Shown: piece after piece, positions 1 through 64,000 of the stretch
Position numbering within the stretch: the first letter of the stretch is position 1
How the letters are laid out: each line of letters begins with the position of its first letter
Assembly (NCBI GenBank): GCA_016795485.1
Contig: JAEUHM010000020.1
Span: 1-64,000, forward strand
Source: Verrucomicrobiaceae bacterium
GTDB lineage: Bacteria; Verrucomicrobiota; Verrucomicrobiia; Verrucomicrobiales; Verrucomicrobiaceae
Direction: 5' to 3'
Length of the DNA: 64,000 nucleotides
The notes under the pieces: model-generated
The model's input: only the letters and a program-made list of their open reading frames with translations
What the model was told of the DNA's origin: nothing
Database searches by the model: none
Made by a program: the position numbers and the translations under genes

Positions 1-73
1 TGCAACTCCCCTGGCGTCCGAACACGACCAGCCAAATCCCGCTTCAACAAAACCAATTTCGTTCCCATAAAGT

Positions 74-95
74 GTGGGATCACTCGCAATCCCAC
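74..95 (-). terminator. Hairpin downstream of the YHYH gene, possible terminator
   Basis: A perfect 7-bp inverted repeat (GTGGGAT at 74-80, ATCCCAC at 89-95) has an 8-base loop and lies about 90 bases beyond the stop of the leftward YHYH gene. On the minus strand it is followed by a weak T-containing stretch (ACTTTATGG), so it is at best a weak intrinsic terminator. The remaining bases of 1-181 hold no gene I can support. Confidence 0.35.
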
Positions 96-181
96 GCTTC
101 ACACTCAAATCCCTTCCCATGGCTGGTCTGGTGACCTTTACGATGGATTCACCTCCAACACGTGCATTCCGCAATTGTCTG

Positions 182-1072
182 TTATGGGCGAAATAGCTCA
201 CCAAGGCTCGGTGGCCTTCCTTTACCCTTACCTTTACCTTTGCTTCTGCCAGGCGGTCCCACACCTGGAGGTGGCCCACGACGAGCAAAACTTGGGTCTG
301 GCGTGCCTTTGAACAGTCTTGGAATAAACGGAAAAGAGTCCGTGAGGTAATAGTGATAAATCCCATCGGGAAACTCGGGAGTAACCCCGAACCTTCCGTT
401 GCATTCATCCAAATCGCCCGTTCCGGCGACATACTCATAGTCCGCCACGAAGGTGCCATCGTACTTGCCGGGGGGAGAGTCTTTGGGCCGTTGGCCGGAT
501 TTGACTCGATAACTTGAGTCCAGTTTGACCAAGGGAGACTTTGCATCCTGGGGATCGGTCAGTCCCCACGGCCCGTAAATAGGAAAACCATCCGCAGCCC
601 AGCCGACAAGAACCAACTTGGGCTTTCCCTCCGTGAGCCTGATGATGAGGCCAGTGGGCAAACCGTGATAATGATACGCGCCAGTTGGTTGGACATGGGC
701 ATGATGCTTGTCGACTCCAAGGTCAATCCCGCCCGCCATCGGTTCATATTGCCACGTGCGATCGTCGTCATGCCACTCGGCTGCATTGGGATCGAACGGC
801 ACGCCATTTACCGCAATGCCGAACGATTGCATTTGAAGTTTTGTTGGCGCACCCGCCACTACTGGCTTGGCTGGAACAGTGTATCGGTAACTTTGCGGCG
901 AAATGCTATTGGGATTTCCACGGTTTGGAAACCTACCGGGCTCGTGGTCGGGCAAGCCATTGGCTTCAATAACTCGCTTCTCTCCCTCCACCGTGATCCT
1001 AACAGTTGAGTCTTGGGCAGACACTGCTTGACCTCCGAGGAGGATCACGAGGGATAGGAGAGAGGAGTTCAT
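182..1072 (-). CDS. YHYH-domain secreted protein
   Basis: The protein has 296 residues and a short signal peptide ending near SAQDS. The family-defining motif is visible as GAYHYHGLP in the middle, with a preceding KHHAHVQPTG and a later GIYHYYLTD, both typical of YHYH proteins. The family is widespread in marine and PVC bacteria and has no agreed biochemical function; the histidine-rich core suggests metal binding, which is inference. The last 35 residues are low-complexity Gly/Pro/Lys (RSKGKGKGKGRPP). It starts 19 bases after the stop of the peroxidase gene on the same strand, so the two are probably one transcription unit. The ATG at 1072 directly precedes the hydrophobic leader. Confidence 0.85.
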   Translation of the reverse strand: MNSSLLSLVILLGGQAVSAQDSTVRITVEGEKRVIEANGLPDHEPGRFPNRGNPNSISPQSYRYTVPAKPVVAGAPTKLQMQSFGIAVNGVPFDPNAAEWHDDDRTWQYEPMAGGIDLGVDKHHAHVQPTGAYHYHGLPTGLIIRLTEGKPKLVLVGWAADGFPIYGPWGLTDPQDAKSPLVKLDSSYRVKSGQRPKDSPPGKYDGTFVADYEYVAGTGDLDECNGRFGVTPEFPDGIYHYYLTDSFPFIPRLFKGTPDPSFARRGPPPGVGPPGRSKGKGKGKGRPPSLGELFRP

Positions 1073-1091
1073 GGTCGAACGCTAGTCGATA

Positions 1092-2951
1092 TTAGCGCTG
1101 TGGAGTAGTGGTTTGTGGAGGTTGACCTGGACGGCCAGGCTGATTCGGGCGTTGTGGGCCCGGAGTGCTCTTTCGAATGATCCATACATTTCTTGGAAGT
1201 TCTTCACCGATCCGGGTATTTCGGCGAATGATCCGCGAGAGACTTTGTTGGTGAATCATACCCACCAACTCACGGGGCAAATGATGCTGATACCAGAAGC
1301 GGTCTCCATCCCTCGTGCGGCGAAACTGATCCGAGATGATACGGTGCAAGGTTTCTCCCAGCATGGAACCGTGGCGGTCCTTTTCAGCCAATCCAACGAT
1401 CCATAAATCCATGTCGTCGGGAGTGCCGTAGGCGGCTTCTAGTTCTGCGATCACTGCTGGATTTGGGTTTACGTCACGGAAGCTTCGGACGGTTGGTAAT
1501 CCAAGTGTCTCGCGCATCTGATTAAAGGACGGCAGCCCGTGATCGCGTCCGCGCTGGATGTTTAAGGCGGCAAGATCAAGCCCGCCCGAGCCAGGAGCAC
1601 CGAAGAGAAAGTTTCGCAAATCATCCACGATCCACTGATCAAGTTCTTCACATGCCTGGCCTGCTAAGCCGCGCAAAATGCTGTCAATCCCACTTTCGGT
1701 AATGAGCGCCGGATTGAAGAAGGACTCCAGCATGGTCAAGTTGCCTTCTGGCGCTTCGAGGCCATCAGCCCCCAGTCGCAATACGGTAGACGACACTGTG
1801 CTGTGCCCAAAACGATACGCCGCTGTCGCAAACTCGTTTGAAACACGTGCATCCACATTTGGATTGTAGCCAACGTATGGAGGGATAGCCCCACGACCTA
1901 ACAACACCGGTAAATACTCGCGGTAAGTGATCGCTTGTAACTCCGCTATCACGATCTTCCTGGCAAAGTGGAAGATCTCGTCATCGTCAGCGTCTGGGTT
2001 TTGTGCCGCGTATGCATTTGCCCAATAGTTGTGCTCACGGACGAACAGTGTATGAAGCGCAAGCAGGGTTGGTTGCTCGTTAACCCTGACATCGCCAGCC
2101 ACAAAAAAGTTTGGCCCTGGCGGCACATTGTCCAATCCATCTGTATTGAACGGAAGCAGAGGGCCATGAGCGCTGTCAGTTGTCTTCATCCGTCCTGTTC
2201 CATCAAGGGCACGCAGGGCATTGGCGCGAGCTTCGGTTGATCCGTAGATCATTGAGCCATCGATATAGTGAGTGATTGCGTTCTTTTGCTGACGAACGCC
2301 TTCCACGACTTCGTAGCTAGAGCGATTGAGTCCTATCGTCGCTGTTCCGGTATCCGTTGGATCAAACTGTGGGTCGCCCGCAGGAACAGCTACCGGGAAA
2401 GCCTCGGCTGGCAATGCGGTTGGTGTTTCATCGAGATCATGATCGAGAAACTGCCCCCAAGCCCAGAGGTAGTCCGTGGCTCCACGGCGATTCGGGCGTG
2501 CATTCTCAGGCCGCGCGGCAAGCGCATTTGAGATCGCTCTTGCGCTCGGCCTCGTTTCACCTGCGGGAGCGTCTGTTCCATTGCTGTAAGCTGCAACTCC
2601 TTTTCGGCCAAAAACCTGTCCCTCCGCTCCTTGATCGGGTTTGGCGACGTTGTTCCCCGTTCCGTCGAAACTCGCTCGCTCGCTTGGGAGATCAAACTCA
2701 ACTGGATCTCCACCAACCAAAGGCTTCCCAACAGTAGGGTGTGGTTGCTGGGGCCTCGTCCCTCCTTGTGGTGGTTTTGGTTGCCCCTGCGGATTGTTAA
2801 CTGGTCCACCTGTCTGTCCTCCGGAAGGTTGAGGGCGGGGCATGATGGCTGGTGGAGTGGCAGAACCCTGGGGTCCGGCTGGCCGCTGCTGGGAGACCGC
2901 GGCTGTGGTGAGGGCCACGGTGAGAATCACGGTGTGGGCTGTAGTTTTCAT
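1092..2951 (-). CDS. Secreted animal-type haem peroxidase (peroxidasin/MPO-like)
   Basis: The start chosen at 2951 gives 619 residues beginning with a clean signal peptide (MKTTAHTVILTVALTTAAVS); the frame is open further upstream but without a leader. After a proline/glutamine-rich linker (about residues 22-80) comes an An_peroxidase domain. It shows the distal-haem motif FLDHDLDETP (His171), VREHNYWA, the proximal-haem motif YRFGHS (His383) and LNIQRGRDHGLPSFN, all hallmarks of the myeloperoxidase/peroxidasin superfamily. Such enzymes use H2O2 to oxidise halides or phenolic substrates. A second Pro/Gln-rich tail follows the domain. It is likely exported and co-transcribed with the downstream YHYH gene. 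The family call is firm; the substrate is unknown. Confidence 0.92.
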   Translation of the reverse strand: MKTTAHTVILTVALTTAAVSQQRPAGPQGSATPPAIMPRPQPSGGQTGGPVNNPQGQPKPPQGGTRPQQPHPTVGKPLVGGDPVEFDLPSERASFDGTGNNVAKPDQGAEGQVFGRKGVAAYSNGTDAPAGETRPSARAISNALAARPENARPNRRGATDYLWAWGQFLDHDLDETPTALPAEAFPVAVPAGDPQFDPTDTGTATIGLNRSSYEVVEGVRQQKNAITHYIDGSMIYGSTEARANALRALDGTGRMKTTDSAHGPLLPFNTDGLDNVPPGPNFFVAGDVRVNEQPTLLALHTLFVREHNYWANAYAAQNPDADDDEIFHFARKIVIAELQAITYREYLPVLLGRGAIPPYVGYNPNVDARVSNEFATAAYRFGHSTVSSTVLRLGADGLEAPEGNLTMLESFFNPALITESGIDSILRGLAGQACEELDQWIVDDLRNFLFGAPGSGGLDLAALNIQRGRDHGLPSFNQMRETLGLPTVRSFRDVNPNPAVIAELEAAYGTPDDMDLWIVGLAEKDRHGSMLGETLHRIISDQFRRTRDGDRFWYQHHLPRELVGMIHQQSLSRIIRRNTRIGEELPRNVWIIRKSTPGPQRPNQPGRPGQPPQTTTPQR

Positions 2952-3090
2952 GGGATTGGGATTTGGCGTTTTGGATTTCCTGTGAGGTGGGTGGAACCTC
3001 CCATCCAGATCACATCCCAATCAGACCAGCCGATTGTTAAGCTCTCGTGTGCGTCAGACCTGAGAGTTGTAAAGCTATGGTAAATCTTCC

Positions 3091-4542
3091 TCAGAGGAGG
3101 GGCGCAAACATCCGGGCAACGCCTCCCCTCAAGCGCTCTCCAAAACTCTGCCTTTCTAGCCACTCCTCGGTGATCTCCCTTGCTCCCTGCATTCGTTGGT
3201 CAAACTCTGCATTGAGCCTTGCCGCTAACTGGTCGTCAAAACATCCCAAATTGAACTCAAAGTTGAGTCGGAGACTCCGAGGATCAAGGTTCGTAGACCC
3301 AATCAGCGAGAACTTACCATCCACGGTCATCATTTTGGAGTGGTCGAAGGGCGGAGCAGCTTCATGAATGCGGCAGCCACGACGGAGCAGGGGAGCGTAG
3401 AGGGTGCGAGACGCCCATTGGACAAACGGAAGGTTGTTGGTGCCTGGGACGAGGATCCGGATCTTTACACCTCTTAAGGCACACGTGATCAACGACGAGT
3501 AAATTGGCTCAGGTGGCAGGAAGTAAGGTGTCATGATGCGCACCTCGCGCTTGGCCTCGTCCAGTGCGGTGGCAATCGCGAAAAGATTGGTGTGCATGTC
3601 GTCATCGGGTCCATCAGGAAGGCCAATCGCAGAGATATCACCAGGCGTTTCAAGGGATGGAAACCACTCATCGCCTTTCAACCACTCGCCCGTACAAAAC
3701 GCCCAGTCTTCGGCAAACATCCGCATCAACTGCACCACGACAGGTCCATCAATGCGGAAGTGCAAATCTCTCGCTGGATGGTCGGGAACTGATGCCAGTA
3801 CATGTCCTGCTCTCACATTAATCCCTCCAGTGAAGCCAACTTTTCCGTCAACAATTAGTAGCTTTCGGTGGTTGCGAAGATTCATCGTGAGAAGACGGCC
3901 GATGAACCTTGCAGGCATGAAGCTGCGGGCATTCACCCCTCGCTTTTGCAAAACCTTTGTCACCCTTGGAGACGCGTAACGGGTACCTGCCTCATCCACC
4001 ATCACACGCACAGACACACCTCGTGCCGCAGCTTCCGAAAGCGCGTCCATGAACTCCGCACCGGGTCCGTGGGGCTCAAAAATATAGCTACACATGGCAA
4101 CACTCACCTTTGCCTCGCGAATCGCAGTTAGCATTTGAGGGTAGGTCTCATCTCCGTCTCGGAGCACCTGGATGCTGTTGCCTCCTAGCAATGACATTCG
4201 GCTAACAGTCCTTAAACTGTGTACTAATCCCTCCATGCTCTGCACTTCGGACTCGTAATCTGGCAGCAAGTGGGGCATGAACGCATCACCTGTCACCACT
4301 TCATGAGTCAATACCTCCCGATACCGTTTTCCTGCTCGCCTGATGAGGTTGATCCCCAGAAACAAGTAGAGGAGTGCACCCAAGATAGGCACCAACGCGA
4401 TGATGGCTAACCAGTAGGCCGCTGCCTTCGGGTCGTTCTTCTTCAGAATCACGTGAAGTGATGCCCAAATGACCGCAATGACCTCCAGGACCAGCACGGC
4501 CCAGTGCCAGGCAGTTGGTAGAAGATCGTCCAGCAGTCTCAT
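3091..4542 (-). CDS. cls: Cardiolipin synthase (phospholipase D family)
   Basis: Start taken as the ATG at 4542 (483 residues); a TTG three codons upstream is also in frame. Two N-terminal membrane segments (about 15-33 and 44-66) match the PLDNc region of bacterial cardiolipin synthases. Two PLD phosphodiesterase motifs follow: [17 protein letters not shown] (catalytic His225 and Lys227) and [18 protein letters not shown], the latter followed by [13 protein letters not shown]. The enzyme condenses two phosphatidylglycerols, or a phosphatidyl donor and PG, to cardiolipin at the inner membrane. Length and architecture are normal for Cls. Its start faces the divergent sulfatase gene, leaving about 60 bases for two promoters. 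Confidence 0.93.
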
Positions 4543-4604
4543 TTGTGCCAATCTGGCATCGGGTTGAACACTTTGCCATCGAACAACGTTCCCACCGCCC
4601 TCCT

Positions 4605-5969
4605 ATGCAACGAATCGTCACTACGCTTCTCCTTCTCGCGTTCTCAGCCGCGCATTCAGCCCAACCCAACATCATCTTCATTCTCTGTGATGACCTTGCA
4701 CAGGGCGACCTGGGTTGTTACGGTCAAAAGACCATCCAGACACCTCATCTGGACCGCATGGCGCACGAAGGCACGCGTTTCACCCAAGCGTTTTGTGGCA
4801 CCAGCGTTTGTGCGCCATCCAGGGCATCACTCATGACCGGTCTACACTCGGGCCATTGTCCTATTCGTGCCAATCGCGAAATCCAGCCTGAAGGTCAAAA
4901 GCCTCTCCCCGAAGGCACAGTCACCGTTGCGAGCGTGCTGAAGAATGCCGGCTACGCCACAGCCTGTATCGGCAAGTGGGGTATGGGAATGTTCGACACC
5001 CCAGGAAGTCCGTTGAAGCGCGGGTTTGATCACTTCTTTGGTTACAATTGCCAGCGCCACGCCCACAGCTATTTCCCAACTTATCTCTATGACGATGACA
5101 GGCGAATCGAGCTCCCTGGTAACGATGGCAAGTCTATTGGCAAAACCTATGCACAAAATCTCATCTCAGATGAGGCCGTTCGTTGGGTTGCCCATCAGCA
5201 CGAGAAGCCATTTTTCCTTTTCTATGCCATGACGCTACCGCACGGACGCCACGAAATCGATGAACTCGGTATTTACGAAAACAAGGATGGCTGGTCGCCC
5301 ACTCAAAAAGCGTATGCTGCCCAGGTCACGCGCCTTGATGCTGATGTAGGTCGTCTTCTCGATCTGCTGAAGAAAAATGGGATATCCGACAACACTCTGG
5401 TCATCATTTCGGGAGATAATGGTTCCTCGTTTGATCCAAAATCTGAGGTCGGCAGCCTTTTCAATCAAGCGTCCAACGGCTTGCGCGGCTTCAAGCGAAG
5501 TCTTTATGAGGGCGCATTGCGTCAGGCGGCTATCGCTTGGTGGCCGGGAACAATCCCAGCGGGCCGAGTCGTGGACGATCCCTGGGCATTTTGGGACTTT
5601 TTGCCCACTGCGGCAGAGCTCGCAGGCACCAAGACCGCTGCAGAAGTGAAGCTAGACGGCCTCAGTTTGGTAGACATGCTCAAAGGTGGCAAAGCACCCG
5701 TGAGGCCCTATTTCTACTGGGAACTTCATGAGGGAGCGTCTCAACAGGCGGCGCGTTTCGGACAATGGAAGGCAATCCGAAACAGTCCCAGCGAGCCGAT
5801 TGAGCTTTACGATCTCTCACAAGATCAGGCCGAAACCAACAACTTGGCCAACACCAACCCTGACATCATTGCACGGGCAGAATCCATTTTCCGTGAGGCC
5901 AGAACAGAACATCCCGACTGGCCGCTGGTTTCGACGCGACAACTCAAAAAGAAGAAGTCCAAAAAGTAA
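4605..5969 (+). CDS. Secreted S1-family sulfatase (arylsulfatase A-like)
   Basis: Translation from the ATG at 4605 gives 454 residues with a signal peptide ending at AAHSAQ, so an earlier in-frame ATG at 4515 inside the divergent cls region is rejected. The core motif [13 protein letters not shown] holds the CxPSR signature; Cys69 is the residue expected to be converted to formylglycine. [10 protein letters not shown] gives the N-terminal metal-binding Asp pair and IISGDNGSS the C-terminal metal site. Such enzymes hydrolyse sulfate esters of polysaccharides or arylsulfates. A lysine-rich tail (KKKKSKK) ends the protein. No sulfatase-maturase gene is seen nearby. The exact substrate cannot be read from the sequence. 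Confidence 0.92.
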
Positions 5970-5978
5970 GCAAGCTCC

Positions 5979-6356
5979 TCACTTGGCTACTGGCTTGCCC
6001 GCCTTGATCCAGGCTTTGATGCCACCATCTAGGTGGTGCACTTTAGTGAAACCAAGTTTGTCAAAAATGTCTAACGCTGCAGTGCTTCTTCCTCCAGCCG
6101 CACAGTGAACCAGATAGGGCTTGGATTTGTCCAATTTTCCGACAAGTCCCTCAAAAGTATCCTCCTGAAAATCAATGTTCTTCGCGTTGGCGATGTGACC
6201 TTCCTCAAACTCATCGGACGTTCGGACGTCCAGCACGATCACTGATTTGTTGTCCTCGAGAAGCGTGGCTGCCTGATTGGCATCGACGTGGATAACGTCA
6301 CCTGCTGAGGCGGATGCAGTGATGACGGTGAAGAGGGCAAAGAGGAAGGTTTTCAT
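5979..6356 (-). CDS. Exported single-domain rhodanese-like protein
   Basis: Start at 6356 gives 125 residues with a signal peptide ending ASASAGD; the longer frame upstream lacks a leader and overlaps the divergent promoter. A single rhodanese domain fills the rest: VLDVRTSDEFEEGHI (CH2-A motif) and the active-site loop HCAAGGRST with Cys85 as the sulfur-carrying cysteine, then HLDGGIKAW. It would transfer sulfane sulfur in the periplasm. It is convergent with the sulfatase gene, with 9 bases between stops. A link to sulfur released by sulfatases is tempting, but sulfate is not a rhodanese substrate, so I infer no pathway. Confidence 0.9.
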   Translation of the reverse strand: MKTFLFALFTVITASASAGDVIHVDANQAATLLEDNKSVIVLDVRTSDEFEEGHIANAKNIDFQEDTFEGLVGKLDKSKPYLVHCAAGGRSTAALDIFDKLGFTKVHHLDGGIKAWIKAGKPVAK

Positions 6357-6457
6357 AGCAATTGAGGCACTCAAGTTACGAATCAACGCACTCACCGAGT
6401 TCTTCTTCTCGGCGCATTTTGTCAAAAACGACCGGACTTCAATCGTATCGACTTCTC

Positions 6458-8203
6458 ATGTTCAAGTTGATTGCCCTCGCAGGCATGGCGGCTTCCACCG
6501 TTCTGGCTGCTGATTCACCAGTTCTTCATCCGAAGGCCGAATCTCTACCCCATGTCCATCAAGGCCCATTCGTAACGACGGCTGATGGTTCTATTCTCTG
6601 CATCGACTCAAAGAGTGCTCATCGTAGTGCTGATGGGGGACTCACTTGGACGAGGACAGCCCTTTTTGATGAGCCAACGAAGTTTGCGGTTAGTAACGAG
6701 CGCGCTCTCCTTCGGACCAGAGAAGGAGTAGTGATCTCCGCATGGATGAATGGAGTCGAGCGTCGACAACCAAAGGGTTGGCGTTGGGGCGAGGCGAGCG
6801 TTTCTTGGAAGGAGTTTGTGCTTCCAACTTATACCTGTAGAAGCACGGATGAAGGTATCTCTTGGGAGAAGCCGGTGAAACTGAGCGACCCCTGGTGTGG
6901 CTGCGTGCACTCGCTTATTCAGATGAAAAGCGGGCGCATTGTTTTGGTAGGCCAAGAGATTGTTCCTCAGTGGCGCCACGCGACCGTGATGTGGGCATCA
7001 GATGATTTAGGAAAGACGTGGCAGAGGGGAGATGTGCTGGACTACGGGGTTGGTGCTCACGATCACGCCGGCAGCATTGAAGGTTCAGTTGTTGAGAGGA
7101 AGGATGGCAGCCTCTATCTGCTTCTACGCACGGAATCGGGGTATCTGTGGGAAGCCACTTCTGCTGACGGGCTCCGCTGGACGAACTTGAAGCAAACCGC
7201 TGTCAGATCAGTCACCTGCTGTCCACAACTAGCTCGATTGACCGATGGCCGGATCGCTTTGCTTTGGAATGCCCCTCCTCGCCATGAGCCAACGAGTGGG
7301 TCATGCCGTGCAGAGTTGTGTCTAGCGTTCTCAAGTGATGAGGCTTCTACTTGGAGTAAGCCGATGATTGTGGCGGCAAGTTTCAGCCCCGGTGGGCGAG
7401 TCTCATATCCTTACCTCTATGAGCAGCAACCAGGTGAGTTGTGGATTACCACGATGCAAGGCGGCTTGCGAATGAAGGTCCGTATTGCAGACCTCACTTC
7501 AGGAGAGATTCCAATTTTCGTGCCGCCACCAAAGAGCACCCCCAAACTTGGCCAAATCATCATGTTTGGTGATAGCACCACAGCGCCCAGAGGAAGTGTC
7601 AAAGTCTATTCCGAGCGTGTGAATACGATGCTTCAAAGCATCGGTTCAAGTCTCACGGTCTACAATGCCGGAGTTCCAGGCAACACAACCGCACATGCCT
7701 TGAAGCGTCTACAATCGGACGTTCTCAAACACCAGCCCCGGGTCGTGGTGATGCAGTTTGGCATCAACGACAGCGCCATAGATGTTTGGAAAAAACCTCC
7801 AGCTACGGGTCCTCGCGTTGGTAAAGACCTGTTTGTGACAAACTACCGCAACATGATTGAAGCATGCCGCCAATCAGGAGCCAAAGTTATCGTGATGACG
7901 ACCAACCCCTTACGTTGGAGTTCCAAGACTCGTGAACTCTACGGTCACACCCCCTATAATCCCGAAGCTGAAGATGGATTCGAGACTGCGACATTGGTTG
8001 CCTACAACGAAGCGATTCGAGAGTTGGCGAAGGAGTTGAGTCTGCCCCTAATTGATGTTCACGCGGCCTACTCTCGCTTTGCTAACAAGAATAAGATTCC
8101 TGTTTCTGATATGCTCCCCGATGGCATGCATCCAGGTGAGACAGGCCATCAACTCGTTGCCGAGCTTCTCCTCCCTGCAATCCGCAGCGCCCTCATGAAA
8201 TGA
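6458..8203 (+). CDS. Sialidase-like (BNR) domain fused to SGNH hydrolase
   Basis: The ATG at 6458 precedes a signal peptide (MFKLIALAGMAASTVLAADS), giving 581 residues. Residues about 30-350 form a six-bladed sialidase/BNR region with four Asp-box-like repeats (SADGGLTWTR, STDEGISWEK, ASDDLGKTWQ, SSDEASTWSK). Residues about 365-580 are an SGNH/GDSL hydrolase with block I FGDSTT (Ser373), block II NAGVPGN, block III FGINDS and block V DGMHPGE (Asp555/His558). Sialidase plus acetylesterase in one chain suits trimming of O-acetylated acidic sugars; the substrate is inferred. It overlaps the next gene by ATGA at 8200, indicating translational coupling, and heads a four-gene operon. Confidence 0.88.
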   Translation: MFKLIALAGMAASTVLAADSPVLHPKAESLPHVHQGPFVTTADGSILCIDSKSAHRSADGGLTWTRTALFDEPTKFAVSNERALLRTREGVVISAWMNGVERRQPKGWRWGEASVSWKEFVLPTYTCRSTDEGISWEKPVKLSDPWCGCVHSLIQMKSGRIVLVGQEIVPQWRHATVMWASDDLGKTWQRGDVLDYGVGAHDHAGSIEGSVVERKDGSLYLLLRTESGYLWEATSADGLRWTNLKQTAVRSVTCCPQLARLTDGRIALLWNAPPRHEPTSGSCRAELCLAFSSDEASTWSKPMIVAASFSPGGRVSYPYLYEQQPGELWITTMQGGLRMKVRIADLTSGEIPIFVPPPKSTPKLGQIIMFGDSTTAPRGSVKVYSERVNTMLQSIGSSLTVYNAGVPGNTTAHALKRLQSDVLKHQPRVVVMQFGINDSAIDVWKKPPATGPRVGKDLFVTNYRNMIEACRQSGAKVIVMTTNPLRWSSKTRELYGHTPYNPEAEDGFETATLVAYNEAIRELAKELSLPLIDVHAAYSRFANKNKIPVSDMLPDGMHPGETGHQLVAELLLPAIRSALMK

Positions 8204-9510
8204 AGCACTTCATTATCCATCTGTTTTTCTCATCGGTAGCCTTGGCGATCCAGATCGCACCGTTTCGTGCCGACGTGACTCCACCGTTAGGTTCACCGCT
8301 GTGTGGTGGTCTCGTTAAGCCAGCCTCAGGCGTTAGCGAGTCCTTGCTCGCTCTCGGTGTGGTGCTTCTCAGCGATGAAAAGCCGATTGTATTGTGTGCC
8401 ATTGATTTTTGTGAGATTAGAGGTCAGGACCATGCCCACTGGCGCGCTGTCTTGGCTGATGCTGCAAAGACCTCTCCTGAGCGTGTGGCGCTTCACTCTC
8501 TTCACCAGCACAATGCGCCCTTGGTCGACTCTGAAGTGCAAAAACTTCTCCCTGACTTGGGCATCCTTGATCTGGGGGCGACCAAAGTGGCGCTACAAAA
8601 GGTGGCGGACTCGATTCGTGTTTCACTCAACCATCCGCAGACAGTCACTCATGTCGCAGTCGGGCAGGCTCCAGTCGATCAAGTTGCTGGGAATCGACGG
8701 ATTCAGATGACTAACGGAAAAGTAGGAAAGATGCGTGGTAGTTCATCCAAAGACAAGGTTCTGCGGGAACTGCCGGAGGGGCTTATCGATCCGATGTTGA
8801 AAACGGTTAGCTTCTGGAACGGAACCTCGAAGCTTGCGGCCCTTCACTACTATGCCACGCATCCCATGAGTTACTACGGCGATGGTATCATCAGTCATGA
8901 CTTTGTTGGCATGGCGCGGGAAAAGCGCACAAAGGAGGACGGTGTACCTCATATCTATTTCACAGGCTGTGGAGGAAACATTGGTGCGGGTAAATACAAT
9001 GACGGCAGTCCGGAGATGCGCCCTATTTTGGTTACCCGTCTCCTTGAGGCGATGGTTGAGTCGGAGAAGAACGTTCAGAGGAAGTCATTGAGCTACATTT
9101 CTTGGAAACACAAACCGGTCGTATTGCTTCCTCATCCAGATTTTAGCGACTCGCGCATGACTGCTATCGTGAGTAATCTCACCATCTCTCCCACGCAGAG
9201 GATTGTCGCGGCACTCAGATTAGGATTTATCAGATACCGCCAACCGATTCTGTTTACGTCGCTGCATCTTGGCGATGATGTCACGCTTTTGCACCTTCCT
9301 GGCGAGAGTTTTGTCGAGTATCAGTTATTCGCTCAGGAGCGGACACAGGGAGGCTTCGTTTGTACTGCAAGTTATGGCGATGGAGTGACTGGCTACATTC
9401 CATTGGAGCACTCGTTTGCGGAAGGCGGATATGAAGCCACTCAGGCTTATGCAGCCCCCGAGTCCGAGCACATCATTAAACAATCAATCGTCGACCTACT
9501 CAAAAGGTGA
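8200..9510 (+). CDS. Neutral/alkaline ceramidase-like protein (N-terminal domain only)
   Basis: This 436-residue protein has a signal peptide (MKHFIIHLFFSSVALA) and resembles the N-terminal catalytic domain of neutral/alkaline non-lysosomal ceramidases: IQIAPFRADVTPPLGSP at the mature N-terminus, HSLHQHNAPL (metal-binding His cluster), a later YYATHPMSYYGDG and TGCGGNIGAGKYN. Full ceramidases are near 650-700 residues with a C-terminal Ig-like domain, absent here. PVC genomes hold many such short homologues beside sulfatases and PSD1 genes, so a role in hydrolysing an amide or ester linkage in polysaccharide breakdown is at least as likely as ceramide cleavage. It overlaps both neighbours by four bases. 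Confidence 0.82.
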   Translation: MKHFIIHLFFSSVALAIQIAPFRADVTPPLGSPLCGGLVKPASGVSESLLALGVVLLSDEKPIVLCAIDFCEIRGQDHAHWRAVLADAAKTSPERVALHSLHQHNAPLVDSEVQKLLPDLGILDLGATKVALQKVADSIRVSLNHPQTVTHVAVGQAPVDQVAGNRRIQMTNGKVGKMRGSSSKDKVLRELPEGLIDPMLKTVSFWNGTSKLAALHYYATHPMSYYGDGIISHDFVGMAREKRTKEDGVPHIYFTGCGGNIGAGKYNDGSPEMRPILVTRLLEAMVESEKNVQRKSLSYISWKHKPVVLLPHPDFSDSRMTAIVSNLTISPTQRIVAALRLGFIRYRQPILFTSLHLGDDVTLLHLPGESFVEYQLFAQERTQGGFVCTASYGDGVTGYIPLEHSFAEGGYEATQAYAAPESEHIIKQSIVDLLKR

Positions 9511-11558
9511 TCAAATACTTGTTAGTTTTTTGTGCTCTGGTTCCCAGGCTGGGCGCGGTAGACTTTACTCGCGATGTGCGCCCCATCCTCGCGTCAAAAT
9601 GCTACGCCTGCCACGGCCCCGACGAAGAAAGCCGCGAGGCCGATCTTCGCCTCGACATACCAGCCGAGCATTTCGATGCCAAAACCTTCCTTGACCGCAT
9701 CACGACGAGCATTCTCGACGACGTGATGCCACCGCCCAAATCCCCCAAACCGCTCACCGCCTCCGAAAAGACCATCCTGCGCGAGTGGATCGCCGCTGGC
9801 GCGAAGTATGAGCCGCATTGGGCCTTTCAGCCGATTCGTTCACCGAAGTCCCCTAATGACATAGACAGCTTCATCCGCGCCGAATTGAAGAAACACGGCC
9901 TCCAGCCCGCTCCGCGTGCGGATTCGAGCACGCTCATCCGCCGTCTCTATCTCGATCTCATTGGTCTGCCGCCACCGAGTGACCAGATTGACTTCACTGA
10001 CGAAGCTTACGCCACTCTCGTGGACAAGCTCCTCGCTGATCCACGCTTCGGCGAGCGCTGGGGCCGCCACTGGCTCGACATGGCCCGCTACGCCGACTCG
10101 AACGGCTTCCTCGGCGACGGCCTCCGCCCAAACGCCTACCGCTACCGCGATTGGGTCATCCAGGCCTTCAACAACGACATGCCGTATGACGAATTCACGC
10201 TCGCTCAAATCGCTGGAGACCTTCTGGACAACCGGGAACCGCGAACTGAGAACCGAGAACGGTCCCCTGGCACCGGCTTCCACCGCAACGCCGCTTTAAA
10301 CACCGAAGCCGGCGTCGATAAAGAGGAAGCACGCTACCAAAACCTCGTCGATCGCGTCAACACCACCGCTCGCGTGTGGATGGGCCTCACCATCGGCTGT
10401 GCGCAGTGTCACACGCACAAATACGATCCCATCACCATCCGCGATTACTACAGCTTCTACGCCTTCTTCGACAACACCGAGGACCGCGACGACGCGAAAA
10501 CCAAAGCCCCACTCCTCGCCGAAGTCAGCAAAGACCGCCGCCAGACCTATGTGCACCTCGCAGGCGACTACACCCGCCGCGGCCCCGATGTGATGCCCGC
10601 CACGCTTTCCGCCTTGCCCGCCCAAGCAGGCAACACGCGCCTTGAACTCGCGAAGTGGATCGTTTCGCCGCAAAACCCGCTTACCTCCCGCGTCGCGGTG
10701 AATCACATCTGGAGCAAGCTCTTCGGCTACGGCCTCGTGCGCACGCCCGATGACTTCGGCACCAGCGGCGAAGCCCCCAGCCATCCCGAACTCCTCGACC
10801 ACCTCGCCACCGAGTTCATGCGCGGCGGTTGGAGCCGCAAACAACTCATCAAGCGCATCGTGATGAGCGAAACCTATCGCCAGGCTTCTCATAGTCGGTC
10901 CGATCAGTCCTATCAGACCGATCCGCTGAACAAACTCCTCTCGCATCAAAACCGCGTCCGCCTCGACGCCGAAGTCCTGCGCGACTCCGCACTCGCTGTC
11001 AGCGGCCTTTTGAAGCCCACTATCGGCGGTTCGAGCTTTCGCCCGCCTTTGCCGGAGGACGTGTTTGATGTCGGTCGCTCGTCGAACTGGCAGGCCAGCC
11101 CTGGCGATGAAATCTACCGCCGCAGTCTTTACATCATCACGCTACGCAGCGTGCTCTATCCCACGCTCACCACCTTCGACGCACCGGACGCCGCCGATGC
11201 CTGCGTGCGCCGCGAGCGCTCCAACACGCCGCTGCAAGCCCTCACGATGATGAACGACGGCGTCTTCGTCGAAGCCGCGCAGTCTCTCGCCCTTCGTGCG
11301 CTTCGTGAAGGCCCGAATCACCTCCAAAAGCTCTTCCGCATCGTCTTGAACCGAGAACCACGCCCCAAGGAGCTTTCCCGCCTCCAAACCTTCCACGACG
11401 AGCAAAAAGCCCGCGTGCAAAAAAGCGGCCCCGCAGCCCTCCAAGTGCTCGGAGCCCATCAAAAAGCCATTTCACCCGCTCAAGCCACCGAAGCCGCCAC
11501 GCTCGTCGCCGTCGCGCGAGTGCTCATGAACCTCGATGAGTTCATCAACCGCGAGTGA
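9507..11558 (+). CDS. DUF1549/DUF1553 (PSD1-type) protein with N-terminal haem motif
   Basis: The start is GTG at 9507, overlapping the TGA of the ceramidase-like gene (GTGA). After a signal peptide there is a planctomycete-type cytochrome motif, CYACHGPDEESREADLRLD, one CxxCH haem site, then DUF1549 (RRLYLDLIGLPPP, FGERWGRHWLDMARYADSNG) and DUF1553 (SRVAVNHIWSKLFGYGLV, RRSLYIITLR). At 683 residues it is shorter than most family members, mainly because the linker between the domains is reduced. A loop normally reading like QLAGDLLPN is replaced by a charged insert (NREPRTENRERSP) encoded by AACCG-rich DNA. The molecular function of the family is unproven; electron transfer or substrate oxidation in the periplasm is inferred. 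G+C is much higher than in the preceding genes. Confidence 0.9.
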   Translation: MIKYLLVFCALVPRLGAVDFTRDVRPILASKCYACHGPDEESREADLRLDIPAEHFDAKTFLDRITTSILDDVMPPPKSPKPLTASEKTILREWIAAGAKYEPHWAFQPIRSPKSPNDIDSFIRAELKKHGLQPAPRADSSTLIRRLYLDLIGLPPPSDQIDFTDEAYATLVDKLLADPRFGERWGRHWLDMARYADSNGFLGDGLRPNAYRYRDWVIQAFNNDMPYDEFTLAQIAGDLLDNREPRTENRERSPGTGFHRNAALNTEAGVDKEEARYQNLVDRVNTTARVWMGLTIGCAQCHTHKYDPITIRDYYSFYAFFDNTEDRDDAKTKAPLLAEVSKDRRQTYVHLAGDYTRRGPDVMPATLSALPAQAGNTRLELAKWIVSPQNPLTSRVAVNHIWSKLFGYGLVRTPDDFGTSGEAPSHPELLDHLATEFMRGGWSRKQLIKRIVMSETYRQASHSRSDQSYQTDPLNKLLSHQNRVRLDAEVLRDSALAVSGLLKPTIGGSSFRPPLPEDVFDVGRSSNWQASPGDEIYRRSLYIITLRSVLYPTLTTFDAPDAADACVRRERSNTPLQALTMMNDGVFVEAAQSLALRALREGPNHLQKLFRIVLNREPRPKELSRLQTFHDEQKARVQKSGPAALQVLGAHQKAISPAQATEAATLVAVARVLMNLDEFINRE

Positions 11559-13429
11559 AGCCACCTCTCATGCTCCAGCGCCTCTTTTGCCTCCTGATGC
11601 TGGCGACGACCTGTCTCGCGGTCACGCCGGACAAAACTCGCCAAATCCTGACCGCCGCCAAAGAACCCGTTCGCATCGTTTGCATCGGCGACAGCATCAC
11701 GGGCGTCTATTATCACAGCGGCGGCATGCGGGCGTATCCCGAGATGCTTCAAATCGCGCTCCAAAAGCTCCATCCGAAGGCGAAAATCAGCGTGCGCAAT
11801 GCCGGCATCAGTGGCGACACCAGCAAAGGCGGCCTCGCGCGACTGGAGCGCGATGTTTTGGCCCACAAGCCGCATCTGGTAACGATCATGTTCGGCATGA
11901 ATGACCTCGTGCGTGTGCCCGTGGCCGATTTCATCGCGAACATGACGCAGATCATCCAGCGCTGCCGTGCGGCAGGTGCGGAAGTCGTGCTTTGCACGCA
12001 AAACAGCATCGTCGATTCGCCGCAGCGGCCCATGGCGAAGCTCGCGGAGTATTCGCAGGCCATTCGTGATCTCGCGAAATCCGAGTCGCTCGGCGTTGCG
12101 GACTGCTTCGCGGCGTTTGAGGCCTTGCGGGCCAAAGATGTGCTCGAATGGAACCTGCTGCTCAGCGACGCCATCCACCCAAACATGGATGGTCACAAGC
12201 TCTTCGCCGAAACCATCGCGCAGACCATCACCGGCCAGGAAGCTTCGCTGCACGACGAGCCACCGCCGCCGAATCCTCTCGCGCACACGTTCAAGCTGCT
12301 CGGTGAAGGCAAGCCCGTCACCGTCTTCGCCATGCCGCCGTATGATGAGCACATCGGCACCGCCTTGAAGAAGCTGCATCCCGATGCGCAGATCACCGTG
12401 AAGCCCTGGCCCAACGAAGGCAAAACGCTCGCCGAACTCGAAAATGCCGCGAAGGCCGTCCGTGCGATGAAGCCAGACCTCGTCGTCATCGCGGTGCCCG
12501 GCCAACTCACCGAAAAGACACCGCAGACCTTCCACAAGCACTACGCGTGGATCATGAACTGGTCGCTCAGCTTCGGCCCGCAGGAGTGGGATGTCGTCGT
12601 GGCCTTGCCGCCCGATGCCGACAAACTCGCCAGCCGCCTCGTGAAGGCGCAAGATCTCAGCGTCATCACGCCGCCTGATTCGCTCGAAAAATGGCTTTGG
12701 ACTCAAAAAGCCGCGAATCCTCAGGACATCGTCTTCAAGGCTCAAATCGACCAAACTGAGCAACGATATGTCGAACGTCTTCCGACCGGTTTTGAGCCGC
12801 AAAAGTCGCATGACGTGCTCATCGCCCTCCACGGTCATGGTTCGGATCGCTGGCAGTTCATCCGCGATGTTCGCGACGAGTGCCGCGGTCTGCGCGATTT
12901 CGCTGACAGGCACGGCTTGATCTTCATCTCACCCGATTACCGCGCCAAAACCTCGTGGATGGGACCGAAGGCGGAGGCGGATGTGCTTCAAATCATCGCG
13001 GAGGTGAAGAAGCGGCATCGCGTGAATCGCGTCTTCATCGCCGGAGGCTCCATGGGCGGCACCTCGGCGCTCATCTTTGCTTCGTTGCATCCCGAACTCA
13101 TCGCCGGAGTATGCGCCCTGAACCCCACCGCCAATCTCGTTGAGTATGCAGGCTTCAAAGAAGGCATCGACGCGTCCTACGTCAGCCCCGCCGAACGCCA
13201 CAAACGCAGCCCCGAACTCCACGCGGACCAGCTCACCATGCCCGTCGCCCTCACCACCGGCGGCAAAGACAGCATCGTGCCACCCGACAGCACCTTGCGC
13301 CTCGCGAAGAAGCTCAAACACGTGCTCAGCCTCCACCGCGAGACCGCCGCGCACTCGACGAGCTACGACGATACGGTTAAAGCGATGGAGTGGGTGGTAA
13401 CGAGTGTGACGTCGGCAATGGGACACTAG
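11555..13429 (+). CDS. SGNH hydrolase - degenerate SGNH - alpha/beta esterase fusion
   Basis: The start is probably GTG at 11555, overlapping the previous stop (GTGA); ATG at 11570 is the alternative and still keeps the signal peptide. Residues about 40-225 are an SGNH hydrolase with GDSIT (Ser47), NAGISGDTS, FGMND and DAIHPN (Asp205/His208). Residues about 250-380 repeat the same fold pattern without catalytic residues (LHPDAQITVKPWPNEGKTL mirrors LHPKAKISVRNAGISGDTS). Residues about 415-620 are a poly-ester-type alpha/beta hydrolase with ALHGHGS, nucleophile elbow GGSMGG (Ser499) and TGGKDSIVPP. It is probably a two-activity carbohydrate deacetylase/esterase. It is the last gene of the operon and very G+C-rich. 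Confidence 0.85.
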   Translation: MKPPLMLQRLFCLLMLATTCLAVTPDKTRQILTAAKEPVRIVCIGDSITGVYYHSGGMRAYPEMLQIALQKLHPKAKISVRNAGISGDTSKGGLARLERDVLAHKPHLVTIMFGMNDLVRVPVADFIANMTQIIQRCRAAGAEVVLCTQNSIVDSPQRPMAKLAEYSQAIRDLAKSESLGVADCFAAFEALRAKDVLEWNLLLSDAIHPNMDGHKLFAETIAQTITGQEASLHDEPPPPNPLAHTFKLLGEGKPVTVFAMPPYDEHIGTALKKLHPDAQITVKPWPNEGKTLAELENAAKAVRAMKPDLVVIAVPGQLTEKTPQTFHKHYAWIMNWSLSFGPQEWDVVVALPPDADKLASRLVKAQDLSVITPPDSLEKWLWTQKAANPQDIVFKAQIDQTEQRYVERLPTGFEPQKSHDVLIALHGHGSDRWQFIRDVRDECRGLRDFADRHGLIFISPDYRAKTSWMGPKAEADVLQIIAEVKKRHRVNRVFIAGGSMGGTSALIFASLHPELIAGVCALNPTANLVEYAGFKEGIDASYVSPAERHKRSPELHADQLTMPVALTTGGKDSIVPPDSTLRLAKKLKHVLSLHRETAAHSTSYDDTVKAMEWVVTSVTSAMGH

Positions 13430-13710
13430 CCGTGATCCACGACTACAACCTAAATCAGCAGTATTTGATCTACAATGAGCGCAGTTTGCTGAAAATCCGC
13501 TCTGGACGCCAGATGAAGCTATCGACCATGAGTGGCGAGTGCTTGGCGCTAATTGACGTGTGACGCGGGTCTAGAGTCGTTAAGTTGAGTATTCCATGGA
13601 TAGATTATTCATTGCAGGAGGCCGTGGTAACGAATCCGTTACTATCCTGATGGCTATACCCATGTTGAGTTGCTTGTTTCGGGTGTTTGGATGCGTGATG
13701 ATAGGTGTAA

Positions 13711-14394
13711 ATGCGAATCTTGGTAATTGAAGACGAGAAGGAACTGGCTCGGCATATATGCTCGGCTCTGAATCGTGTCGGGCACACGACGGAGGCTCGG
13801 CATGACGGATTGAAAGGGCTTGAGGCAGCTGTCAATGACCCGCCTGATTTGATTGTGTTGGATCTGAATCTACCCACCCTAGATGGGTTTGGTGTATTGC
13901 GTAGTCTGAAGGAATCCCACAGCCCGTCCAGGGTGATTATTCTGACGGCGCGGGCGGAAATAGAAAGCAGGGTCAAGGGGCTCAATGCTGGGGCGGATGA
14001 CTATTTGCCGAAGCCATTTTCGATGGATGAGCTTGCTGCCCGGATAGATGCTCTGGGCAGGAGGAGTGCTGTCAGTGCAAATGCGGATATGCTCAAGGTC
14101 GGCAATCTCACAATGGATGTGCGTCACCGGCGAGTATGGAGGGGCGGAGTGCAGATAGCGCTGTCTCCACGGGAGTTTGAACTGTTGCAACTGTTGATGC
14201 AGGAGCCGGGGCGCGTATTTTCCCGCACGGAGTTGTGCGAACGTATCTGGGAAAGGGATCACGCGTATGACACGCGAACCGTAGAGATCTTCATTACCCG
14301 TTTGCGCAAAAAGCTGGATGTAGGTCACGACGAACCACTGATCCACACTATCCGTAGTATGGGCTATTGTATCAAATCTGAGCAGTCACGATGA
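13711..14394 (+). CDS. OmpR-family response regulator
   Basis: The 227-residue protein carries a receiver domain (1-115) with acidic pocket IEDE, phosphoacceptor Asp51 in VLDLNLP, Thr in ILTARAE and Lys in YLPKPFS, followed by a winged-helix DNA-binding domain (128-222) with SPREFELLQLLM and YDTRTVEIFITRLRKKLD. The family binds DNA as a phosphorylated dimer. Its last four bases overlap the start of the cupredoxin gene (ATGA at 14391), and the cognate kinase is the third gene of the operon. The 281 bases upstream contain a 6-bp inverted repeat at 13627-13642 but no clear promoter. Confidence 0.93.
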   Translation: MRILVIEDEKELARHICSALNRVGHTTEARHDGLKGLEAAVNDPPDLIVLDLNLPTLDGFGVLRSLKESHSPSRVIILTARAEIESRVKGLNAGADDYLPKPFSMDELAARIDALGRRSAVSANADMLKVGNLTMDVRHRRVWRGGVQIALSPREFELLQLLMQEPGRVFSRTELCERIWERDHAYDTRTVEIFITRLRKKLDVGHDEPLIHTIRSMGYCIKSEQSR

Positions 14395-15026
14395 GCCGCC
14401 TCCTGTTGACCTTCATTTCTCTGCCCCTGATTGGATACGGACAATGTAGCGTGGAGGGAATGGTGCCATTACCGAAGTCAAAAGCCGCTCCAGTGATGGC
14501 CAAACGGTATGAAATTGTGAGCAAGGGCGGTGTGATGTCGCTCAATCCACCACTGGCTGTGGTTTACATTGAAGGAGTTTTTCCTCCGGCTCAGAAGCCA
14601 GACACGAGGCAGATAATCCAAAAGGACTTCATGTTCACGCCGGCCCTGTTGCCAGTGCGGGTCGGCACCAAGGTGGAGTTTCCAAACCTAGACGATGCGT
14701 ATCACAATGTGTTCTCGTTCTCGCCCTCCAAGCGATTCGACCTCGGGCGTTATAGGGCAGACGAGCGGCCTATCCCGTTCCAAGTTTTTGATAAGCCGGG
14801 CATAGTCTCTCTTCGCTGTGATATTCACGAGCACATGCGCGGTATCATCCTGGTGTTAGACACGCCACACTTTGTCGTGAGCGAGCCATCGGGGCAGTTT
14901 CGGCTGACGGGTGTGCCAGCAGGCAGCTACAGAGTCAAAGCGTGGGTGAACAGCCGCACCACGCTGGTGCAGGATGTAGTTTTGAAACCAGGGAAGGCTA
15001 CTAGGGCTGACTTTGCCAAGCCATGA
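14391..15026 (+). CDS. Exported cupredoxin-like protein (methylamine-utilisation-like)
   Basis: The protein has 211 residues with a short signal peptide (ends near YGQCS). Residues about 78-158 look like a type-1 copper (plastocyanin/azurin-like) fold: His105 in DAYHNVFSF, then Cys143, His146 (or His148) and Met149 in LRCDIHEHM, the expected ligand order. The C-terminal 45 residues (GQFRLTGVPAGSYRVKAWV) form a carboxypeptidase-regulatory/CnaB-like strand set. Proteins of this layout are often annotated methylamine utilisation protein or plastocyanin-like. It lies between the regulator and kinase genes with four-base overlaps on both sides, so it may act in signal sensing as well as in electron or copper handling; that is inference. 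Confidence 0.85.
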   Translation: MSRLLLTFISLPLIGYGQCSVEGMVPLPKSKAAPVMAKRYEIVSKGGVMSLNPPLAVVYIEGVFPPAQKPDTRQIIQKDFMFTPALLPVRVGTKVEFPNLDDAYHNVFSFSPSKRFDLGRYRADERPIPFQVFDKPGIVSLRCDIHEHMRGIILVLDTPHFVVSEPSGQFRLTGVPAGSYRVKAWVNSRTTLVQDVVLKPGKATRADFAKP

Positions 15027-16723
15027 ACTGGTTCCGGCATCGGTTGCTGGCCAGCATGATGCTCGTGGTAACAGTGACCACGGCCACAGTGTTGTATTTC
15101 GCCCAGTCTCGCGCTGCCGGGCAGGCTGAGGCAAGCTTTCGCGCCGCAAACGAGTCGCGTGTGGCTGAAGCAAGCCGTATCAGGCAGATGAGACATGCGG
15201 CATTAACGGAAAGATGCAAATCGCTGGTTAGGCGCCCGCGTATACATGCAGCACTTGAGGATGATGCCTTGGATTTGCTCTACGTGAGTGCTGTGGATGA
15301 GTTGGCAGATTTGCTTGAGCCGGACTTGGGCACGAATGAGGAGGACTTTTCACTGCACGCAAAGTTTTATCGATTCCTGGACGTGAACGGTAAAGTGATT
15401 CCGCCGGAAGACAAGATTCAGGTGGGAAGACTTAGTATCGAGGAAGAGAAGATGCTCGCTTTGGCCCGACCGGTGGAGTTGCAGCAACTTGGCTACCTGA
15501 TCCGAGACTCAAATCGGGATCATGCACCAGTTGTGGATGAGATCATCGCCTCGCCTATCATCTCCCTCGATACCCACGAGATTATTGCATGTCTTGTGCT
15601 GGGATTTGCAGCTAAGCTTGAGTCTCCGGTGGGAGATGCCAAGTCCGGTCTGTGGGTACAGGGGAAGTTGCTGATGAATGGCGCCGAACCGGAGGAGTGC
15701 GAGCGGATGCGCACGGTTTTGGCGGATAAGGTGGGGAAAGAGGATAGTTCCGAGGTGAAGGTAGGGGGTAAGATACATCGAGTCTTTTTCCGTGCGCTTA
15801 ATCGGGGCTCCGTTTATCCTGAGGTGTATGAGGTGAGTTGCTTCGATCTAACACCGTCCTTGGAGCAGCAGAGGAAACTGCGTTGGCAAATCATGGGTAT
15901 TGGTGGAGGGTTGCTGCTTTGTGGGCTCGTAGCCAGTCACTTGCTGTCGTCGCGTCTGGCCCGCCCGGTGGAGCGCCTCGCGAAAGACTCAGCCATCCAC
16001 CAAGCTGAGAGGTTGCGCGCTGAGAGTGAACTTCAGGCAGCGAGCGTGGAACTGGAGCGTTCGACCAGGTTCTCCGCAGATGCCTCTCACCAGCTCAAGA
16101 CGCCTGTAACCGTATTGCGAGCGGGTCTGGAGGCACTACTTAAAAGCCCAGCATTGGAGCTAAACGAGAAGGAGGAGGTATCAAGATTGATTGATCAGAC
16201 TTCACGGCTTTCGGGCATGATCCATGATTTGCTTTTGCTTGCGCGCCTCGAGAGCGGTCGAATGAGCCTCAGTTTGGGTGAAGTGAACTTAACGAGTCTG
16301 ATCGACTCACTTCAGGATGACCTCAGTGCTGTGCCAAGTTCGCCAGACTTTGATGTTGAGGTGGATGTTCCCAAGGGAATGCTTGTGCTGGGTGAGAAGC
16401 GTTATGTGTCGATGATCCTCCAAAACCTGTTAGAGAACGCTTGGAAATACAATCAACCTGGTGGACGGATTACCATTAATGCAGAGGAAGACGGTCGCTA
16501 CCTAGTGGTCACCATCGGCAACACCGGAGCGGGTATTCCACCTGAGTTTCAGGAGTTGGTCTTTGAGAGATTTCACCGTGCCTCCGTTGGGGAAAATGTG
16601 CCCGGACATGGGCTGGGGTTGAATCTTGCCCGGGAACTTGCTCGGTTACACGGCGGCGATCTTCGGCTCGTAACGTCCAGCGCGGGTTGGACGGAGTTTG
16701 AAGTGCGTTTCCTTAAAGCATGA
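15023..16723 (+). CDS. Membrane sensor histidine kinase
   Basis: The 566-residue kinase has TM1 (about 8-27), a periplasmic sensor region of about 260 residues with no family I recognise, TM2 (about 289-308) and a short HAMP-like linker (ARPVERLAKD). The HisKA domain shows SADASHQLKTP with phosphoacceptor His356, followed by an HATPase domain with the N box (LLENAWKYN), G1 (GNTGAGIPPE) and G2 (GHGLGLNLA). It should autophosphorylate and pass phosphate to Asp51 of the regulator encoded at 13711. It starts with ATGA overlap at 15023 and ends with ATGA overlap into the porin gene, so sensor, cupredoxin and porin are made in concert. Confidence 0.92.
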   Translation: MNWFRHRLLASMMLVVTVTTATVLYFAQSRAAGQAEASFRAANESRVAEASRIRQMRHAALTERCKSLVRRPRIHAALEDDALDLLYVSAVDELADLLEPDLGTNEEDFSLHAKFYRFLDVNGKVIPPEDKIQVGRLSIEEEKMLALARPVELQQLGYLIRDSNRDHAPVVDEIIASPIISLDTHEIIACLVLGFAAKLESPVGDAKSGLWVQGKLLMNGAEPEECERMRTVLADKVGKEDSSEVKVGGKIHRVFFRALNRGSVYPEVYEVSCFDLTPSLEQQRKLRWQIMGIGGGLLLCGLVASHLLSSRLARPVERLAKDSAIHQAERLRAESELQAASVELERSTRFSADASHQLKTPVTVLRAGLEALLKSPALELNEKEEVSRLIDQTSRLSGMIHDLLLLARLESGRMSLSLGEVNLTSLIDSLQDDLSAVPSSPDFDVEVDVPKGMLVLGEKRYVSMILQNLLENAWKYNQPGGRITINAEEDGRYLVVTIGNTGAGIPPEFQELVFERFHRASVGENVPGHGLGLNLARELARLHGGDLRLVTSSAGWTEFEVRFLKA

Positions 16724-17922
16724 AGTTGATCCATCTAGCGAGTGTCATTCTGATCGCAGCCCCCTTACCGGCTGGAGCGGAGTCGATGCTTGATGGAGTC
16801 TCTGCCTGGAGTTCACCAGATGGGAACACACGCGCTAGGTTGAGCGGGACTCTTGATTTGGAGGGATACCAGTTCTCTGGCTCAGTGCCTGGATTTGTGT
16901 TCACGGACAGTCGCGAACTTCTCAACCCTCGGTTATCTGCGTTCCTGGATGTTCAGGTGGGTGCCCAGATCTACGGGTTTGCGCAAGCCCGATTCGATCG
17001 AGGATTTGATCCCCAGGATGGCAAAGCTCAAGCTCGTCTGGATGAGTATGCGTTGCGATGGACGCCATGGGAGGACAGTCGGCTCAATATTCAGGTCGGG
17101 CAGTTTGCGACAGTCGTTGGAAATTGGACGCTAAGGCATCTGTCCTGGGATAATCCGTTTATCGGTGCACCAGGACCCTACACCACGATGACACCGATCT
17201 CGGAAGAGTCGTTGTTCGATCCTTTGGATGACCATCATTTCTCCGCCGATGAAGCTTACGAATACAATCCCATCATTTGGGGGCCGAGCTATGCCACTGG
17301 AATAGCTATTTCAGGGAAGCTCGGTCACTGGGAGTATGCGACCGAGTGGAAAAATGCAGCGTTATCGTCTCGACCCGAGGCATGGACCTTGCGCGATATG
17401 CACGCAGGTCGCGGAACATTTAGTGGTCGTGTTGGTTGGCGGCCCAACGAGGCGTGGAATATTGGCTTGTCTGCCAGTGATGGCGTTTACATGTCTGCCC
17501 TTGTTAGTAATGAACTTCCGCGGGGAGTGGTGTTGTCCGATTTTCGGCAGACAGTGATCGCTCATGACATTAGCTACGCGTGGCGACACTTTCAGTTCTG
17601 GGGAGAGGTGTTTGGTTCGCGATTTGACATTCCAGGAGTTGGCAGTGGAGACGTTCTTGGTTGGTATGTTGAAGCCAAATACAAGTTCTCTCCAAGGTGG
17701 TTTGGCGCATTGAGATTCAATCAAATGATTTACGGCGAACTACCGGGCGCAAATGGCATTGCACAAAGCTGGGGCGAAGATTCGTGGCGCGCTGACTTTG
17801 CCATTACGTTTCGGATGACGGAGTTTACCCAACTCAAGCTCCAGTATTGCTACTTGACGCATCCGGGTGGAGAGAGCGCAGACGGGCACATGATCGCAAC
17901 TCAGTTCACCGTGCGATTCTAG
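16720..17922 (+). CDS. Outer-membrane beta-barrel porin-like protein
   Basis: The 400-residue protein has a signal peptide (ends LPAGAES) and alternating amphipathic strands rich in Trp, Tyr and Phe (for example AFLDVQVGAQIYGFAQARFD, GWYVEAKYKFSPRWFGALRF). It ends in TQFTVRF; a C-terminal Phe is the classic signal for outer-membrane barrel insertion. No substrate-specific motif is recognised. It is the last gene of the regulator-cupredoxin-kinase operon, which suggests the system controls, or reports on, outer-membrane passage of a small solute such as a metal ion or an amine. That link is inference from context only. Confidence 0.78.
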   Translation: MKLIHLASVILIAAPLPAGAESMLDGVSAWSSPDGNTRARLSGTLDLEGYQFSGSVPGFVFTDSRELLNPRLSAFLDVQVGAQIYGFAQARFDRGFDPQDGKAQARLDEYALRWTPWEDSRLNIQVGQFATVVGNWTLRHLSWDNPFIGAPGPYTTMTPISEESLFDPLDDHHFSADEAYEYNPIIWGPSYATGIAISGKLGHWEYATEWKNAALSSRPEAWTLRDMHAGRGTFSGRVGWRPNEAWNIGLSASDGVYMSALVSNELPRGVVLSDFRQTVIAHDISYAWRHFQFWGEVFGSRFDIPGVGSGDVLGWYVEAKYKFSPRWFGALRFNQMIYGELPGANGIAQSWGEDSWRADFAITFRMTEFTQLKLQYCYLTHPGGESADGHMIATQFTVRF

Positions 17923-18085
17923 CGCAATAGGGAGCGCATGTAACAGTTAGGCAATCTTGGCCGCTGGTGTAACAGCATGGTTACCGTTAGCGAATGGCCA
18001 GATGGAGGGATGGTTGCGAACATCGTGGCACAACGCACCGACGAAAGTCCACCGCGCTTCAAAACAACAACCAAACATCACTCTT

Positions 18086-19204
18086 ATGAAAACAAGATCA
18101 TTAAATACCGTGCTCACTGGAGCCTTGAGACTTGGAGCGCTTACTCTAGCGCTGACAGGGACCGCAAAGTCTCAATCTAGCTATACTGCTATCGATCTCA
18201 GTGCTCCGGGCTCGGGCTCAGCTATGGCGATTGATGACGGAATCGCCGGAGGCTTCATCAGTTCGGTGCCAAATGCTACAACTGGCAAGGCGGTGCTGTG
18301 GACAGGTGATGGAGTTGTGAGCTTGCATCCGACTTTTTTGGATGGCCCAACCGCTCGCTCGCAGGTCATGGGCATCTTCGGCAATCTTCAGGTAGGCTAT
18401 GGAGCTGGACTCACGACGTCGAGCCGGAGTGTGCCTCTGATATGGCGTGACTCCGCAGAAAGTGCTGCAGTGCTGAATATACCATTTACAAACTTCGGCG
18501 GCCAAGCCAACGCAACGGACGGGGCGCAGGTAGTGGGCTCGGCAATCGGCCTCAATCGCGATGGAACCGCTATCGGTAGCACGCACGCGATGGTTTGGAC
18601 CCTTGCTACTGGCCAGGCAGTGGACTTGGGGACGGATGCCAACGCTTTCGACGTGGCGGCAGGTCAGCAAGTTGGGTTTGTGCTAAAGGGCCAAGCAAAT
18701 GCGGTTCTGTGGCGCGGTAGCAAGGCCTACACGCTTCTCCATCCCAAAGGGGCTGTGATTTCGACAGCTTCCGCAACAGATGGCGTTCGTCAGGTAGGCA
18801 ATGCGGGGTTTGACATTCGCGTTCGGGTCGAGGCCGTAAAAGGAAACAAAAACAAGCGGTTCACTTATGCTTATGTCTGGTCAGGCACCTCTGCGAGTGG
18901 ACTGAACATTCATCCTTACATATCTACTCGTGATAATACCTTGTTCGAAGGGAGTTATGCACTCGACGTAGCGGGTTCACACATCGTTGGTTATGCAACC
19001 GTCCCGTCAGCTGTTGGCACTCCCGGCTATCAACGTGCAGTGGTGTGGAATGCCAGTCTGGAGGCCACCGACCTCAGTGCATTCATCCCTACACAGTTCA
19101 TTGGCTCTGTGGCATACGGGGTGGATGCGAGCGGGAATATTGCTGGTGTCATGACCAAAGCCGATGGCACGCGTCACGCCGTCATTTGGGTGCCAAATCC
19201 GTGA
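18086..19204 (+). CDS. Secreted HAF-repeat-like protein
   Basis: The start at 18086 gives 372 residues with signal peptide MKTRSLNTVLTGALRLGALT and onward to TAKSQ; the upstream in-frame extension has no leader. The mature chain is built from about seven degenerate repeats of roughly 45-50 residues of the type AxDVAGxxIVGY...AVVWN...ATDLS, as in HAF (probable extracellular repeat) proteins. Examples are HAMVWTLATGQAVDLGT and RAVVWNASLEATDLSAF. Such proteins fold as beta-propeller-like surface proteins of unknown function. No PEP-CTERM anchor is seen at the C-terminus (HAVIWVPNP). It is followed by a good intrinsic terminator, so it is probably a single-gene unit. Confidence 0.72.
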   Translation: MKTRSLNTVLTGALRLGALTLALTGTAKSQSSYTAIDLSAPGSGSAMAIDDGIAGGFISSVPNATTGKAVLWTGDGVVSLHPTFLDGPTARSQVMGIFGNLQVGYGAGLTTSSRSVPLIWRDSAESAAVLNIPFTNFGGQANATDGAQVVGSAIGLNRDGTAIGSTHAMVWTLATGQAVDLGTDANAFDVAAGQQVGFVLKGQANAVLWRGSKAYTLLHPKGAVISTASATDGVRQVGNAGFDIRVRVEAVKGNKNKRFTYAYVWSGTSASGLNIHPYISTRDNTLFEGSYALDVAGSHIVGYATVPSAVGTPGYQRAVVWNASLEATDLSAFIPTQFIGSVAYGVDASGNIAGVMTKADGTRHAVIWVPNP

Positions 19205-19230
19205 GAGATATCTCATCCGAACTGCTTGCT

Positions 19231-19264
19231 AAGCCGCCTTCTCTTGCCCGGGGAGGCGGCTTTT
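19231..19264 (+). terminator. Intrinsic terminator after the HAF-like gene
   Basis: A 9-bp perfect stem (AAGCCGCCT at 19231-19239 and AGGCGGCTT at 19254-19262) with a 14-base loop runs into TTTT at 19261-19264, 27 bases after the TGA/TAG region of the preceding gene. This has the form of a rho-independent terminator and separates the gene from the sulfatase that follows. Confidence 0.8.
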
Positions 19265-19309
19265 CATTGGACTGTGAAATGCAGTGAGTTCTGTAGCGTT
19301 TCCACGCAG

Positions 19310-21100
19310 ATGTTCCGGTGCCTCGTTCTGTATTTGGTCGTTCCTGTGATGGTTGTTGCGTCTAGCCAACCCAACTTACTTATCATCACGACGGATGACA
19401 TGAGTTGTGACTCTGTCGGTGTCTATGGGTGTAAGTTGGCAGGCACTACCCCGAGGATGGATGCTCTCGCCGCGAGATCGCTTCGATTTAACCACGCTCA
19501 TGTTGTCGTAGGAAATTGCATGCCTTCCCGCAATGTAATGTGGTCAGGGAAGTATCCTCACAACAACGGTATCGAGGGATTCAGGGCGATTGCAAAGGCG
19601 TCCAAGACTTACCCTGTGCTTGGCGAGATGGTGAAAGAAGCAGGTTGGTTCACTTGCATCCGACATAAGGTGGAACACTCGACTCCATACTCACCGTTTC
19701 CGTGGGACCTCGAGATCAGATCTGAAAGGCGTGAGAACGTAAAAAATCCCGCATCCTGGGGTGCTGCAGCCACAAAGGGCATAGAAGCTGCAAAAGCAGC
19801 AGGTAAGCCCTTCTGCATGATGCTCAATATCGCCGATCCACATAAGCCGTTCTATGCCGAGGGAAATCGAGGTCAAACCATACCCGACGACGATGTGCCG
19901 AGCCGAGTTTTCAGCCCTGAAGAAGTAGCTGTTCCAGGCTTCCTTCCAGACGACCCAGTGATTAGAAAAGAGCTAGCGCACTATTATTCGAGCGTTCGTC
20001 GCGCTGATGACTCAGTAGGAGCCATCCTGGACGCGCTAGAGGCATCTGGAGAGGCAAAATGCACCATCATCGTTTTTCTCTCTGACCATGGGATGCCACT
20101 GCCCTTTGCCAAAACGCAGCTTTATCACCACAGTTCACGCACGCCGCTGATGATCCGCTGGCCTGGAGTCACAAAGGATGGAGCAGTCGACGATCAGCAC
20201 ATGATCTCAACGGTGGATTTGCTTCCTACAATCCTTGAAATGCTTGGAGTAAAGTCGCCGGGCGGCTTTGACGGTAGTTCATTTGCCGAAGTATTGCGTG
20301 GAACAGTCCAACCTGAGCGAACGATGATCTTCAAGGAGCACAATGAGAACGCAGGCGGACAGAACACGCCGATGCGCGCGGTGCAGACAAAAGATTGGCT
20401 TTACGTGTTTAGTCCTTGGTCCAATGGCAAGCGGGTAATGAGTGGAGCCACTGCTGGAACAAGCACGTGCAGGCAAATGCGCATCCTAGCTAAAACGGAT
20501 CCACAAGTTGCGGCTCGTGTGGACCTCTTCGATCATCGCTTGCCGCAAGAGGCGTATGAAGTGCGTTATGATCCAGATGCATTGAGCAACCTAGTCGACA
20601 AACCGGAGCATCGAGCCGAAGTCGCTGCCCTGGAGACGGCGCTTGAAGCCTGGATGGTGCGCACGAAGGATCCGCTGCTGGAGGTCTTTCGACATCGGGA
20701 AGACGAGGCGTACCGCGAGGAGTTCATGAAGGCCCTGGAGGCAAAGAAAGTCAGCAGGGGCAACCGGAAGGAGCAAAGCAAGCCATCCGGCCAGAAGTCC
20801 GACCTCATCAGCCTTCAATTGCCAAAGGAAGTTGCAAGGGGACAGAAGGCTTCGGTAACATTGAAGCACACCCTACCACCAAGCATGGGGGAGAAGCCCG
20901 TGCAGGTCACGCTTAAAGACGGCAAAGGTACCCGTCTCAAGCGAGTCGAGATCAAAGTGAAGGGAGAGGGAACACAAAGTATTGAGTTTGATATTCCACC
21001 CGACCTTGCCACCGCAAAAGTCAGCTTTGCCGGGCTGGTCGGCACCAATATCAAAGACGCCCTACAGCACATCCAATCCAAGCCAGTGGAAGTGAAGTAG
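19310..21100 (+). CDS. Secreted sulfatase, sulfamidase (heparan N-sulfatase)-like
   Basis: The ATG at 19310 begins a hydrophobic leader (MFRCLVLYLVVPVMVVASS) and gives 596 residues; the frame upstream runs through the preceding terminator and is rejected. Motifs are NLLIITTDDM (metal-binding Asp pair), GNCMPSRNVMWSG (CxPSR, formylglycine Cys70) and VFLSDHGMPLPFAK (C-terminal metal site). The order ADPHKPF, SDHGMP and STVDLLPTILE resembles S1 sulfamidases/heparan N-sulfatases more than arylsulfatase A. After about residue 450 comes a lysine-rich linker and a roughly 90-residue beta-rich domain of unknown role. It should remove N- or O-linked sulfate from polysaccharides in the periplasm. The CxxCH protein gene follows on the same strand 84 bases later. 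Confidence 0.88.
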   Translation: MFRCLVLYLVVPVMVVASSQPNLLIITTDDMSCDSVGVYGCKLAGTTPRMDALAARSLRFNHAHVVVGNCMPSRNVMWSGKYPHNNGIEGFRAIAKASKTYPVLGEMVKEAGWFTCIRHKVEHSTPYSPFPWDLEIRSERRENVKNPASWGAAATKGIEAAKAAGKPFCMMLNIADPHKPFYAEGNRGQTIPDDDVPSRVFSPEEVAVPGFLPDDPVIRKELAHYYSSVRRADDSVGAILDALEASGEAKCTIIVFLSDHGMPLPFAKTQLYHHSSRTPLMIRWPGVTKDGAVDDQHMISTVDLLPTILEMLGVKSPGGFDGSSFAEVLRGTVQPERTMIFKEHNENAGGQNTPMRAVQTKDWLYVFSPWSNGKRVMSGATAGTSTCRQMRILAKTDPQVAARVDLFDHRLPQEAYEVRYDPDALSNLVDKPEHRAEVAALETALEAWMVRTKDPLLEVFRHREDEAYREEFMKALEAKKVSRGNRKEQSKPSGQKSDLISLQLPKEVARGQKASVTLKHTLPPSMGEKPVQVTLKDGKGTRLKRVEIKVKGEGTQSIEFDIPPDLATAKVSFAGLVGTNIKDALQHIQSKPVEVK

Positions 21101-21184
21101 AGTTGCTCGGTGAAATTGCTTCTTCGCTAACGAGAACGTCAGGCGACATGGAAAAGCGATGCCGCATGCAACGTAACGGAGGAA

Positions 21185-23566
21185 ATGAAGTGTATTTCAT
21201 TCAGTCTGATATCGGCCGTTGTTTTGCTGAGTCCTGCCCAAGAGTTGCCCTTGCCGAGCGCGGCTCACGGGGGTCGTGGCGTCATTAAAGTAGACCTGAA
21301 TGCTGATGGCCATGAAGATCTGGTGGTTTCAAATGAAGTTGGTTTTGGGGTTTATCTTTTTGTGCCAACAGAGGCGGCGAAGAAGAACTTGGAGTGGCTG
21401 CCTGGTTGGACTCAGGTCATGCGGGAAGGAAAACGCGGCGATGTTGGTGAGTTGCCAAGCTTGGTGAATCAAAAGGTTAAAGTGGAGGGGCGGAGTGTGG
21501 TGATCGGCGCCGAAAGTTTCTCGTTTGATGAACTGATGGAAGTAGTAACGGATAAACTGTTGGCTCCTGCGGATTCGATGAAGACTTTTCAGCTTCCTGT
21601 GGGCTACGAGGTGTCGTTGGTGGCTGCGGAACCCCAGGTGACGGACCCGGTTTTCATCGACTGGGATGAGCGTGGGCGAATGTGGGTTGCTGAGATGGGT
21701 GACTATCCGTTTGCGGAAGGCGAATCGACCAAAGATGGCAGGGTGACTTGGAAAGACGGTGTGCCTAGTGAAGGTCGCGGTCTGCAAGCGGGAAGGATAC
21801 GCATCCTAGAGGACAAAGATGGCGACGGGCTCTATGAATCAAGCACGCTGTTTCTCGACGGGCTGAAGCACGTGACGGGATTGGCTTGTTGGAAGGGCGG
21901 AGTTTTTGTCGCAAACATACCGGACATCTTCTACGCGAAAGATGAAGATGGGGACGGTAAATGTGATCACAAAGAGTCGTGGTATACGGGATTCACGGCA
22001 GGGAACCCGCAGCATTTGGTGAACGGGTTCTGTTGGGGCCTAGACGGCTGGTTCCACGGAGCCAATGGCGACAGTGGAGGGTCCATTACTCGAGTGAAGG
22101 ATCGGCAGAAGATCGAACTGGGCACGAACGACTTTCGCTTTAATCCACAGACGGGTGAGTTCAAGCTAGAGACAGGCAGGACGCAATGCGGGAAGTGGCG
22201 CGATGATTTTGGAAACTGGTTTGGAAACAACAACAGCAACCCTGGCTGGCACTACTGGCTGCCAATGGGGTGGCTTGAAAGCCATCCCGAGGTCGTAGCT
22301 AAGTCTGTCCGGTCGGACCTTACTCCGGACCGAAGGGTATTTCCGTCCGGCACACCCGCCAGACGCGTGAATCAGGCGAGTTCGCAAGGTAGTTTAACAT
22401 CAGGTTGCAACATTATGCCTTCTCGTATTGAGCCCGGTGTTGTCTATATTTGTGAACCGGCCAACAATCTCGTTCAGCGGCAAGTTCTCGACTATTCTGG
22501 CCCAACGATTCGAAGTCAGCGCCACGAGGCTGATGCCAGTCGTGATTTCTTGACCAGTACTGACCGTTGGTTCCGTCCCGTGATGGCTAGGACAGGGCCG
22601 GACGGCGCGCTTTATGTTGTGGACATGTATAGGGCCGTGCTTGAGCACCCGGAGTGGATTCCCGCAGAGATGGCCAAGCGGATGAAGCTTCGTGGAGGTG
22701 AGACAATGGGCAGGATTTGGCGAGTCTCAAAAGGCGAGCGCGAACCATTCAAGGTCAGCATGGCCTCTGCCAATGGTTGGTCGCGTGACGTTGCTCAGAG
22801 ACTGATCGTGGAAGGGGCAGGGCAGATCGATTTGAAGGAACTTGAGCAACTGGCATCCAGTGCTTCAAGACAGATCAAAACCCAGGCGCTGTTTACGCTG
22901 AAACTGCTCGGAAAAAAGAGCGCTGCGGACCTGGTGAAGGTGCTCGAGCCAATGTGGCCGCAAGTGAGGGGTGCGGCGGTTATCGCTGCGGGTGGAAGCA
23001 CCCTTTTCCCCGAGGAAATGGCGATGTTGTCTCAAAAAGGAAGTGCTGGGCCAGTGGCAAAAGTGCCCGTGATTGAGAACCTTGACCCAGATCGGCAAAA
23101 GATTGTGCAGCGCTACCTTCCAGCTTCAGGTTTGCCAGGAGATGCCAAGCGCGGAACCGCAGTGTTTCAGAAAGCGGGCTGTGTGGCATGTCACCGTTTG
23201 GGCAACATCGGCGTAGAGGTGGGGCCTGACCTTGCTACCGTCGGGGCCAAGCCTGCGGCTCAGTTGATTGAGGCCATTTTTGACCCAAATCGCGCCGTGG
23301 AGCAACGTAATGCCGTGACGCAGATCACTACCCATAAAGGTGAGATGCTCATGGGACTTATTGGAGCGGAGAGTCCCGGTGGAGTCACTCTCCGGATGGC
23401 TGGCGGGGCTGATGTGGCGGTAAAAAGAGCAGACATCAAAGAGCTCAAGACCCTCCAGACATCCCTGATGCCACCTGGGCTGGAGGCGCTCATGACGCTT
23501 CAAGATACCGCAGATTTGCTTGCTTCGATGAAGGCGGCGGCAGTCGGGGTTGGGCAGGCTCGCTGA
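21185..23566 (+). CDS. PVC-type haem-binding CxxCH protein (membrane-bound dehydrogenase-like)
   Basis: The protein has 793 residues with signal peptide (MKCISFSLISAVVLLSPAQ) and a near-ideal Shine-Dalgarno GGAGG just before the ATG. An N-terminal VDLNADGHEDLVVS segment is FG-GAP/EF-hand-like. Residues about 135-510 match the putative membrane-bound dehydrogenase beta-propeller (VTDPVFIDWDERGRMWVAEM, VDMYRAVLEHPEWIP), with Ca-binding-type loops EDKDGDGLYES and DEDGDGKCD. A HEAT-like stretch leads to a C-terminal cytochrome c with GCVACHRLG near residue 660 and VGPDLATVGAK. The family probably oxidises sugars and passes electrons to its haem. It is shorter than many relatives (1000 or more), mainly in the HEAT region. 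Confidence 0.9.
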   Translation: MKCISFSLISAVVLLSPAQELPLPSAAHGGRGVIKVDLNADGHEDLVVSNEVGFGVYLFVPTEAAKKNLEWLPGWTQVMREGKRGDVGELPSLVNQKVKVEGRSVVIGAESFSFDELMEVVTDKLLAPADSMKTFQLPVGYEVSLVAAEPQVTDPVFIDWDERGRMWVAEMGDYPFAEGESTKDGRVTWKDGVPSEGRGLQAGRIRILEDKDGDGLYESSTLFLDGLKHVTGLACWKGGVFVANIPDIFYAKDEDGDGKCDHKESWYTGFTAGNPQHLVNGFCWGLDGWFHGANGDSGGSITRVKDRQKIELGTNDFRFNPQTGEFKLETGRTQCGKWRDDFGNWFGNNNSNPGWHYWLPMGWLESHPEVVAKSVRSDLTPDRRVFPSGTPARRVNQASSQGSLTSGCNIMPSRIEPGVVYICEPANNLVQRQVLDYSGPTIRSQRHEADASRDFLTSTDRWFRPVMARTGPDGALYVVDMYRAVLEHPEWIPAEMAKRMKLRGGETMGRIWRVSKGEREPFKVSMASANGWSRDVAQRLIVEGAGQIDLKELEQLASSASRQIKTQALFTLKLLGKKSAADLVKVLEPMWPQVRGAAVIAAGGSTLFPEEMAMLSQKGSAGPVAKVPVIENLDPDRQKIVQRYLPASGLPGDAKRGTAVFQKAGCVACHRLGNIGVEVGPDLATVGAKPAAQLIEAIFDPNRAVEQRNAVTQITTHKGEMLMGLIGAESPGGVTLRMAGGADVAVKRADIKELKTLQTSLMPPGLEALMTLQDTADLLASMKAAAVGVGQAR

Positions 23567-23661
23567 AGGTTCTCGCAAGATGTTACCACTGGTTGACAAG
23601 TGGCTGAACCCCTAGTTGTTTGCGGCCCTTTTTCCCAAATCGTTAAGATAACCTAACTGCC

Positions 23662-24828
23662 ATGGACTTTATCGCCAAAAATGTAGCCGAACTCGCGCCT
23701 TCAATGACCCTGTCAATCACTAGCCAGGCCAAGGCGCTGAAGAAGCAAGGGGTGGACGTGCTCAGTTTCGGTGCAGGGGAGCCTGACTTCAATACACCAA
23801 ACTTCATCGTTCAGGCCGCTATCAAGGCATTGAATGACGGCCAGACGCGCTACACCGAAAGTGCCGGTCTTCTGGAACTGCGTGAGGCGATTGCCGCTAA
23901 GTTTTTGATCGACAACGGCCTTCAGTATGAGCCGAGCCAGATCAGCGTGAACTGCGGTGCAAAGCACTCCTGCTACAACGCGATCCTCGCTGTGGTGAAC
24001 CCTGGCGAAGAAGTCATCATTCCTGCACCTTATTGGACCAGCTATCCTGAAATGGTAAAGCTCGCGGGTGGCGTGCCAGTGGTGGTCGAAACCAAGGCCG
24101 AGAATGGCTGGAAGATGACTCCAGAGGAGTTTGAGAACAGCATTTCACCCATGACCAAGATGGTCATCATCAACTCCCCCGGCAACCCAACGGGCTCGGT
24201 TTACACCAAAGAAGAGCTCGAGAAGATCGCTGAGATCGCTGTGGGTGAGGGCATTGTGATCCTTTCCGACGAGATCTATGAGAAGCTCGTCTATGGTGAG
24301 AACAAGCACGTCAGCATCGCCTCTCTCGGTCGTGATGTTTACGATCAAACGATCACGATCAATGGTTTCTCCAAGGCCTACGCCATGACCGGCTGGCGTT
24401 TGGGTTACACCGCTGCTCCGAAGAAGATCGCTGAGGCCATCGACAACCTTCAGAGCCACACAACGTCCAATCCGACCACTTTCGCCCAGTATGGCGCTAT
24501 TGCGGCCCTGCAAGGTGACCAGCAGATCGTAGCCGATATGCGCGACGAGTTCGATGTGCGCCGCCAGTACATGCTGAGCCGTCTTTCGGGCATCAAGAAC
24601 GTTAAAGTCGTCGAGCCACAAGGTGCGTTTTATTTCCTCGTCAACGTTGAGCCAATCGGCATCAAGTCGGTGAACTTCTGCGAGAAGCTGCTCAGTAAGC
24701 AGAAGGTCGCAGCAGTGCCAGGCGTTGCCTTTGGTGCTGAGTACACCGTTCGCTTCAGCTATGCGACTGGCTTGGACGTGATCAATGCGGGCATGGACCG
24801 CTTTGAGGAGTTCTGCCATCAGCACTAA
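23662..24828 (+). CDS. aspC: Aspartate aminotransferase (class I, PLP)
   Basis: This 388-residue cytosolic enzyme carries all fold-type I aminotransferase marks: SFGAGEPDFNTP, substrate-binding PYWTSYP, NSPGNPTGSV, SDEIYEKLVY, and INGFSKAYAMTGWRLGY with PLP-binding Lys238. It belongs to the Ib subgroup (about 390 residues, as in Thermus and Bacillus aatA), transferring the amino group between aspartate and 2-oxoglutarate; prephenate use is known for some Ib members and cannot be excluded. It is preceded by about 95 bases of non-coding DNA and followed by a short hairpin at 24848-24863. Codon use is typical of a highly expressed gene. Confidence 0.93.
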   Translation: MDFIAKNVAELAPSMTLSITSQAKALKKQGVDVLSFGAGEPDFNTPNFIVQAAIKALNDGQTRYTESAGLLELREAIAAKFLIDNGLQYEPSQISVNCGAKHSCYNAILAVVNPGEEVIIPAPYWTSYPEMVKLAGGVPVVVETKAENGWKMTPEEFENSISPMTKMVIINSPGNPTGSVYTKEELEKIAEIAVGEGIVILSDEIYEKLVYGENKHVSIASLGRDVYDQTITINGFSKAYAMTGWRLGYTAAPKKIAEAIDNLQSHTTSNPTTFAQYGAIAALQGDQQIVADMRDEFDVRRQYMLSRLSGIKNVKVVEPQGAFYFLVNVEPIGIKSVNFCEKLLSKQKVAAVPGVAFGAEYTVRFSYATGLDVINAGMDRFEEFCHQH

Positions 24829-24847
24829 GCGAGTTGGTTAGCCGATC

Positions 24848-24866
24848 CCCGCAATCATGCGGGTTT
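24848..24866 (+). terminator. Weak intrinsic terminator after aspartate aminotransferase
   Basis: A 6-bp stem CCCGCA (24848-24853) / TGCGGG (24858-24863) with a four-base loop is followed by only TTT. It lies 20 bases after the stop codon, the right place for a terminator, but the U tract is short. Confidence 0.5.
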
Positions 24867-24963
24867 GCTGCTGTGCGTCACCCACCGGACTTTTTTTGAG
24901 TAGTGTGGGAGTTTCTTGCCGTATTGCATTGGCTCGTTGCAGTTCATTTCTTTGTCTCTCAAC

Positions 24964-25794
24964 ATGAAGTCTTTTCGCCTCAATCGTCTTTTCAATGCCA
25001 AGTCCGGTCGCTGCTTTGATGTGGCGGTGGATCACGGCTTCTTCAATCAGCCAGGCTTCTTGCAGGGTATTGAGGATATGAGGAAAGTCGTTGAGGTGCT
25101 CGTAGATGCGGCACCAGATGCCATCCAACTTACGCTCGGTATGGCGCGGCATCTGCAAGAGATCCGAGGACGTCAAAAACCGTCTTTAGTGCTTAGAACG
25201 GACGTCGCCAACATTTACGGCAAGACTCTGCCTGAGGATCGCCGCTTCTCCCTGATGATTGAAAAGACTATGCTACAGGCAGTGCGCTACGATGCGGCCT
25301 GCGTGTGCGTGAACCTGTTTCAGATTCCAGGCGCACCGGAAGTTCATGCCGAGTGTGTGGAGAACATTCTTCGTCTCAAGCCACAGGCAGACTACTACGG
25401 CATGCCGATGATGGTAGAGCCACTGGTCTTCCGCCCCAATGAAGAGGCTGGTGGCTACATGGTAAATGGTGACCTCACCGCCATCACGTATCTCGTGCGC
25501 CAGGCGGTGGAGCTCGGAGCCGACATCATCAAGGCCGATCCAACCGACGACGTGAGCCTTTATCACAAAGTGGTCGAAGCGGCTTCTGGGATTCCAGTGC
25601 TGGTTAGAGGCGGCGGACGCGTGAGTGACGAAGAGATCCTCAAGCGAACGCAAGGTCTTCTTGCTCAGGGCGCTGCTGGCATCGTTTACGGCAGGAATGT
25701 TATCCAACACCCTAACCCGAAAGGTATCACCCGAGCGCTGATGGCTATGGTACACGACGGAGCATCCGTGAACGATGCCTTGGCGCTTATTTGA
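24964..25794 (+). CDS. Class I aldolase of the DhnA/FbaB (DeoC-like) family
   Basis: Start at ATG 24964 gives 276 residues (MKSFRLNRLFNAKSGRCFDV). The TIM-barrel signature VAVDHGFFNQPGF, the Schiff-base lysine region GADIIKADPTDD, and the phosphate-binding segment IPVLVRGGGRVSDEEIL with AAGIVYGRNVIQH identify the DhnA-type class I aldolases (FbaB, LsrF, archaeal ADH synthase). The reaction is reversible aldol cleavage of a phosphorylated sugar; which one cannot be decided from sequence alone. It stands alone between an aminotransferase and a convergent esterase/beta-lactamase-like gene. Confidence 0.82.
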   Translation: MKSFRLNRLFNAKSGRCFDVAVDHGFFNQPGFLQGIEDMRKVVEVLVDAAPDAIQLTLGMARHLQEIRGRQKPSLVLRTDVANIYGKTLPEDRRFSLMIEKTMLQAVRYDAACVCVNLFQIPGAPEVHAECVENILRLKPQADYYGMPMMVEPLVFRPNEEAGGYMVNGDLTAITYLVRQAVELGADIIKADPTDDVSLYHKVVEAASGIPVLVRGGGRVSDEEILKRTQGLLAQGAAGIVYGRNVIQHPNPKGITRALMAMVHDGASVNDALALI

Positions 25795-25806
25795 CCAGCA
25801 AGCCAT

Positions 25807-26949
25807 CTAAAGGCCGCTCAGAGCTGAGATCAATCGCTGGACTTTCGGACCCGGCAGCACACCCGTTTCCATTTGGTTCATCACATACGCAAAGGCAACT
25901 CCGCTATCGGGATCTGCCCAGGCGATGCTCCCACCTGCTCCGGGATGCCCGTGCGCATTGACGCCGTCACCAAATAGATTGCGCGTCTTACTGCCAGTTT
26001 CAGGGTCAATCGGATCTAACATCTGCCCGGCGCTAAATGAGATCGTCGTCTGCAAAACTTCATCGTGAGCCTGACTCAGTGGCTTCCGCAAGGCCTGGAG
26101 AACCCATGCTGGAATGATTTGCTCTCCGCGAAACTTTCCTCCGTTGGCGAGGACGGCGTAGAGCGCTGCGAGCCCTTTTGCGCTGCCTACACCACCGAGA
26201 GCAGGGTATCCGGGAATCCACGACTCCGGTTTATTCATCTCGTGGATGCCTTCCAAGCCAATAGGTGAAGCAAAGGCACGTTGAGTGAGCGCTCCAGCCG
26301 TATTGAAGGCCTTGAGAAAGGCTTGGTCATCTGCTCCGAGGTTCATTTTGCCCGGATAAAGCGTTCCGACTCGACCATGATGTTCGTGAGGAAGGCCGAT
26401 CCAGAAGTCCAGGTCCAGTGGGTCGCCCAGGACCTCGCGAAAGTAATGACCGAGGCTCTCGGCGCCTGTGATGCGCCGCACGATTTCATCGACAAGGAAG
26501 CCCCAAGTGCGCGGATGGTAGGCTTGCACTTCTCCTGGAGGCGTTAGTGGAGCTTGTCGCTCCAACGCAGTGATCACTGAATCGTAATCGAAGATTGGAA
26601 CCTTCTCGGTGAGGGCAAACAACCCTGCTCGGTGGGACAAAACTTGACCCAGAGTGATGTGTTCTTTTCCGTGAAGGAAAAACTCCGGCCAGACATCAGC
26701 TACGGGCGTTTCTAAGCTCAATTGAGCCTCATGCATGGCGAGTAGACAGCACAGAGCCGCTGGACCTTTCGTGGCTGACCACACCGGCACAAGCGTGTCA
26801 GACGTCCATGGGCGAGAGCGCTCTCGTGACATCCAACCACTTGCTATACTCACCACTTCAACACCATCCTGCCAGACCGAGACGGACGCACCAAGTTCGC
26901 CATGATGCACAAAGTTATCCGCAAACGACTGTTCAATCGCCGCACGCAC
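25807..26949 (-). CDS. Serine beta-lactamase-fold esterase (EstB-like)
   Basis: The start is GTG at 26949, 29 bases after the stop of the TPR gene on the same strand; 380 residues. The catalytic SxxK is visible as WSATKGPAAL (Ser58, Lys61), with the Tyr motif probably YHPRTWG and a C-terminal HPGAGGSIAW replacing KTG, a pattern of class C-like esterases rather than true beta-lactamases. There is no signal peptide, so it is cytosolic. Likely substrates are short esters or peptide-like amides; the physiological role is unknown. It is convergent with the aldolase gene (12 bases between stops). Confidence 0.87.
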   Translation of the reverse strand: MRAAIEQSFADNFVHHGELGASVSVWQDGVEVVSIASGWMSRERSRPWTSDTLVPVWSATKGPAALCCLLAMHEAQLSLETPVADVWPEFFLHGKEHITLGQVLSHRAGLFALTEKVPIFDYDSVITALERQAPLTPPGEVQAYHPRTWGFLVDEIVRRITGAESLGHYFREVLGDPLDLDFWIGLPHEHHGRVGTLYPGKMNLGADDQAFLKAFNTAGALTQRAFASPIGLEGIHEMNKPESWIPGYPALGGVGSAKGLAALYAVLANGGKFRGEQIIPAWVLQALRKPLSQAHDEVLQTTISFSAGQMLDPIDPETGSKTRNLFGDGVNAHGHPGAGGSIAWADPDSGVAFAYVMNQMETGVLPGPKVQRLISALSGL

Positions 26950-26978
26950 GGTGGTTGGGAGAGAAGGGTTCAGAGTGC

Positions 26979-27452
26979 TCAGCGGAGTTGTTCTCTGAGG
27001 GAGGCGAGGTCGGGATCGTGTCGCGCATCCTTGCGGAGTGCCGGCTTACGCTGAAAGGCTTGCTCCAGTAAAGTGAGAGCTTGGTCCACCATGCCCAGGC
27101 AAGCGCTGTAGCAGCCCAGATTGTAAAAATAAACGGCCTTCTGCCGCAGACTGGCTGGACCCTTAACCAATAACTCCATAGCTTCCGCGGTGCGCCCCAT
27201 TTCATGAAGGCAGTACGCCGCATGAATGAAGCCACCGGGCTCGGCTGGCTCGGTAGAGCAAAGTTTGGTGGCTAGACCGAAGGCGGACTGCCAATCCCGC
27301 GCTGCCATGTGACAAAGCAAGCGTAGTTCCAACACGTCGGCCCTCTCATGCAAGATCGCAGGAAGAGCCGCTAGCTCCACACGGGCCTCCTCATGGAGTC
27401 CCAGTTCCACGTAGCCTTGGGCTGCAAGGATGTGACGGTCCGTCTCGGTCAT
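26979..27452 (-). CDS. Small TPR-repeat protein
   Basis: The start at 27452 (MTETDRHILAAQGYVELGL) gives 157 residues. The chain is made of about four tetratricopeptide-like helix pairs, with typical Gly/Ala/Tyr spacing in AAQGYVELGLHEEA, AAYCLHEMGRTAEAMELL and YNLGCYSACLGMVDQALTLLEQAF. No signal peptide is seen. It is a probable protein-protein adaptor of unknown partner. The longer frame running up to 27629 overlaps the divergent nucleotidyltransferase gene and looks non-coding. It is followed on the same strand by the EstB-like gene, so the two may be co-transcribed. Confidence 0.75.
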   Translation of the reverse strand: MTETDRHILAAQGYVELGLHEEARVELAALPAILHERADVLELRLLCHMAARDWQSAFGLATKLCSTEPAEPGGFIHAAYCLHEMGRTAEAMELLVKGPASLRQKAVYFYNLGCYSACLGMVDQALTLLEQAFQRKPALRKDARHDPDLASLREQLR

Positions 27453-27506
27453 CTCAACGCTGGATTTCTGTTTGCACCTGGAGTCATGAGAACGTAAAAC
27501 CCGCAC

Positions 27507-28436
27507 GTGAACAAGGCTTTTGTGCTGGGCGCAGGATTGGGAGAACGGTTGCGCCCCTTGACCGATCAACTTCCCAAGCCGCTGGTGCCCGTGCTGCACC
27601 GGCCGCTGATTTGCCATGCTTTTGAGCATTTGGCCCGGGATCTAGGTGTCACTGAGTTTGTGGTGAACACCTTCCACCTCGCCGATGAATACGAGCGCGC
27701 CTTTCCAAATGGCAGATTCGGTGAAACTTCCGTCACTTTTCGCAAAGATGCCCCTGTGCGGCTTGAGACGGCTGGCGGCTTGGCCAACGTGCGCGACCTG
27801 CTGGACGGAAATGGCACTTTTGCGGTCTACAATGGCGACATTCTCACCAATCTCCCCCTCATGCCGCTCCTGAAGGCCCATCGAGAGGCGGGAAACATGG
27901 TGACGTTGGCTCTCCGGAGCAGGGGACCGGCGTTGCACATTGCGCTCGATGAGAAAACAGGGCGAGTAACGGACATTCGCAATAAACTTGGCACGGGCAA
28001 CGAAGGGGCCTTCCTTTTTACCGGTATCTACATCGTAGAGCCTGAGTTTTTCGAGCTTTTGGAGCCAGGAAAGCCGGAGTCGGTCATTCCTCACTTTTTG
28101 GAACTCATTAAGCGTGGTGAACTTGGCGGCGCGGTGATTGACGACGGGGACTGGTGGGACCTTGGTAGCCGCGGGGCTTATCTTGAGGCGACTGCGGCCC
28201 TTTGCTCGAATGGCCATGGCCATGTGGCAGTTCATCCCCAGGCGAAATTGGCTGCTGATGTGGTGTTGAATGGCTTTAACGTCGTTGGTCCCGAGGCCGA
28301 AGTCGCGCCTGGGGCTCGCCTGACTAACTGCATTCTCTGGCCTGGGGCAAAAGTGGCACCTGGAGCGGTGCTTGAGCGCTGCATCGTGCGTTCTGGTCAG
28401 ATGGCGGAAGGTGTGCTGGCGGACTGCGATGTTTAG
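27507..28436 (+). CDS. Sugar-1-phosphate nucleotidyltransferase, MurU-like with beta-helix tail
   Basis: The start is a GTG at 27507; the only nearby ATG runs into a stop. The 309 residues contain the nucleotide-binding signature LGAGLGERLRPLT followed by LPKPLVPV, and VYNGDILTN (metal-binding Asp). Together with the adjacent AmgK-like kinase gene this matches the MurU/AmgK cell-wall recycling pair, where MurU makes UDP-MurNAc from MurNAc-1-phosphate. MurU itself is about 220 residues; here about 80 extra C-terminal residues form a left-handed beta-helix (hexapeptide-like VNGFNVVGPEAEVAPGARL type), as in mannose-1-phosphate guanylyltransferases. Substrate is therefore MurNAc-1-P or another sugar-1-P. 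Confidence 0.8.
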   Translation: MNKAFVLGAGLGERLRPLTDQLPKPLVPVLHRPLICHAFEHLARDLGVTEFVVNTFHLADEYERAFPNGRFGETSVTFRKDAPVRLETAGGLANVRDLLDGNGTFAVYNGDILTNLPLMPLLKAHREAGNMVTLALRSRGPALHIALDEKTGRVTDIRNKLGTGNEGAFLFTGIYIVEPEFFELLEPGKPESVIPHFLELIKRGELGGAVIDDGDWWDLGSRGAYLEATAALCSNGHGHVAVHPQAKLAADVVLNGFNVVGPEAEVAPGARLTNCILWPGAKVAPGAVLERCIVRSGQMAEGVLADCDV

Positions 28437-28457
28437 TGTCAGGATTGGTACACAACC

Positions 28458-29444
28458 ATGGTTCCTGCCGAGCAAGAAGCCCTTCTCATCCTCACTCAAC
28501 TCCAGTTCCCTCATCTGGCGGGACAGCCACTAGACATTTCTGCCATCGTCAAAGGGGGCTCTGATCGCCACTTTTATCGCATCAGGCAAAAGAGTGGCTC
28601 ACAATCGTCAATGATCCTCATGGTGTACACCTTGGCTAGGCGGGATAACCCCAAGTTTGTGCCCGCTACTCGTCGTCTTGCTGCTGCGGGTGTGCATGTG
28701 CCGGAGATTCTCGCCTTTGATGCAGACAAGCTTTGCGTTTGGCTTCAAGACCTTGGCGCGGATGACTTGCACAGTCATGCGGGTGATTCATGGGAGTCGC
28801 GGAAAGCCTACTATCAGTCGACCCTGACTGAGGGAGCGAAGATCCACAACATTGAGGCTACTAACCTTTCTCCTGATGATCTTGATGAACTCGAGCCGCC
28901 TTTCGATGAAGCGCTCTACGAGTGGGAACAAGACTACTTCCTTGGCCACTTTGTGCGGAATCATCTTGGGCGCGAAACAACGGATGCAGACTTCACGGAA
29001 GCGCACCAGTGTCTGAGAAAACTCAGGCGCACCTTGGCTAAGGTCCCTCGTTGTTTGGTGCATCGGGATTTCCAAAGCCAGAATGTAATGCTCATCAATG
29101 GGCAGGCTTGGTTGGTGGACTATCAAGGTCTTCGTCCTGGGCTTGCTGAATATGACTTGGCATCTCTGCTCTATGACCCGTATGTCACGCTCACGGATAC
29201 CGAGCGAGAGGAGTTGCTGAGCTACTACATCAGTCAGCGGGGCATTAATCCCAAAGTGTGCCGAGAGCGTCTCCACCTTTGCGCTGCTCAGAGGCTCATG
29301 CAGGCACTTGGCGCTTATGCCAACCTCAGTCGCAACATGGGCAAGCCTCACTTTAAGCAGCACATCCCTGCTGCCGTGGCCAACTTAACAGCAGTGTGCG
29401 ACCTGGAGGCTGATCTTCAGCCGTTGAAGTCACTCTTTGTTTAG
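28458..29444 (+). CDS. amgK: AmgK-like sugar kinase (aminoglycoside phosphotransferase fold)
   Basis: The 328-residue protein has an APH-type kinase fold: KGGSDRHFYRI (glycine-rich loop), Brenner motif LVHRDFQSQNVML with catalytic Asp204, and metal-binding LVDYQGLRPGLAEYDLASLL (Asp221). The DYQG...G...YDLASLLYDPYV pattern is characteristic of AmgK, the anomeric N-acetylmuramate/N-acetylglucosamine kinase, rather than antibiotic phosphotransferases. It follows the nucleotidyltransferase gene by 21 bases, the same pairing as amgK-murU in Pseudomonas, allowing direct salvage of MurNAc to UDP-MurNAc and bypassing fosfomycin-sensitive MurA. Its 3' end overlaps the convergent gene by 15 bases. Confidence 0.8.
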   Translation: MVPAEQEALLILTQLQFPHLAGQPLDISAIVKGGSDRHFYRIRQKSGSQSSMILMVYTLARRDNPKFVPATRRLAAAGVHVPEILAFDADKLCVWLQDLGADDLHSHAGDSWESRKAYYQSTLTEGAKIHNIEATNLSPDDLDELEPPFDEALYEWEQDYFLGHFVRNHLGRETTDADFTEAHQCLRKLRRTLAKVPRCLVHRDFQSQNVMLINGQAWLVDYQGLRPGLAEYDLASLLYDPYVTLTDTEREELLSYYISQRGINPKVCRERLHLCAAQRLMQALGAYANLSRNMGKPHFKQHIPAAVANLTAVCDLEADLQPLKSLFV

Positions 29445-30362
29445 TGCCGCATCATCCTCCAGCGGAATCGCGCGTCTCACGTCGTGGATAGCCGTCAGCT
29501 TGGTGGAGATTTTCTGCTCAAAGTTTATTTTCTCTTCACCGATCACCACTTCCAGCCGGGCATTGCTCACGCTGAGTGAAATGATGCTACGTTCGAGGTC
29601 AAAAAACACCACTCCAGACAGCGTGCTTTTGTCACTCAGCGAAAAATCGCCGACCTGTTTTGATCTTCCTTGGTCGGTGGTCTTCAGCGTGCCTTCAAAG
29701 TTGATCCTTGCGTGGTTCCGGCCCTGAAACACTTCTTGGGAGGTGTATCTGCCGTTCAGATGAACGTTCGTCTCACCCGCTTGCGGAAAAGTCACCGTCT
29801 CGTCGGCGCTCCATGAGTCACCTGCTTTCACTGGCATCGGTGGCAGGCCCATCTCCATCGACTTGCGGAAGAGATTGGCCACAGACTTTAGCTCAGCTAA
29901 TGAGGCGAGCGCTGGAGCATCGTAGGCCGCTCCTGTGTTCTGATCGATCGCCTTTGAATCCACAAACTTGTTCTTGGCATCGTAAACGAGGATGAAGGAC
30001 TTGCCGAGGTTCTTGCCCACGGCCTCACGCAGGTCGTGATCGGACTCCCAAGGCTTCTCAGTATCAAACTCCGCTTTGCCGCCCTCGCCGTGCATCTTGC
30101 CTTGGATTCGTGTGAAGGTGACACGCACTTGCTTGCCGCCATCGGGGAGGGGAGTCACATCCATCTCGGTATGCTGGGTGACCATGAGCTTCTGCTCCTT
30201 ACCCGTTGCCTTGGTTACCGCTTCCGTCGTGGTCTCCCAGAGGTAGCTTTTGCCTGGCTGCCAGTCGACACGCAACAACCCATTGTCTGCCTCCTGGGCG
30301 TGAAGCACAGACAGAAGGCATAGCAGCGGGGCAAGGGCGGCTCGGAACAAAAATCTCATCAT
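29430..30362 (-). CDS. Exported DUF6263-like protein
   Basis: The 310-residue protein has two adjacent ATGs (30362, 30359) and a signal peptide ending VLHAQ. It is beta-rich with phrases typical of DUF6263-type proteins: WQPGKSYLWETTTEA, VTFTRIQGKM, GDSWSADETVTFP and NGRYTSQEVFQGRNHARI. These proteins resemble SRPBCC/lipocalin-like periplasmic domains and have no known function. The gene overlaps the 3' end of the AmgK-like gene by 15 bases on the opposite strand and is otherwise isolated. I am confident it is a real exported protein and only moderately confident of the family. Confidence 0.7.
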   Translation of the reverse strand: MMRFLFRAALAPLLCLLSVLHAQEADNGLLRVDWQPGKSYLWETTTEAVTKATGKEQKLMVTQHTEMDVTPLPDGGKQVRVTFTRIQGKMHGEGGKAEFDTEKPWESDHDLREAVGKNLGKSFILVYDAKNKFVDSKAIDQNTGAAYDAPALASLAELKSVANLFRKSMEMGLPPMPVKAGDSWSADETVTFPQAGETNVHLNGRYTSQEVFQGRNHARINFEGTLKTTDQGRSKQVGDFSLSDKSTLSGVVFFDLERSIISLSVSNARLEVVIGEEKINFEQKISTKLTAIHDVRRAIPLEDDAALNKE

Positions 30363-30710
30363 GGCGCGCGATCATGGCAGGCCGTGGCCAGATTGCAAAA
30401 GATACCCTGGCGGCTTTAACCCGGCACAATGAGTCATGAATATGGACGCTGAGGAAAGAAGACACCAAGGGAGAAGGGGAGAGTCGGTGCCTGATAAAAG
30501 AGGAAACCATGGTAGATGGAGCCACGGTTGGTGAAAACGAGTTTAGAAAATCACACACGAGTGCCGTGCGAGGCCTTCCTTGACGTGTATCGCCTGATGA
30601 GACTGGGGGGACGCAAGTAGGCAATCAGGCTGCTCATGTAAACTTGCTGGATGCTAAACCAGAATCTCTCGGGGCTGAGGAGGCGACAGTGTGAGATTCA
30701 TGCCAACTTT
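30363..30710. other. Non-coding stretch, nothing recognised
   Basis: These 348 bases lie between the starts of the DUF6263-like gene and the 3' end of the next leftward gene. Short frames exist on both strands but none has a credible start, leader or motif. It probably contains the promoter of the DUF6263-like gene near its left edge. Confidence 0.5.
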
Positions 30711-31955
30711 TCATTCTTGACCGACTAGCATCTGCTTCAATCGCGAATGGGTATTCTTTAGTTCGCCCGTTATTGGTGGAAATCTGTTAACATCAATCCA
30801 GCTCTTGAGGGCCATGAGAGATGCTTGATCCTTGCGAATCAGGTGTTCGCGTTTAGGTGCAGCAGGGGCTGTTGTAATCAGATTGTTTCCAAGACTTCCA
30901 TTGTGGTTGGGGAACAGGCGTGTGAAGGTCTTCAGTTCTTCTGAGCCCGGCTTCAGAGTGCTGAGGTAGCGTTCTAGTTGTTGACGCTGAGTCGGTTGGC
31001 TGATGTCGGCACGAGCCAGGACTCCTGCCCGATGGGCCGGAGACCATGAGAGCATTTGTGAGTCATTCAAGAGCGCAGTGAAGGTTTGCTCCGGATTGTT
31101 AACAGTGAGGCGGTCCAACGCTAGGAATGCAGCGTGAGTAATGCCATTCTCGACAGGCTTGCCCGTTGCATCCATTGGCTTCACTAGGGACACGATTTGA
31201 CTTAGTTCCTGCGGACCACCCAGGTGGACCGCCGTGTCAAAGGCCTCCAGCATGCCCTGTGTTGGTTGTGCCAACCACGCGTCGTTGTTGATCATCTGAT
31301 TGAAGCGATCACGAAGCTCGGTGGTGTGCTCACCCTGGGTGTTCTGCCAGCCGAGATTGCGTAGTGCCAGAGCCCACTCATCGGGGCTCTCGGAGTGGGC
31401 AAAGACTTTGCGTGCTTGTTCGATAGAAGCTGCGGGATCTACCCGAGCCAAAAGGTCGAGAAGCGCAGCACGGAGGCTGGGAGCTTCCTGCAAGGCTCCA
31501 CCTGGAGCCAGGGTGAACCCCAGACCTGTTGGGCTGTCCTGGCCACTGTTGAGCACTTGTTGGATGGCTTTAGCGGCGGCATCTGGAGCCGCTTTGGCTA
31601 GGCTCTCTCGTAGAGCCGTCAGCAGGGCCATTACCTCTGACTTGCGTTGGTCATCGGTCAGCTTTGGCTGGGCAATGACCAGCGCGAGACGCTTGCGGAA
31701 GGTAGCAATCGCTTCAGAGGGTGATTGCTCGTCTGTAACCAAGGTCCCTGCATTGCGGGAGGACGAGTTGGGAGACGTCGGAGTGTTTGCGCGGTTGGTG
31801 GTGGTCGTGGCGGACGCTGTTGCAGCAGCGACCGAGGGTTTCGGCCCCTTGGCCGCTCCCCACCCTACCATCAGGGTGAGGAGCACCAGGCACACAAGGC
31901 CCAGAGAGATCAAGATGCGCTTGGAACGATGGGACATGGCTTGAGAAGTGTTCAT
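30711..31955 (-). CDS. Membrane-anchored protein of unknown function
   Basis: The 414-residue protein has one N-terminal membrane segment (about 13-31, RILISLGLVCLVLLTLMVG), then a Ser/Thr/Ala/Asn-rich linker (about 35-75) and a mostly alpha-helical, possibly HEAT/TPR-like region (LDLLARVDPAASIEQARKVF, WALALRNLGWQNTQGEH). I do not recognise the family. It is encoded 22 bases downstream of the secreted trypsin-like protease on the same strand, so the two are likely co-transcribed. The helical repeats may bind a periplasmic partner, perhaps the protease; this is inference. Confidence 0.7.
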   Translation of the reverse strand: MNTSQAMSHRSKRILISLGLVCLVLLTLMVGWGAAKGPKPSVAAATASATTTTNRANTPTSPNSSSRNAGTLVTDEQSPSEAIATFRKRLALVIAQPKLTDDQRKSEVMALLTALRESLAKAAPDAAAKAIQQVLNSGQDSPTGLGFTLAPGGALQEAPSLRAALLDLLARVDPAASIEQARKVFAHSESPDEWALALRNLGWQNTQGEHTTELRDRFNQMINNDAWLAQPTQGMLEAFDTAVHLGGPQELSQIVSLVKPMDATGKPVENGITHAAFLALDRLTVNNPEQTFTALLNDSQMLSWSPAHRAGVLARADISQPTQRQQLERYLSTLKPGSEELKTFTRLFPNHNGSLGNNLITTAPAAPKREHLIRKDQASLMALKSWIDVNRFPPITGELKNTHSRLKQMLVGQE

Positions 31956-31977
31956 GGAGTTGGTTGGGGAGAAGTAG

Positions 31978-33111
31978 TTAGTCCAAGGTTGTGATGTGCA
32001 GGGTGAAGCCGCTCACGGTGCCCGTCACGCCTTCCGCCTGGTCGCGGACGGAGAGTTTCCAGGTGCCATTCGCGTCTGTTCCGCGGAAGGAGTGGCCCAG
32101 GTCATGCCCAGAGAAGCTCACTTCTGTTGCCCCTACTCCCACTGCCAACGGGAGCAGCACACTGCGGCCAGCAGGGGAGGTGACCATCACTTCCAGGTCC
32201 TGTGGCCGTGCGTGGTGGACCTTTGCATCCAGCGTGATGGTGGAGATCACCCCTGGGGTGTCTTTGACTGTCGTCTCCGTTACGGTCCAGGCAGTGGATG
32301 CGTCTGAGATGGGAAGATCAGATGCACCCGCAGCACTGGTAACGGGAGCTGCTTCAGCACCATAAGTATCTGCCGAGCGCTTGGCATAGGTCATGAGGCT
32401 GTAGGCAGCGTCATTCAGAGCACGTGCCCCAGCGCCCAACCCGCCGTCTGCACGGCCGGAGACATGGACGCCAGCCAACCGCCATTGCCCAGACCAGTAG
32501 GCAAATACTCCGCCACCACTCATGCCAGGGCCACCCTTGACCGAGGAGCACCACAGGTAATGACCATGGCTAGCTTTGTAGCGGCTGCGGAAGGAGCCTA
32601 CCGAGTTCATGTAATAAGGGTCGCTGCCGGGATAGCCCACGATCATTTTGCTGATGTCAGTGCGGGTCAGCGGATGGGCCGTATTGCTGTTGTTACGGAC
32701 TGTTCCTGAGTGAGCGCCGCCAGCGAGATAGTCGTAAGCAAAGTGAACGACAAAGTCGCGATGGAACTGGCTGCTGGCGGTTCCTCCAGAGTAGGAGGTC
32801 CAATACCAGTAACCACGCAGTGGTTTTCCAGCACCCACCCAGTCAGGGTGCAGTGAGGAAGAATAGGCATCGGCCCAGTCAAAGCCAGTGAGCCATTCTC
32901 CGTTGTTAAAGACAAGGTGTGCGCACGAGATGGCGATCTTGCCGTGAGAGGCCACGGTGCCGCTGCCTTGCCAGCCATTGCCCCAAATGATACCGCTGGT
33001 GCGGTAGGGGAAGCTGCCCAGCTTGTAGTCTGCCACTGCAGTGGGATAAGTCGTGGCGGAGTGAACGCTGCTGACAGCAGTCAGTATCAGGGTGAGAACG
33101 AACGTCTTCAT
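31978..33111 (-). CDS. Secreted trypsin-like serine protease with C-terminal P-domain
   Basis: The 377-residue protein has signal peptide MKTFVLTLILTAVSSVHSA. The S1-like domain shows the catalytic triad as ISCAHLVF (His65), HRDFVVHFAY (probably Asp119) and KGGPGMSGGGVF (Ser198). After about residue 265 comes a proprotein-convertase P-domain: ISTITLDAKVHHARPQDLEV, TSPAGRSVLLP, HSFRGTDANGTWKLSVRD, ending GTVSGFTLHI. P-domains stabilise or target secreted proteases and are common in marine Bacteroidetes and PVC bacteria. The active-site context (GPGMSGG) recalls glutamyl-endopeptidase-like S1 enzymes. It heads a two-gene unit with the membrane protein at 30711. Confidence 0.88.
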   Translation of the reverse strand: MKTFVLTLILTAVSSVHSATTYPTAVADYKLGSFPYRTSGIIWGNGWQGSGTVASHGKIAISCAHLVFNNGEWLTGFDWADAYSSSLHPDWVGAGKPLRGYWYWTSYSGGTASSQFHRDFVVHFAYDYLAGGAHSGTVRNNSNTAHPLTRTDISKMIVGYPGSDPYYMNSVGSFRSRYKASHGHYLWCSSVKGGPGMSGGGVFAYWSGQWRLAGVHVSGRADGGLGAGARALNDAAYSLMTYAKRSADTYGAEAAPVTSAAGASDLPISDASTAWTVTETTVKDTPGVISTITLDAKVHHARPQDLEVMVTSPAGRSVLLPLAVGVGATEVSFSGHDLGHSFRGTDANGTWKLSVRDQAEGVTGTVSGFTLHITTLD

Positions 33112-33591
33112 GATGTTTACTTCGGGTGTGTGTTAAAGTTAGGGATGAAGTCGCACTTGCGGCTTCGAGGGTGCAATCCGGCCAACTCGTGTGTTGATTG
33201 AAAAATCGTTCAAATCATCTCAGCACGCAGATACTGAGAGGCACGCTACTAAGCCAGGAAACGCTTGAACCTTGTGTTAGCCGCTCTCGACTTCACATCG
33301 TGGCCTGCTGGTGTGAAGTTCATGCTTGGCTTGATCCTAACACAGGATAGCAGCTCAATAAGTATTCGCTGGCTACAGCTTGAGTGAAGACGAGGTAACG
33401 AATCCGCCCAAATCAATGGGTGCGTGATGACGCGCGATGACTTCGGTGTCGAAACGCAAAAACAGAAGTCCCTTCGGGCGATACCTCCCGCACTTACAAA
33501 GCTCTGAGAAGGCTCTCAACAAATCACCAAGGCACCACGTGCTGCAAAGTCTGCCAGCCAATGTCCGAGTTGCTGAGGCTCGGAAGTGAGA
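33112..33591. other. Non-coding stretch with nested inverted repeats
   Basis: This 480-base gap lies between two leftward genes. Besides the likely promoter of the protease gene it contains nested dyads: TGTGTTAG (33273-33280) with CTAACACA (33337-33344), and inside them ACTTCACA (33290-33297) with TGTGAAGT (33312-33319). No ORF with a plausible start was found. Confidence 0.5.
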
Positions 33592-34380
33592 TCATGGAGG
33601 TAACTGCTCCAATAAAGTCTGAACCTCCGGCCGTGAACGCACGGTGGGTGGCAGGGCATTGACTAAAGTGTGCGCGTCTTGAATGCGCCCTCCAGCGATC
33701 AGAATCTGAAGCATAGTAGCCGGTGATGGGCCTGGTACAGTGATTTGAGGTTCAACAGTGAAGTCAACCGGTTGCCCTGAGAACTTACCGGCACTTGCGA
33801 GGCAAACCAGCAGCCTATAGCGGCCTGTCTTTTCCAGCTTTGGAGATTGCTCCGGAGCTGGCTTCATTTCGGCGAGTTTGATTGGGGATCGTGTACCTTT
33901 GAGCGTGAACAACGGCGGCGTTGTTTCATGATCTCCAGACGGCGGAAGCACCCACACATCGTAAAGTTGAGCTGGGTCAGGATCGTTCGACCACGCAAAC
34001 GTTGGGGTCTCTGCGGTATTTCTCGCTAGGAAGGTGTTTACGACCACCACTCCCAGTACCAAAAGGCAGGCTGCTAGCGTTAACAAGCGACTCATGGAGT
34101 ACCTGACTTGAGTTTGCACTAAAGCAGGACTCTTCACCGCCCGCTGGGCACTGCCAAACCGTTCCTGCCAAGCATCGTCACCTTGGGCCACCAGGCGACA
34201 CAAAACATGAGAAGGTATTGGGGTCTTGTCTGGAGGCGAGGCGAGTGCACAGTCGAGTAAGGCCATCTCCCTCAAGATAGCCTCCCTTTTTGGCCGACAT
34301 TTTTCGGTTGGGGGCATTTCCCCCAAAGCCTCTAGAAGGGCCTGCTCGTCGTCTGGGGGAAGTGACTGATCTGCGTTCAT
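33592..34380 (-). CDS. Probable anti-sigma factor / membrane regulator
   Basis: The protein has 262 residues. The N-terminal 95 residues are cytosolic and acidic, beginning MNADQSLPPDDEQALLEAL, without the HxxxCxxC zinc motif of classical ZAS anti-sigma factors. One membrane segment (about 97-118, LLTLAACLLVLGVVVVNTFL) is followed by a 140-residue beta-rich extracytoplasmic domain ending in a short helical tail. Position argues for a sigma regulator: it lies 36 bases downstream of the sigma region-4 ORF on the same strand, the usual sigma/anti-sigma arrangement. The sigma gene is interrupted by a stop codon, so the partner may be inactive. Role is inference. Confidence 0.6.
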   Translation of the reverse strand: MNADQSLPPDDEQALLEALGEMPPTEKCRPKREAILREMALLDCALASPPDKTPIPSHVLCRLVAQGDDAWQERFGSAQRAVKSPALVQTQVRYSMSRLLTLAACLLVLGVVVVNTFLARNTAETPTFAWSNDPDPAQLYDVWVLPPSGDHETTPPLFTLKGTRSPIKLAEMKPAPEQSPKLEKTGRYRLLVCLASAGKFSGQPVDFTVEPQITVPGPSPATMLQILIAGGRIQDAHTLVNALPPTVRSRPEVQTLLEQLPP

Positions 34381-34416
34381 TGCAATGATTACAAAAGATG
34401 GTGAGACTTGAGCGGG

Positions 34417-34773
34417 TTAGCTCATGCGCTCTAACTCTTGGAGTCTGAAGGCTAGCTTTTTGCGAGCGGTGTCCAGCCAAGAACATATTGTCCCTTTCGG
34501 CCTGCCCATGGTTTCAGCGATCCTTTCCGTCTTCAATGCATGAGCATAATACAGAGTATAGGCTTGGCGTTCATTAGGCGTCAGGCAACTGAGGAGCCTT
34601 TGAGCCAGCCCAGCGTCCTCGCCCAGATGGTCCGCGGGCTCGGTAGTCGCTATGTCCTCTTCCATCTGCTCCACGAGCGTGATCCTCTTGACAAACTGGC
34701 TGTCGTAATGGTCGGCAATGCGCCGTCTGAGGATGGTGTAAAAGAGGCCTGAAAGTGTGTGGTTGGACGTCAT
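34417..34773 (-). CDS. Sigma-70 family factor, C-terminal (region 4) part of an interrupted gene
   Basis: The 118 codons encode sigma region 4: LTPNERQAYTLYYAHALKT followed by the helix-turn-helix RIAETMGRPKGTICSWLDTARKKLAFRL, which would contact the -35 element. Region 2 is missing from this frame but is present in the ORF immediately upstream, which ends in TAA at 34782-34780 in exactly the same reading frame. Only two codons (TGT GAT) separate that stop from this ATG. Reading through the TAA would give a normal sigma factor of about 225 residues. Either the gene is a recent nonsense pseudogene, or the halves are made separately. Confidence 0.65.
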   Translation of the reverse strand: MTSNHTLSGLFYTILRRRIADHYDSQFVKRITLVEQMEEDIATTEPADHLGEDAGLAQRLLSCLTPNERQAYTLYYAHALKTERIAETMGRPKGTICSWLDTARKKLAFRLQELERMS

Positions 34774-34779
34774 ATCACA

Positions 34780-35091
34780 TTAGTCATCCCCCGGACTCAG
34801 AACTTGATTGAAAAAATCTTCGACTTTTTTTTCATCAGGGCATCCTCGGCTGAGCAATCTCTTCTGAAACTGGCCAATGGCGAGGATCACAACGTCCTCG
34901 CGGTCAGTTTGAGAACCCATTTTGTTCTTCGTGAAGCTCATACCGCGGGCGTAAAGGATATCGTAAGCCTTGAGCCAAGCGAGATCGAACGCTCGCTTAT
35001 CGCTTGAAATCAACTCACAGCAGGGCGGCAGCTCTGCATCCAAAGATGGAAGCGTGGGATGGGCATCGGTCATTGGTTGATCGGGCGGCAT
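34780..35091 (-). CDS. Sigma-70 family factor, N-terminal (region 2) part of an interrupted gene
   Basis: The frame encodes a region 2-like segment: DLAWLKAYDILYARGMSFTK, then SQTDREDVVILAIGQF and EDFFNQVL, followed by a TAA at 34782-34780. The downstream region-4 ORF continues in the same frame. Start is uncertain: ATG at 35091 or 35073, neither with a strong ribosome site; an upstream TTG at 35124 is less likely. DREDVV corresponds to the DAEDVVQ helix of ECF sigma factors. A 103-residue region-2-only protein could bind core polymerase but not a -35 box, so on its own it is probably non-functional. Confidence 0.55.
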   Translation of the reverse strand: MPPDQPMTDAHPTLPSLDAELPPCCELISSDKRAFDLAWLKAYDILYARGMSFTKNKMGSQTDREDVVILAIGQFQKRLLSRGCPDEKKVEDFFNQVLSPGDD

Positions 35092-35495
35092 ACTTGCTGC
35101 GGGCTTGAATCTTGCCAAGCACAAATGTCGACATCGCCATCAAAGTCAATCTAGCGAAGGGCCGACCTGCTTTCCATCGCTTCGGACAGCCTGCGGCACC
35201 TATAGCGACGATATCCAGAGCGCATTTGAAGAGCACCGCATGAACTGCACGACCGCTGCCAAAACCTGCTCCAACCTCAAAGTTAAATGCGACAAACCCA
35301 GGTCTTCCTGAAATCGCCCCGCCAGTTGACGGTATTGAAGCGCTGGGCCTGGAATGGTAAGGCGAGGTGTCCTCACCCATCCGTCGTGGCAGTCCAATCA
35401 ACATCATCTCCTGCCCAGTGCAAAGAAGGCGGAAGACGGAAATCCAAACACAACACCCCTCTCCGTCTCAGACGTTGAATCACGCCTTCACTCAG

Positions 35496-35527
35496 GTCTG
35501 GCGTCTGATGTCTGGCATCTGATGTCT
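35496..35527. repeat. Heptamer tandem repeat
   Basis: Successive units read GTCTGGC, GTCTGAT, GTCTGGC, ATCTGAT, GTCT, that is a 14-bp unit GTCTGGCRTCTGAT repeated 2.3 times. It is intergenic and likely a slippage-prone satellite. Confidence 0.85.
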
Positions 35528-35574
35528 TCCCCTAACATTCTACTGCCACCATTCTTCTGCCATCCCGTCAAGAA

Positions 35575-35601
35575 CCAAGCACCAGGAACAAAGAACAAAC
35601 C
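35575..35601 (+). repeat. Inverted repeat, left copy (27 bp)
   Basis: This sequence, starting CCAAGCACCAGGAAC and ending AACAAACC, recurs in opposite orientation at 37563-37590 with one substitution and one inserted base. The two copies bracket the HNH and zinc-ribbon genes and both 83-bp direct repeats. The motif is low-complexity (AAC/AAG rich), so it may also be a dispersed intergenic repeat. Confidence 0.7.
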
Positions 35602-35725
35602 TCCACCACCCCACCCCAAGGCTGTTAATCCGATCAAAATGTCAGCGCAATATCGATTGATCAAGATAGGCGTATGATCACAAAAGCCTCATGACTACCG
35701 ACATCCAAGCAAAAGGGCCCCAACC

Positions 35726-35754
35726 TTGACAGAACAAGCCCTCACCACCATGAT
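35726..35754 (+). promoter_or_regulatory. Possible sigma-70 promoter of the HNH gene
   Basis: TTGACA at 35726-35731 is a perfect -35 hexamer and is followed, after 17 bases, by CATGAT at 35749-35754 (4 of 6 matches to TATAAT). Transcription would start about 85 bases before the HNH ATG at 35847, upstream of a palindrome. Confidence 0.4.
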
Positions 35755-35776
35755 TCACCATGAAACAGTCCCAGAA

Positions 35777-35796
35777 ATATCACTCGGCAGTGATAT
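35777..35796. promoter_or_regulatory. Perfect palindrome, possible operator before the HNH gene
   Basis: ATATCACT (35777-35784) and AGTGATAT (35789-35796) are exact inverted repeats around a four-base CGGC centre, 50 bases before the start codon and about 22 bases after the candidate -10. Position suits an operator or a leader hairpin. Confidence 0.45.
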
Positions 35797-35846
35797 CGCC
35801 TCACACTAATTAGACTGTTCGTCCAAGTAACAGAGTCCTCCATCCC

Positions 35847-36230
35847 ATGACACGAGAGCGCATTGAGTATATCGTAGCAGAGTTCCAGAAGTCCTATCGC
35901 ACTGGCGAGTGGCACGCTCGGCTGGGCATTCAGCAAGACTTCAAGTGCATTTACTGTGGTCAAGACTACTTGGCCCACTACAATGCATATAGGTCGGCAG
36001 AGTTGGACCACATTATTCCTATTTCTCAGGGCGGCTCCGAGGGGCTTGAGAATGTGGCCGTGTGTTGCAGAACGTGCAATCAGTTGAAGCTTACTTACTA
36101 TCCACAGGGGTCAACTCGGGAAGAACAGATTGCAGACGCGAGAAGGTATGTCACTGAATCACGTCTCAGCTACGAGAACGAACTCGCAGAGATTAGAGAG
36201 ATGGTTCGTGGACCATCGCCCGAACTGTAA
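35847..36230 (+). CDS. HNH endonuclease-family protein
   Basis: The 127-residue protein is an HNH/McrA-type nuclease: FKCIYCGQDYL (first CxxC), AELDHIIPISQGGSEGLENV (the DH of the catalytic His with the bba-metal loop) and VCCRTCNQLK (second CxxC plus Asn). It is small, has no extra domain, and carries no signal peptide. Free-standing HNH proteins occur in restriction systems, phages, mobile introns and integron cassettes; here no methylase or phage gene is adjacent. It is followed after 42 bases by the first 83-bp repeat. Its lower G+C than the flanking operons and the repeat context suggest recent acquisition. Confidence 0.88.
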   Translation: MTRERIEYIVAEFQKSYRTGEWHARLGIQQDFKCIYCGQDYLAHYNAYRSAELDHIIPISQGGSEGLENVAVCCRTCNQLKLTYYPQGSTREEQIADARRYVTESRLSYENELAEIREMVRGPSPEL

Positions 36231-36272
36231 TACATCATTTTACGTTGATCCAGCCACTTCACTAACCAAGCG

Positions 36273-36355
36273 GGGCGAATAATAAAGGCCGTATTGCTGT
36301 GAGGTGTTGAGTTTGTTGCTTTTGGATTTCATCGAGCCAGCAACTACGGTCGCGG
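36273..36355 (+). repeat. 83-bp direct repeat, copy 1 (cassette-boundary candidate)
   Basis: Ungapped hand alignment to 37351-37433 gives 72 of 83 identical bases. Inside are imperfect dyad arms CCGTATTGCTG (36289-36299) and CAGCAACTACGG (36338-36349), differing by one unpaired C, with a central spacer of about 38 bases. Copy 1 is followed by GTTGAAC (36355-36361), which fits the integron core consensus GTTRRRY; copy 2 lacks it. It begins 42 bases after the HNH stop codon. Confidence 0.85.
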
Positions 36356-36657
36356 TTGAACACTGCCATGCCGCGATAGCGGCTCCACTGCTGAACTAGG
36401 GTTTAGAATGGACATCGAGGCCCATATACAATACTTCTTTGTTCATCTTCATATGTGGTGTGTTGATTGCACTTTACTTCGCTCGCCGGATCGGGACTCC
36501 ACGTCCTTCCCCAAACATGCGGATAGGCCTCGCCAGAAGCAGCCCGCGATTGATGAACGCTGCCGCGTTCACCCTGGCGGGAAAGCCGTTGGCTTTTCTG
36601 TCTCACTCCGTTCGGCTCATAAGCGGCCAGCACACCACGCCTTCTTCAACAAGCCGT

Positions 36658-36696
36658 GCTGCACGTCCAACCAGCTTGCGCTGGCTGGATCGCAGC
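36658..36696 (+). repeat. Long imperfect hairpin before the zinc-ribbon gene
   Basis: GCTGC(36658-36662)/GCAGC(36692-36696), TCCA(36666-36669)/TGGA(36686-36689) and CCAGC(36671-36675)/GCTGG(36680-36684) nest around a TTGC loop, with small asymmetric bulges between the arms. The bulged-stem form recalls attC-type sites. It ends 33 bases before the proposed GTG start. Confidence 0.6.
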
Positions 36697-36729
36697 CATA
36701 AAGTCTCGCCCCAAAAACGAAGTCAGCCA

Positions 36730-37326
36730 GTGTTACACTACTGCTACAACTGTCTCACGAAGAAGGTCGGCCAGACGTCCTCCTGCCCGAAGTGTGGCAG
36801 AGTGCCAAAGACGCCTAGACAGCTTCAGCTTTCGACGGAGCTTTCCAAACAGAATTGGTCACCTGAGCAGACTGGGGCATTTGCACAGGCCATCGGTGAT
36901 AGGCGCTACGAAGGCCTTCCAAAGCGCATAGCGGTTTTTGCTGCTGCTGTTGCAGAGGAGGACGACATGAGAGTGAAGCGAGTTCACGCAGCCAATGAAG
37001 CTCTGGCCGAGGATCGTGAGTGGGCGGCCAATTACCACACTCGCCGTCGGACGCCGTCCATGATGTATGGATGCTTTTTTGGTCCATTGGTCATATTCTT
37101 CGGTGCTAGCTTCCTTTACATTGGCTCCCAGAAAGACGGTGGAGGGGCGTCGATCATCCTTGGTTTGGGCATGCTTCTCATAGGGCTTACGTTCGCACAT
37201 CACAGCTACACCAAGTTTGTTCAACTATGGAGCAGAACCACGCCAGATAAGAGCACTTCGTCAGACTGGTTTGTGAGTTCAATTGTGATCGCGATCAAGA
37301 AGCGACTGAACAAATCAGACACATGA
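36730..37326 (+). CDS. Zinc-ribbon protein with two C-terminal membrane segments
   Basis: The start is uncertain; GTG at 36730 places the zinc ribbon at the N-terminus (VLHYCYNCLTKKVG, then SSCPKCGRVP, a CxxC...CxxC pair) and yields 198 residues. The longer upstream frame crosses hairpin-rich DNA. A helical, charged middle (ELSKQNWSPEQTGAFAQAI, VAEEDDMRVKRVHAANEAL) is followed by two membrane segments (MMYGCFFGPLVIFFGASF; ASIILGLGMLLIGLTFAHH) and a basic tail. I do not recognise the family; the zinc ribbon suggests nucleic-acid or protein binding at the inner membrane. It lies between the two 83-bp repeats, with copy 2 beginning 24 bases after its stop. Confidence 0.65.
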   Translation: MLHYCYNCLTKKVGQTSSCPKCGRVPKTPRQLQLSTELSKQNWSPEQTGAFAQAIGDRRYEGLPKRIAVFAAAVAEEDDMRVKRVHAANEALAEDREWAANYHTRRRTPSMMYGCFFGPLVIFFGASFLYIGSQKDGGGASIILGLGMLLIGLTFAHHSYTKFVQLWSRTTPDKSTSSDWFVSSIVIAIKKRLNKSDT

Positions 37327-37350
37327 GACGACCTATCGCGATGAACAACC

Positions 37351-37433
37351 GGGCGAACAACCAAGGTCGTATTGCTGCGAGGGGTTGAGGTTGTTGCTCT
37401 TGGGTTTCATCGGGCCAGCAACTACGGTCCCGG
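37351..37433 (+). repeat. 83-bp direct repeat, copy 2 (cassette-boundary candidate)
   Basis: This second copy is 72/83 identical to 36273-36355. It carries the same dyad arms (GTCGTATTGCTG and CAGCAACTACGGTCCCGG), and here CCGGG at the left and CCCGG at the right extend the stem. It begins 24 bases after the zinc-ribbon stop codon, the same relative position as copy 1 after the HNH gene. Confidence 0.85.
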
Positions 37434-37562
37434 AGAACGGGATTGAATGGGCTCGGTGTGATTTGTTCTGTTCGGGGAGTTGGCTATCCGCAGTGTCGTT
37501 GATGATGGTGATCTCCAGCAGATGGGTTTCTGAATGACTCGGTTGGAGATGTTGAGGAAGGT

Positions 37563-37590
37563 GGTTTGGTTCTTTGTTCTTGGTGCTTGG
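37563..37590 (-). repeat. Inverted repeat, right copy (28 bp)
   Basis: The minus strand reads CCAAGCACCAAGAAC... and matches 35575-35601 with one substitution and one indel. It lies about 130 bases before the LysE-type gene and closes the putative cassette region. Confidence 0.7.
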
Positions 37591-37723
37591 GTTTGTTTTG
37601 ATGGGGCGACACGCTTCTCCGCTGTATGGCGGGAGGATGGCAGGTGTGGTGTCGTCTTTATTTGGTTCTGGCCTTGGTCTGCGGGGTGGCTTTCTGTGAG
37701 AGTGGTGGCAATCTTTGGCTGCT

Positions 37724-38350
37724 ATGTTTGGCATTCATGATTTTGGCGTCTTTGTGATCACGGGTCTCGTGGTGAACCTGACCCCTGGTCCGGACACGTT
37801 CTATATTCTCGGGCGGAGCATGGCTCAGGGCCGCAGGGCGGGTATCGCATCGGTGCTTGGTATTTCTACCGGGTGCCTGGTGCACACTTTGGCGGCGGCG
37901 TTTGGCTTGTCTGCGCTGCTTGCGGCGTCTGCTGCTGCTTTTCTTGCGATCAAGCTGATTGGTGCGGCTTATCTGGTCTATCTGGGTGCGCGGATGTGGT
38001 TTACGGAGGCGTCAGCCGCTACGATTCCATCGGCTTTCTCGTCGTCGAGCTTTTGGGCGGTGTATCGGCAAGGGCTGATAACGAATGTGCTGAACCCTAA
38101 GGTGGCGTTGTTCTTTCTGGCGTTTATGCCTCAGTTCATTGCGGCGGACAGCCAGGCAAAGTTTGCGGCGTTCATGACGCTTGGAGCGGCATTTGTCATC
38201 ACGGGGACGATGTGGTGTCTCTGCCTGGCTTGGTTCTCGTCTCGGCTTGGGGAGCGGATTCGCGAAAACGCGGGGTTTGCTGTGTTTCTGAATCGAACTG
38301 CGGGAGCGCTCTTGGTGTTTCTGGGAGTTCGGCTGGCGATCTCGAAGTGA
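37724..38350 (+). CDS. LysE/RhtB-family amino-acid exporter
   Basis: ATG at 37724 (MFGIHDFGVFVITGL) is preferred to a TTG three codons earlier; 208 residues. The LysE signature is clear: VVNLTPGPDTFYILGRSMAQGRRAG and onward, with GISTGCLVHTLAAAFGLSALL, and six hydrophobic segments. NVLNPKVALFFLAFMPQF is the second family hallmark. It exports small amino acids or homoserine lactone-like compounds by proton antiport at the inner membrane. It starts just past the repeat region. About 100 bases separate it from signal peptidase, so co-transcription is possible but unproven. Confidence 0.93.
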   Translation: MFGIHDFGVFVITGLVVNLTPGPDTFYILGRSMAQGRRAGIASVLGISTGCLVHTLAAAFGLSALLAASAAAFLAIKLIGAAYLVYLGARMWFTEASAATIPSAFSSSSFWAVYRQGLITNVLNPKVALFFLAFMPQFIAADSQAKFAAFMTLGAAFVITGTMWCLCLAWFSSRLGERIRENAGFAVFLNRTAGALLVFLGVRLAISK

Positions 38351-38452
38351 GGGCTGGAGGAATGGAGTGGTGGACGGACGGGTGGGCAAAGTGGGGTTTG
38401 GGTAATTTCATGTTTGCCAGATGGCTACTGGCATCCATGATGCGCGCTCCCC

Positions 38453-39694
38453 ATGTGGATTTTCACCCCCAAGTATCTTAAACACGGCAAGCTGCTGCTG
38501 AAGGGCGCTACGCGTTTCGTCAATTATAAGCGCGATGTGCTGCCTGCTGAAAAGCTGAGCGAGATCGAGGGTCTCGTTGGCCAGTTGAAGGTGGCGCTGA
38601 AGTCGAAAGACCGGAAGCGGCTGGATGAACTGAATGAGGAGATCAATGACGCGTGCCAGCGGTCGTTGCCGAACCTGAAGAGCTCTGACATTGCGGACAA
38701 TGTGGAGGTGTTCTTTGTGGCGATCGTGGTAGCGCTGGGGATCCGGGCTTACATCGCTCAGCCGTTCCAGATTCCTACGGCGTCGATGCAGCCAACGCTG
38801 AATGGGTACAGGGCGGTGCCGACAGAGGACGATACTTCTCCTAACTTCGTGATGCGCCTGTTCCGGAAGGTGATGGGAGAGACTTACATCAATGTGATCT
38901 CGAATCACACGGGGCTGCTGAACCCGCGGGAGCCGTTGACGGAGCACCGCTTGCTGATTTTTACTTACACGACGATTAACTTTGCCGATGGGCATTCCAT
39001 CCGTGTGTGGTGCCCAAAGACGCAGCTTGAGCGACCAAGGAATGCGGACAATGACGCAGCTAGGGGGCTGGGCTTCTATGATTTTGTGCGTGTGCCTGTA
39101 GTTCCCGCGACTGGTGAGGATGGCAAGGAGGTGCTGACGCCGGACTCGAACAAAGAGCTGCGGGCGAATGCGTCTGGGGTGCTGGTGACGAAGGGTCAAC
39201 TGCTGGCCCGTGGGGTGCTGCATGCGGGGGACCATGTGTTGGTGAACAAGTTCGCTTATCATTTCAGAGCGCCGCAGCGTGGGGAGGTGTTTGTCTTTAC
39301 CACGAAGAATATCTCGGGCATCCAGGTGCCCTTTGAACAAGGCTCGCAGCACTACATCAAGCGCTTGGCGGGGCTGCCAGGGGATCACCTTGAGGTGAAG
39401 AGCCCTGAACTGCACATCAATGGGAAACGGGCTGAAGAGCCAGGGTTTAATGCCGTGATGTCTGGCACCTTTGACAAGCCCAACGAGGGCTACCGGGGCT
39501 ATGGCGATGCGAGGGCGGTCTACGGTACGCTCAACGATGTGACGCTGGGTCCCAAAGAGTACATGGCCATGGGTGACAATAGCTACAACAGCTCTGACTC
39601 CCGCGTCTGGGGGCCTGTACCGCAGCGGAATCTGGTAGGGCCTGGGATGTTCTGCTACCTGCCGTTCACCAGCCATTGGGGCGTCATTCGTTGA
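38453..39694 (+). CDS. lepB: Signal peptidase I
   Basis: The 413-residue enzyme is longer than usual because of an N-terminal helical region (about 1-80) and a large insert between the catalytic boxes. One membrane segment (about 83-100) precedes box B, FQIPTASMQPTLNG with nucleophile Ser111. Later boxes are GDHVLVNKFAYHFRAPQRGE, the general-base Lys in HYIKRLAGLPGDHLEV, and MGDNSYNSSDSRVWGPV. It removes signal peptides from the many exported proteins encoded nearby. PVC and Chlamydiae lepB products share the long insert. It ends 3 bases before the squalene/phytoene synthase gene, suggesting one transcript. Confidence 0.93.
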   Translation: MWIFTPKYLKHGKLLLKGATRFVNYKRDVLPAEKLSEIEGLVGQLKVALKSKDRKRLDELNEEINDACQRSLPNLKSSDIADNVEVFFVAIVVALGIRAYIAQPFQIPTASMQPTLNGYRAVPTEDDTSPNFVMRLFRKVMGETYINVISNHTGLLNPREPLTEHRLLIFTYTTINFADGHSIRVWCPKTQLERPRNADNDAARGLGFYDFVRVPVVPATGEDGKEVLTPDSNKELRANASGVLVTKGQLLARGVLHAGDHVLVNKFAYHFRAPQRGEVFVFTTKNISGIQVPFEQGSQHYIKRLAGLPGDHLEVKSPELHINGKRAEEPGFNAVMSGTFDKPNEGYRGYGDARAVYGTLNDVTLGPKEYMAMGDNSYNSSDSRVWGPVPQRNLVGPGMFCYLPFTSHWGVIR

Positions 39695-39697
39695 TCC

Positions 39698-40555
39698 ATG
39701 TCGGCAGCGGCTGAAGACATCGCCAAGAAAAGCCGGTCCAATCTCGCCTTTGCTCTGGCTTGTCTGCCGCCGGAGCGCCGAGAGGATATGATCACGTTCT
39801 ACGCCTTCTGCCGGGTGGTGGACGACCTTGCAGACAATGACTCGGTGCCGAAGGATGCCCGCCGGGAGACTCTTGCTCAATGGCGAATGGCCGTCACGGA
39901 AGGGGCAGGGACTGGACTGCAAAAGGAAGTCTACGACCTAGCGGCCAAGCATGGTTTTCCGACGGTGTGGCTGGCGGAGATCATCGACGGTGTGGCGTCT
40001 GACTTGGATCAAGATCGATACGCGGACATGGAAGCGCTCTTGGGATACTGTTACAAAGTAGCGTCCGTGGTGGGACTGGTCAGCGCGCGCATCTTCGGTG
40101 CCGCGGGGCATAGTTGTGACGAGTATGCGGTGAAGCTGGGCTATGCGTTCCAATTGACCAACATCATGAGAGATGTGGGTCAGGATGCAGCGGAGACGGG
40201 CCGTATCTACGTGCCGCTGGATGTGATGCGGAAACACGGCGTAACCGAGCAAGCCATCCTGAACTGCAAGCGCGAGGAGGGATACACCACGCTCATGAAC
40301 GAGCTCTATGCGCGTGCAGATCAGTATTACACAGAGGCGAGAAGAGCACTCCCGCGCACGGAGAGAGGGGCAATGATCGCCGCACGAATGATGGATGCGA
40401 TTTATAGCCAAATCCTTGTTAAGCTCCGTGAGGGCGGCTACCCGAGCCTGGAACGCCGCGAGCGACTGAGCAATGGGCACAAGGCGCTCATCTTGGTGCG
40501 CTTCCTGGCGGAAGGCTGGGCTAGACGGGCGCTGGACTGGCTGGCGAGGGACTAG
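39698..40555 (+). CDS. Squalene/phytoene synthase family enzyme (HpnD/CrtB-like)
   Basis: The 285 residues show both prenyl-diphosphate-binding motifs: AFCRVVDDLADND (first DxxxD) and IMRDVGQDAAETGRIYVP (second), plus FQLTNIMRD typical of the class. The enzyme condenses two farnesyl or geranylgeranyl diphosphates head-to-head. Verrucomicrobia commonly make hopanoids through HpnC/D/E; with no carotenoid or hopanoid partner genes here the product, presqualene diphosphate or phytoene, stays open. The start codon follows the lepB stop by three bases and the 3' end overlaps the convergent DUF3520 gene by four bases. Confidence 0.88.
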   Translation: MSAAAEDIAKKSRSNLAFALACLPPERREDMITFYAFCRVVDDLADNDSVPKDARRETLAQWRMAVTEGAGTGLQKEVYDLAAKHGFPTVWLAEIIDGVASDLDQDRYADMEALLGYCYKVASVVGLVSARIFGAAGHSCDEYAVKLGYAFQLTNIMRDVGQDAAETGRIYVPLDVMRKHGVTEQAILNCKREEGYTTLMNELYARADQYYTEARRALPRTERGAMIAARMMDAIYSQILVKLREGGYPSLERRERLSNGHKALILVRFLAEGWARRALDWLARD

Positions 40556-41985
40556 ACGCCTGCGGCTTTGCGCAACTCTTTGACGAGCTTGAGGAACTTA
40601 GCGCGCTCGCCAGTGCGGTCACCGGATTGAGTGGCGCGCTGGGCAAGGGTTTCGATCTGGGACAAGGAGAGGCCTGCGGGTTTGACTTGGCTTTCCAAGA
40701 TGATGCCAAGACCTACGACGGCGCTTTCAAAGAGATAGTCGTCAGGCGCGGACTGCCAGGCAGTGCCACGGTCAATGATCTGTAGGCGGTTGTTATCGAA
40801 GAGGGCGAGGGCAGGGTGGGTAAAGCTGCTGTTGGCGGGAAGCTGCACACTGCCGATGGACTTGCCGTTGGGGTTGCCCGTTCCGTTGAGAGTGACTTCA
40901 TACCAGACAGTATGAACAGCTGCTCCGTCTTGGGTTTGAGCAACTACAGCCCGCTGAGCGACCGGGCGGAAGTTGCGCACTTGGGTGGCAGGGAAGTTGA
41001 CCTTGAAGTCATAACCAAAGTCACCCACAGAGGCTTCCTGGTAGCCAGGAATCTGGAATGAAACGCGAACGAGACGCTTAGATGCGTCCCAAGGGCAAGA
41101 AGTGACTTCTGTGCGGCAAGAATGAATCTTTAGATCGGGTGCCCGGCGGTTTTTGTTGGCTTCCATCCCGCTGTTAGCGTTCTGGGTGATAGGTGCAGCT
41201 GCCAGAGTAGAGTCTTTAGCAATCTGCGGCCGTGTGACCGATGGTTTGAAGCTGAATGTAGCGTCAGGAGTCTGAGCGGTGTTGAGCAGTGAGCTTCCAC
41301 TCACCGCCAGCAAGCTGGTAGGCATTGATGGTGCAGGCTCAGCAGCTTTGGCACTGGAGACCACGGCAACCTCAAGCTTCTTTGGCTGCTCGATGACAGG
41401 GGCGGCTGGCATTGGCAGAGCAGGGGAGGGCTTTGGCGTCTCGGTCTGAACGGCGACCACTGGTGCCTTAGGCGCTGGCGGTATTGGCGGAGCGACTTTC
41501 AGCGTTCCGAGCGCTGTTGATGGGCTTTGTGCGCTAACGATTTCGGTGGCAGGTGCCTGAGTTGGCTTTTCCGGAGCTATCACCACCGTCGTCCCAGAGT
41601 CGCCTCCTAGCGGGCCATTCTTCTGGCCGAGCAAGAATGCTCCTACCACAACAGCTGCCGCCGCCGACAGTCTCACCATGCCAGTGATGAAAGGAAGAAT
41701 CACAGGCTTCTTCTGGTCCCGGCTCACCTTTTTGGCGCTCTCCACCATTTCCCGCACGCGCTGAGGTCCGTTGAGGATCGTGCGCTTCTGTTCTGGCCGG
41801 AGTTTGATGTTCAAAACAGGTGCCGAGGCGTGCAGCAAGTGGCCAAGTTCAGCAATGCTGTCCACCTCAGCTCGGAGATCTGGGTGTTCGGTGAGCATGG
41901 CTTGCACAGCCTGATCGTTGGCATGGTCCAACTCGCCCAAGGCATAAGCGGTCAAGTCAGGCTGATTCTCATCGTTCGTATTCAT
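40552..41985 (-). CDS. Anti-sigma-like N-terminus fused to YfbK-type DUF3520 domain, no vWA
   Basis: The 477-residue protein begins with a cytosolic anti-sigma-like region (DLTAYALGELDHANDQAVQA), then one membrane segment (about 106-124, MVRLSAAAAVVVGAFLLG), a long Pro/Ala-rich linker (about 140-290) and a C-terminal domain resembling the DUF3520 tail of YfbK vWA proteins (FESAVVGLGIILESQVKPAG, followed by a helical AERAKFLKLVKELRKA-like end). The von Willebrand A domain that normally precedes DUF3520 is absent. It overlaps the sigma-factor gene (ATGA at 41982-41985), giving a sigma/anti-sigma pair in which the DUF3520 part would sense an extracytoplasmic signal; inferred. Confidence 0.7.
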   Translation of the reverse strand: MNTNDENQPDLTAYALGELDHANDQAVQAMLTEHPDLRAEVDSIAELGHLLHASAPVLNIKLRPEQKRTILNGPQRVREMVESAKKVSRDQKKPVILPFITGMVRLSAAAAVVVGAFLLGQKNGPLGGDSGTTVVIAPEKPTQAPATEIVSAQSPSTALGTLKVAPPIPPAPKAPVVAVQTETPKPSPALPMPAAPVIEQPKKLEVAVVSSAKAAEPAPSMPTSLLAVSGSSLLNTAQTPDATFSFKPSVTRPQIAKDSTLAAAPITQNANSGMEANKNRRAPDLKIHSCRTEVTSCPWDASKRLVRVSFQIPGYQEASVGDFGYDFKVNFPATQVRNFRPVAQRAVVAQTQDGAAVHTVWYEVTLNGTGNPNGKSIGSVQLPANSSFTHPALALFDNNRLQIIDRGTAWQSAPDDYLFESAVVGLGIILESQVKPAGLSLSQIETLAQRATQSGDRTGERAKFLKLVKELRKAAGV

Positions 41986-42524
41986 GGAGAGGATGCAGGT
42001 TCGAGTTCGAGAGTGAGGAGTTCGCGCAACTTTTTGAGCCCCACATGCATGAGGAAGCCCACGTTGCCGATGGTGAGCCCGGTGATACGGGCGATATCTT
42101 TGTAGGAGCAGTCGTGAAGAAACTTGAGGCGGATGACCTCTTGCTGGTTGGCAGAGAGTTTGGGCAGCAACTTCCAGGCAAGGGAACCGAGCTCGTTATT
42201 GTCAGCCGCTCGGGAAGGGTCGGCACTTTCGTCTCGGAAGGACAGAATGACTTCTTCTTGCCCAAGGTCCAACCGTTGATCCTTCCGGAGCACGTCGAAG
42301 GCACGATTCCGACACACCGTGAAGAGCCAAGCCTTAAGCGCCTGCCGCACCTTGTCTGGCTCAGCCAAATAAAGACGAACAAACGTATCCTGGACCACGT
42401 CCCGGGCACGCTCATAGTCTCCATGAAGGATGTTGGCAGCATACGCAATTAACTGACTCTCGTACGATTCCAACGCCTCCTTCACGAGCAATGAAGCTGG
42501 AGTTTGTTCACTGGCGTGAGGCAT
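41982..42524 (-). CDS. ECF-type RNA polymerase sigma factor
   Basis: Start at 42524 (MPHASEQTPASLLVKEALES) gives 180 residues; the longer frame above it overlaps the divergent purH promoter. Region 2 is LIAYAANILHGDYERARDVVQDTFVRLYL and the following RAFDVLRKDQRLD; region 4 is LPKLSANQQEVIRLKFLHDC with the helix-turn-helix SYKDIARITGLTIGNVGFLMHVGLKKLR. The gene overlaps by four bases the membrane-anchored anti-sigma-like gene downstream, so the pair is probably autoregulated and responds to an envelope signal. It is divergent from purH with about 143 bases between starts. Confidence 0.9.
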   Translation of the reverse strand: MPHASEQTPASLLVKEALESYESQLIAYAANILHGDYERARDVVQDTFVRLYLAEPDKVRQALKAWLFTVCRNRAFDVLRKDQRLDLGQEEVILSFRDESADPSRAADNNELGSLAWKLLPKLSANQQEVIRLKFLHDCSYKDIARITGLTIGNVGFLMHVGLKKLRELLTLELEPASSP

Positions 42525-42667
42525 GAAGTCGGATTCTACACCTTGGAACGGTTTTTGGCAGAGTTTATTAGAGCCTCCCAAATAAATATGGCGGCTGCCG
42601 GGTGTGCCAACCTCGTCCGAAGCCCCTGCTTGCACCTGCTGTATTCCACGGTAAGGGCAGTAGGCCC

Positions 42668-44206
42668 ATGCCAATCACTCGCGCCCTTCTTTCCGTCTCT
42701 GACAAAACCGGGATCCTTGATTTCGCCAAAGGCCTTACGGCCCTTGGTGTCGAAATCCTGTCCACCGGCGGCACTGCCAAGCACCTCAAAGAGAACGGCG
42801 TGCAAGTCATTGACGTTTCGGACCACACGAAGTTCCCTGAACTGTTCGATGGGCGAGTGAAGACCCTCCACCCCAAGGTCCATGGTGGCCTGCTTCAGCG
42901 CCGAGACAATGATGAGGACATCAGGGACGCCAAAAAGCACGACATCCCCGTCATCGACCTCGTCGCAATCAATCTTTATCCCTTCGAGCAGACCGTGGCT
43001 AAGCCAGGTGTGACGTTGGAGGAGGCTATCGAGAACATCGACATCGGCGGCCCTTCGATGCTCCGCTCGGCAGCCAAGAATCACCGTTGGGTTACCGTCG
43101 TGAGCGACCCAACGGATTACTCAGTGGTGCTGGAGGAAATGAAGGAGCACGAGGGCGATACCACCTTGGCCACTCGTGAACGACTGGCTTGTAAAGTCTT
43201 CCAGCGCACCTCCGCCTACGACAGCGCCATTGCAGCCTTCCTCAACAAAGAGCAGACCTCTCAAAAGACGTTCTCGGTTTCGCTGCCGCTCTACGCTGAA
43301 CTCCGCTACGGAGACAATCCTCACCAGCATGCCGCGCTCTACGGCAATTTTGGCGATTACTTCACCAAGCTGCACGGGAAAGACCTCAGCTACACCAATG
43401 TCCTCGACGTTTCCGCTGCTGCTGGCCTAGTGCAGGAGTTTCGTCGCCCGACGGTTGCCATCTTAAAGCACACCAACCCCTGTGGAGTTGGCTGTGCGGA
43501 CGAGGATTTGCGCGAGGCCTGGGAAAAGGCATTCGAGACGGACAAACAAGCCCCGTTTGGTGGTGTCATTGTAACCAATCGCTCCATGACCCTCGGTCTG
43601 GCTAAGCTCATCAGCGAGATTTTCACCGATGTGATCATCGCCCCGGATTTTGACGCTGATGCACGCGCTCATTTGCAGAAGAAAAAGAACCTGCGGCTTA
43701 TCCAGATGCTGGAGACCGTGCCTGAGGCTCTCAGTCAGCCCATCGTGCGCAATGCTCCCGGCGGCCTCATGGTCATGGATGCCGATCCCCGCGCTCTCGG
43801 CCTTGAAGACCTCGAAAGCAAGGTCAAAACCAAGCGTCCCCCCACCCGCGAGGAAATAGAAGCGATGCGGTTTGCCATGCGCGTCTGCAAACACGTGAAA
43901 AGCAATGCGATTGTCTTCGCCAAGCACGACCGCACACTCGGCATCGGAGCGGGCCAAATGAGCCGAGTCGACTCGTGTCGCATTGCTGTCTGGAAAGCAA
44001 AGGAGGCCGGCCTCAGCCTAGAAAACTCCGTGGTAGCCAGTGATGCGATGTTCCCGTTTGCCGATGGCCTCATCGCCTGTGCCGAAGCCGGAGCCACCGC
44101 CGCGATTCAGCCAGGAGGCTCCCTCAGAGACGAGGAAGTCATCGCTGCCGCGAATGAGCGAGATATCGCCATGTGCTTCACCGGCCACCGGCATTTCCTG
44201 CATTGA
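42668..44206 (+). CDS. purH: Bifunctional AICAR transformylase/IMP cyclohydrolase
   Basis: Start at ATG 42668 ([19 protein letters not shown]) gives 512 residues, the normal PurH length. The N-terminal IMP cyclohydrolase (MGS-like) domain shows [31 protein letters not shown] and [17 protein letters not shown]. The C-terminal AICAR formyltransferase domain has [26 protein letters not shown] (catalytic Lys/His region) and [19 protein letters not shown]. It performs the last two steps of purine synthesis in the cytosol. A single-gene unit, it is divergent from the sigma factor. Confidence 0.97.
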
Positions 44207-44299
44207 GGTATTTTGTTTGTCAGGTGGAAGCCCTGACCTGCGGCCACTGAACAACCGAAACTTTGAGTAGTCTCGCAGGGGTATTGGTTCGTTATATGG

Positions 44300-44341
44300 C
44301 ACGGGGACAAACCGCGTCTTGGACGTTTGTTTGTGCCCGTG
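44300..44341 (+). promoter_or_regulatory. Strong hairpin in the leader of the lipoprotein gene
   Basis: CACGGGGACAAAC (44300-44312) pairs with GTTTGTGCCCGTG (44329-44341) with one mismatch, 12 of 13 pairs, and a 16-base loop. It ends only 13 bases before the ATG at 44355 and no Shine-Dalgarno is visible in between. It could be a purH terminator without a U tract, or a structure that controls the lipoprotein gene. Confidence 0.5.
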
Positions 44342-44354
44342 TTACATTCGGATC

Positions 44355-44798
44355 ATGAAAAAGCTTCTTCTTGGCCTCTGTCTTTCGGTTTTGGCTTCTA
44401 GTTGTGTGGCTCCCATTGAACGGCGGGTTACGGCGAATCCGCAGATGTTTGAGAAGCTTAGCCGCGACCACAAGGAAGCGGTGAGATCCGGTGCTGTGAA
44501 GGAGGGGATGAGCAAAGACGCCGTGTATCTGGCTTGGGGCAAGCCTGCTAGAGTTCAGATGGGGCGTCGTGAGGGCAAGAACCTTGAGCGCTGGAGCTAC
44601 AACACCTACCAACCGGTCTACACTACTAGTTTTGGATTTGGTACGGGCTGGGGTGGGTGGGGTGGCGGATGCGGTGGCTTTGGTGGATTCGGCGGCCCTT
44701 TTTCTTTTGGGGGCACGGGTTTGGACTACGTGCCTGTCGAAGGACGGTCAGTGGAGTTTATCAACGACCGAGTAGTGGGGTTTACGATTCCGCGCTGA
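44355..44798 (+). CDS. Small lipoprotein with glycine-rich segment
   Basis: ATG at 44355 (MKKLLLGLCLSVLASSC) gives 147 residues with a lipobox LASSC, so the mature protein starts at a lipidated Cys. The N-terminal part (GMSKDAVYLAWGKPARVQMG) recalls BamE/SmpA-like outer-membrane lipoproteins, which share the GMsxxeVxxxxGxP pattern. A Gly/Phe/Trp-rich stretch (about 90-120, codons of 44640-44720) follows. A role in outer-membrane biogenesis is possible but not established. It is convergent with the beta-lactamase-fold gene, three bases between stops. Confidence 0.8.
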   Translation: MKKLLLGLCLSVLASSCVAPIERRVTANPQMFEKLSRDHKEAVRSGAVKEGMSKDAVYLAWGKPARVQMGRREGKNLERWSYNTYQPVYTTSFGFGTGWGGWGGGCGGFGGFGGPFSFGGTGLDYVPVEGRSVEFINDRVVGFTIPR

Positions 44799-44801
44799 AT
44801 C

Positions 44802-46007
44802 CTAGCCTTTATTCCAGCCGCTAACCTTACTAGCAGCCGCGTAGAAGGTGTTCTGGATGTCCAGGTTTACCGTGTCTAGGGCTGCAGGCCGCAGATTGAA
44901 GAGCGCAACCCAGTCGAAACCATTTCCAAGGCGGACCATGATCGTTTTTGTTCCTGGAAGGCCGCCAATGTACCACATATCGGGACGGCCAGACTGGCCC
45001 TGCGGGCGCACCAACCAACCGAGTCCGTGGAATGCTCCCGTGCCGCCTCCAGAGCCTGGAGCAAGATTTGCCGCGATCAGATGCATGGTCTCGGGTCTGA
45101 GGATGGGCTTGCGAGCATCGTGATCCATACCCATCAGGAAGGCCAAAACGTCACGCACTGATCCAACCCATCCACCATTTGCCGCACTCGCTTCGATGGA
45201 AAACGTACCATATGGCCAGGGCACCTTACCCGGCGAGGTAGGAAAGACGCTGGGACCTAGGCTGCCATCGTGATGGTAATAGCGCACTTCATTGCGCAAC
45301 GGCTGAAGTGACTTGCCCAATGCCATTGTGTCTGCTCCACAGCGCTCAAAGACGAGATCTTTAACGGCCTTTTCATAGCGATCACCGGTGACCTGCTCGA
45401 TGACTCTGCCAAGTAGAACGTAACCGAAGTTACAGTAGGAGTAGGTTGTTCCCGGCTCGGCATCTAGCTTGCGACTCATCATCCAACGAATGGTTAAGTC
45501 GGCATCAGCTGGCCCAGGGACCCCCGCTTCTGCACAGATCTGCGTGCTCTTAAACATGGCGTCCCCACTGCGTTCCTTCACCCAGCCTCCCGTGTGCAGA
45601 AGAAGGTGCTTGATGGTGATATTTTGCCAACGTGGATCGGCAATGACGCCAGTTAAGGGCTGAAGTTCTAACCGTGGCAATGCAGCCTCAGTCAGAGTGA
45701 GCTTCCCTTTTTCTACCAGCCGCAAAACAGCCATGGCAGTGAAGGTTTTGGAGAGACTTGCCAGTCGGAATCGCGAGTCGGGGCTGACTGGGATGCCTTT
45801 ATCGCGATCTGCCAAGCCAAAGCCTTTGGCATAAGCCAACTCCCCACCACGTGAGACCGCCAGTGCACCGCCCGGAAAACCATGACGCTGCATCAGAGTC
45901 TCCATCGCCTCGTCGATCGGAGCGATCTCGGCTCCTTTAGCTAGGAAGGGGACACCGAGAGCCGCTCCGAGCCAACGCCTGCGAGAGATAGTGAGAGGTT
46001 GCATCAT
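44802..46007 (-). CDS. Exported serine beta-lactamase-fold hydrolase
   Basis: The 401-residue protein has adjacent ATGs (46007, 46004) and a Tat-like leader SRRRWLGAALGVPFLAKGA. The catalytic SxxK is LASLSKTFTAM (Ser84/Lys87), the YxN element is YSYCNFGYVLLG, and WYIGGLPGTKT occupies the KTG position. The family includes class C-type esterases, DD-peptidases and 6-aminohexanoate dimer hydrolases; the substrate cannot be fixed. It is a second, only distantly related copy of the fold in this window (compare 25807), and unlike that copy it is exported. Confidence 0.87.
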   Translation of the reverse strand: MMQPLTISRRRWLGAALGVPFLAKGAEIAPIDEAMETLMQRHGFPGGALAVSRGGELAYAKGFGLADRDKGIPVSPDSRFRLASLSKTFTAMAVLRLVEKGKLTLTEAALPRLELQPLTGVIADPRWQNITIKHLLLHTGGWVKERSGDAMFKSTQICAEAGVPGPADADLTIRWMMSRKLDAEPGTTYSYCNFGYVLLGRVIEQVTGDRYEKAVKDLVFERCGADTMALGKSLQPLRNEVRYYHHDGSLGPSVFPTSPGKVPWPYGTFSIEASAANGGWVGSVRDVLAFLMGMDHDARKPILRPETMHLIAANLAPGSGGGTGAFHGLGWLVRPQGQSGRPDMWYIGGLPGTKTIMVRLGNGFDWVALFNLRPAALDTVNLDIQNTFYAAASKVSGWNKG

Positions 46008-46149
46008 TTCGGGCTACAAATGAATGGTCATGGGCTTGGATGTCCAACGGGTTTCTTCCTTATCAAGTCAAAGCCCGTGCTTGTGCTCCGCTATGGTCTG
46101 GGCATCATCCCCGCTCCCGTTTCACCTCAAACTCAACTCACTGTTCATC

Positions 46150-47073
46150 ATGTCGCTCGTAATTGCCGGAAGTGTCGCCATCGACAACGTCAAAACTCCC
46201 CACGATACCCAGGAAGGGTTGCTCGGCGGTTCCGCTGCTTATGCTTCTTTGGCGGCATCCATTTTCTGCAAGGATGTGCACTTGGTGGGAATCGTGGGCC
46301 ATGACTTCCCGAAACAGCATCTGTCTATGCTCGAAGCCAAAGGCATCAGCTTGGAAGGTGTGGAACGCAGCGCCGGAGCATCCTTTAGTTGGACGGGCGA
46401 GTATTTTGAGGACATGAACACCCGCGCCACTCACAACGTGGCCATCAACGTGCTAGAGCATTGGGTGCCCAAAGTCCCACAATCTGCGGCGAGTTCAGCA
46501 AAGATCGCAGTTCTGGCTAACATGAGCCCTGACAACCAATTGCAGACACTTGAACAGTGCTCTGGAGCCAGTTTTGTGGCAGCCGACACGATGGATCTGT
46601 GGATCAATATCGCCAACGAGCGTCTGCATGAAGTGCTGAAGAAGATTGACTTGCTCGTGATCAATGACGGGGAAGCCAAGGAGTTCGCAAAAACAACGAA
46701 TCTCGTCGATGCCGGCCGAAAACTTCAGGCGAAAGGCCCTCGGTTTGTGATCGTGAAGCGCGGCGAGCACGGAAGCTATGTATTTGGTGAGGGTGCTGAT
46801 GACTTCTTCTCATGCTCAGCTTATCCGCTTGAGTCAGTCTTTGATCCAACGGGTGCTGGGGACTCGTTCCTTGGCGGGCTGTGCGGTTGGCTCGCTGCCA
46901 ATGGGCGTTTTAAGCCTACTTTCGATGATCTGAAGAGCGCGGCAGCTCATGGCAGTGTGACCGCTAGCTTCACGTGTGAAGCATTCAGCACCCGCAGATT
47001 GCAGGAGGTCGATTCAGGCGATGTGGCCGAAAGAATCCAGAAACTGCGCTCCTACACAAGCTTTGCCGCGTAA
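46150..47073 (+). CDS. PfkB-family carbohydrate/nucleoside kinase
   Basis: The ATG at 46150 (MSLVIAGSVAIDNVKTP) gives 307 residues; upstream in-frame sequence is non-coding leader. PfkB signature 1 is partly seen as GLLGGSAAYASLAASIF and signature 2 is strong: FDPTGAGDSFLGGLCGWLA with catalytic Asp238. VIVKRGEHGSYVFG is the ATP-site strand. The enzyme phosphorylates a sugar or nucleoside in the cytosol. The closest pattern to my reading is the adenosine/sugar kinase group with a short lid; the substrate is open. It ends 8 bases before mrp and is probably co-transcribed with it. Confidence 0.88.
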   Translation: MSLVIAGSVAIDNVKTPHDTQEGLLGGSAAYASLAASIFCKDVHLVGIVGHDFPKQHLSMLEAKGISLEGVERSAGASFSWTGEYFEDMNTRATHNVAINVLEHWVPKVPQSAASSAKIAVLANMSPDNQLQTLEQCSGASFVAADTMDLWINIANERLHEVLKKIDLLVINDGEAKEFAKTTNLVDAGRKLQAKGPRFVIVKRGEHGSYVFGEGADDFFSCSAYPLESVFDPTGAGDSFLGGLCGWLAANGRFKPTFDDLKSAAAHGSVTASFTCEAFSTRRLQEVDSGDVAERIQKLRSYTSFAA

Positions 47074-47081
47074 CCATCGCG

Positions 47082-48131
47082 ATGATTAGCGAACAACAAG
47101 TGAAGGCAGCCCTTGGGGGCGTGAAGTATCCCGGTTTTAGCAGGGATATTGTGTCATTCGGCCTAGTCAAAGGTGTGAGCGTCAGTGGCTCGGATGTGAC
47201 CGTCGAGATATCTCTCGCAACCAGGGACGCTAACGTTCCTCGGCAGATCCACGAGGAAGCAACGACTGCGCTCAAGGCACTCCCTGGAGTGGGTCAAATC
47301 AAACTCAACTTTGACATCAAGGAGCCGCCTCAAGCTCCAGGTGCAGCAGGTGCATCGGGATTGGGTAAATCGAGCATCCCAGGTGTGAAGCGCATCATCG
47401 CTGTGGCCAGTGGCAAGGGTGGAGTGGGCAAGAGCACCGTAGCGTCCAATCTCGCAGTGGCCATCAGCCGCACAGGGGTAAAAGTGGGTCTTTGCGACTG
47501 TGATCTTTACGGACCGAGCATCGCGCACATGTTCGGCACGGATGAGCGTCCAATGGCTACCGAAGATCAACAAATCATCCCTATCCGCGCTCATGGCCTG
47601 CAATTGATGAGCATGGGCTTTTTGCTGGATGATGCATCTCCGGTGATCGTTCGCGGTCCAATTGCCACACGCTACACTCAGCAGTTCCTGCGGCAGTGCG
47701 CGTGGGATGATCTCGACTACTTGATCTTGGATCTTCCCCCAGGCACTGGTGACATTCAGCTCACAATCGTCCAAACGGTAGCGCTCGATGGTTCACTCAT
47801 CGTGACCACTCCACAGGAGGTGGCACTGATCGATGCTCGTAAAGCGGCATCCATGTTCGAGAAAGTGAATGTAAAGGTGCTCGGCATCGTGGAGAACATG
47901 GCTTACTTCCTTTGCCCGAGCGATGGCCAGATCTACCACATCTTTGGTGAAGGCGGCGGACAGCGTGAAGCAGAGCGCCTCGGCGTGCCGCTGCTTGGCC
48001 AAGTGCCGATTGAAATGGCCGTTCGCGAGGCAGGAGATGCAGGTCGGCCCGTTGCCCTCGGATCTGGAGCTGGAAGCGAAGTTTTTGCTGACATCGCAAG
48101 GCAGGTCATGGCCATGGTAGCGGTGAACTAG
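47082..48131 (+). CDS. mrp: Mrp/ApbC-family iron-sulfur carrier ATPase lacking the CxxC
   Basis: The 349-residue protein has an N-terminal MIP18/DUF59 domain (1-80, VKYPGFSRDIVSFGLVKGV) and a P-loop ATPase with deviant Walker A ASGKGGVGKSTVASNL (Lys117), CDLYGPSIAHM and LILDLPPGTGDIQL. In nearly all Mrp/ApbC/NBP35 proteins the following ENMSYF sequence reads CPxC and the two cysteines bridge a 4Fe-4S cluster between subunits. Here it is ENMAYFLCPSDGQIYHIFGEGGG-like, with Cys278 but Asp281 in place of the second cysteine. The fold is intact, so the protein may bind Fe-S differently, or act as an ATPase only. Confidence 0.9.
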   Translation: MISEQQVKAALGGVKYPGFSRDIVSFGLVKGVSVSGSDVTVEISLATRDANVPRQIHEEATTALKALPGVGQIKLNFDIKEPPQAPGAAGASGLGKSSIPGVKRIIAVASGKGGVGKSTVASNLAVAISRTGVKVGLCDCDLYGPSIAHMFGTDERPMATEDQQIIPIRAHGLQLMSMGFLLDDASPVIVRGPIATRYTQQFLRQCAWDDLDYLILDLPPGTGDIQLTIVQTVALDGSLIVTTPQEVALIDARKAASMFEKVNVKVLGIVENMAYFLCPSDGQIYHIFGEGGGQREAERLGVPLLGQVPIEMAVREAGDAGRPVALGSGAGSEVFADIARQVMAMVAVN

Positions 48132-48225
48132 TCCCTGACTTGAAATTGGCCCGTCACCAAGCTTGCAAGTGCTGCCGTGACACGGTAAACATTCAAACCA
48201 ACAGGTCGCTGGTATTCATTTCCAA

Positions 48226-48313
<88 letters not shown>

Positions 48314-48392
48314 CCGCAGTGGGACCAGTGAGCATTCTTGGTGGCAATTGGCCAAACTGAGCGCCATGATCCGGTGACTTCATTAATTTTTG

Positions 48393-49400
48393 ATGCCAAA
48401 ATCTTCTTCATTTCGTGCTCTTGTCACTGGCGGTGCTGGATTCATCGGCAGCGCGCTCGTCTGGGAACTGAATCGCCGTGGAATCGACAACATCGTCATC
48501 GCAGACCGCCTTGGCACTGATGAAAAGTGGCGCAATCTGGTTCCGCTAAAATATGCGGACTACATTGATGGCATTGACTTAATCAGCTCGGTTCAGTCAC
48601 GCCCAGAAAGCCTCGGACAATTTGATGCGGTGTTCCATCTTGGTGCCTGCTCGGCCACCACGGAGCGGGACTCCGACTACTTGATGCGCAACAACTTCGA
48701 GTTCACCAAGCAACTGGCTCTTTGGGCCGTAGCGAGGAACTCTCGCTTCGTGTATGCATCTTCTGCAGCCACTTACGGTGACGGAACGCATGGGATGGAC
48801 GACACTATGAGCGACCTCGACTGCCTTCGTCCGCTGAACATGTATGGCTACTCGAAGCACTTGTTCGACCAATATGCGACTCGCAGCGGTTTGATGCGCC
48901 GGATCGTGGGCTTGAAGTATTTCAACGTCTACGGCCCAAACGAAGACCACAAGGCAGATATGCGCTCAGTGGTGCACAAGTCATTCGCTCAGGTGCTCAA
49001 AGAAGGCCGCATTCAACTCTTCAAGTCTCATCGTCCTGACTACAAAGATGGCGAACAGAAACGCGATTTCTTGTACGTGAAAGATGCGGTGAACATGACG
49101 CTTCACCTGGGCACCTCTCCATTGGCAGCAGGACTTTATAACCTGGGTAGTGGCGAGGCTCGTAGTTGGGTCGACTTGGCCAAGGCCATCTTTGCGGCCC
49201 TCGGAAAGGAGCCGGTGATTGAGTTTATCGACATGCCGGACACCCTCCGGGACAAATATCAGTATTACACATGTGCCAACATCGCAAAACTCCGCGGAAG
49301 CGGCTACTCGGCACCTGTTATGTCCATTGAAGATGCTGTAGCCGATTACGTGAAGAACTACCTCATGCACGACCGCCGACTCGGTGACGAAGTCGCCTGA
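48393..49400 (+). CDS. hldD: ADP-L-glycero-D-manno-heptose 6-epimerase
   Basis: ATG at 48393 is favoured over the TTG one codon upstream; 335 residues. It is an extended SDR with NAD(P)-binding [12 protein letters not shown], the HldD-typical [12 protein letters not shown], catalytic YGYSK (Tyr151, Lys155) and [14 protein letters not shown]. The HldD hallmarks RSVVHK and [13 protein letters not shown] distinguish it from UDP-glucose epimerases. It makes L,D-heptose for the lipopolysaccharide inner core, which implies a Gram-negative outer membrane. The other heptose genes (hldA, hldC, gmhB) are not in the window. Confidence 0.92.
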
Positions 49401-49454
49401 TTTCAATCCTTGGCTTGAGTTACAAACAAACACCGCCACTGTGCGACCACTTTT

Positions 49455-50231
49455 ATGAGTCCAGTTGAGTTGTTTGATCTGTCGGGAAAGACCGCCGTGG
49501 TTATCGGAGGCACCGGTGAGTTGTGTGGAGCTATTGCCGAGGGCTTTGCGGCCGCCAATGCCGAAGTCGTCTTGGTTGGGCGAGACGCGACCAAGGCAGA
49601 AAAGCGACTCGAGAAAATTGGCACCGGGGGTGGCGAGGCTTACTTTGTGGCCGCAGATGCAGCAAAGAAAAGTGATCTTCAACTCGTGCTGGACACCGTT
49701 TTGGAGCGCTCCAAGAAAGTGGACATACTGGTCAACGGCGCGGGTGTGAACTCACCCACGCCATTCCTCGACATTCCAGAAGAGGAATACGACAGGATCA
49801 TGAACATCAACACCAAGGCGGTTGTTTTGGCCTGCCAAGTCTTCGGCAGGTACTTTGTCGACAACAAGGTAGAGGGTAGCATCATCAACCTTGGCTCCAT
49901 GTCCGGCTTGTTGCCGCTGAGTCGAGTATTTACCTACTCCATGAGCAAGGCGGCAGTTCACAACTTGTCCAAGAATCTAGCTCGGGAGTGGGCACCTCTA
50001 GGCATTCGGGTCAATACTTTGGTGCCTGGATTTTTTCCCGCTGAACAAAATCGCAAGGTCCTGACGCCAGATCGCGTGGCAAAAATCATGGGACACACGC
50101 CAGCAGCCCGATTTGGCGAGGCTAGAGAGCTCATTGGAGCCGCGCTACTCCTTGCCAGTAATGCTGCAGGCTCATTTATCACCGGACATGAGATGGTGGT
50201 GGACGGTGGCTATTCGTCCATGACGATCTAG
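49455..50231 (+). CDS. Short-chain dehydrogenase/reductase
   Basis: The 258-residue classical SDR has cofactor motif [15 protein letters not shown] (an unusual glycine-rich loop, GGTGELCG), [10 protein letters not shown] (Arg favouring NADP-like phosphate contact), [11 protein letters not shown], catalytic Ser149 region NLGSMSG, Tyr161/Lys165 in [11 protein letters not shown] and the C-terminal [17 protein letters not shown]. The layout resembles D-mannonate (fructuronate) oxidoreductases and gluconate 5-dehydrogenases, which reduce sugar-acid ketones; the specificity is inferred. It is encoded between hldD and queA on the same strand, with 15 bases before queA. Confidence 0.88.
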
Positions 50232-50246
50232 GCGGCTGGGCAGCGA

Positions 50247-51221
50247 ATGAAGCTCTCTGACTTCGACTACCACCTCCCGCAGGAACTCATCGCCTCTCAA
50301 CCGCTACCCCAGCGGGATGCGAGCCGCATGATGGTAGTCGACCGCACGGCAGGAAAGATTTCGCATCGCTCGTTTGCAGACTTACTTGGTTTCGCTCGTG
50401 AAGGGGATGTCTGGATCTTCAACGATTCACGGGTCGAGCGTGCTCGTTTTTTCTCGCCAGATGGGAAGAGGGAGATTCTTCGCCTAGAGGCACTATCGCC
50501 ACTCCGTTGGCGCTGTCTCGTACGACCAGGGAAGAAGTTTCGCTTGGGAGATGCGGTCCCTGTAGGGACCCACGAGGGCAAGGTGGTCGAAATCTTGGCC
50601 AACGGCGAACGAGTCATCGAATGGGGCAGCTTGATCGATGATGATCTCGATGGGCATCTGGCTCTGCCGCACTACATGAAGCGAGACGACGATGAGAGTG
50701 ACCGTGAGCGCTATCAGACGGTCTATTCGCGACAGTTGGGTTCAATTGCCGCACCAACTGCTGGGCTCCATTTCACGCCTGAAATCATGAGCCGATTGCC
50801 TCACGCGTTCGTCACGTTGCACGTAGGAGTCGGGACCTTCCAACCGGTGAAGGTGGACAACATCAACGAGCACGTGATGCACACTGAGCGCTACGAAGTG
50901 CAAGCGGAAACAGCAAAAATGGTGGCGGAAGCGCGCCGTGTGGTCGCTGTAGGCACCACGGCGTGCCGAACATTGGAAACGGTAGCGGCACGTCATGGCC
51001 AAGTTGTCCAAGAATCAGGAAAAACCGATATTTTCTTGCGCCCAGGCTCATCATTCAAGGCAGTTGGAGCGCTTTTGACCAACTTTCATCTTCCGAAGAG
51101 CAGCCTAATCATGCTGGTAAGCGCGTTTGCCGGCAGGGATTTGATCATGGAGGCGTATGCCCAAGCCGTGCAAGAACGCTATCGCTTTTTCAGCTACGGT
51201 GACTGCATGTTGATCGTTTAA
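50247..51221 (+). CDS. queA: S-adenosylmethionine:tRNA ribosyltransferase-isomerase
   Basis: The 324-residue protein shows QueA hallmarks: LSDFDYHLPQELIASQPL and RDASRMMVVDR at the N-terminus, VWIFNDSRV, the later YQTVYSRQLGSIAAPTAGL with HFTPEI, and LHVGVGTFQPV followed by HVMHTERYEV. It transfers and isomerises the ribosyl group of SAM onto preQ1 in tRNA to give epoxyqueuosine. The catalytic domain ends with FLRPGSSFKAVGALLTNFHLP. It is complete and 5 bases before the nagX-like gene. tgt and queG are not in the window. Confidence 0.95.
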   Translation: MKLSDFDYHLPQELIASQPLPQRDASRMMVVDRTAGKISHRSFADLLGFAREGDVWIFNDSRVERARFFSPDGKREILRLEALSPLRWRCLVRPGKKFRLGDAVPVGTHEGKVVEILANGERVIEWGSLIDDDLDGHLALPHYMKRDDDESDRERYQTVYSRQLGSIAAPTAGLHFTPEIMSRLPHAFVTLHVGVGTFQPVKVDNINEHVMHTERYEVQAETAKMVAEARRVVAVGTTACRTLETVAARHGQVVQESGKTDIFLRPGSSFKAVGALLTNFHLPKSSLIMLVSAFAGRDLIMEAYAQAVQERYRFFSYGDCMLIV

Positions 51222-51226
51222 CCGCC

Positions 51227-52270
51227 ATGCAGGAGGCCAAATCAGACCGATTACTTTCCATTGATGCCCTTCGTGGCTTCGATATGTGCTGGATTCTTGG
51301 TCTGTCCGGCGTTTTGCGCAAAGTCACCGGCGAGGGATGGCTTTCGCAGCAGATGACGCATGTAGATTGGGAGGGATTTCGCTTCTACGATCTCATCTTC
51401 CCGCTGTTTTTGTTCCTTTCCGGTGTCTCGCTGGCTTACGCAGTGCCCAAACGGCTCTCGACTCGTGGAGTTCAGGCCACCGTTCTTCATTTGCTGTGGC
51501 GCGGCCTGATCCTCACATGCTTGGGCATCCTGCTATCTGGCGGCGTGAAGGATGGATGGGAGCAAGTTCGTTGGCTGGGTGTGCTTCAGCGCATTGGTAT
51601 TGCCTCCATGTGCGCGGGAATGATCTCCATCTGGTTTTCCACTGTCGGTGTCGCCATTTGGGCATCTGGACTATTGCTCGGCTACTGCCTACTCCTTGGG
51701 TTTGTCCCAGTCCCTGGATTTGGGGCAGGGGACTTTAGGGAGGGGCACAACCTGACCAATTACCTCGATAAAATGTTCCTTCCCGGCCGCAAATACGATG
51801 GAGAGCACGACCCGGAGGGACTTCTGAGCACTCTTCCCGCCATTGCAACCGCACTGCTTGGGATCTTGGCTGGTAAGTGGCTCAAGTCGGGTGTTTCCGA
51901 CGCGAAAAAGTCTGGTGGGCTAATCGCAGCGGGCGTCATCTTGTTGATTTGCGGTTGGGCGTGGCATCCGTTTTTTCCAGTCATCAAAAAGATTTGGACG
52001 TCCAGCTTTGTCTTGGTCTCCGCTGCTTGGAGTTCGATCCTGCTTGGCGTTTTTTGTCTTGTTGTAGACCAATGCCGCTGTCGTCGATGGACTTTGCCAT
52101 TCGTCTGGGTCGGAAGTAATCCGATCTTGTTGTATTTGTTGTCTGGCTTCGGGGCGTTTTCTGCCGTTGCGGCCCGCTTGGGCGGGACGGGACAGCCTTT
52201 GGTGTCATTTGGGCTCATGCTTGCCTTGGCATGGTGGCTGCATAAGCAACAAATCGTGGTTAAGGTCTGA
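51227..52270 (+). CDS. Membrane acyltransferase, DUF5009/NagX (HGSNAT)-like
   Basis: The 347-residue protein opens with DRLLSIDALRGFDMCWILG, the family signature (DalRGfdm), and has about nine membrane segments, including GFRFYDLIFPLFLFLSGVSL. This matches DUF5009/HGSNAT proteins, in which human HGSNAT acetylates the terminal glucosamine of heparan sulfate across the lysosomal membrane, and NagX in bacteria is linked with amino-sugar uptake. Here it could acetylate amino sugars released by the sulfatases and other hydrolases in the window, which is inference. It lies just after queA. Confidence 0.85.
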   Translation: MQEAKSDRLLSIDALRGFDMCWILGLSGVLRKVTGEGWLSQQMTHVDWEGFRFYDLIFPLFLFLSGVSLAYAVPKRLSTRGVQATVLHLLWRGLILTCLGILLSGGVKDGWEQVRWLGVLQRIGIASMCAGMISIWFSTVGVAIWASGLLLGYCLLLGFVPVPGFGAGDFREGHNLTNYLDKMFLPGRKYDGEHDPEGLLSTLPAIATALLGILAGKWLKSGVSDAKKSGGLIAAGVILLICGWAWHPFFPVIKKIWTSSFVLVSAAWSSILLGVFCLVVDQCRCRRWTLPFVWVGSNPILLYLLSGFGAFSAVAARLGGTGQPLVSFGLMLALAWWLHKQQIVVKV

Positions 52271-52343
52271 CACTGGTCGCTCTACCCATAACTACAAACA
52301 ATGATTGTAAGACGCAGTTTAATGGTGTCGGTTCCGATAGCTT

Positions 52344-53453
52344 ATGGCAATTGAACCCTCTGGACAGCTTCACTTTCGGATGACAAACTTTGCGCCGTTG
52401 CCATCACACTCCTCCACTCCCCCATCCGCCGCAGAGCACGAAGCTCCCCAGCGTTCGCTTCAAGAGCTTTGTATGGAAGCGTTTCGCGTGATGGTGCGCG
52501 CCAGGACGTTGGAAGATAAACTCGCCAATCTCTACAAGGCTGGCGGCCGTCTGGTTGGCGGCGTTTATCTTGGCAAAGGTCAAGAAGCCTATTCGGCTGC
52601 ACTTGGAATCCAGTTGCGGTGGCAACATGACATCCTTGGCCCGTTTATTCGTGATCAAGCAGCGCGAATCGCGTTTGGCGAACCTCCGTTAGACCCTATG
52701 AGAACGTATTTTGGGTCTGTCCGAGGCCCTATGCGTGGTCGTGATGGCAACGTGCATCGCGGCAGGCCTAAAGATGGCTTGCCAGCGATGATCAGTCACA
52801 TTGGAAGCATGGTTTCCCTTGTTTCCGGCATGCTGTTCGCCCGCAGAATGCAAGGACGCCTCGGTGACGCAGTGGGTGCTGTGACGCTTGGCGAGGGCGG
52901 CACTTCGACTGGAGCTTTTCACGAGGGTGTAAACCTCGCCGCAGTGGAAAAGCTCCCGCTGATCATCGCGGTGACAAACAACCAATACTCCTACTCCACG
53001 TCCAACGACAGACAATTTGCCTGTTCAGACTTAGCAGAACGGGCTAAGGGCTACGGCATCCAAGGACGCAATGTGGACGGCACTGACTTAATCCAGTGCG
53101 TCCAAGCATTCGACGAAGTCGTCCGGGCGGCCCGCTCAGGAAGCGGACCTCAGTTGATTATTGGTCACACGCTGCGGTTGACTGGCCATGGTGAGCACGA
53201 TGACTCCAGCTACATCCCTGAATCAGTCAAAAAGAGCCCAATTGGTCGGGATTGTATGTTAATTGCTGAACAGCAGATTTTGGAGCACGCTTGGATGAAC
53301 GACAAAGAGATCGCTGAGTGGAAGAACACTTGCCGTGCGGATGTGGAGCGCATGGTTGCAACAGCGATGAAAGAACCTGCTCCAGATCCATTCAAAGAAC
53401 CTTGGCGTGCCCTCTCTACATCTGAACTGTGCGAGGGACAGTGGACCGTATGA
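52344..53453 (+). CDS. pdhA: 2-oxoacid dehydrogenase E1 component, alpha subunit
   Basis: The 369-residue protein (or 357 from ATG 52380, MTNFAPLP) is a thiamine-diphosphate E1 alpha. Motifs: MVRARTLEDKLANLYKAG, RGRDGNVHRG, HIGSMVSLVSGM and the TPP-binding LGEGGTSTGAFHEG ending NNQYSYST. The motif has GEG, as in branched-chain (BCKDH) enzymes, where pyruvate E1s normally read GDG; the NN.YSYST end also resembles BCKDH. The substrate may therefore be pyruvate or a branched-chain 2-oxoacid. Its stop overlaps the beta-subunit start (ATGA at 53450). Confidence 0.88.
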   Translation: MAIEPSGQLHFRMTNFAPLPSHSSTPPSAAEHEAPQRSLQELCMEAFRVMVRARTLEDKLANLYKAGGRLVGGVYLGKGQEAYSAALGIQLRWQHDILGPFIRDQAARIAFGEPPLDPMRTYFGSVRGPMRGRDGNVHRGRPKDGLPAMISHIGSMVSLVSGMLFARRMQGRLGDAVGAVTLGEGGTSTGAFHEGVNLAAVEKLPLIIAVTNNQYSYSTSNDRQFACSDLAERAKGYGIQGRNVDGTDLIQCVQAFDEVVRAARSGSGPQLIIGHTLRLTGHGEHDDSSYIPESVKKSPIGRDCMLIAEQQILEHAWMNDKEIAEWKNTCRADVERMVATAMKEPAPDPFKEPWRALSTSELCEGQWTV

Positions 53454-54415
53454 GCCTGACCTACCTTGAAGCCATCCGTGAGGCCCAGTATGAGGCCCTG
53501 AGGCGCAATCCGGACGTTTTCATTTACGGCCAAGACATTGGTCAGTTTGGGGGAGCTTTCAAGGCAACCAAAGGGCTGATGAATGAGTTCCCCGGTCGGG
53601 TATTGGACGCGCCGATTAGTGAAGATGCCATGGTTGGGCTCGCCATCGGGGCTGCCATCGAAGGCTCCAGACCCATCGTTGAGATGCAGTTTGCTGATTT
53701 CTCCTCGGTTGGCTTTAATCAGATCGTTAATCAGGCTGCAACTCTCTACTGGCGCACGGATGTGCCCTGCCCGATTACAATCCGTCTACCTTCAGGTGGC
53801 ACTGCGGGATCTGGCCCCTTTCACAGTCAGTCGATGGAGTCCATTTATGCGCATTATCCGGGACTGGTGATCGTTTGTCCGGCCACGGTTGAAGACGCCT
53901 ACTGGATGTTGCTCGACTCAGTGGAACTTGATGACCCGGTCATTTTTTGTGAGCACAAGTTTCTCTACTACCACCTGAAAGCAGATTCCTTTGGTGAGCG
54001 AGACCTGCCGATTGGCCGCGCCCGCATCGCGCGACCTGGTCGCGATGCTACCGTTGTGACCTATAGTGCCATGGTTCACGAAGCTGTACGCGCAGCAGAT
54101 GAGCTTCAGCAAGACGGATACCAAGTCGAGGTAGTCGATCTTCGGTCAGTTAAGCCCATGGACGTTGATACCATCCTTGCCTCGGTGGCTCGTACTGGCC
54201 GTTTGCTTGCACTTGGTGAATCCTTTCCATGGGGTGGCGTCACCGCAGAAGTCGTTGCACGAGTCGTCACCGATGGCTTCCATCTGCTCGACGCGCCTCC
54301 CATGAGGCTCAACTCCAAGGACACGCCCATCCCTTATCACACTCAACTCTGGAAAGCCCATCGTCCTACTGTGGCCACCGTCACCGATGCCCTTCGTCGT
54401 CTATTGAGATACTAG
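53450..54415 (+). CDS. pdhB: 2-oxoacid dehydrogenase E1 component, beta subunit
   Basis: Start at 53450 overlaps the alpha-subunit stop; a longer in-frame ATG at 53429 is inside alpha and is rejected. It has 321 residues. MSLTYLEAIREAQYEAL, FIYGQDIGQFGGAFKAT, DAPISEDAMVGLAIGAAI and PIVEMQFADFSSVGFNQI are standard E1 beta features (glutamate and TPP-pyrimidine contacts). PVTIRLPSGG-like and HSQSMESIYAHYPGL follow, then DDPVIFCEHKFLYY and the transketolase C-terminal domain. With alpha it decarboxylates the 2-oxoacid and passes the acyl group to the E2 lipoyl domain. Confidence 0.93.
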   Translation: MSLTYLEAIREAQYEALRRNPDVFIYGQDIGQFGGAFKATKGLMNEFPGRVLDAPISEDAMVGLAIGAAIEGSRPIVEMQFADFSSVGFNQIVNQAATLYWRTDVPCPITIRLPSGGTAGSGPFHSQSMESIYAHYPGLVIVCPATVEDAYWMLLDSVELDDPVIFCEHKFLYYHLKADSFGERDLPIGRARIARPGRDATVVTYSAMVHEAVRAADELQQDGYQVEVVDLRSVKPMDVDTILASVARTGRLLALGESFPWGGVTAEVVARVVTDGFHLLDAPPMRLNSKDTPIPYHTQLWKAHRPTVATVTDALRRLLRY

Positions 54416-54428
54416 CATCCCCTTTCCT

Positions 54429-55673
54429 ATGGCCCTCTTTCCCATCATCATGCCCCAGTTGGGCGAGTCTATTGCTGAAGCCACCGTGCTGAAGATTCTC
54501 GTCAAACCCGGCGAACAAGTCAGTGCAGATCAAGAACTCTTCGAGGTAGAGACCAATAAGGCCACCATGGCCGTTATATCCCCTGCCCCTGGCCAAGTAG
54601 GCTCCATTACAGCCACCATCGGCACTAGTTACGCCGTTGGTTCGCGTCTAGCGGAACTCGTTGTCTCCCAAAAGGATGCGGAAGCGCTCGGACAAACACC
54701 TCCCTGCAGTCAGCCGGAGTGCGTTCCTGAGGAGCCCCAGAAGTCGCGACCCGATGCTTCTACCGCAGGCGTGCACTTTGCCGTCAACCAAAACGATGCG
54801 ATATACCAGAAGCAGCCCACGGTGGAGCCGGTCGTCGGAGGATTACCCGTGCCTGCAGGAGCGGCCGGTGCATCCTACATCTCTCCCCGCATGAGGGCTC
54901 GCATGACGGAGCTTGGACTCAACGCCGCTGACCTTGCCGGAGTGGCTGGGACTGGTGCGGGCGGGCGCGTGACGGTGGAAGACTTTGAGGGTTTCCTGCG
55001 GGCCTTGGAACAACACCGCATGACACCGGCCTCGACCATGCGCATGGCTGTTGCCGATGCAATGAGACGTAGCTGGACTCGCCCTTTGGCCACTGTGGGC
55101 ACATCGGTGATTCTCGATCCGATGCTCGCGCACAGAAAGAAGGCCAATCCTAAGCCTGGCCCCGCTCTGTATGCCATTCGCGCCCTCGCCATTGCACTTT
55201 CAGAGAACACCGCCATGGCCGGTCGTCTCGTCGGGAACCGAATCGTGCATCCTTTGGCGATCGATATCGGATTCGCAGTGGAGGTCGACGACGGCGTGCT
55301 GGTGCCCAACCTCCGTGGCGTCGACAAGATTCCGCTCGTGCAGCTAGTCGACAAATACAACTCGCTGGTCGACAAAGCTCGCACTCGCCGTCTTCCGCCG
55401 GATCAAACCCGTCCTGGCATTGCCACGGTCACCAACTTTGGAACCTTCGGCATCATATGGGCAACGCCCATCCCCCTTCCAGAGCAAAATCTCGTGTTGG
55501 GTCTTGGCGCAGGCACCAAACAGCCCGTGTGGAGTGACGAAGTTAACCAATTCATCCCAGTTACCATCGCCGAGCTAACGCTCAGCTTCGATCACCGCAT
55601 CCTAGACGGAGGCGGAGCAGGTCGACTCCTAGCAAGAGTCGCCCAACTCATGCAGTCGCCCGAGCACCTATAA
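54429..55673 (+). CDS. pdhC: 2-oxoacid dehydrogenase E2 (dihydrolipoyl acyltransferase)
   Basis: The 414-residue protein has an N-terminal biotinyl/lipoyl domain with EVETNKATMAV (lipoylated Lys44), an E1/E3-binding domain near 146-190 (ISPRMRARMTELGLNAADL with GRVTVEDFEGF) and a catalytic domain. The latter ends FDHRILDGGGAGRLL (catalytic His389/Asp393), with GIATVTNFGTFG before it. It is normal for an E2 with one lipoyl domain. E3 (dihydrolipoyl dehydrogenase) is not in the window and must be supplied elsewhere. The gene begins 13 bases after the E1 beta stop. Confidence 0.93.
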   Translation: MALFPIIMPQLGESIAEATVLKILVKPGEQVSADQELFEVETNKATMAVISPAPGQVGSITATIGTSYAVGSRLAELVVSQKDAEALGQTPPCSQPECVPEEPQKSRPDASTAGVHFAVNQNDAIYQKQPTVEPVVGGLPVPAGAAGASYISPRMRARMTELGLNAADLAGVAGTGAGGRVTVEDFEGFLRALEQHRMTPASTMRMAVADAMRRSWTRPLATVGTSVILDPMLAHRKKANPKPGPALYAIRALAIALSENTAMAGRLVGNRIVHPLAIDIGFAVEVDDGVLVPNLRGVDKIPLVQLVDKYNSLVDKARTRRLPPDQTRPGIATVTNFGTFGIIWATPIPLPEQNLVLGLGAGTKQPVWSDEVNQFIPVTIAELTLSFDHRILDGGGAGRLLARVAQLMQSPEHL

Positions 55674-55735
55674 GTATACTCGGCGAGGCTTTAGTGAACG
55701 GTGTTCCGTTGTCATCCGTTCTCGCTTTTCAGGAG

Positions 55736-58630
55736 TTAGCGCAAGCTTCTGAGGTAGGCTTGCAGGTCCGCCATTTCTTGGACTGTAAACGCTTGATGCA
55801 AACCTTCAGGCATCACAGACACTGGTGACGCTTTTTGGTCCACTATGTCCTTAACTTCGATTCTCATCGTCTGCCCCGTTACTTGCTTTAGACTGGTTGT
55901 CGTTGTTCCCGTATCTCTTACGAAGCCGATGAGTTGTTCTCCAGACCTCAGTGTGATGACTGTGGGAGTGAAGTCTGATGCCATCTCCTTCGATGGCTTG
56001 AGGATGCTTTCGAGTAATTGAATCGGGCTGAGTCGGCTTGCCACGTGGCTCAGGTCGGGGCCTACATCGCGTCCGGCACCTGCCACTAAATGGCACGCTA
56101 AGCATGTGGCCGCCTTACCATCTGGCGCAAAGAGAAGTCCACCGCGACTGGCATCGCCAGAAATGTCTACCAACTCAGTTGCATCAACGTCCAGGGGTAG
56201 TGTCTTTTCACGTTTATCTGGGGTCAAATAGCGGGCGAATAGCGCCCTGACATTGCCATTTGGACTACGAACTCCGAGTTTTATGGAGTTGGCCTTGATC
56301 GCTGGATCGGCATCAGGGCTATCGAGGTAGGCGATCAATGCCATGGCATTTGCCGCTGAATCTCCGATAAGCACCTGAAAAGACTCTTCCAAGTCACCAT
56401 TGTCTGCCCTAGCTAAAGCTACCCATTGAGACACGCGGGCTTCGGTGAGGGCCGCCACTTCTTTTGGGAATGATGGAACGCTTGCAGGGACAGGGAGGCC
56501 ACGAATCCAATCGGATAGCAAAGCAATACTATCAGCGTCTGGTTCACGGGAGCCAACCATGGGCATATGTCCAGCGCCAATCAGTGCTAGGCGATGCAAA
56601 AGGACAGAATGCCCAGGCGACCCATTCGCGATGAGTCTTGCGTTATCCACCCCAAGGCTGCCTCTTTGGGGAAGCTGATTCACTAATCGAGTACCCTCAG
56701 TATCAAGCTCAGCATTCAAGAATACCGCCACAGAACCGCCGCCGTGTTCGCGATGACAGTGAGAGCAGTTGGTGTGCAACCATGAGCGTGCGCGCGCCTC
56801 CAATGGCTCGGTCTTATCATGTGGATTGACCAATCGTGCCTTTGACTGGTCCAAATACGACCTTTGAATGATCCCTAAGTCGATCAACGGTTCGGGTTTG
56901 ACTATTTGCTGCGGCTGGAAGCCATTCACATAGCCGGTCCACATGGTGTGGCACCTCATGCACTCGGCACGACTATGAAGTCTGCGTTCAATTGGAAGAC
57001 TGCGTCCAGAATCTGGTTTGCTCGACAAGGTGGTCCGCGCCCAGTCTCCACTTGGACCAACCAACTCTGCATCCCGGCCATCTTCGGCCCAACGGTAGGA
57101 GTATCCTTGCCAAGAAGAACCGTCGAAATGCAGAATCTGTGTTTCGATGCGTCTTGTGGTCCCCTGCTCTGCAATACTCACCGTCCGGCCGACTACAGCG
57201 TCCTTTGGCCACGTGTTCTTGGCTGTGATCTTGCCTTGTTTGTTGGTGCTAACCTTAGTGTCTATTGAGGGAGCACCTTCTGGCAAAGCAATAAAGCGCG
57301 TTGCCGATGCTCCATCCTCCCACATGGCGGCTTTTATATCGTATGTGATCACTCCTTCGGCAAGCCGGTGATCAGCTGCTGCGGAGAAGAGACCTGTCTC
57401 ACTCAATTTTCTCGGGAACGCAGTGGGCTTTCCCGCCTGCGGATTGCGAACAAAGCGGTGCAAAGTCGATTCACCAGCGTAATGGGCATAAATCAGTTCG
57501 AAGTCAGGACCCTCGCCAAAAGTGACTATCTTGTGAGGGGTGTCACAGACTTCTTCGTGCCTCACAACGTGCTGCCCGTCATGCCAAACGGCCCATACTT
57601 TGCCTGTCTCGTAATCGCCGTAAATGTAGGCACCGATCAACTCAGGAAAATCCTTCCCACGATACACAAAGCCGCCCGTAATGCTCGCTGCTTCACTGTG
57701 GGGGTGCGCGACAACCGGAGCCGTGATTGGAATCGCGGCTGTGGTCTCCGGTTTGATGGGCTGCCCCGCTTCAGTGGCCGACCATCCGTAGTTGCCGCCC
57801 TTGGTCACAAGGTGGACCATTTCCCACTGCTCCCAACCCACATCACCGCACCATAAACGTCCCGTTGCGTGATCGAAGGCGATCTTCCATGGGTTACGAA
57901 AGCCAATGGCCCAAATCTCGGGACGTGCACCGGGAGTCTTCACAAACGGATTGTCAGATGGCACCAAATAAGGCCGAGCGCCCTGGGATTGATCAACATC
58001 TATCCGCAAGACACAGCTCAAGAGATCATCGAGATCCTGACCGGTATTCAAAGGGTCAGGCGGAGATGGCACTTCTGAGTCACCCGTGGTGAGATAAAGA
58101 TAGCCGTCTGGTCCAAACTGCATGGCCGCACCGTTGTGACCACCACTTCGCCAATGCAGTAGCACTTCCTCACTACCTTGATCAAATCGCAGCCCTTCTG
58201 GTGTTTCCACAGCGCGGAATCGCGACAAAGTCGAGCCATCCTCGACATTTGCACCCTTTGTGTAGGTAACAAAGACCACTCCGTTCTCGCGATACCTGGG
58301 ATGCAATTGTACACTATACACGTTTTCAGTTCCAGGATGCAAAGCGGCAACATCCAGCACCAGTGATCGACTGCCAGTTGCTTCATCAACAGGCATTTGC
58401 CAAATCTGCCCGCGTCTCTCGACCATTAGCCAACCTTTGCGATCTGGGAGAGAGACGATATCAAGGAGATCGCGGAACACTTGCTTCTCGTATGCAGGTT
58501 GCGAAAGCAACGCGCGGCCGAGATCGGGAGAGCCTGTGATGGTCAATCCCTTCACCCGAGCTTGCTGGGCAGACGATGCCCCAGTGTAGAAGACCAGAGC
58601 AAGCAACAATCGTCTTGGAGCGAGTCTCAT
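55736..58630 (-). CDS. PQQ-type sugar dehydrogenase domain fused to tri-haem CxxCH region
   Basis: The 964-residue protein has a signal peptide (ends ASSAQQ). Residues about 30-400 are a GSDH/YliI-like six-bladed propeller: LLDIVSLPDRKGWLMVERRG, RSGGHNGAAMQFGPDGYLYL, GDVGWEQWEMVHLVTKGGNYGW-like and the following sites. The rest contains cytochrome c segments with three CxxCH motifs: ECMRCHTMW, NCSHCHREHGG and CLACHLVAGAGRDVGP. Together these predict a periplasmic sugar oxidase that passes electrons from PQQ to its own haems; PQQ presence is inferred. Its start overlaps the CE15 stop by four bases. Confidence 0.88.
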   Translation of the reverse strand: MRLAPRRLLLALVFYTGASSAQQARVKGLTITGSPDLGRALLSQPAYEKQVFRDLLDIVSLPDRKGWLMVERRGQIWQMPVDEATGSRSLVLDVAALHPGTENVYSVQLHPRYRENGVVFVTYTKGANVEDGSTLSRFRAVETPEGLRFDQGSEEVLLHWRSGGHNGAAMQFGPDGYLYLTTGDSEVPSPPDPLNTGQDLDDLLSCVLRIDVDQSQGARPYLVPSDNPFVKTPGARPEIWAIGFRNPWKIAFDHATGRLWCGDVGWEQWEMVHLVTKGGNYGWSATEAGQPIKPETTAAIPITAPVVAHPHSEAASITGGFVYRGKDFPELIGAYIYGDYETGKVWAVWHDGQHVVRHEEVCDTPHKIVTFGEGPDFELIYAHYAGESTLHRFVRNPQAGKPTAFPRKLSETGLFSAAADHRLAEGVITYDIKAAMWEDGASATRFIALPEGAPSIDTKVSTNKQGKITAKNTWPKDAVVGRTVSIAEQGTTRRIETQILHFDGSSWQGYSYRWAEDGRDAELVGPSGDWARTTLSSKPDSGRSLPIERRLHSRAECMRCHTMWTGYVNGFQPQQIVKPEPLIDLGIIQRSYLDQSKARLVNPHDKTEPLEARARSWLHTNCSHCHREHGGGSVAVFLNAELDTEGTRLVNQLPQRGSLGVDNARLIANGSPGHSVLLHRLALIGAGHMPMVGSREPDADSIALLSDWIRGLPVPASVPSFPKEVAALTEARVSQWVALARADNGDLEESFQVLIGDSAANAMALIAYLDSPDADPAIKANSIKLGVRSPNGNVRALFARYLTPDKREKTLPLDVDATELVDISGDASRGGLLFAPDGKAATCLACHLVAGAGRDVGPDLSHVASRLSPIQLLESILKPSKEMASDFTPTVITLRSGEQLIGFVRDTGTTTTSLKQVTGQTMRIEVKDIVDQKASPVSVMPEGLHQAFTVQEMADLQAYLRSLR

Positions 58631-59919
58631 GGCTTCAGTAGCGCACCAACAAACTTAAGATACTGCTCCCAATCAAAGTCTACGACATCGTGTTTGCCAG
58701 TGCGAACATGATAACGGACCTGCGCACCCACAGGATGATCGATCGCTGGTTGATCAGACACGCCAACGCCGTCTTTGCCAAACAGGCGGTACACCGGTTC
58801 CACTTCACGTGCGGTGATGAACTCGCCTTTCGGATCTGCCCACTCATCCTCCACAGCACTGGCGATGTAGAGGCCACGGGGTGCGGCCAGTGCGCCTAGC
58901 ATATGACTGTCAACCGGAAGCAGATGCGTATTGGGCTCTGCATACGTGGAGTAGCGCTTACAAAACCAATGTGGAAATGCTGAAGTGATGATCTTCGTGG
59001 TTTCCCCAAAATCCCGCCGGGCCGGAGCAGCTCCACCTTCACCCGAGTTGTTGGAAATGACGATGCCAAAGCGCTCATCTTGTGCGCCCGCCCACAGTGA
59101 CGTTTTGCCGAGCCGCGAGTGACCAATCACAGCCGCCCTTGAAGCATCGACTCCATCGATTTGCTGACATGCATCTAACATCCGACTGAGACCCCAAGCC
59201 CAAGCACCAATCGCACCCCACTCGTTGTCCACCTTCTTTAGCCCCACCGCTCCACGCAGTCCATCCTTCCAGCCATCGGCATGATCTGGCTCAATATCGC
59301 CGTAGTACGCTGTAGCGAGTGCACAGCCATGCTCCATGATCATTTTCAGGGGCCAGCGACTACTTTCTGCGCCTCGTGCCTTCTCTGTCGCACGATTGGC
59401 AACAACCTGCCCTTCTTGCTTTCCTGGCCGCATCCATTTTTTTGAGATTGGAACATCGGTCTCCGTTGTCACCGCATGATTGCCCTGAAAACTAAGCCCT
59501 ACGACTACTGGAACGGGCTTTGGAAGACCCTTCGGGACATAGACCATCAGGTCAATTCCTTCCCACTGTGGCACAGATGGCAAAGACAAATGCAGGAGCC
59601 AGCGCACGGCCATCCCTTGCAATGCCCCATCTTTCTTTTCGGTAACTTCCACCTTCAAGTCACTCCCTATTGCAGGTGTATAGCCGAACACATGGTTGCG
59701 AAAAAGCTCCAATATTTCTCCCCGCCTTTTACTCTTCCAATCGTCCGCTGTTTCAACTTTTGAGCCGTCTGAAGCGGCCATCAAAGGAGGCAGTGGATCT
59801 TTACCAACCTTTGTCTCATCATAGTTCACCCTCCGAGCTTCAGCGCCAGAGACAACGCCACCCAGCCCAAGAAGAACCAACGCACCTACCGCTCGCGAAA
59901 AACAAATAGACAAATCCAT
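58627..59919 (-). CDS. CE15 glucuronoyl esterase-like / acetylxylan esterase family protein
   Basis: Translation from ATG 59919 starts at a signal peptide (MDLSICFSRAVGALVLLGLG); an ATG at 59949 only adds ten residues. It has 430 residues. The alpha/beta-hydrolase core shows VVVGLSFQGNHAV, nucleophile elbow VIGHSRLGKTSL (Ser268) and, downstream, NNSGEGGAAPARR and HDVVDFDWEQYLKF, as in CE15 glucuronoyl esterases, which split lignin-glucuronoxylan esters. It precedes the GSDH-cytochrome gene in the same unit, with four bases of overlap, consistent with hydrolysis of acylated plant-type sugars followed by oxidation. Confidence 0.87.
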   Translation of the reverse strand: MDLSICFSRAVGALVLLGLGGVVSGAEARRVNYDETKVGKDPLPPLMAASDGSKVETADDWKSKRRGEILELFRNHVFGYTPAIGSDLKVEVTEKKDGALQGMAVRWLLHLSLPSVPQWEGIDLMVYVPKGLPKPVPVVVGLSFQGNHAVTTETDVPISKKWMRPGKQEGQVVANRATEKARGAESSRWPLKMIMEHGCALATAYYGDIEPDHADGWKDGLRGAVGLKKVDNEWGAIGAWAWGLSRMLDACQQIDGVDASRAAVIGHSRLGKTSLWAGAQDERFGIVISNNSGEGGAAPARRDFGETTKIITSAFPHWFCKRYSTYAEPNTHLLPVDSHMLGALAAPRGLYIASAVEDEWADPKGEFITAREVEPVYRLFGKDGVGVSDQPAIDHPVGAQVRYHVRTGKHDVVDFDWEQYLKFVGALLKP

Positions 59920-59963
59920 CTCCCATCTTGCCAATGGGCGCGGTGTCATGGCAAGAAAGTATT

Positions 59964-61880
59964 TCAGTGCGCAACCGTTCGGATCGCACGGACAACCTCC
60001 CGCGTTGCCGCATCAAATTGACCTGGCAATGTCGCAACGTGCTGGAAGCGCGCCGGATCGTCGAACCAAGTGAAAAGCTCAGGGTAATGGGCTTCACAAA
60101 AGGCACGTGAGCTAAAGTTGACGTAAAGTTCGCGACCGCTGCTGTGAGCAGACTGGATTAGCGCCTTTAGCTCGCTCAGCGTCTGAAACCGAACCATCGC
60201 GGGGTCATAGGCTTCCGTGAACATGGTGAAGCCCGCCGTGATGCTGTCTTTGTTGAAATCGGGATGTCGCGGGTTCGTGACCTTACGCGTCAGCGCCACC
60301 GACTCACGGCAAGCCTCAATCGGATGTTTTTGAAGTATCTCACGCATAGGCCGAGCAACAAATGCCGCGAGCCCAATCGCCATCAGAAGAAAGCCCGATG
60401 CGAGGGCTCGTAGCGGAACCAATCCGCTCTTCCCGCCGCTCGTCAAAAACGAAACCAAGGCATTTACGAATGGTGATAGCCCAGCAAGCAGCAGGACGAG
60501 GAATCCTGGAAAAAACAGGGTCAGGTACCAGTGATAGGGTTTGATACCTGAGATGCTCATGTGCGCGAAAAAGAGTGCCGGCCCACCTAGGATGGGCACG
60601 AGGATCCATCTCTCACTACTTTTCCACAGATTCATGACTCCTTTGATGCTAGCGAGTCCCAAGACGACTGCCGCCATGCCAGCAGAGAGGGTGTTGCGCC
60701 AATCCATCAGTTCGAGCGCCACACACAAGGGCGCGTTTCGGTCCCAGGCGTTCCACGGAGTACCAAAAAGAAGAGACCCGAGCGCATCTTCCCACCACGC
60801 AAGGTCCATTCCCCCTTGAATCTTGTCGGTCGAGGTGCGGATAAAGTCCAGCAACTGGGGTAGATTAGGGGCCATGAGCAGCACAATGATACCTGCACTC
60901 AGAGTTGCGGAAATAAACCACCGACTCAGGGCTGTCGCGCGGTCCGGCTTTGAATGGGCCCCTCTGAAGATGGCCCACACCAAGCCTACATGCAAAGGGA
61001 CCAACAAATACACCACGCCCCAATAACACCAAAAAACAAAGGCTTGGCTCAGTGTAAAGAGAAGCCACCAGCGCCACTTCTGGGAGTCGACGGCAAGCTT
61101 TCCGAGTGCCCACAACGCTGGGAGCCCGGCAAGAACAACCGAATAGGCTCTGGCATCGGACGCAAACCTCACCAGCCATGGATGAGTCACATAAAACACG
61201 AGGATTACCGGCACTGCCCTGCCCCAACCCCAAACCCTGGCCATCCAAACAAGGGAAATCACGCTCAGGAGTCCAAAGAGGAAGGCAGGGAGACGAACAA
61301 GCGTCTCACTGAAGATTGGATCACTGGGAGCATCGCCCCGCTCAAAAAACTGCTCATGGACCAATCTCGCCATGGCCGTGTAGCCTACGTGGTTATTGGG
61401 ACGCTTGAAATGCCACAGAACCTCATGCCATTCGACCGGACGCTGCGTTAGTCTCCCATCGGCCTTCAACTCATACTGCGGATTGATGTAGGTCTTGACC
61501 GTGTAGTCCTCGTCACCCCAAGTCGAATGACCCAAGCGGACTGCGGATGTAAGTCCGGCAATCAGCAAACAGACAGCCACCGCGCCTTGTTCTAGCCTAC
61601 TAGCTTTGGGAATCTGAACCTCTGATCCACAAATCTTCCGTCCCGCAAAAACCGCCGCCACCGAGGCCAATCCGGCTAGAACGACATTGAGAGTGAGGCC
61701 TCTCCATAGATAAACAGGCACGTAAAAGTGATGAGGTACTGCCTTTCCTGACAAAATCCGCTCGCTGAGTCGCTTCTCTGCCTTTTCAGGCCTATCGATC
61801 ACCACCCAAGCCGTCAGCAGCGCGAGGAATAGGCTAAGACAGACGGCAAGACAAAGATTGGAACGCAAACGATTGAGCAT
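59964..61880 (-). CDS. GT-C family membrane glycosyltransferase (ArnT/PMT-like)
   Basis: ATG at 61880 (a TTG precedes it) gives 638 residues with about eleven membrane segments. The first luminal loop contains STWGDEDYTVKTY, matching the conserved acidic GDExx/DE motif of GT-C (GT39/GT83) enzymes that use a polyprenyl-phosphate sugar. FSETLVRLPAFLFGLLSVIS and RFASDARAYSVVLAG follow the usual order. Such enzymes add a sugar to lipid A, protein or a surface polymer on the periplasmic face. The substrate is unknown. It is 44 bases upstream of the CE15 start on the same strand and may share its transcript. Confidence 0.8.
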   Translation of the reverse strand: MLNRLRSNLCLAVCLSLFLALLTAWVVIDRPEKAEKRLSERILSGKAVPHHFYVPVYLWRGLTLNVVLAGLASVAAVFAGRKICGSEVQIPKASRLEQGAVAVCLLIAGLTSAVRLGHSTWGDEDYTVKTYINPQYELKADGRLTQRPVEWHEVLWHFKRPNNHVGYTAMARLVHEQFFERGDAPSDPIFSETLVRLPAFLFGLLSVISLVWMARVWGWGRAVPVILVFYVTHPWLVRFASDARAYSVVLAGLPALWALGKLAVDSQKWRWWLLFTLSQAFVFWCYWGVVYLLVPLHVGLVWAIFRGAHSKPDRATALSRWFISATLSAGIIVLLMAPNLPQLLDFIRTSTDKIQGGMDLAWWEDALGSLLFGTPWNAWDRNAPLCVALELMDWRNTLSAGMAAVVLGLASIKGVMNLWKSSERWILVPILGGPALFFAHMSISGIKPYHWYLTLFFPGFLVLLLAGLSPFVNALVSFLTSGGKSGLVPLRALASGFLLMAIGLAAFVARPMREILQKHPIEACRESVALTRKVTNPRHPDFNKDSITAGFTMFTEAYDPAMVRFQTLSELKALIQSAHSSGRELYVNFSSRAFCEAHYPELFTWFDDPARFQHVATLPGQFDAATREVVRAIRTVAH

Positions 61881-61974
61881 CAACAGATCCCTATTATCGC
61901 CAGACGCAGTGCCGTGCCTAGCACTTCCTTTTCGCAGGGCATCGTCCCATTTTCGATCGCTCGAAAGCCTGAAA

Positions 61975-62045
61975 TCTAACTTTTATAAAAAATATTGTTT
62001 ACATTTAAATTATGTTTATTAAAATAGCTGGGACATTTAATAAAT
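61975..62045 (+). promoter_or_regulatory. Very AT-rich leader/promoter of the P-loop ATPase gene
   Basis: The 70 bases before the ATG are unusually A+T-rich and unlike any other intergenic region here. Several overlapping promoter-like hexamers exist, for example TTGTTT (61995-62000) and TTTACA (61998-62003) as -35 candidates, with TATTAAAAT (62017-62025) as a -10 candidate. The only Shine-Dalgarno-like element is GGGA near 62030, farther from the start than usual. Confidence 0.55.
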
Positions 62046-62801
62046 ATGAAAAAGCTCATCCTGATCCAAAACGACTTCTCTGGTGCCGGCAAGAGCACCG
62101 TGGTGCGACTCCTCCGCCGTTACCTCACTCAGCACTCGGTTGCTCACCAGTTCCTAGTCTTGGACGAGGAAGAGTCGAGTATTGAGCCAGACGCGGCATA
62201 CATCAATCCAGGGCCAACAACACTGAAGCAACTGGTCGGTGCGTTGGACGAATCAGAGATTACAATCGTCGAGGCTGCCTCAGGTCAGGGTGAAATGTTC
62301 ATGAAACTCTATGAGCGCCACCAACTCAGCGACGTGCTGCACGAAATGGGTGTAGAGACAACAGTCATCGTGCCAGTCAGCAACGACACAGAGAGCTTTG
62401 ACGCTGTCACCCATGCAGCTGAAGTCTATGCGGACAACGTCCAATACCTTATCGCCCACAGCACCACCAGCGCTTATGACGAAGATGATGGCAGTTGGGA
62501 TAGCAGCTATGCAGCACGAGTGATGGATATGTTCGAGGCTGTCGAACTCAAGATACCTGCCGCCACCGTAGAGATGGAGGGCATGTTCCGCGCCGCACAT
62601 ACCGATCTTGCTTGTTCCCTTCTCGATGACGACTCAGAGACCTTCGGCAAGGACTACACCAAATGGCTACGCCGTGCCATTGGCCAAGTGGAGACAGCCC
62701 GTCAATATCTCTTCGGTGACGCATTTCGCTCCCTTCTCGACACCTCCAAAGAGCCTGCAACACGGGGCCGCCGCAACAAAAAGGCAATGATGGAGGTCTA
62801 A
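62046..62801 (+). CDS. Orphan ParA/TraL-like P-loop ATPase
   Basis: The 251-residue protein starts MKKLILIQNDFSGAGKSTVV, a Walker A of the deviant ParA/SIMIBI type, though without the first glycine and signature lysine of KGGxGK. Later segments, TIVEAASGQGEMF (a possible Walker B-like acidic strand) and TTVIVPVSNDTESF, resemble MinD/ParA and conjugal-transfer TraL ATPases. The tail (RGRRNKKAMMEV) is basic. No parB, tra or plasmid gene is adjacent, so a role in partition, cargo positioning or transfer is speculative. It sits behind the AT-rich leader, convergent with ilvE across a terminator. Confidence 0.6.
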   Translation: MKKLILIQNDFSGAGKSTVVRLLRRYLTQHSVAHQFLVLDEEESSIEPDAAYINPGPTTLKQLVGALDESEITIVEAASGQGEMFMKLYERHQLSDVLHEMGVETTVIVPVSNDTESFDAVTHAAEVYADNVQYLIAHSTTSAYDEDDGSWDSSYAARVMDMFEAVELKIPAATVEMEGMFRAAHTDLACSLLDDDSETFGKDYTKWLRRAIGQVETARQYLFGDAFRSLLDTSKEPATRGRRNKKAMMEV

Positions 62802-62835
62802 TCCAAAAGTCCCTCCCCAGAACCAAGACAAAACA

Positions 62836-62872
62836 AAACGCCGCATCTGGAGACGATCCAGATGCGGCGTTT
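62836..62872. terminator. Bidirectional intrinsic terminator
   Basis: AAACGCCGCATCTGG (62836-62850) and CCAGATGCGGCGTTT (62858-62872) form a perfect 15-bp stem around a 7-base loop. On the minus strand it is followed by a T-rich run (TTTTGTTTTGT), right after the ilvE stop at 62888. On the plus strand TTTAGGTTT follows. It terminates ilvE and probably the P-loop ATPase gene as well. Confidence 0.9.
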
Positions 62873-62887
62873 AGGTTTCTTAGATTG

Positions 62888-63766
62888 TTACTCCTTGTAA
62901 GGCACAGGAGAGCCCTCGGAGTTGGCTAGCACTTTGAATGCTTCGATGATTTTCAGCGTGGTTGGTCCAGGTTTCCCGCTTCCGATGGGCCTTGTGTCAA
63001 GCATCACAGCTGGCAGTGCTTCCGCTGCCGTCCCTGTGAGGAAACACTCATCCGCAGTGTAAACATCAAACCGAGTCATCATCACCTCGTGGCACGGGAT
63101 GCTCATTTTGTTCAAGAGTTCCATCACAGCGCGACGTGTAATGCCGTCGAGAGCCCCTGATGAGATGGTGGGGGTGTAAACCTCGCCGTTTTTGATGATG
63201 AAGACATTGTCTCCTGTGCATTCAGCCACATATCCCTGCTCGTTGAGCATGATGCCCTCGTCACAACCCGCCTGGAGGCACTCGATCTTGGCCATCACAT
63301 TGTTCAGGTAGTTCAGTGACTTGACCTGAGGGCTCAGTGCAGCAGGAGCTGGACGTCTTGTAGCACAAGTGATCAGTTTGAGTCCGTGGTCATAGGCCTC
63401 CTGCGGGTACAACTTGATGCCTGCGGCAATGATGATGACGCTCGGCTTTGGACAACGATTTGGGTCCAGACCTAGAGTGCCTACTCCACGAGTCACAACG
63501 AGGCGAATGTATCCATCACGCAGTCCATTAGCCGCAACTGTCTCGACCGTGGCGCGCTCCATTTCCTCAAAAGTAATTGGGATGTTGAGAGAGATTGCTC
63601 GTGCACAAGCATAGAGCCGCTTCAAGTGCTCGGTGAGACGGAAAACCCTTCCGCTGTAGATGCGGATGCCTTCAAACACGCCATCGCCATAAAGCAGGCC
63701 GTGGTCAAAGACCGAGATCTTGGCGTCTTTTTCGTCTAAAAGCTGTCCGTCGATATAGATTTTCAT
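62888..63766 (-). CDS. ilvE: Branched-chain amino-acid aminotransferase
   Basis: ATG at 63766 (MKIYIDGQLLDEKDAKISVF) gives 292 residues; a frame extending to 63811 lies in non-coding DNA. Fold-type IV motifs are DHGLLYGDGVFEGIRIYSG, PLP lysine in PQVKSLNYLNNVMAK (Lys149), and EGYVAECTGDNVFIIK-like ahead of ALDGITRRAVMEL. These match IlvE, transferring the amino group between glutamate and branched 2-oxoacids; 4-amino-4-deoxychorismate lyase is a related alternative with less fit. It is 45 bases beyond the ABC gene stop and may be co-transcribed. Confidence 0.93.
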   Translation of the reverse strand: MKIYIDGQLLDEKDAKISVFDHGLLYGDGVFEGIRIYSGRVFRLTEHLKRLYACARAISLNIPITFEEMERATVETVAANGLRDGYIRLVVTRGVGTLGLDPNRCPKPSVIIIAAGIKLYPQEAYDHGLKLITCATRRPAPAALSPQVKSLNYLNNVMAKIECLQAGCDEGIMLNEQGYVAECTGDNVFIIKNGEVYTPTISSGALDGITRRAVMELLNKMSIPCHEVMMTRFDVYTADECFLTGTAAEALPAVMLDTRPIGSGKPGPTTLKIIEAFKVLANSEGSPVPYKE

Positions 63767-63811
63767 GAAAAAAGGGGCGGCGTTGTTAGCACAGGCATCC
63801 AAGGATGGCAA

Positions 63812-64000
63812 TCATTCCTCGACTAGCACACCATCCTGCAAAATCAGTCTCCGGTCTCCCCGGAGTGCCATCTGGCGGTCATGAGTCACCACGATAAGGG
63901 TTTTTCCGCTCTCCTTCACTACCTCAAGGAGCATGTCCATTACCCCACCACCAGTGCCTGCATCCAAGTTTCCCGTAGGTTCATCCGCAAAGAGCACTCG
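63812..64000 (-). CDS. ABC transporter ATP-binding protein, C-terminal part
   Basis: The gene runs off the right edge; the last 62 codons are visible. LFADEPTGNLDAGTGGGVMD contains Walker B (LLFADEP) and the D-loop, and LIVVTHDRQMALRGDRRLIL the H-loop (His), followed by ILQDGVLVEE. The DEPTGNLD pattern is typical of LolD/MacB-type ATPases that export lipoproteins or antibiotics. The Walker A and signature motifs must lie beyond 64000. It precedes ilvE on the same strand. Confidence 0.92.
   Translation of the reverse strand, partial: RVLFADEPTGNLDAGTGGGVMDMLLEVVKESGKTLIVVTHDRQMALRGDRRLILQDGVLVEE

What the first reader, a model, noticed from the sequence alone, without database searches (positions are those of the whole stretch)
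35847..37433. Gene-cassette-like array: two accessory genes each followed by an 83-bp dyad repeat
The HNH gene and the zinc-ribbon membrane-protein gene both point rightward and are each followed, 42 and 24 bases after their stops, by a copy of the same 83-bp element (36273-36355, 37351-37433; 72/83 identical, no gaps). Each copy has imperfect inverted arms (CCGTA-TTGCTG / CAGCAACTACGG) differing by one bulged base. Bulged-stem sites immediately 3' of single promoterless genes are the layout of integron cassettes and attC sites. Copy 1 is followed by GTTGAAC, fitting GTTRRRY, but copy 2 lacks it and no integrase lies in the window. It may be an undescribed PVC cassette system or an attC-like satellite.
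Basis: partly seen in the sequence, partly recalled or inferred. Interest (0 to 1): 0.62.

Follow-up and report, generated by a model that had tools for sequence, protein, structure and literature searches.

The report
Integron cassettes with transposon-split attC-like sites
The two genes are gene cassettes of a chromosomal integron whose integrase gene lies on another contig of the same verrucomicrobial genome; the repeat marks their 3' ends, and a target-specific transposable element has left remnants exactly in these recombination sites, so the array is mostly of a known kind with an unusual, partly broken site.

Summary
The 83-bp element is at the stated places (87% identical, no gaps) and has about 17 copies in the genome. 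Every copy that can be judged lies just 3' of a different ORF on the same strand. The integron reading is largely right. The genome holds a complete integron integrase (TIGR02249, 382 bits) with attI and about 26 canonical attC matches. Five of eleven 83-bp loci have a canonical attC within 3 kb on the same strand. Contig-end overlaps lead from attI through an IS110 copy to two more 83-bp cassettes. Cassette 5' starts match their own 3' ends (permutation p = 0.0002), as integron cassettes should.

Between the two genes lies the end of an IS110/IS1111-type element (36358-36706). Intact relatives sit at the same point of canonical attC sites, GTT|RRRY. So the 83-bp element is most likely an attC whose R' box is split (copy 1) or decayed (copy 2).

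Two features argue against a plain attC. The bulged base is in the opposite arm to the genome's canonical attC, and the fold is weak. The 'membrane protein' N-terminus is translated IS sequence. This is a CALIN-like array with IntI in trans, not a new system.

The parts
35600..35819 (+). Leader module X before cassette 1: TTGACA (35726-35731), 17-nt spacer, CATGAT (35749-35754), hairpin ATATCACT-CGGC-AGTGATAT (35777-35796), ending in GTT (35817-35819), the left cassette junction
   Evidence: Ten aligned copies in the genome keep TTGACA; nine of the ten end in a TT junction. Promoter scan hit with 10 of 12 matches. Copies on C18 and C49 are 93-94% identical. Promoter function is inferred.
35820..36277 (+). 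Cassette 1 body (starts CGTCC, ends GGGCG before the R''-like AAT/AAC)
   Evidence: Start/end complementarity 4 of 5 for this cassette; boundaries read
35847..36230 (+). HNH endonuclease-domain gene, 127 aa
   Evidence: Pfam HNH_5 and HNH, E about 1e-10
36273..36357 (+). 83-bp element copy 1, read as attC-like: R'' edge GGGCG|AAT, L'' GGCCGTATTGCTG, L' CAGCAACTACGG, then GTT (36355-36357)
36358..36706 (-). Remnant of an IS110/IS1111-type element with internal deletion: a 45-nt left piece, then tnp N-terminus remnant plus left end (36404-36706), ending AAAGTCT|CGCC
   Evidence: Pieces of this block are 95% (142 nt) and 82% (94 nt) identical to the C27 IS left end, and align with intact IS of genomes G015 and G035
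36707..37355 (+). Cassette 2 body (starts CGCCC, ends GGGCG before AAC)
   Evidence: Start/end complementarity 5 of 5
36730..37326 (+). Zinc-ribbon plus membrane-segment protein gene; GTG start proposed here, since the upstream 97 codons of the 295-aa ORF are IS and junction sequence
   Evidence: ORF; no Pfam or NCBIfam match; IS overlap
37351..37433 (+). 83-bp element copy 2; R' core position reads ATT (37442-37444), not GTT
37434..37546 (+). Type C continuation after the last site, shared with C18 (91% over 178 bp including the element) and in part with C36

Best explanation
The stretch is a two-gene cassette array of a chromosomal integron, separated from its integrase (CALIN-like). An integron integrase encoded on another contig (C16) captured single-gene cassettes. 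Each cassette runs from just after GTT of the preceding site to the end of its own attC. The 83-bp element marks the cassettes' 3' ends and is most likely a second attC sequence family in this genome (R'' GSCGAAC, L'' GGCCGTA-TTGCTG, L' CAGCAAcTACGGCC, core GTT). An IS110/IS1111-type element that targets attC at GTT|RRRY later inserted in these sites. A shortened, tnp-deleted form now splits the R' box of copy 1, and copy 2 has lost GTT. The window array is therefore probably frozen as it stands: its sites could not fold or be cut as intact attC. Shown: repeat, copy number, 3' position, integrase, mixed arrays, IS homology and insertion point of intact IS. Inferred: that the 83-bp element itself was once recombined by IntI, the order of events, and present inactivity.
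For: About 17 copies in clusters of same-strand copies. All 15 copies with enough upstream sequence follow an ORF of at least 116 aa within -10 to +50 bp, against 19% for random positions. Complete IntI of 336 aa at C16 with the motif SWEWFWFFP..RRRHHLHE typical of integron integrases and 382 bits to TIGR02249, divergent from an attC array. About 26 canonical attC matches; same-strand canonical attC within 3 kb of 83-bp copies on C13, C18, C36, C51 and C4, P about 4e-9 under a rough uniform model. Contig C1, whose end repeats the attI region of C16, overlaps the ends of C45 and C44 by exactly 141 bp, and both carry an 83-bp cassette. Cassette start versus own end complementarity 56 of 65 against 46 for shuffled pairings, p = 0.00018; canonical cassettes as positive control 28 of 30. 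Intact IS of 1772-1801 bp in G035 and G015, and copies on C16, C1 and C27, sit at attC GTT|, and where the other junction is visible (C27, G015, G035) at |CGCC or |AGGCC. The remnant in the window ends at the same |CGCC and begins after GTT.
Against: The extra base of the 83-bp dyad is in the right arm, whereas in the genome's canonical attC it is in the left arm. Folding of joined 83-bp sites is weak (z -1.4 to -1.9, against -1.1 to -5.1 for canonical sites). Covariation is modest. No 83-bp copy without IS-like or module A/B/C sequence behind it was found, and those modules never occur without the 83-bp element. The left part of the remnant has no detectable similarity to the right end of the intact IS. 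The complementarity test used boundaries read by eye. Contig gaps prevent a full map.
Confidence: 0.62

Rival explanations
1. The 83-bp element is not attC but the right-end non-coding region (seekRNA region) of an IS110/IS1111-type element. The whole 430-bp block is a non-autonomous IS that replaced the attC sites of these cassettes. The integron context is the same.
For: IS1111 elements have a non-coding region downstream of tnp that makes an ~82-nt RNA (PMC11187229). The 83-bp element lies on that side of the remnant. Modules A/B/C occur only next to it. A homologue in another Verrucomicrobiales genome is followed by similar B sequence. A TATTGCTGCG / TATGGCTGCG subterminal match can be read at the two ends. 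The bulge polarity is wrong for attC.
Against: All five IS copies with a visible right end have GTT as left flank, whereas here the flank would be the R'' box. The left ends are near-identical, so the same insertion point is expected. GTT sits exactly at the right edge of the 83-bp element. The R''-edge bases vary with the cassette, as for attC. No intact IS with this end was found.
Confidence: 0.22
2. The 83-bp element is an attC in reverse orientation (minus strand), belonging to a cassette whose body is module A/B/C. The genes were captured in inverted orientation.
For: On the minus strand the boxes read R'' GTTCAAC (fits RYYYAAC) and R' GTTCGSC, with the extra base in the left arm, as in canonical attC.
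Against: Every associated gene points toward the element on the plus reading. Canonical attC in the same arrays have the plus orientation. The promoter-like leader is at the 5' ends of the genes.
Confidence: 0.07
3. A dispersed REP/MITE-like intergenic repeat or RNA terminator with no link to integrons, which happens to lie 3' of genes.
For: Many copies; no Rfam match; interspersed repeats are common in this genome.
Against: Co-location with canonical attC on the same strand, contig overlaps to the attI contig, cassette-specific R'' edges.
Confidence: 0.05

Closest known systems
CALIN (cluster of attC sites lacking an integron integrase) of a sedentary chromosomal integron
   Same: Single-gene cassettes of mostly unknown function, same orientation, related 3' elements, no integrase nearby, IntI elsewhere in the genome
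   Different: The window's two sites are split or lack GTT, have reversed bulge polarity, and are separated by an IS remnant; each array starts with a repeated promoter-like leader
IS1111-attC group of insertion sequences (Tetu and Holmes 2008; Post and Hall 2009; cited in PMC11187229, PMC11089894)
   Same: IS110-family DEDD transposase, insertion at one point of attC, subterminal inverted repeats in intact copies, long non-coding region downstream of tnp
   Different: In the window only a tnp-deleted remnant is left, its left part does not match the intact IS, and the host is a Verrucomicrobiales bacterium
V. cholerae VCR-type attC family (from own knowledge)
   Same: Many near-identical sites in one genome, one per cassette
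   Different: VCR are intact and fold well; the 83-bp sites here do not

Membership tests
Integron / CALIN | Integron integrase in the genome with the integron-specific motif | tested here: met
   TIGR02249 382 bits over cut-off 265, complete 336 aa, SWEWFWFFPSGQ...RRRHHLHE
Integron / CALIN | Tandem single-gene cassettes, same orientation, each with a 3' site | tested here: met
   15 of 15 evaluable copies 3' of different ORFs; two in the window
Integron / CALIN | R'' box of a cassette complementary to the start (RRRY) of the same cassette | tested here: met
   56 of 65 against 46 shuffled, p = 0.00018; boundaries set by eye
Integron / CALIN | Array linked to canonical attC / attI | tested here: met
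   Other 83-bp loci. The window array itself holds only 83-bp copies.
attC site (the 83-bp element) | Imperfect L''/L' stem with extrahelical base on the left (L'') side | tested here: not met
   Extra base is in the right arm; canonical attC of the same genome have it in the left arm
attC site (the 83-bp element) | Intact R' GTTRRRY paired with R'' | tested here: not met
   Copy 1: GTT followed by IS remnant; copy 2: ATT
attC site (the 83-bp element) | Stable bottom-strand fold with paired cores | tested here: inconclusive
   Joined sites: core pairing 0.12-0.85, z -1.4 to -1.9; stem pairing 86% of cells, weak covariation
attC site (the 83-bp element) | Recombination by IntI | not testable with these tools
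   Needs an assay
IS1111-attC group (intact copies in this genome and relatives) | IS110-family transposase | tested here: met
   NF033542 214.6 bits over cut-off 140; PF01548 over cut-off
IS1111-attC group (intact copies in this genome and relatives) | Insertion at a fixed point in attC | tested here: met
   Five copies at GTT| (C16, C1, C27, G015, G035), three with the right junction visible at |CGCC or |AGGCC
IS1111-attC group (intact copies in this genome and relatives) | Subterminal inverted repeats and 3' non-coding region | tested here: met
   ATGGCTGCGG / ATGGCTCCGG near the ends; roughly 350 nt between tnp stop and right end in C1, read by eye
IS1111-attC group (intact copies in this genome and relatives) | seekRNA-guided targeting | not testable with these tools
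   No RNA data

The most novel reading that the evidence does not exclude
The 430-bp block (83-bp element plus IS110 end) is itself a functional hybrid recombination site: cassettes have been exchanged at it after the IS element entered, so an RNA-guided IS end has been adopted as part of an integron attC.
Probability: 0.07. Interest if true: 0.75.

Novelty: new variant of a known kind. Interest (0 to 1): 0.42.

Why it matters
It shows dispersed cassette arrays in a Verrucomicrobiales genome with the integrase in trans, and an attC-targeting IS110-type element that has colonised them. If the split sites are dead, it is a natural example of an RNA-guided IS freezing integron cassettes. If they are not, it would be a hybrid site. 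Attention to the IS ends also prevents a mis-called gene start (here 97 extra codons).

Tried and rejected
(1) Rfam search of 35000-38500: nothing. (2) RNA model of the 83-bp element in 388 genomes of the phylum: own genome only, with strict filters; pattern in the same 388: own only; 56 relatives: one partial match, G054; named genome collection: a Verrucomicrobiales MAG with the homologue, and two matches in Pantoea and Vagococcus not examined and probably chance. (3) Coding on the minus strand: open frame MKPKSNKLNPSQQYGLYC looked conserved, but changes fall evenly over codon positions (27, 24, 29) and no Pfam, plasmid or relatives' match was found. (4) Modules A/B/C as independent repeats: they never occur away from the 83-bp element. 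(5) Left module as tnp C-terminus: no significant similarity. (6) Empty-site test by synteny at the LysE gene: three relatives have the gene but not the neighbourhood, so no information. (7) Guide-like match GAGACGTT in the intact IS non-coding region: seen by eye, not better than chance in a rough estimate and not covarying in G015 or G035, dropped.

Full report
Observation. The 83-bp repeat is present as described. In the whole genome (6.5 Mb, 61 contigs) the copy-2 sequence finds about 17 copies at E < 0.01, plus a more diverged one on C4. They cluster: two in the window, two on C18, two on C49, three on C57, three on C36, always on one strand within a cluster, and often near contig ends, as expected of repeat-rich arrays.

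Position. For 15 copies with enough upstream sequence, an ORF of at least 116 aa on the same strand ends between 10 bp inside and 50 bp before the element; the other two (C50, C51) are cut by contig ends. Random positions have such an ORF (>= 80 aa) in 19% of cases. The proteins differ; those with matches are an HNH protein (window), a glyoxalase-like protein (C45) and a DUF6714 protein (C44), and most have none.

Integrase. The genome encodes one integron integrase over the curated cut-off (C16:67-1005, 382 bits), complete at 336 aa with the integron-type motif. To its right, pointing away, is an array of cassettes with canonical attC of about 91-93 bp (GGCGAACAAAACGGATGCAGGC...GCCTGATCCGAGACGTTCGCC) and about 128 bp. 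A search with both finds 26 matches. On C13, C18, C36, C51 and C4 canonical attC lie within 3 kb of 83-bp copies on the same strand; a rough uniform expectation gives P about 4e-9. Contig C1 (canonical attC array) ends in sequence that repeats the attI region of C16 (127 bp exact) and starts with 141 bp that are exactly the ends of both C45 and C44, each with an 83-bp cassette. This ties 83-bp cassettes to the integron itself, subject to assembly.

Cassette ends. In an integron the first bases of a cassette are complementary to the R'' bases at its own 3' end. For 13 cassettes with 83-bp sites the match is 56 of 65 against 46 for shuffled pairings (p = 0.00018). The six canonical cassettes used as control give 28 of 30. 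The boundaries were read by eye, which is a weakness.

The IS. Between the two window genes the conserved block runs to 36713. From 36404 on it matches the transposase start and left end of IS110-family elements: pieces of 95% and 82% to the copy on C27, and weaker to intact elements of 1772 and 1801 bp in two genomes of the same family. The transposase is IS110 family. Copies with a visible right end on C16, C1 and C27 and in G015 and G035 begin directly after GTT of a canonical attC, and where the other junction is seen they are followed by CGCC or AGGCC. This is the behaviour reported for the IS1111-attC group (cited in PMC11187229 and PMC11089894). In the window the remnant begins after GTT (36355-36357) and ends before CGCC (36707), so it occupies the same point. 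This explains why copy 1 seems to be followed by GTTGAAC. It also shows that the N-terminal part of the 295-aa ORF is IS and junction sequence.

What the 83-bp element is. I favour attC: cassette-specific R'' edge, L''/L' arms, GTT at the right place. Against this, the extra base is in the right arm while canonical attC here have it in the left, the bottom-strand fold is weak, and covariation is modest (85.7% of cells paired against at most 59% for slid partners). The rival that it is the IS's own right end is kept at 0.22. By the stated rule I do not file the 83-bp element as an attC member: two defining features were tested and not met. The claim is that it occupies the place of, and probably derives from, an attC. 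The array as a whole I file as CALIN-like.

Distribution. The element is almost private to this genome. None of 388 phylum genomes has it, and one Verrucomicrobiales MAG (G054, contig JAGNEJ010000107.1) has a diverged homologue, 3' of an ORF and followed by a similar continuation.

Leader. Each array start examined (window, C18, C49, C57, six on C36) has a repeated leader, ten of ten with TTGACA, nine of ten ending in a TT cassette junction. A promoter is predicted in the window copy. So the genes are not obviously promoterless.

Literature. Integrons are on record in Verrucomicrobiota, and CALINs can arise by off-target insertion, loss of intI or rearrangement (PMC8618304). CALINs can be mobilised in trans by IntI (PMC12444791).

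Noticed in passing
C16 about 1120-1265 and C1 (L070) 4001-4141: Two different first cassettes follow what looks like the same attI region (C16: GTTCTCCG..., C1: GTTCGCCC...). Either two attI copies exist or the sequenced culture was mixed because the integron is active.
   Followed up: partly
C1 start, C45 end, C44 end: One IS110 end (141 bp) leads to two different 83-bp cassettes, again suggesting duplicated or heterogeneous arrays.
   Followed up: partly
window 35600-35819; C36, C18, C49, C57, C51: Repeated leader with invariant TTGACA and a hairpin just before the first cassette of arrays; could be a promoter-bearing attI-like or attC-like module.
   Followed up: partly
window 36439-36729: The long ORF of the zinc-ribbon gene reads through IS and junction sequence; an automatic annotation would give a false N-terminus.
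   Followed up: yes
L035 (C36) 1-11000: Long cassette-rich stretch with at least six leader copies and three 83-bp copies, also a PIN-domain-like and small-partner gene pair near 5300-4830 (by eye).
   Followed up: no
window 35575-35599 and 37566-37590: 25-bp inverted repeat (92%) flanking the array; similar 30-bp pieces occur at many places in the genome, so it is probably a common intergenic repeat.
   Followed up: partly
C4:47592-47696 (L132): Diverged 83-bp-like copy behind a GC-rich minisatellite and about 0.9 kb after a canonical attC.
   Followed up: partly
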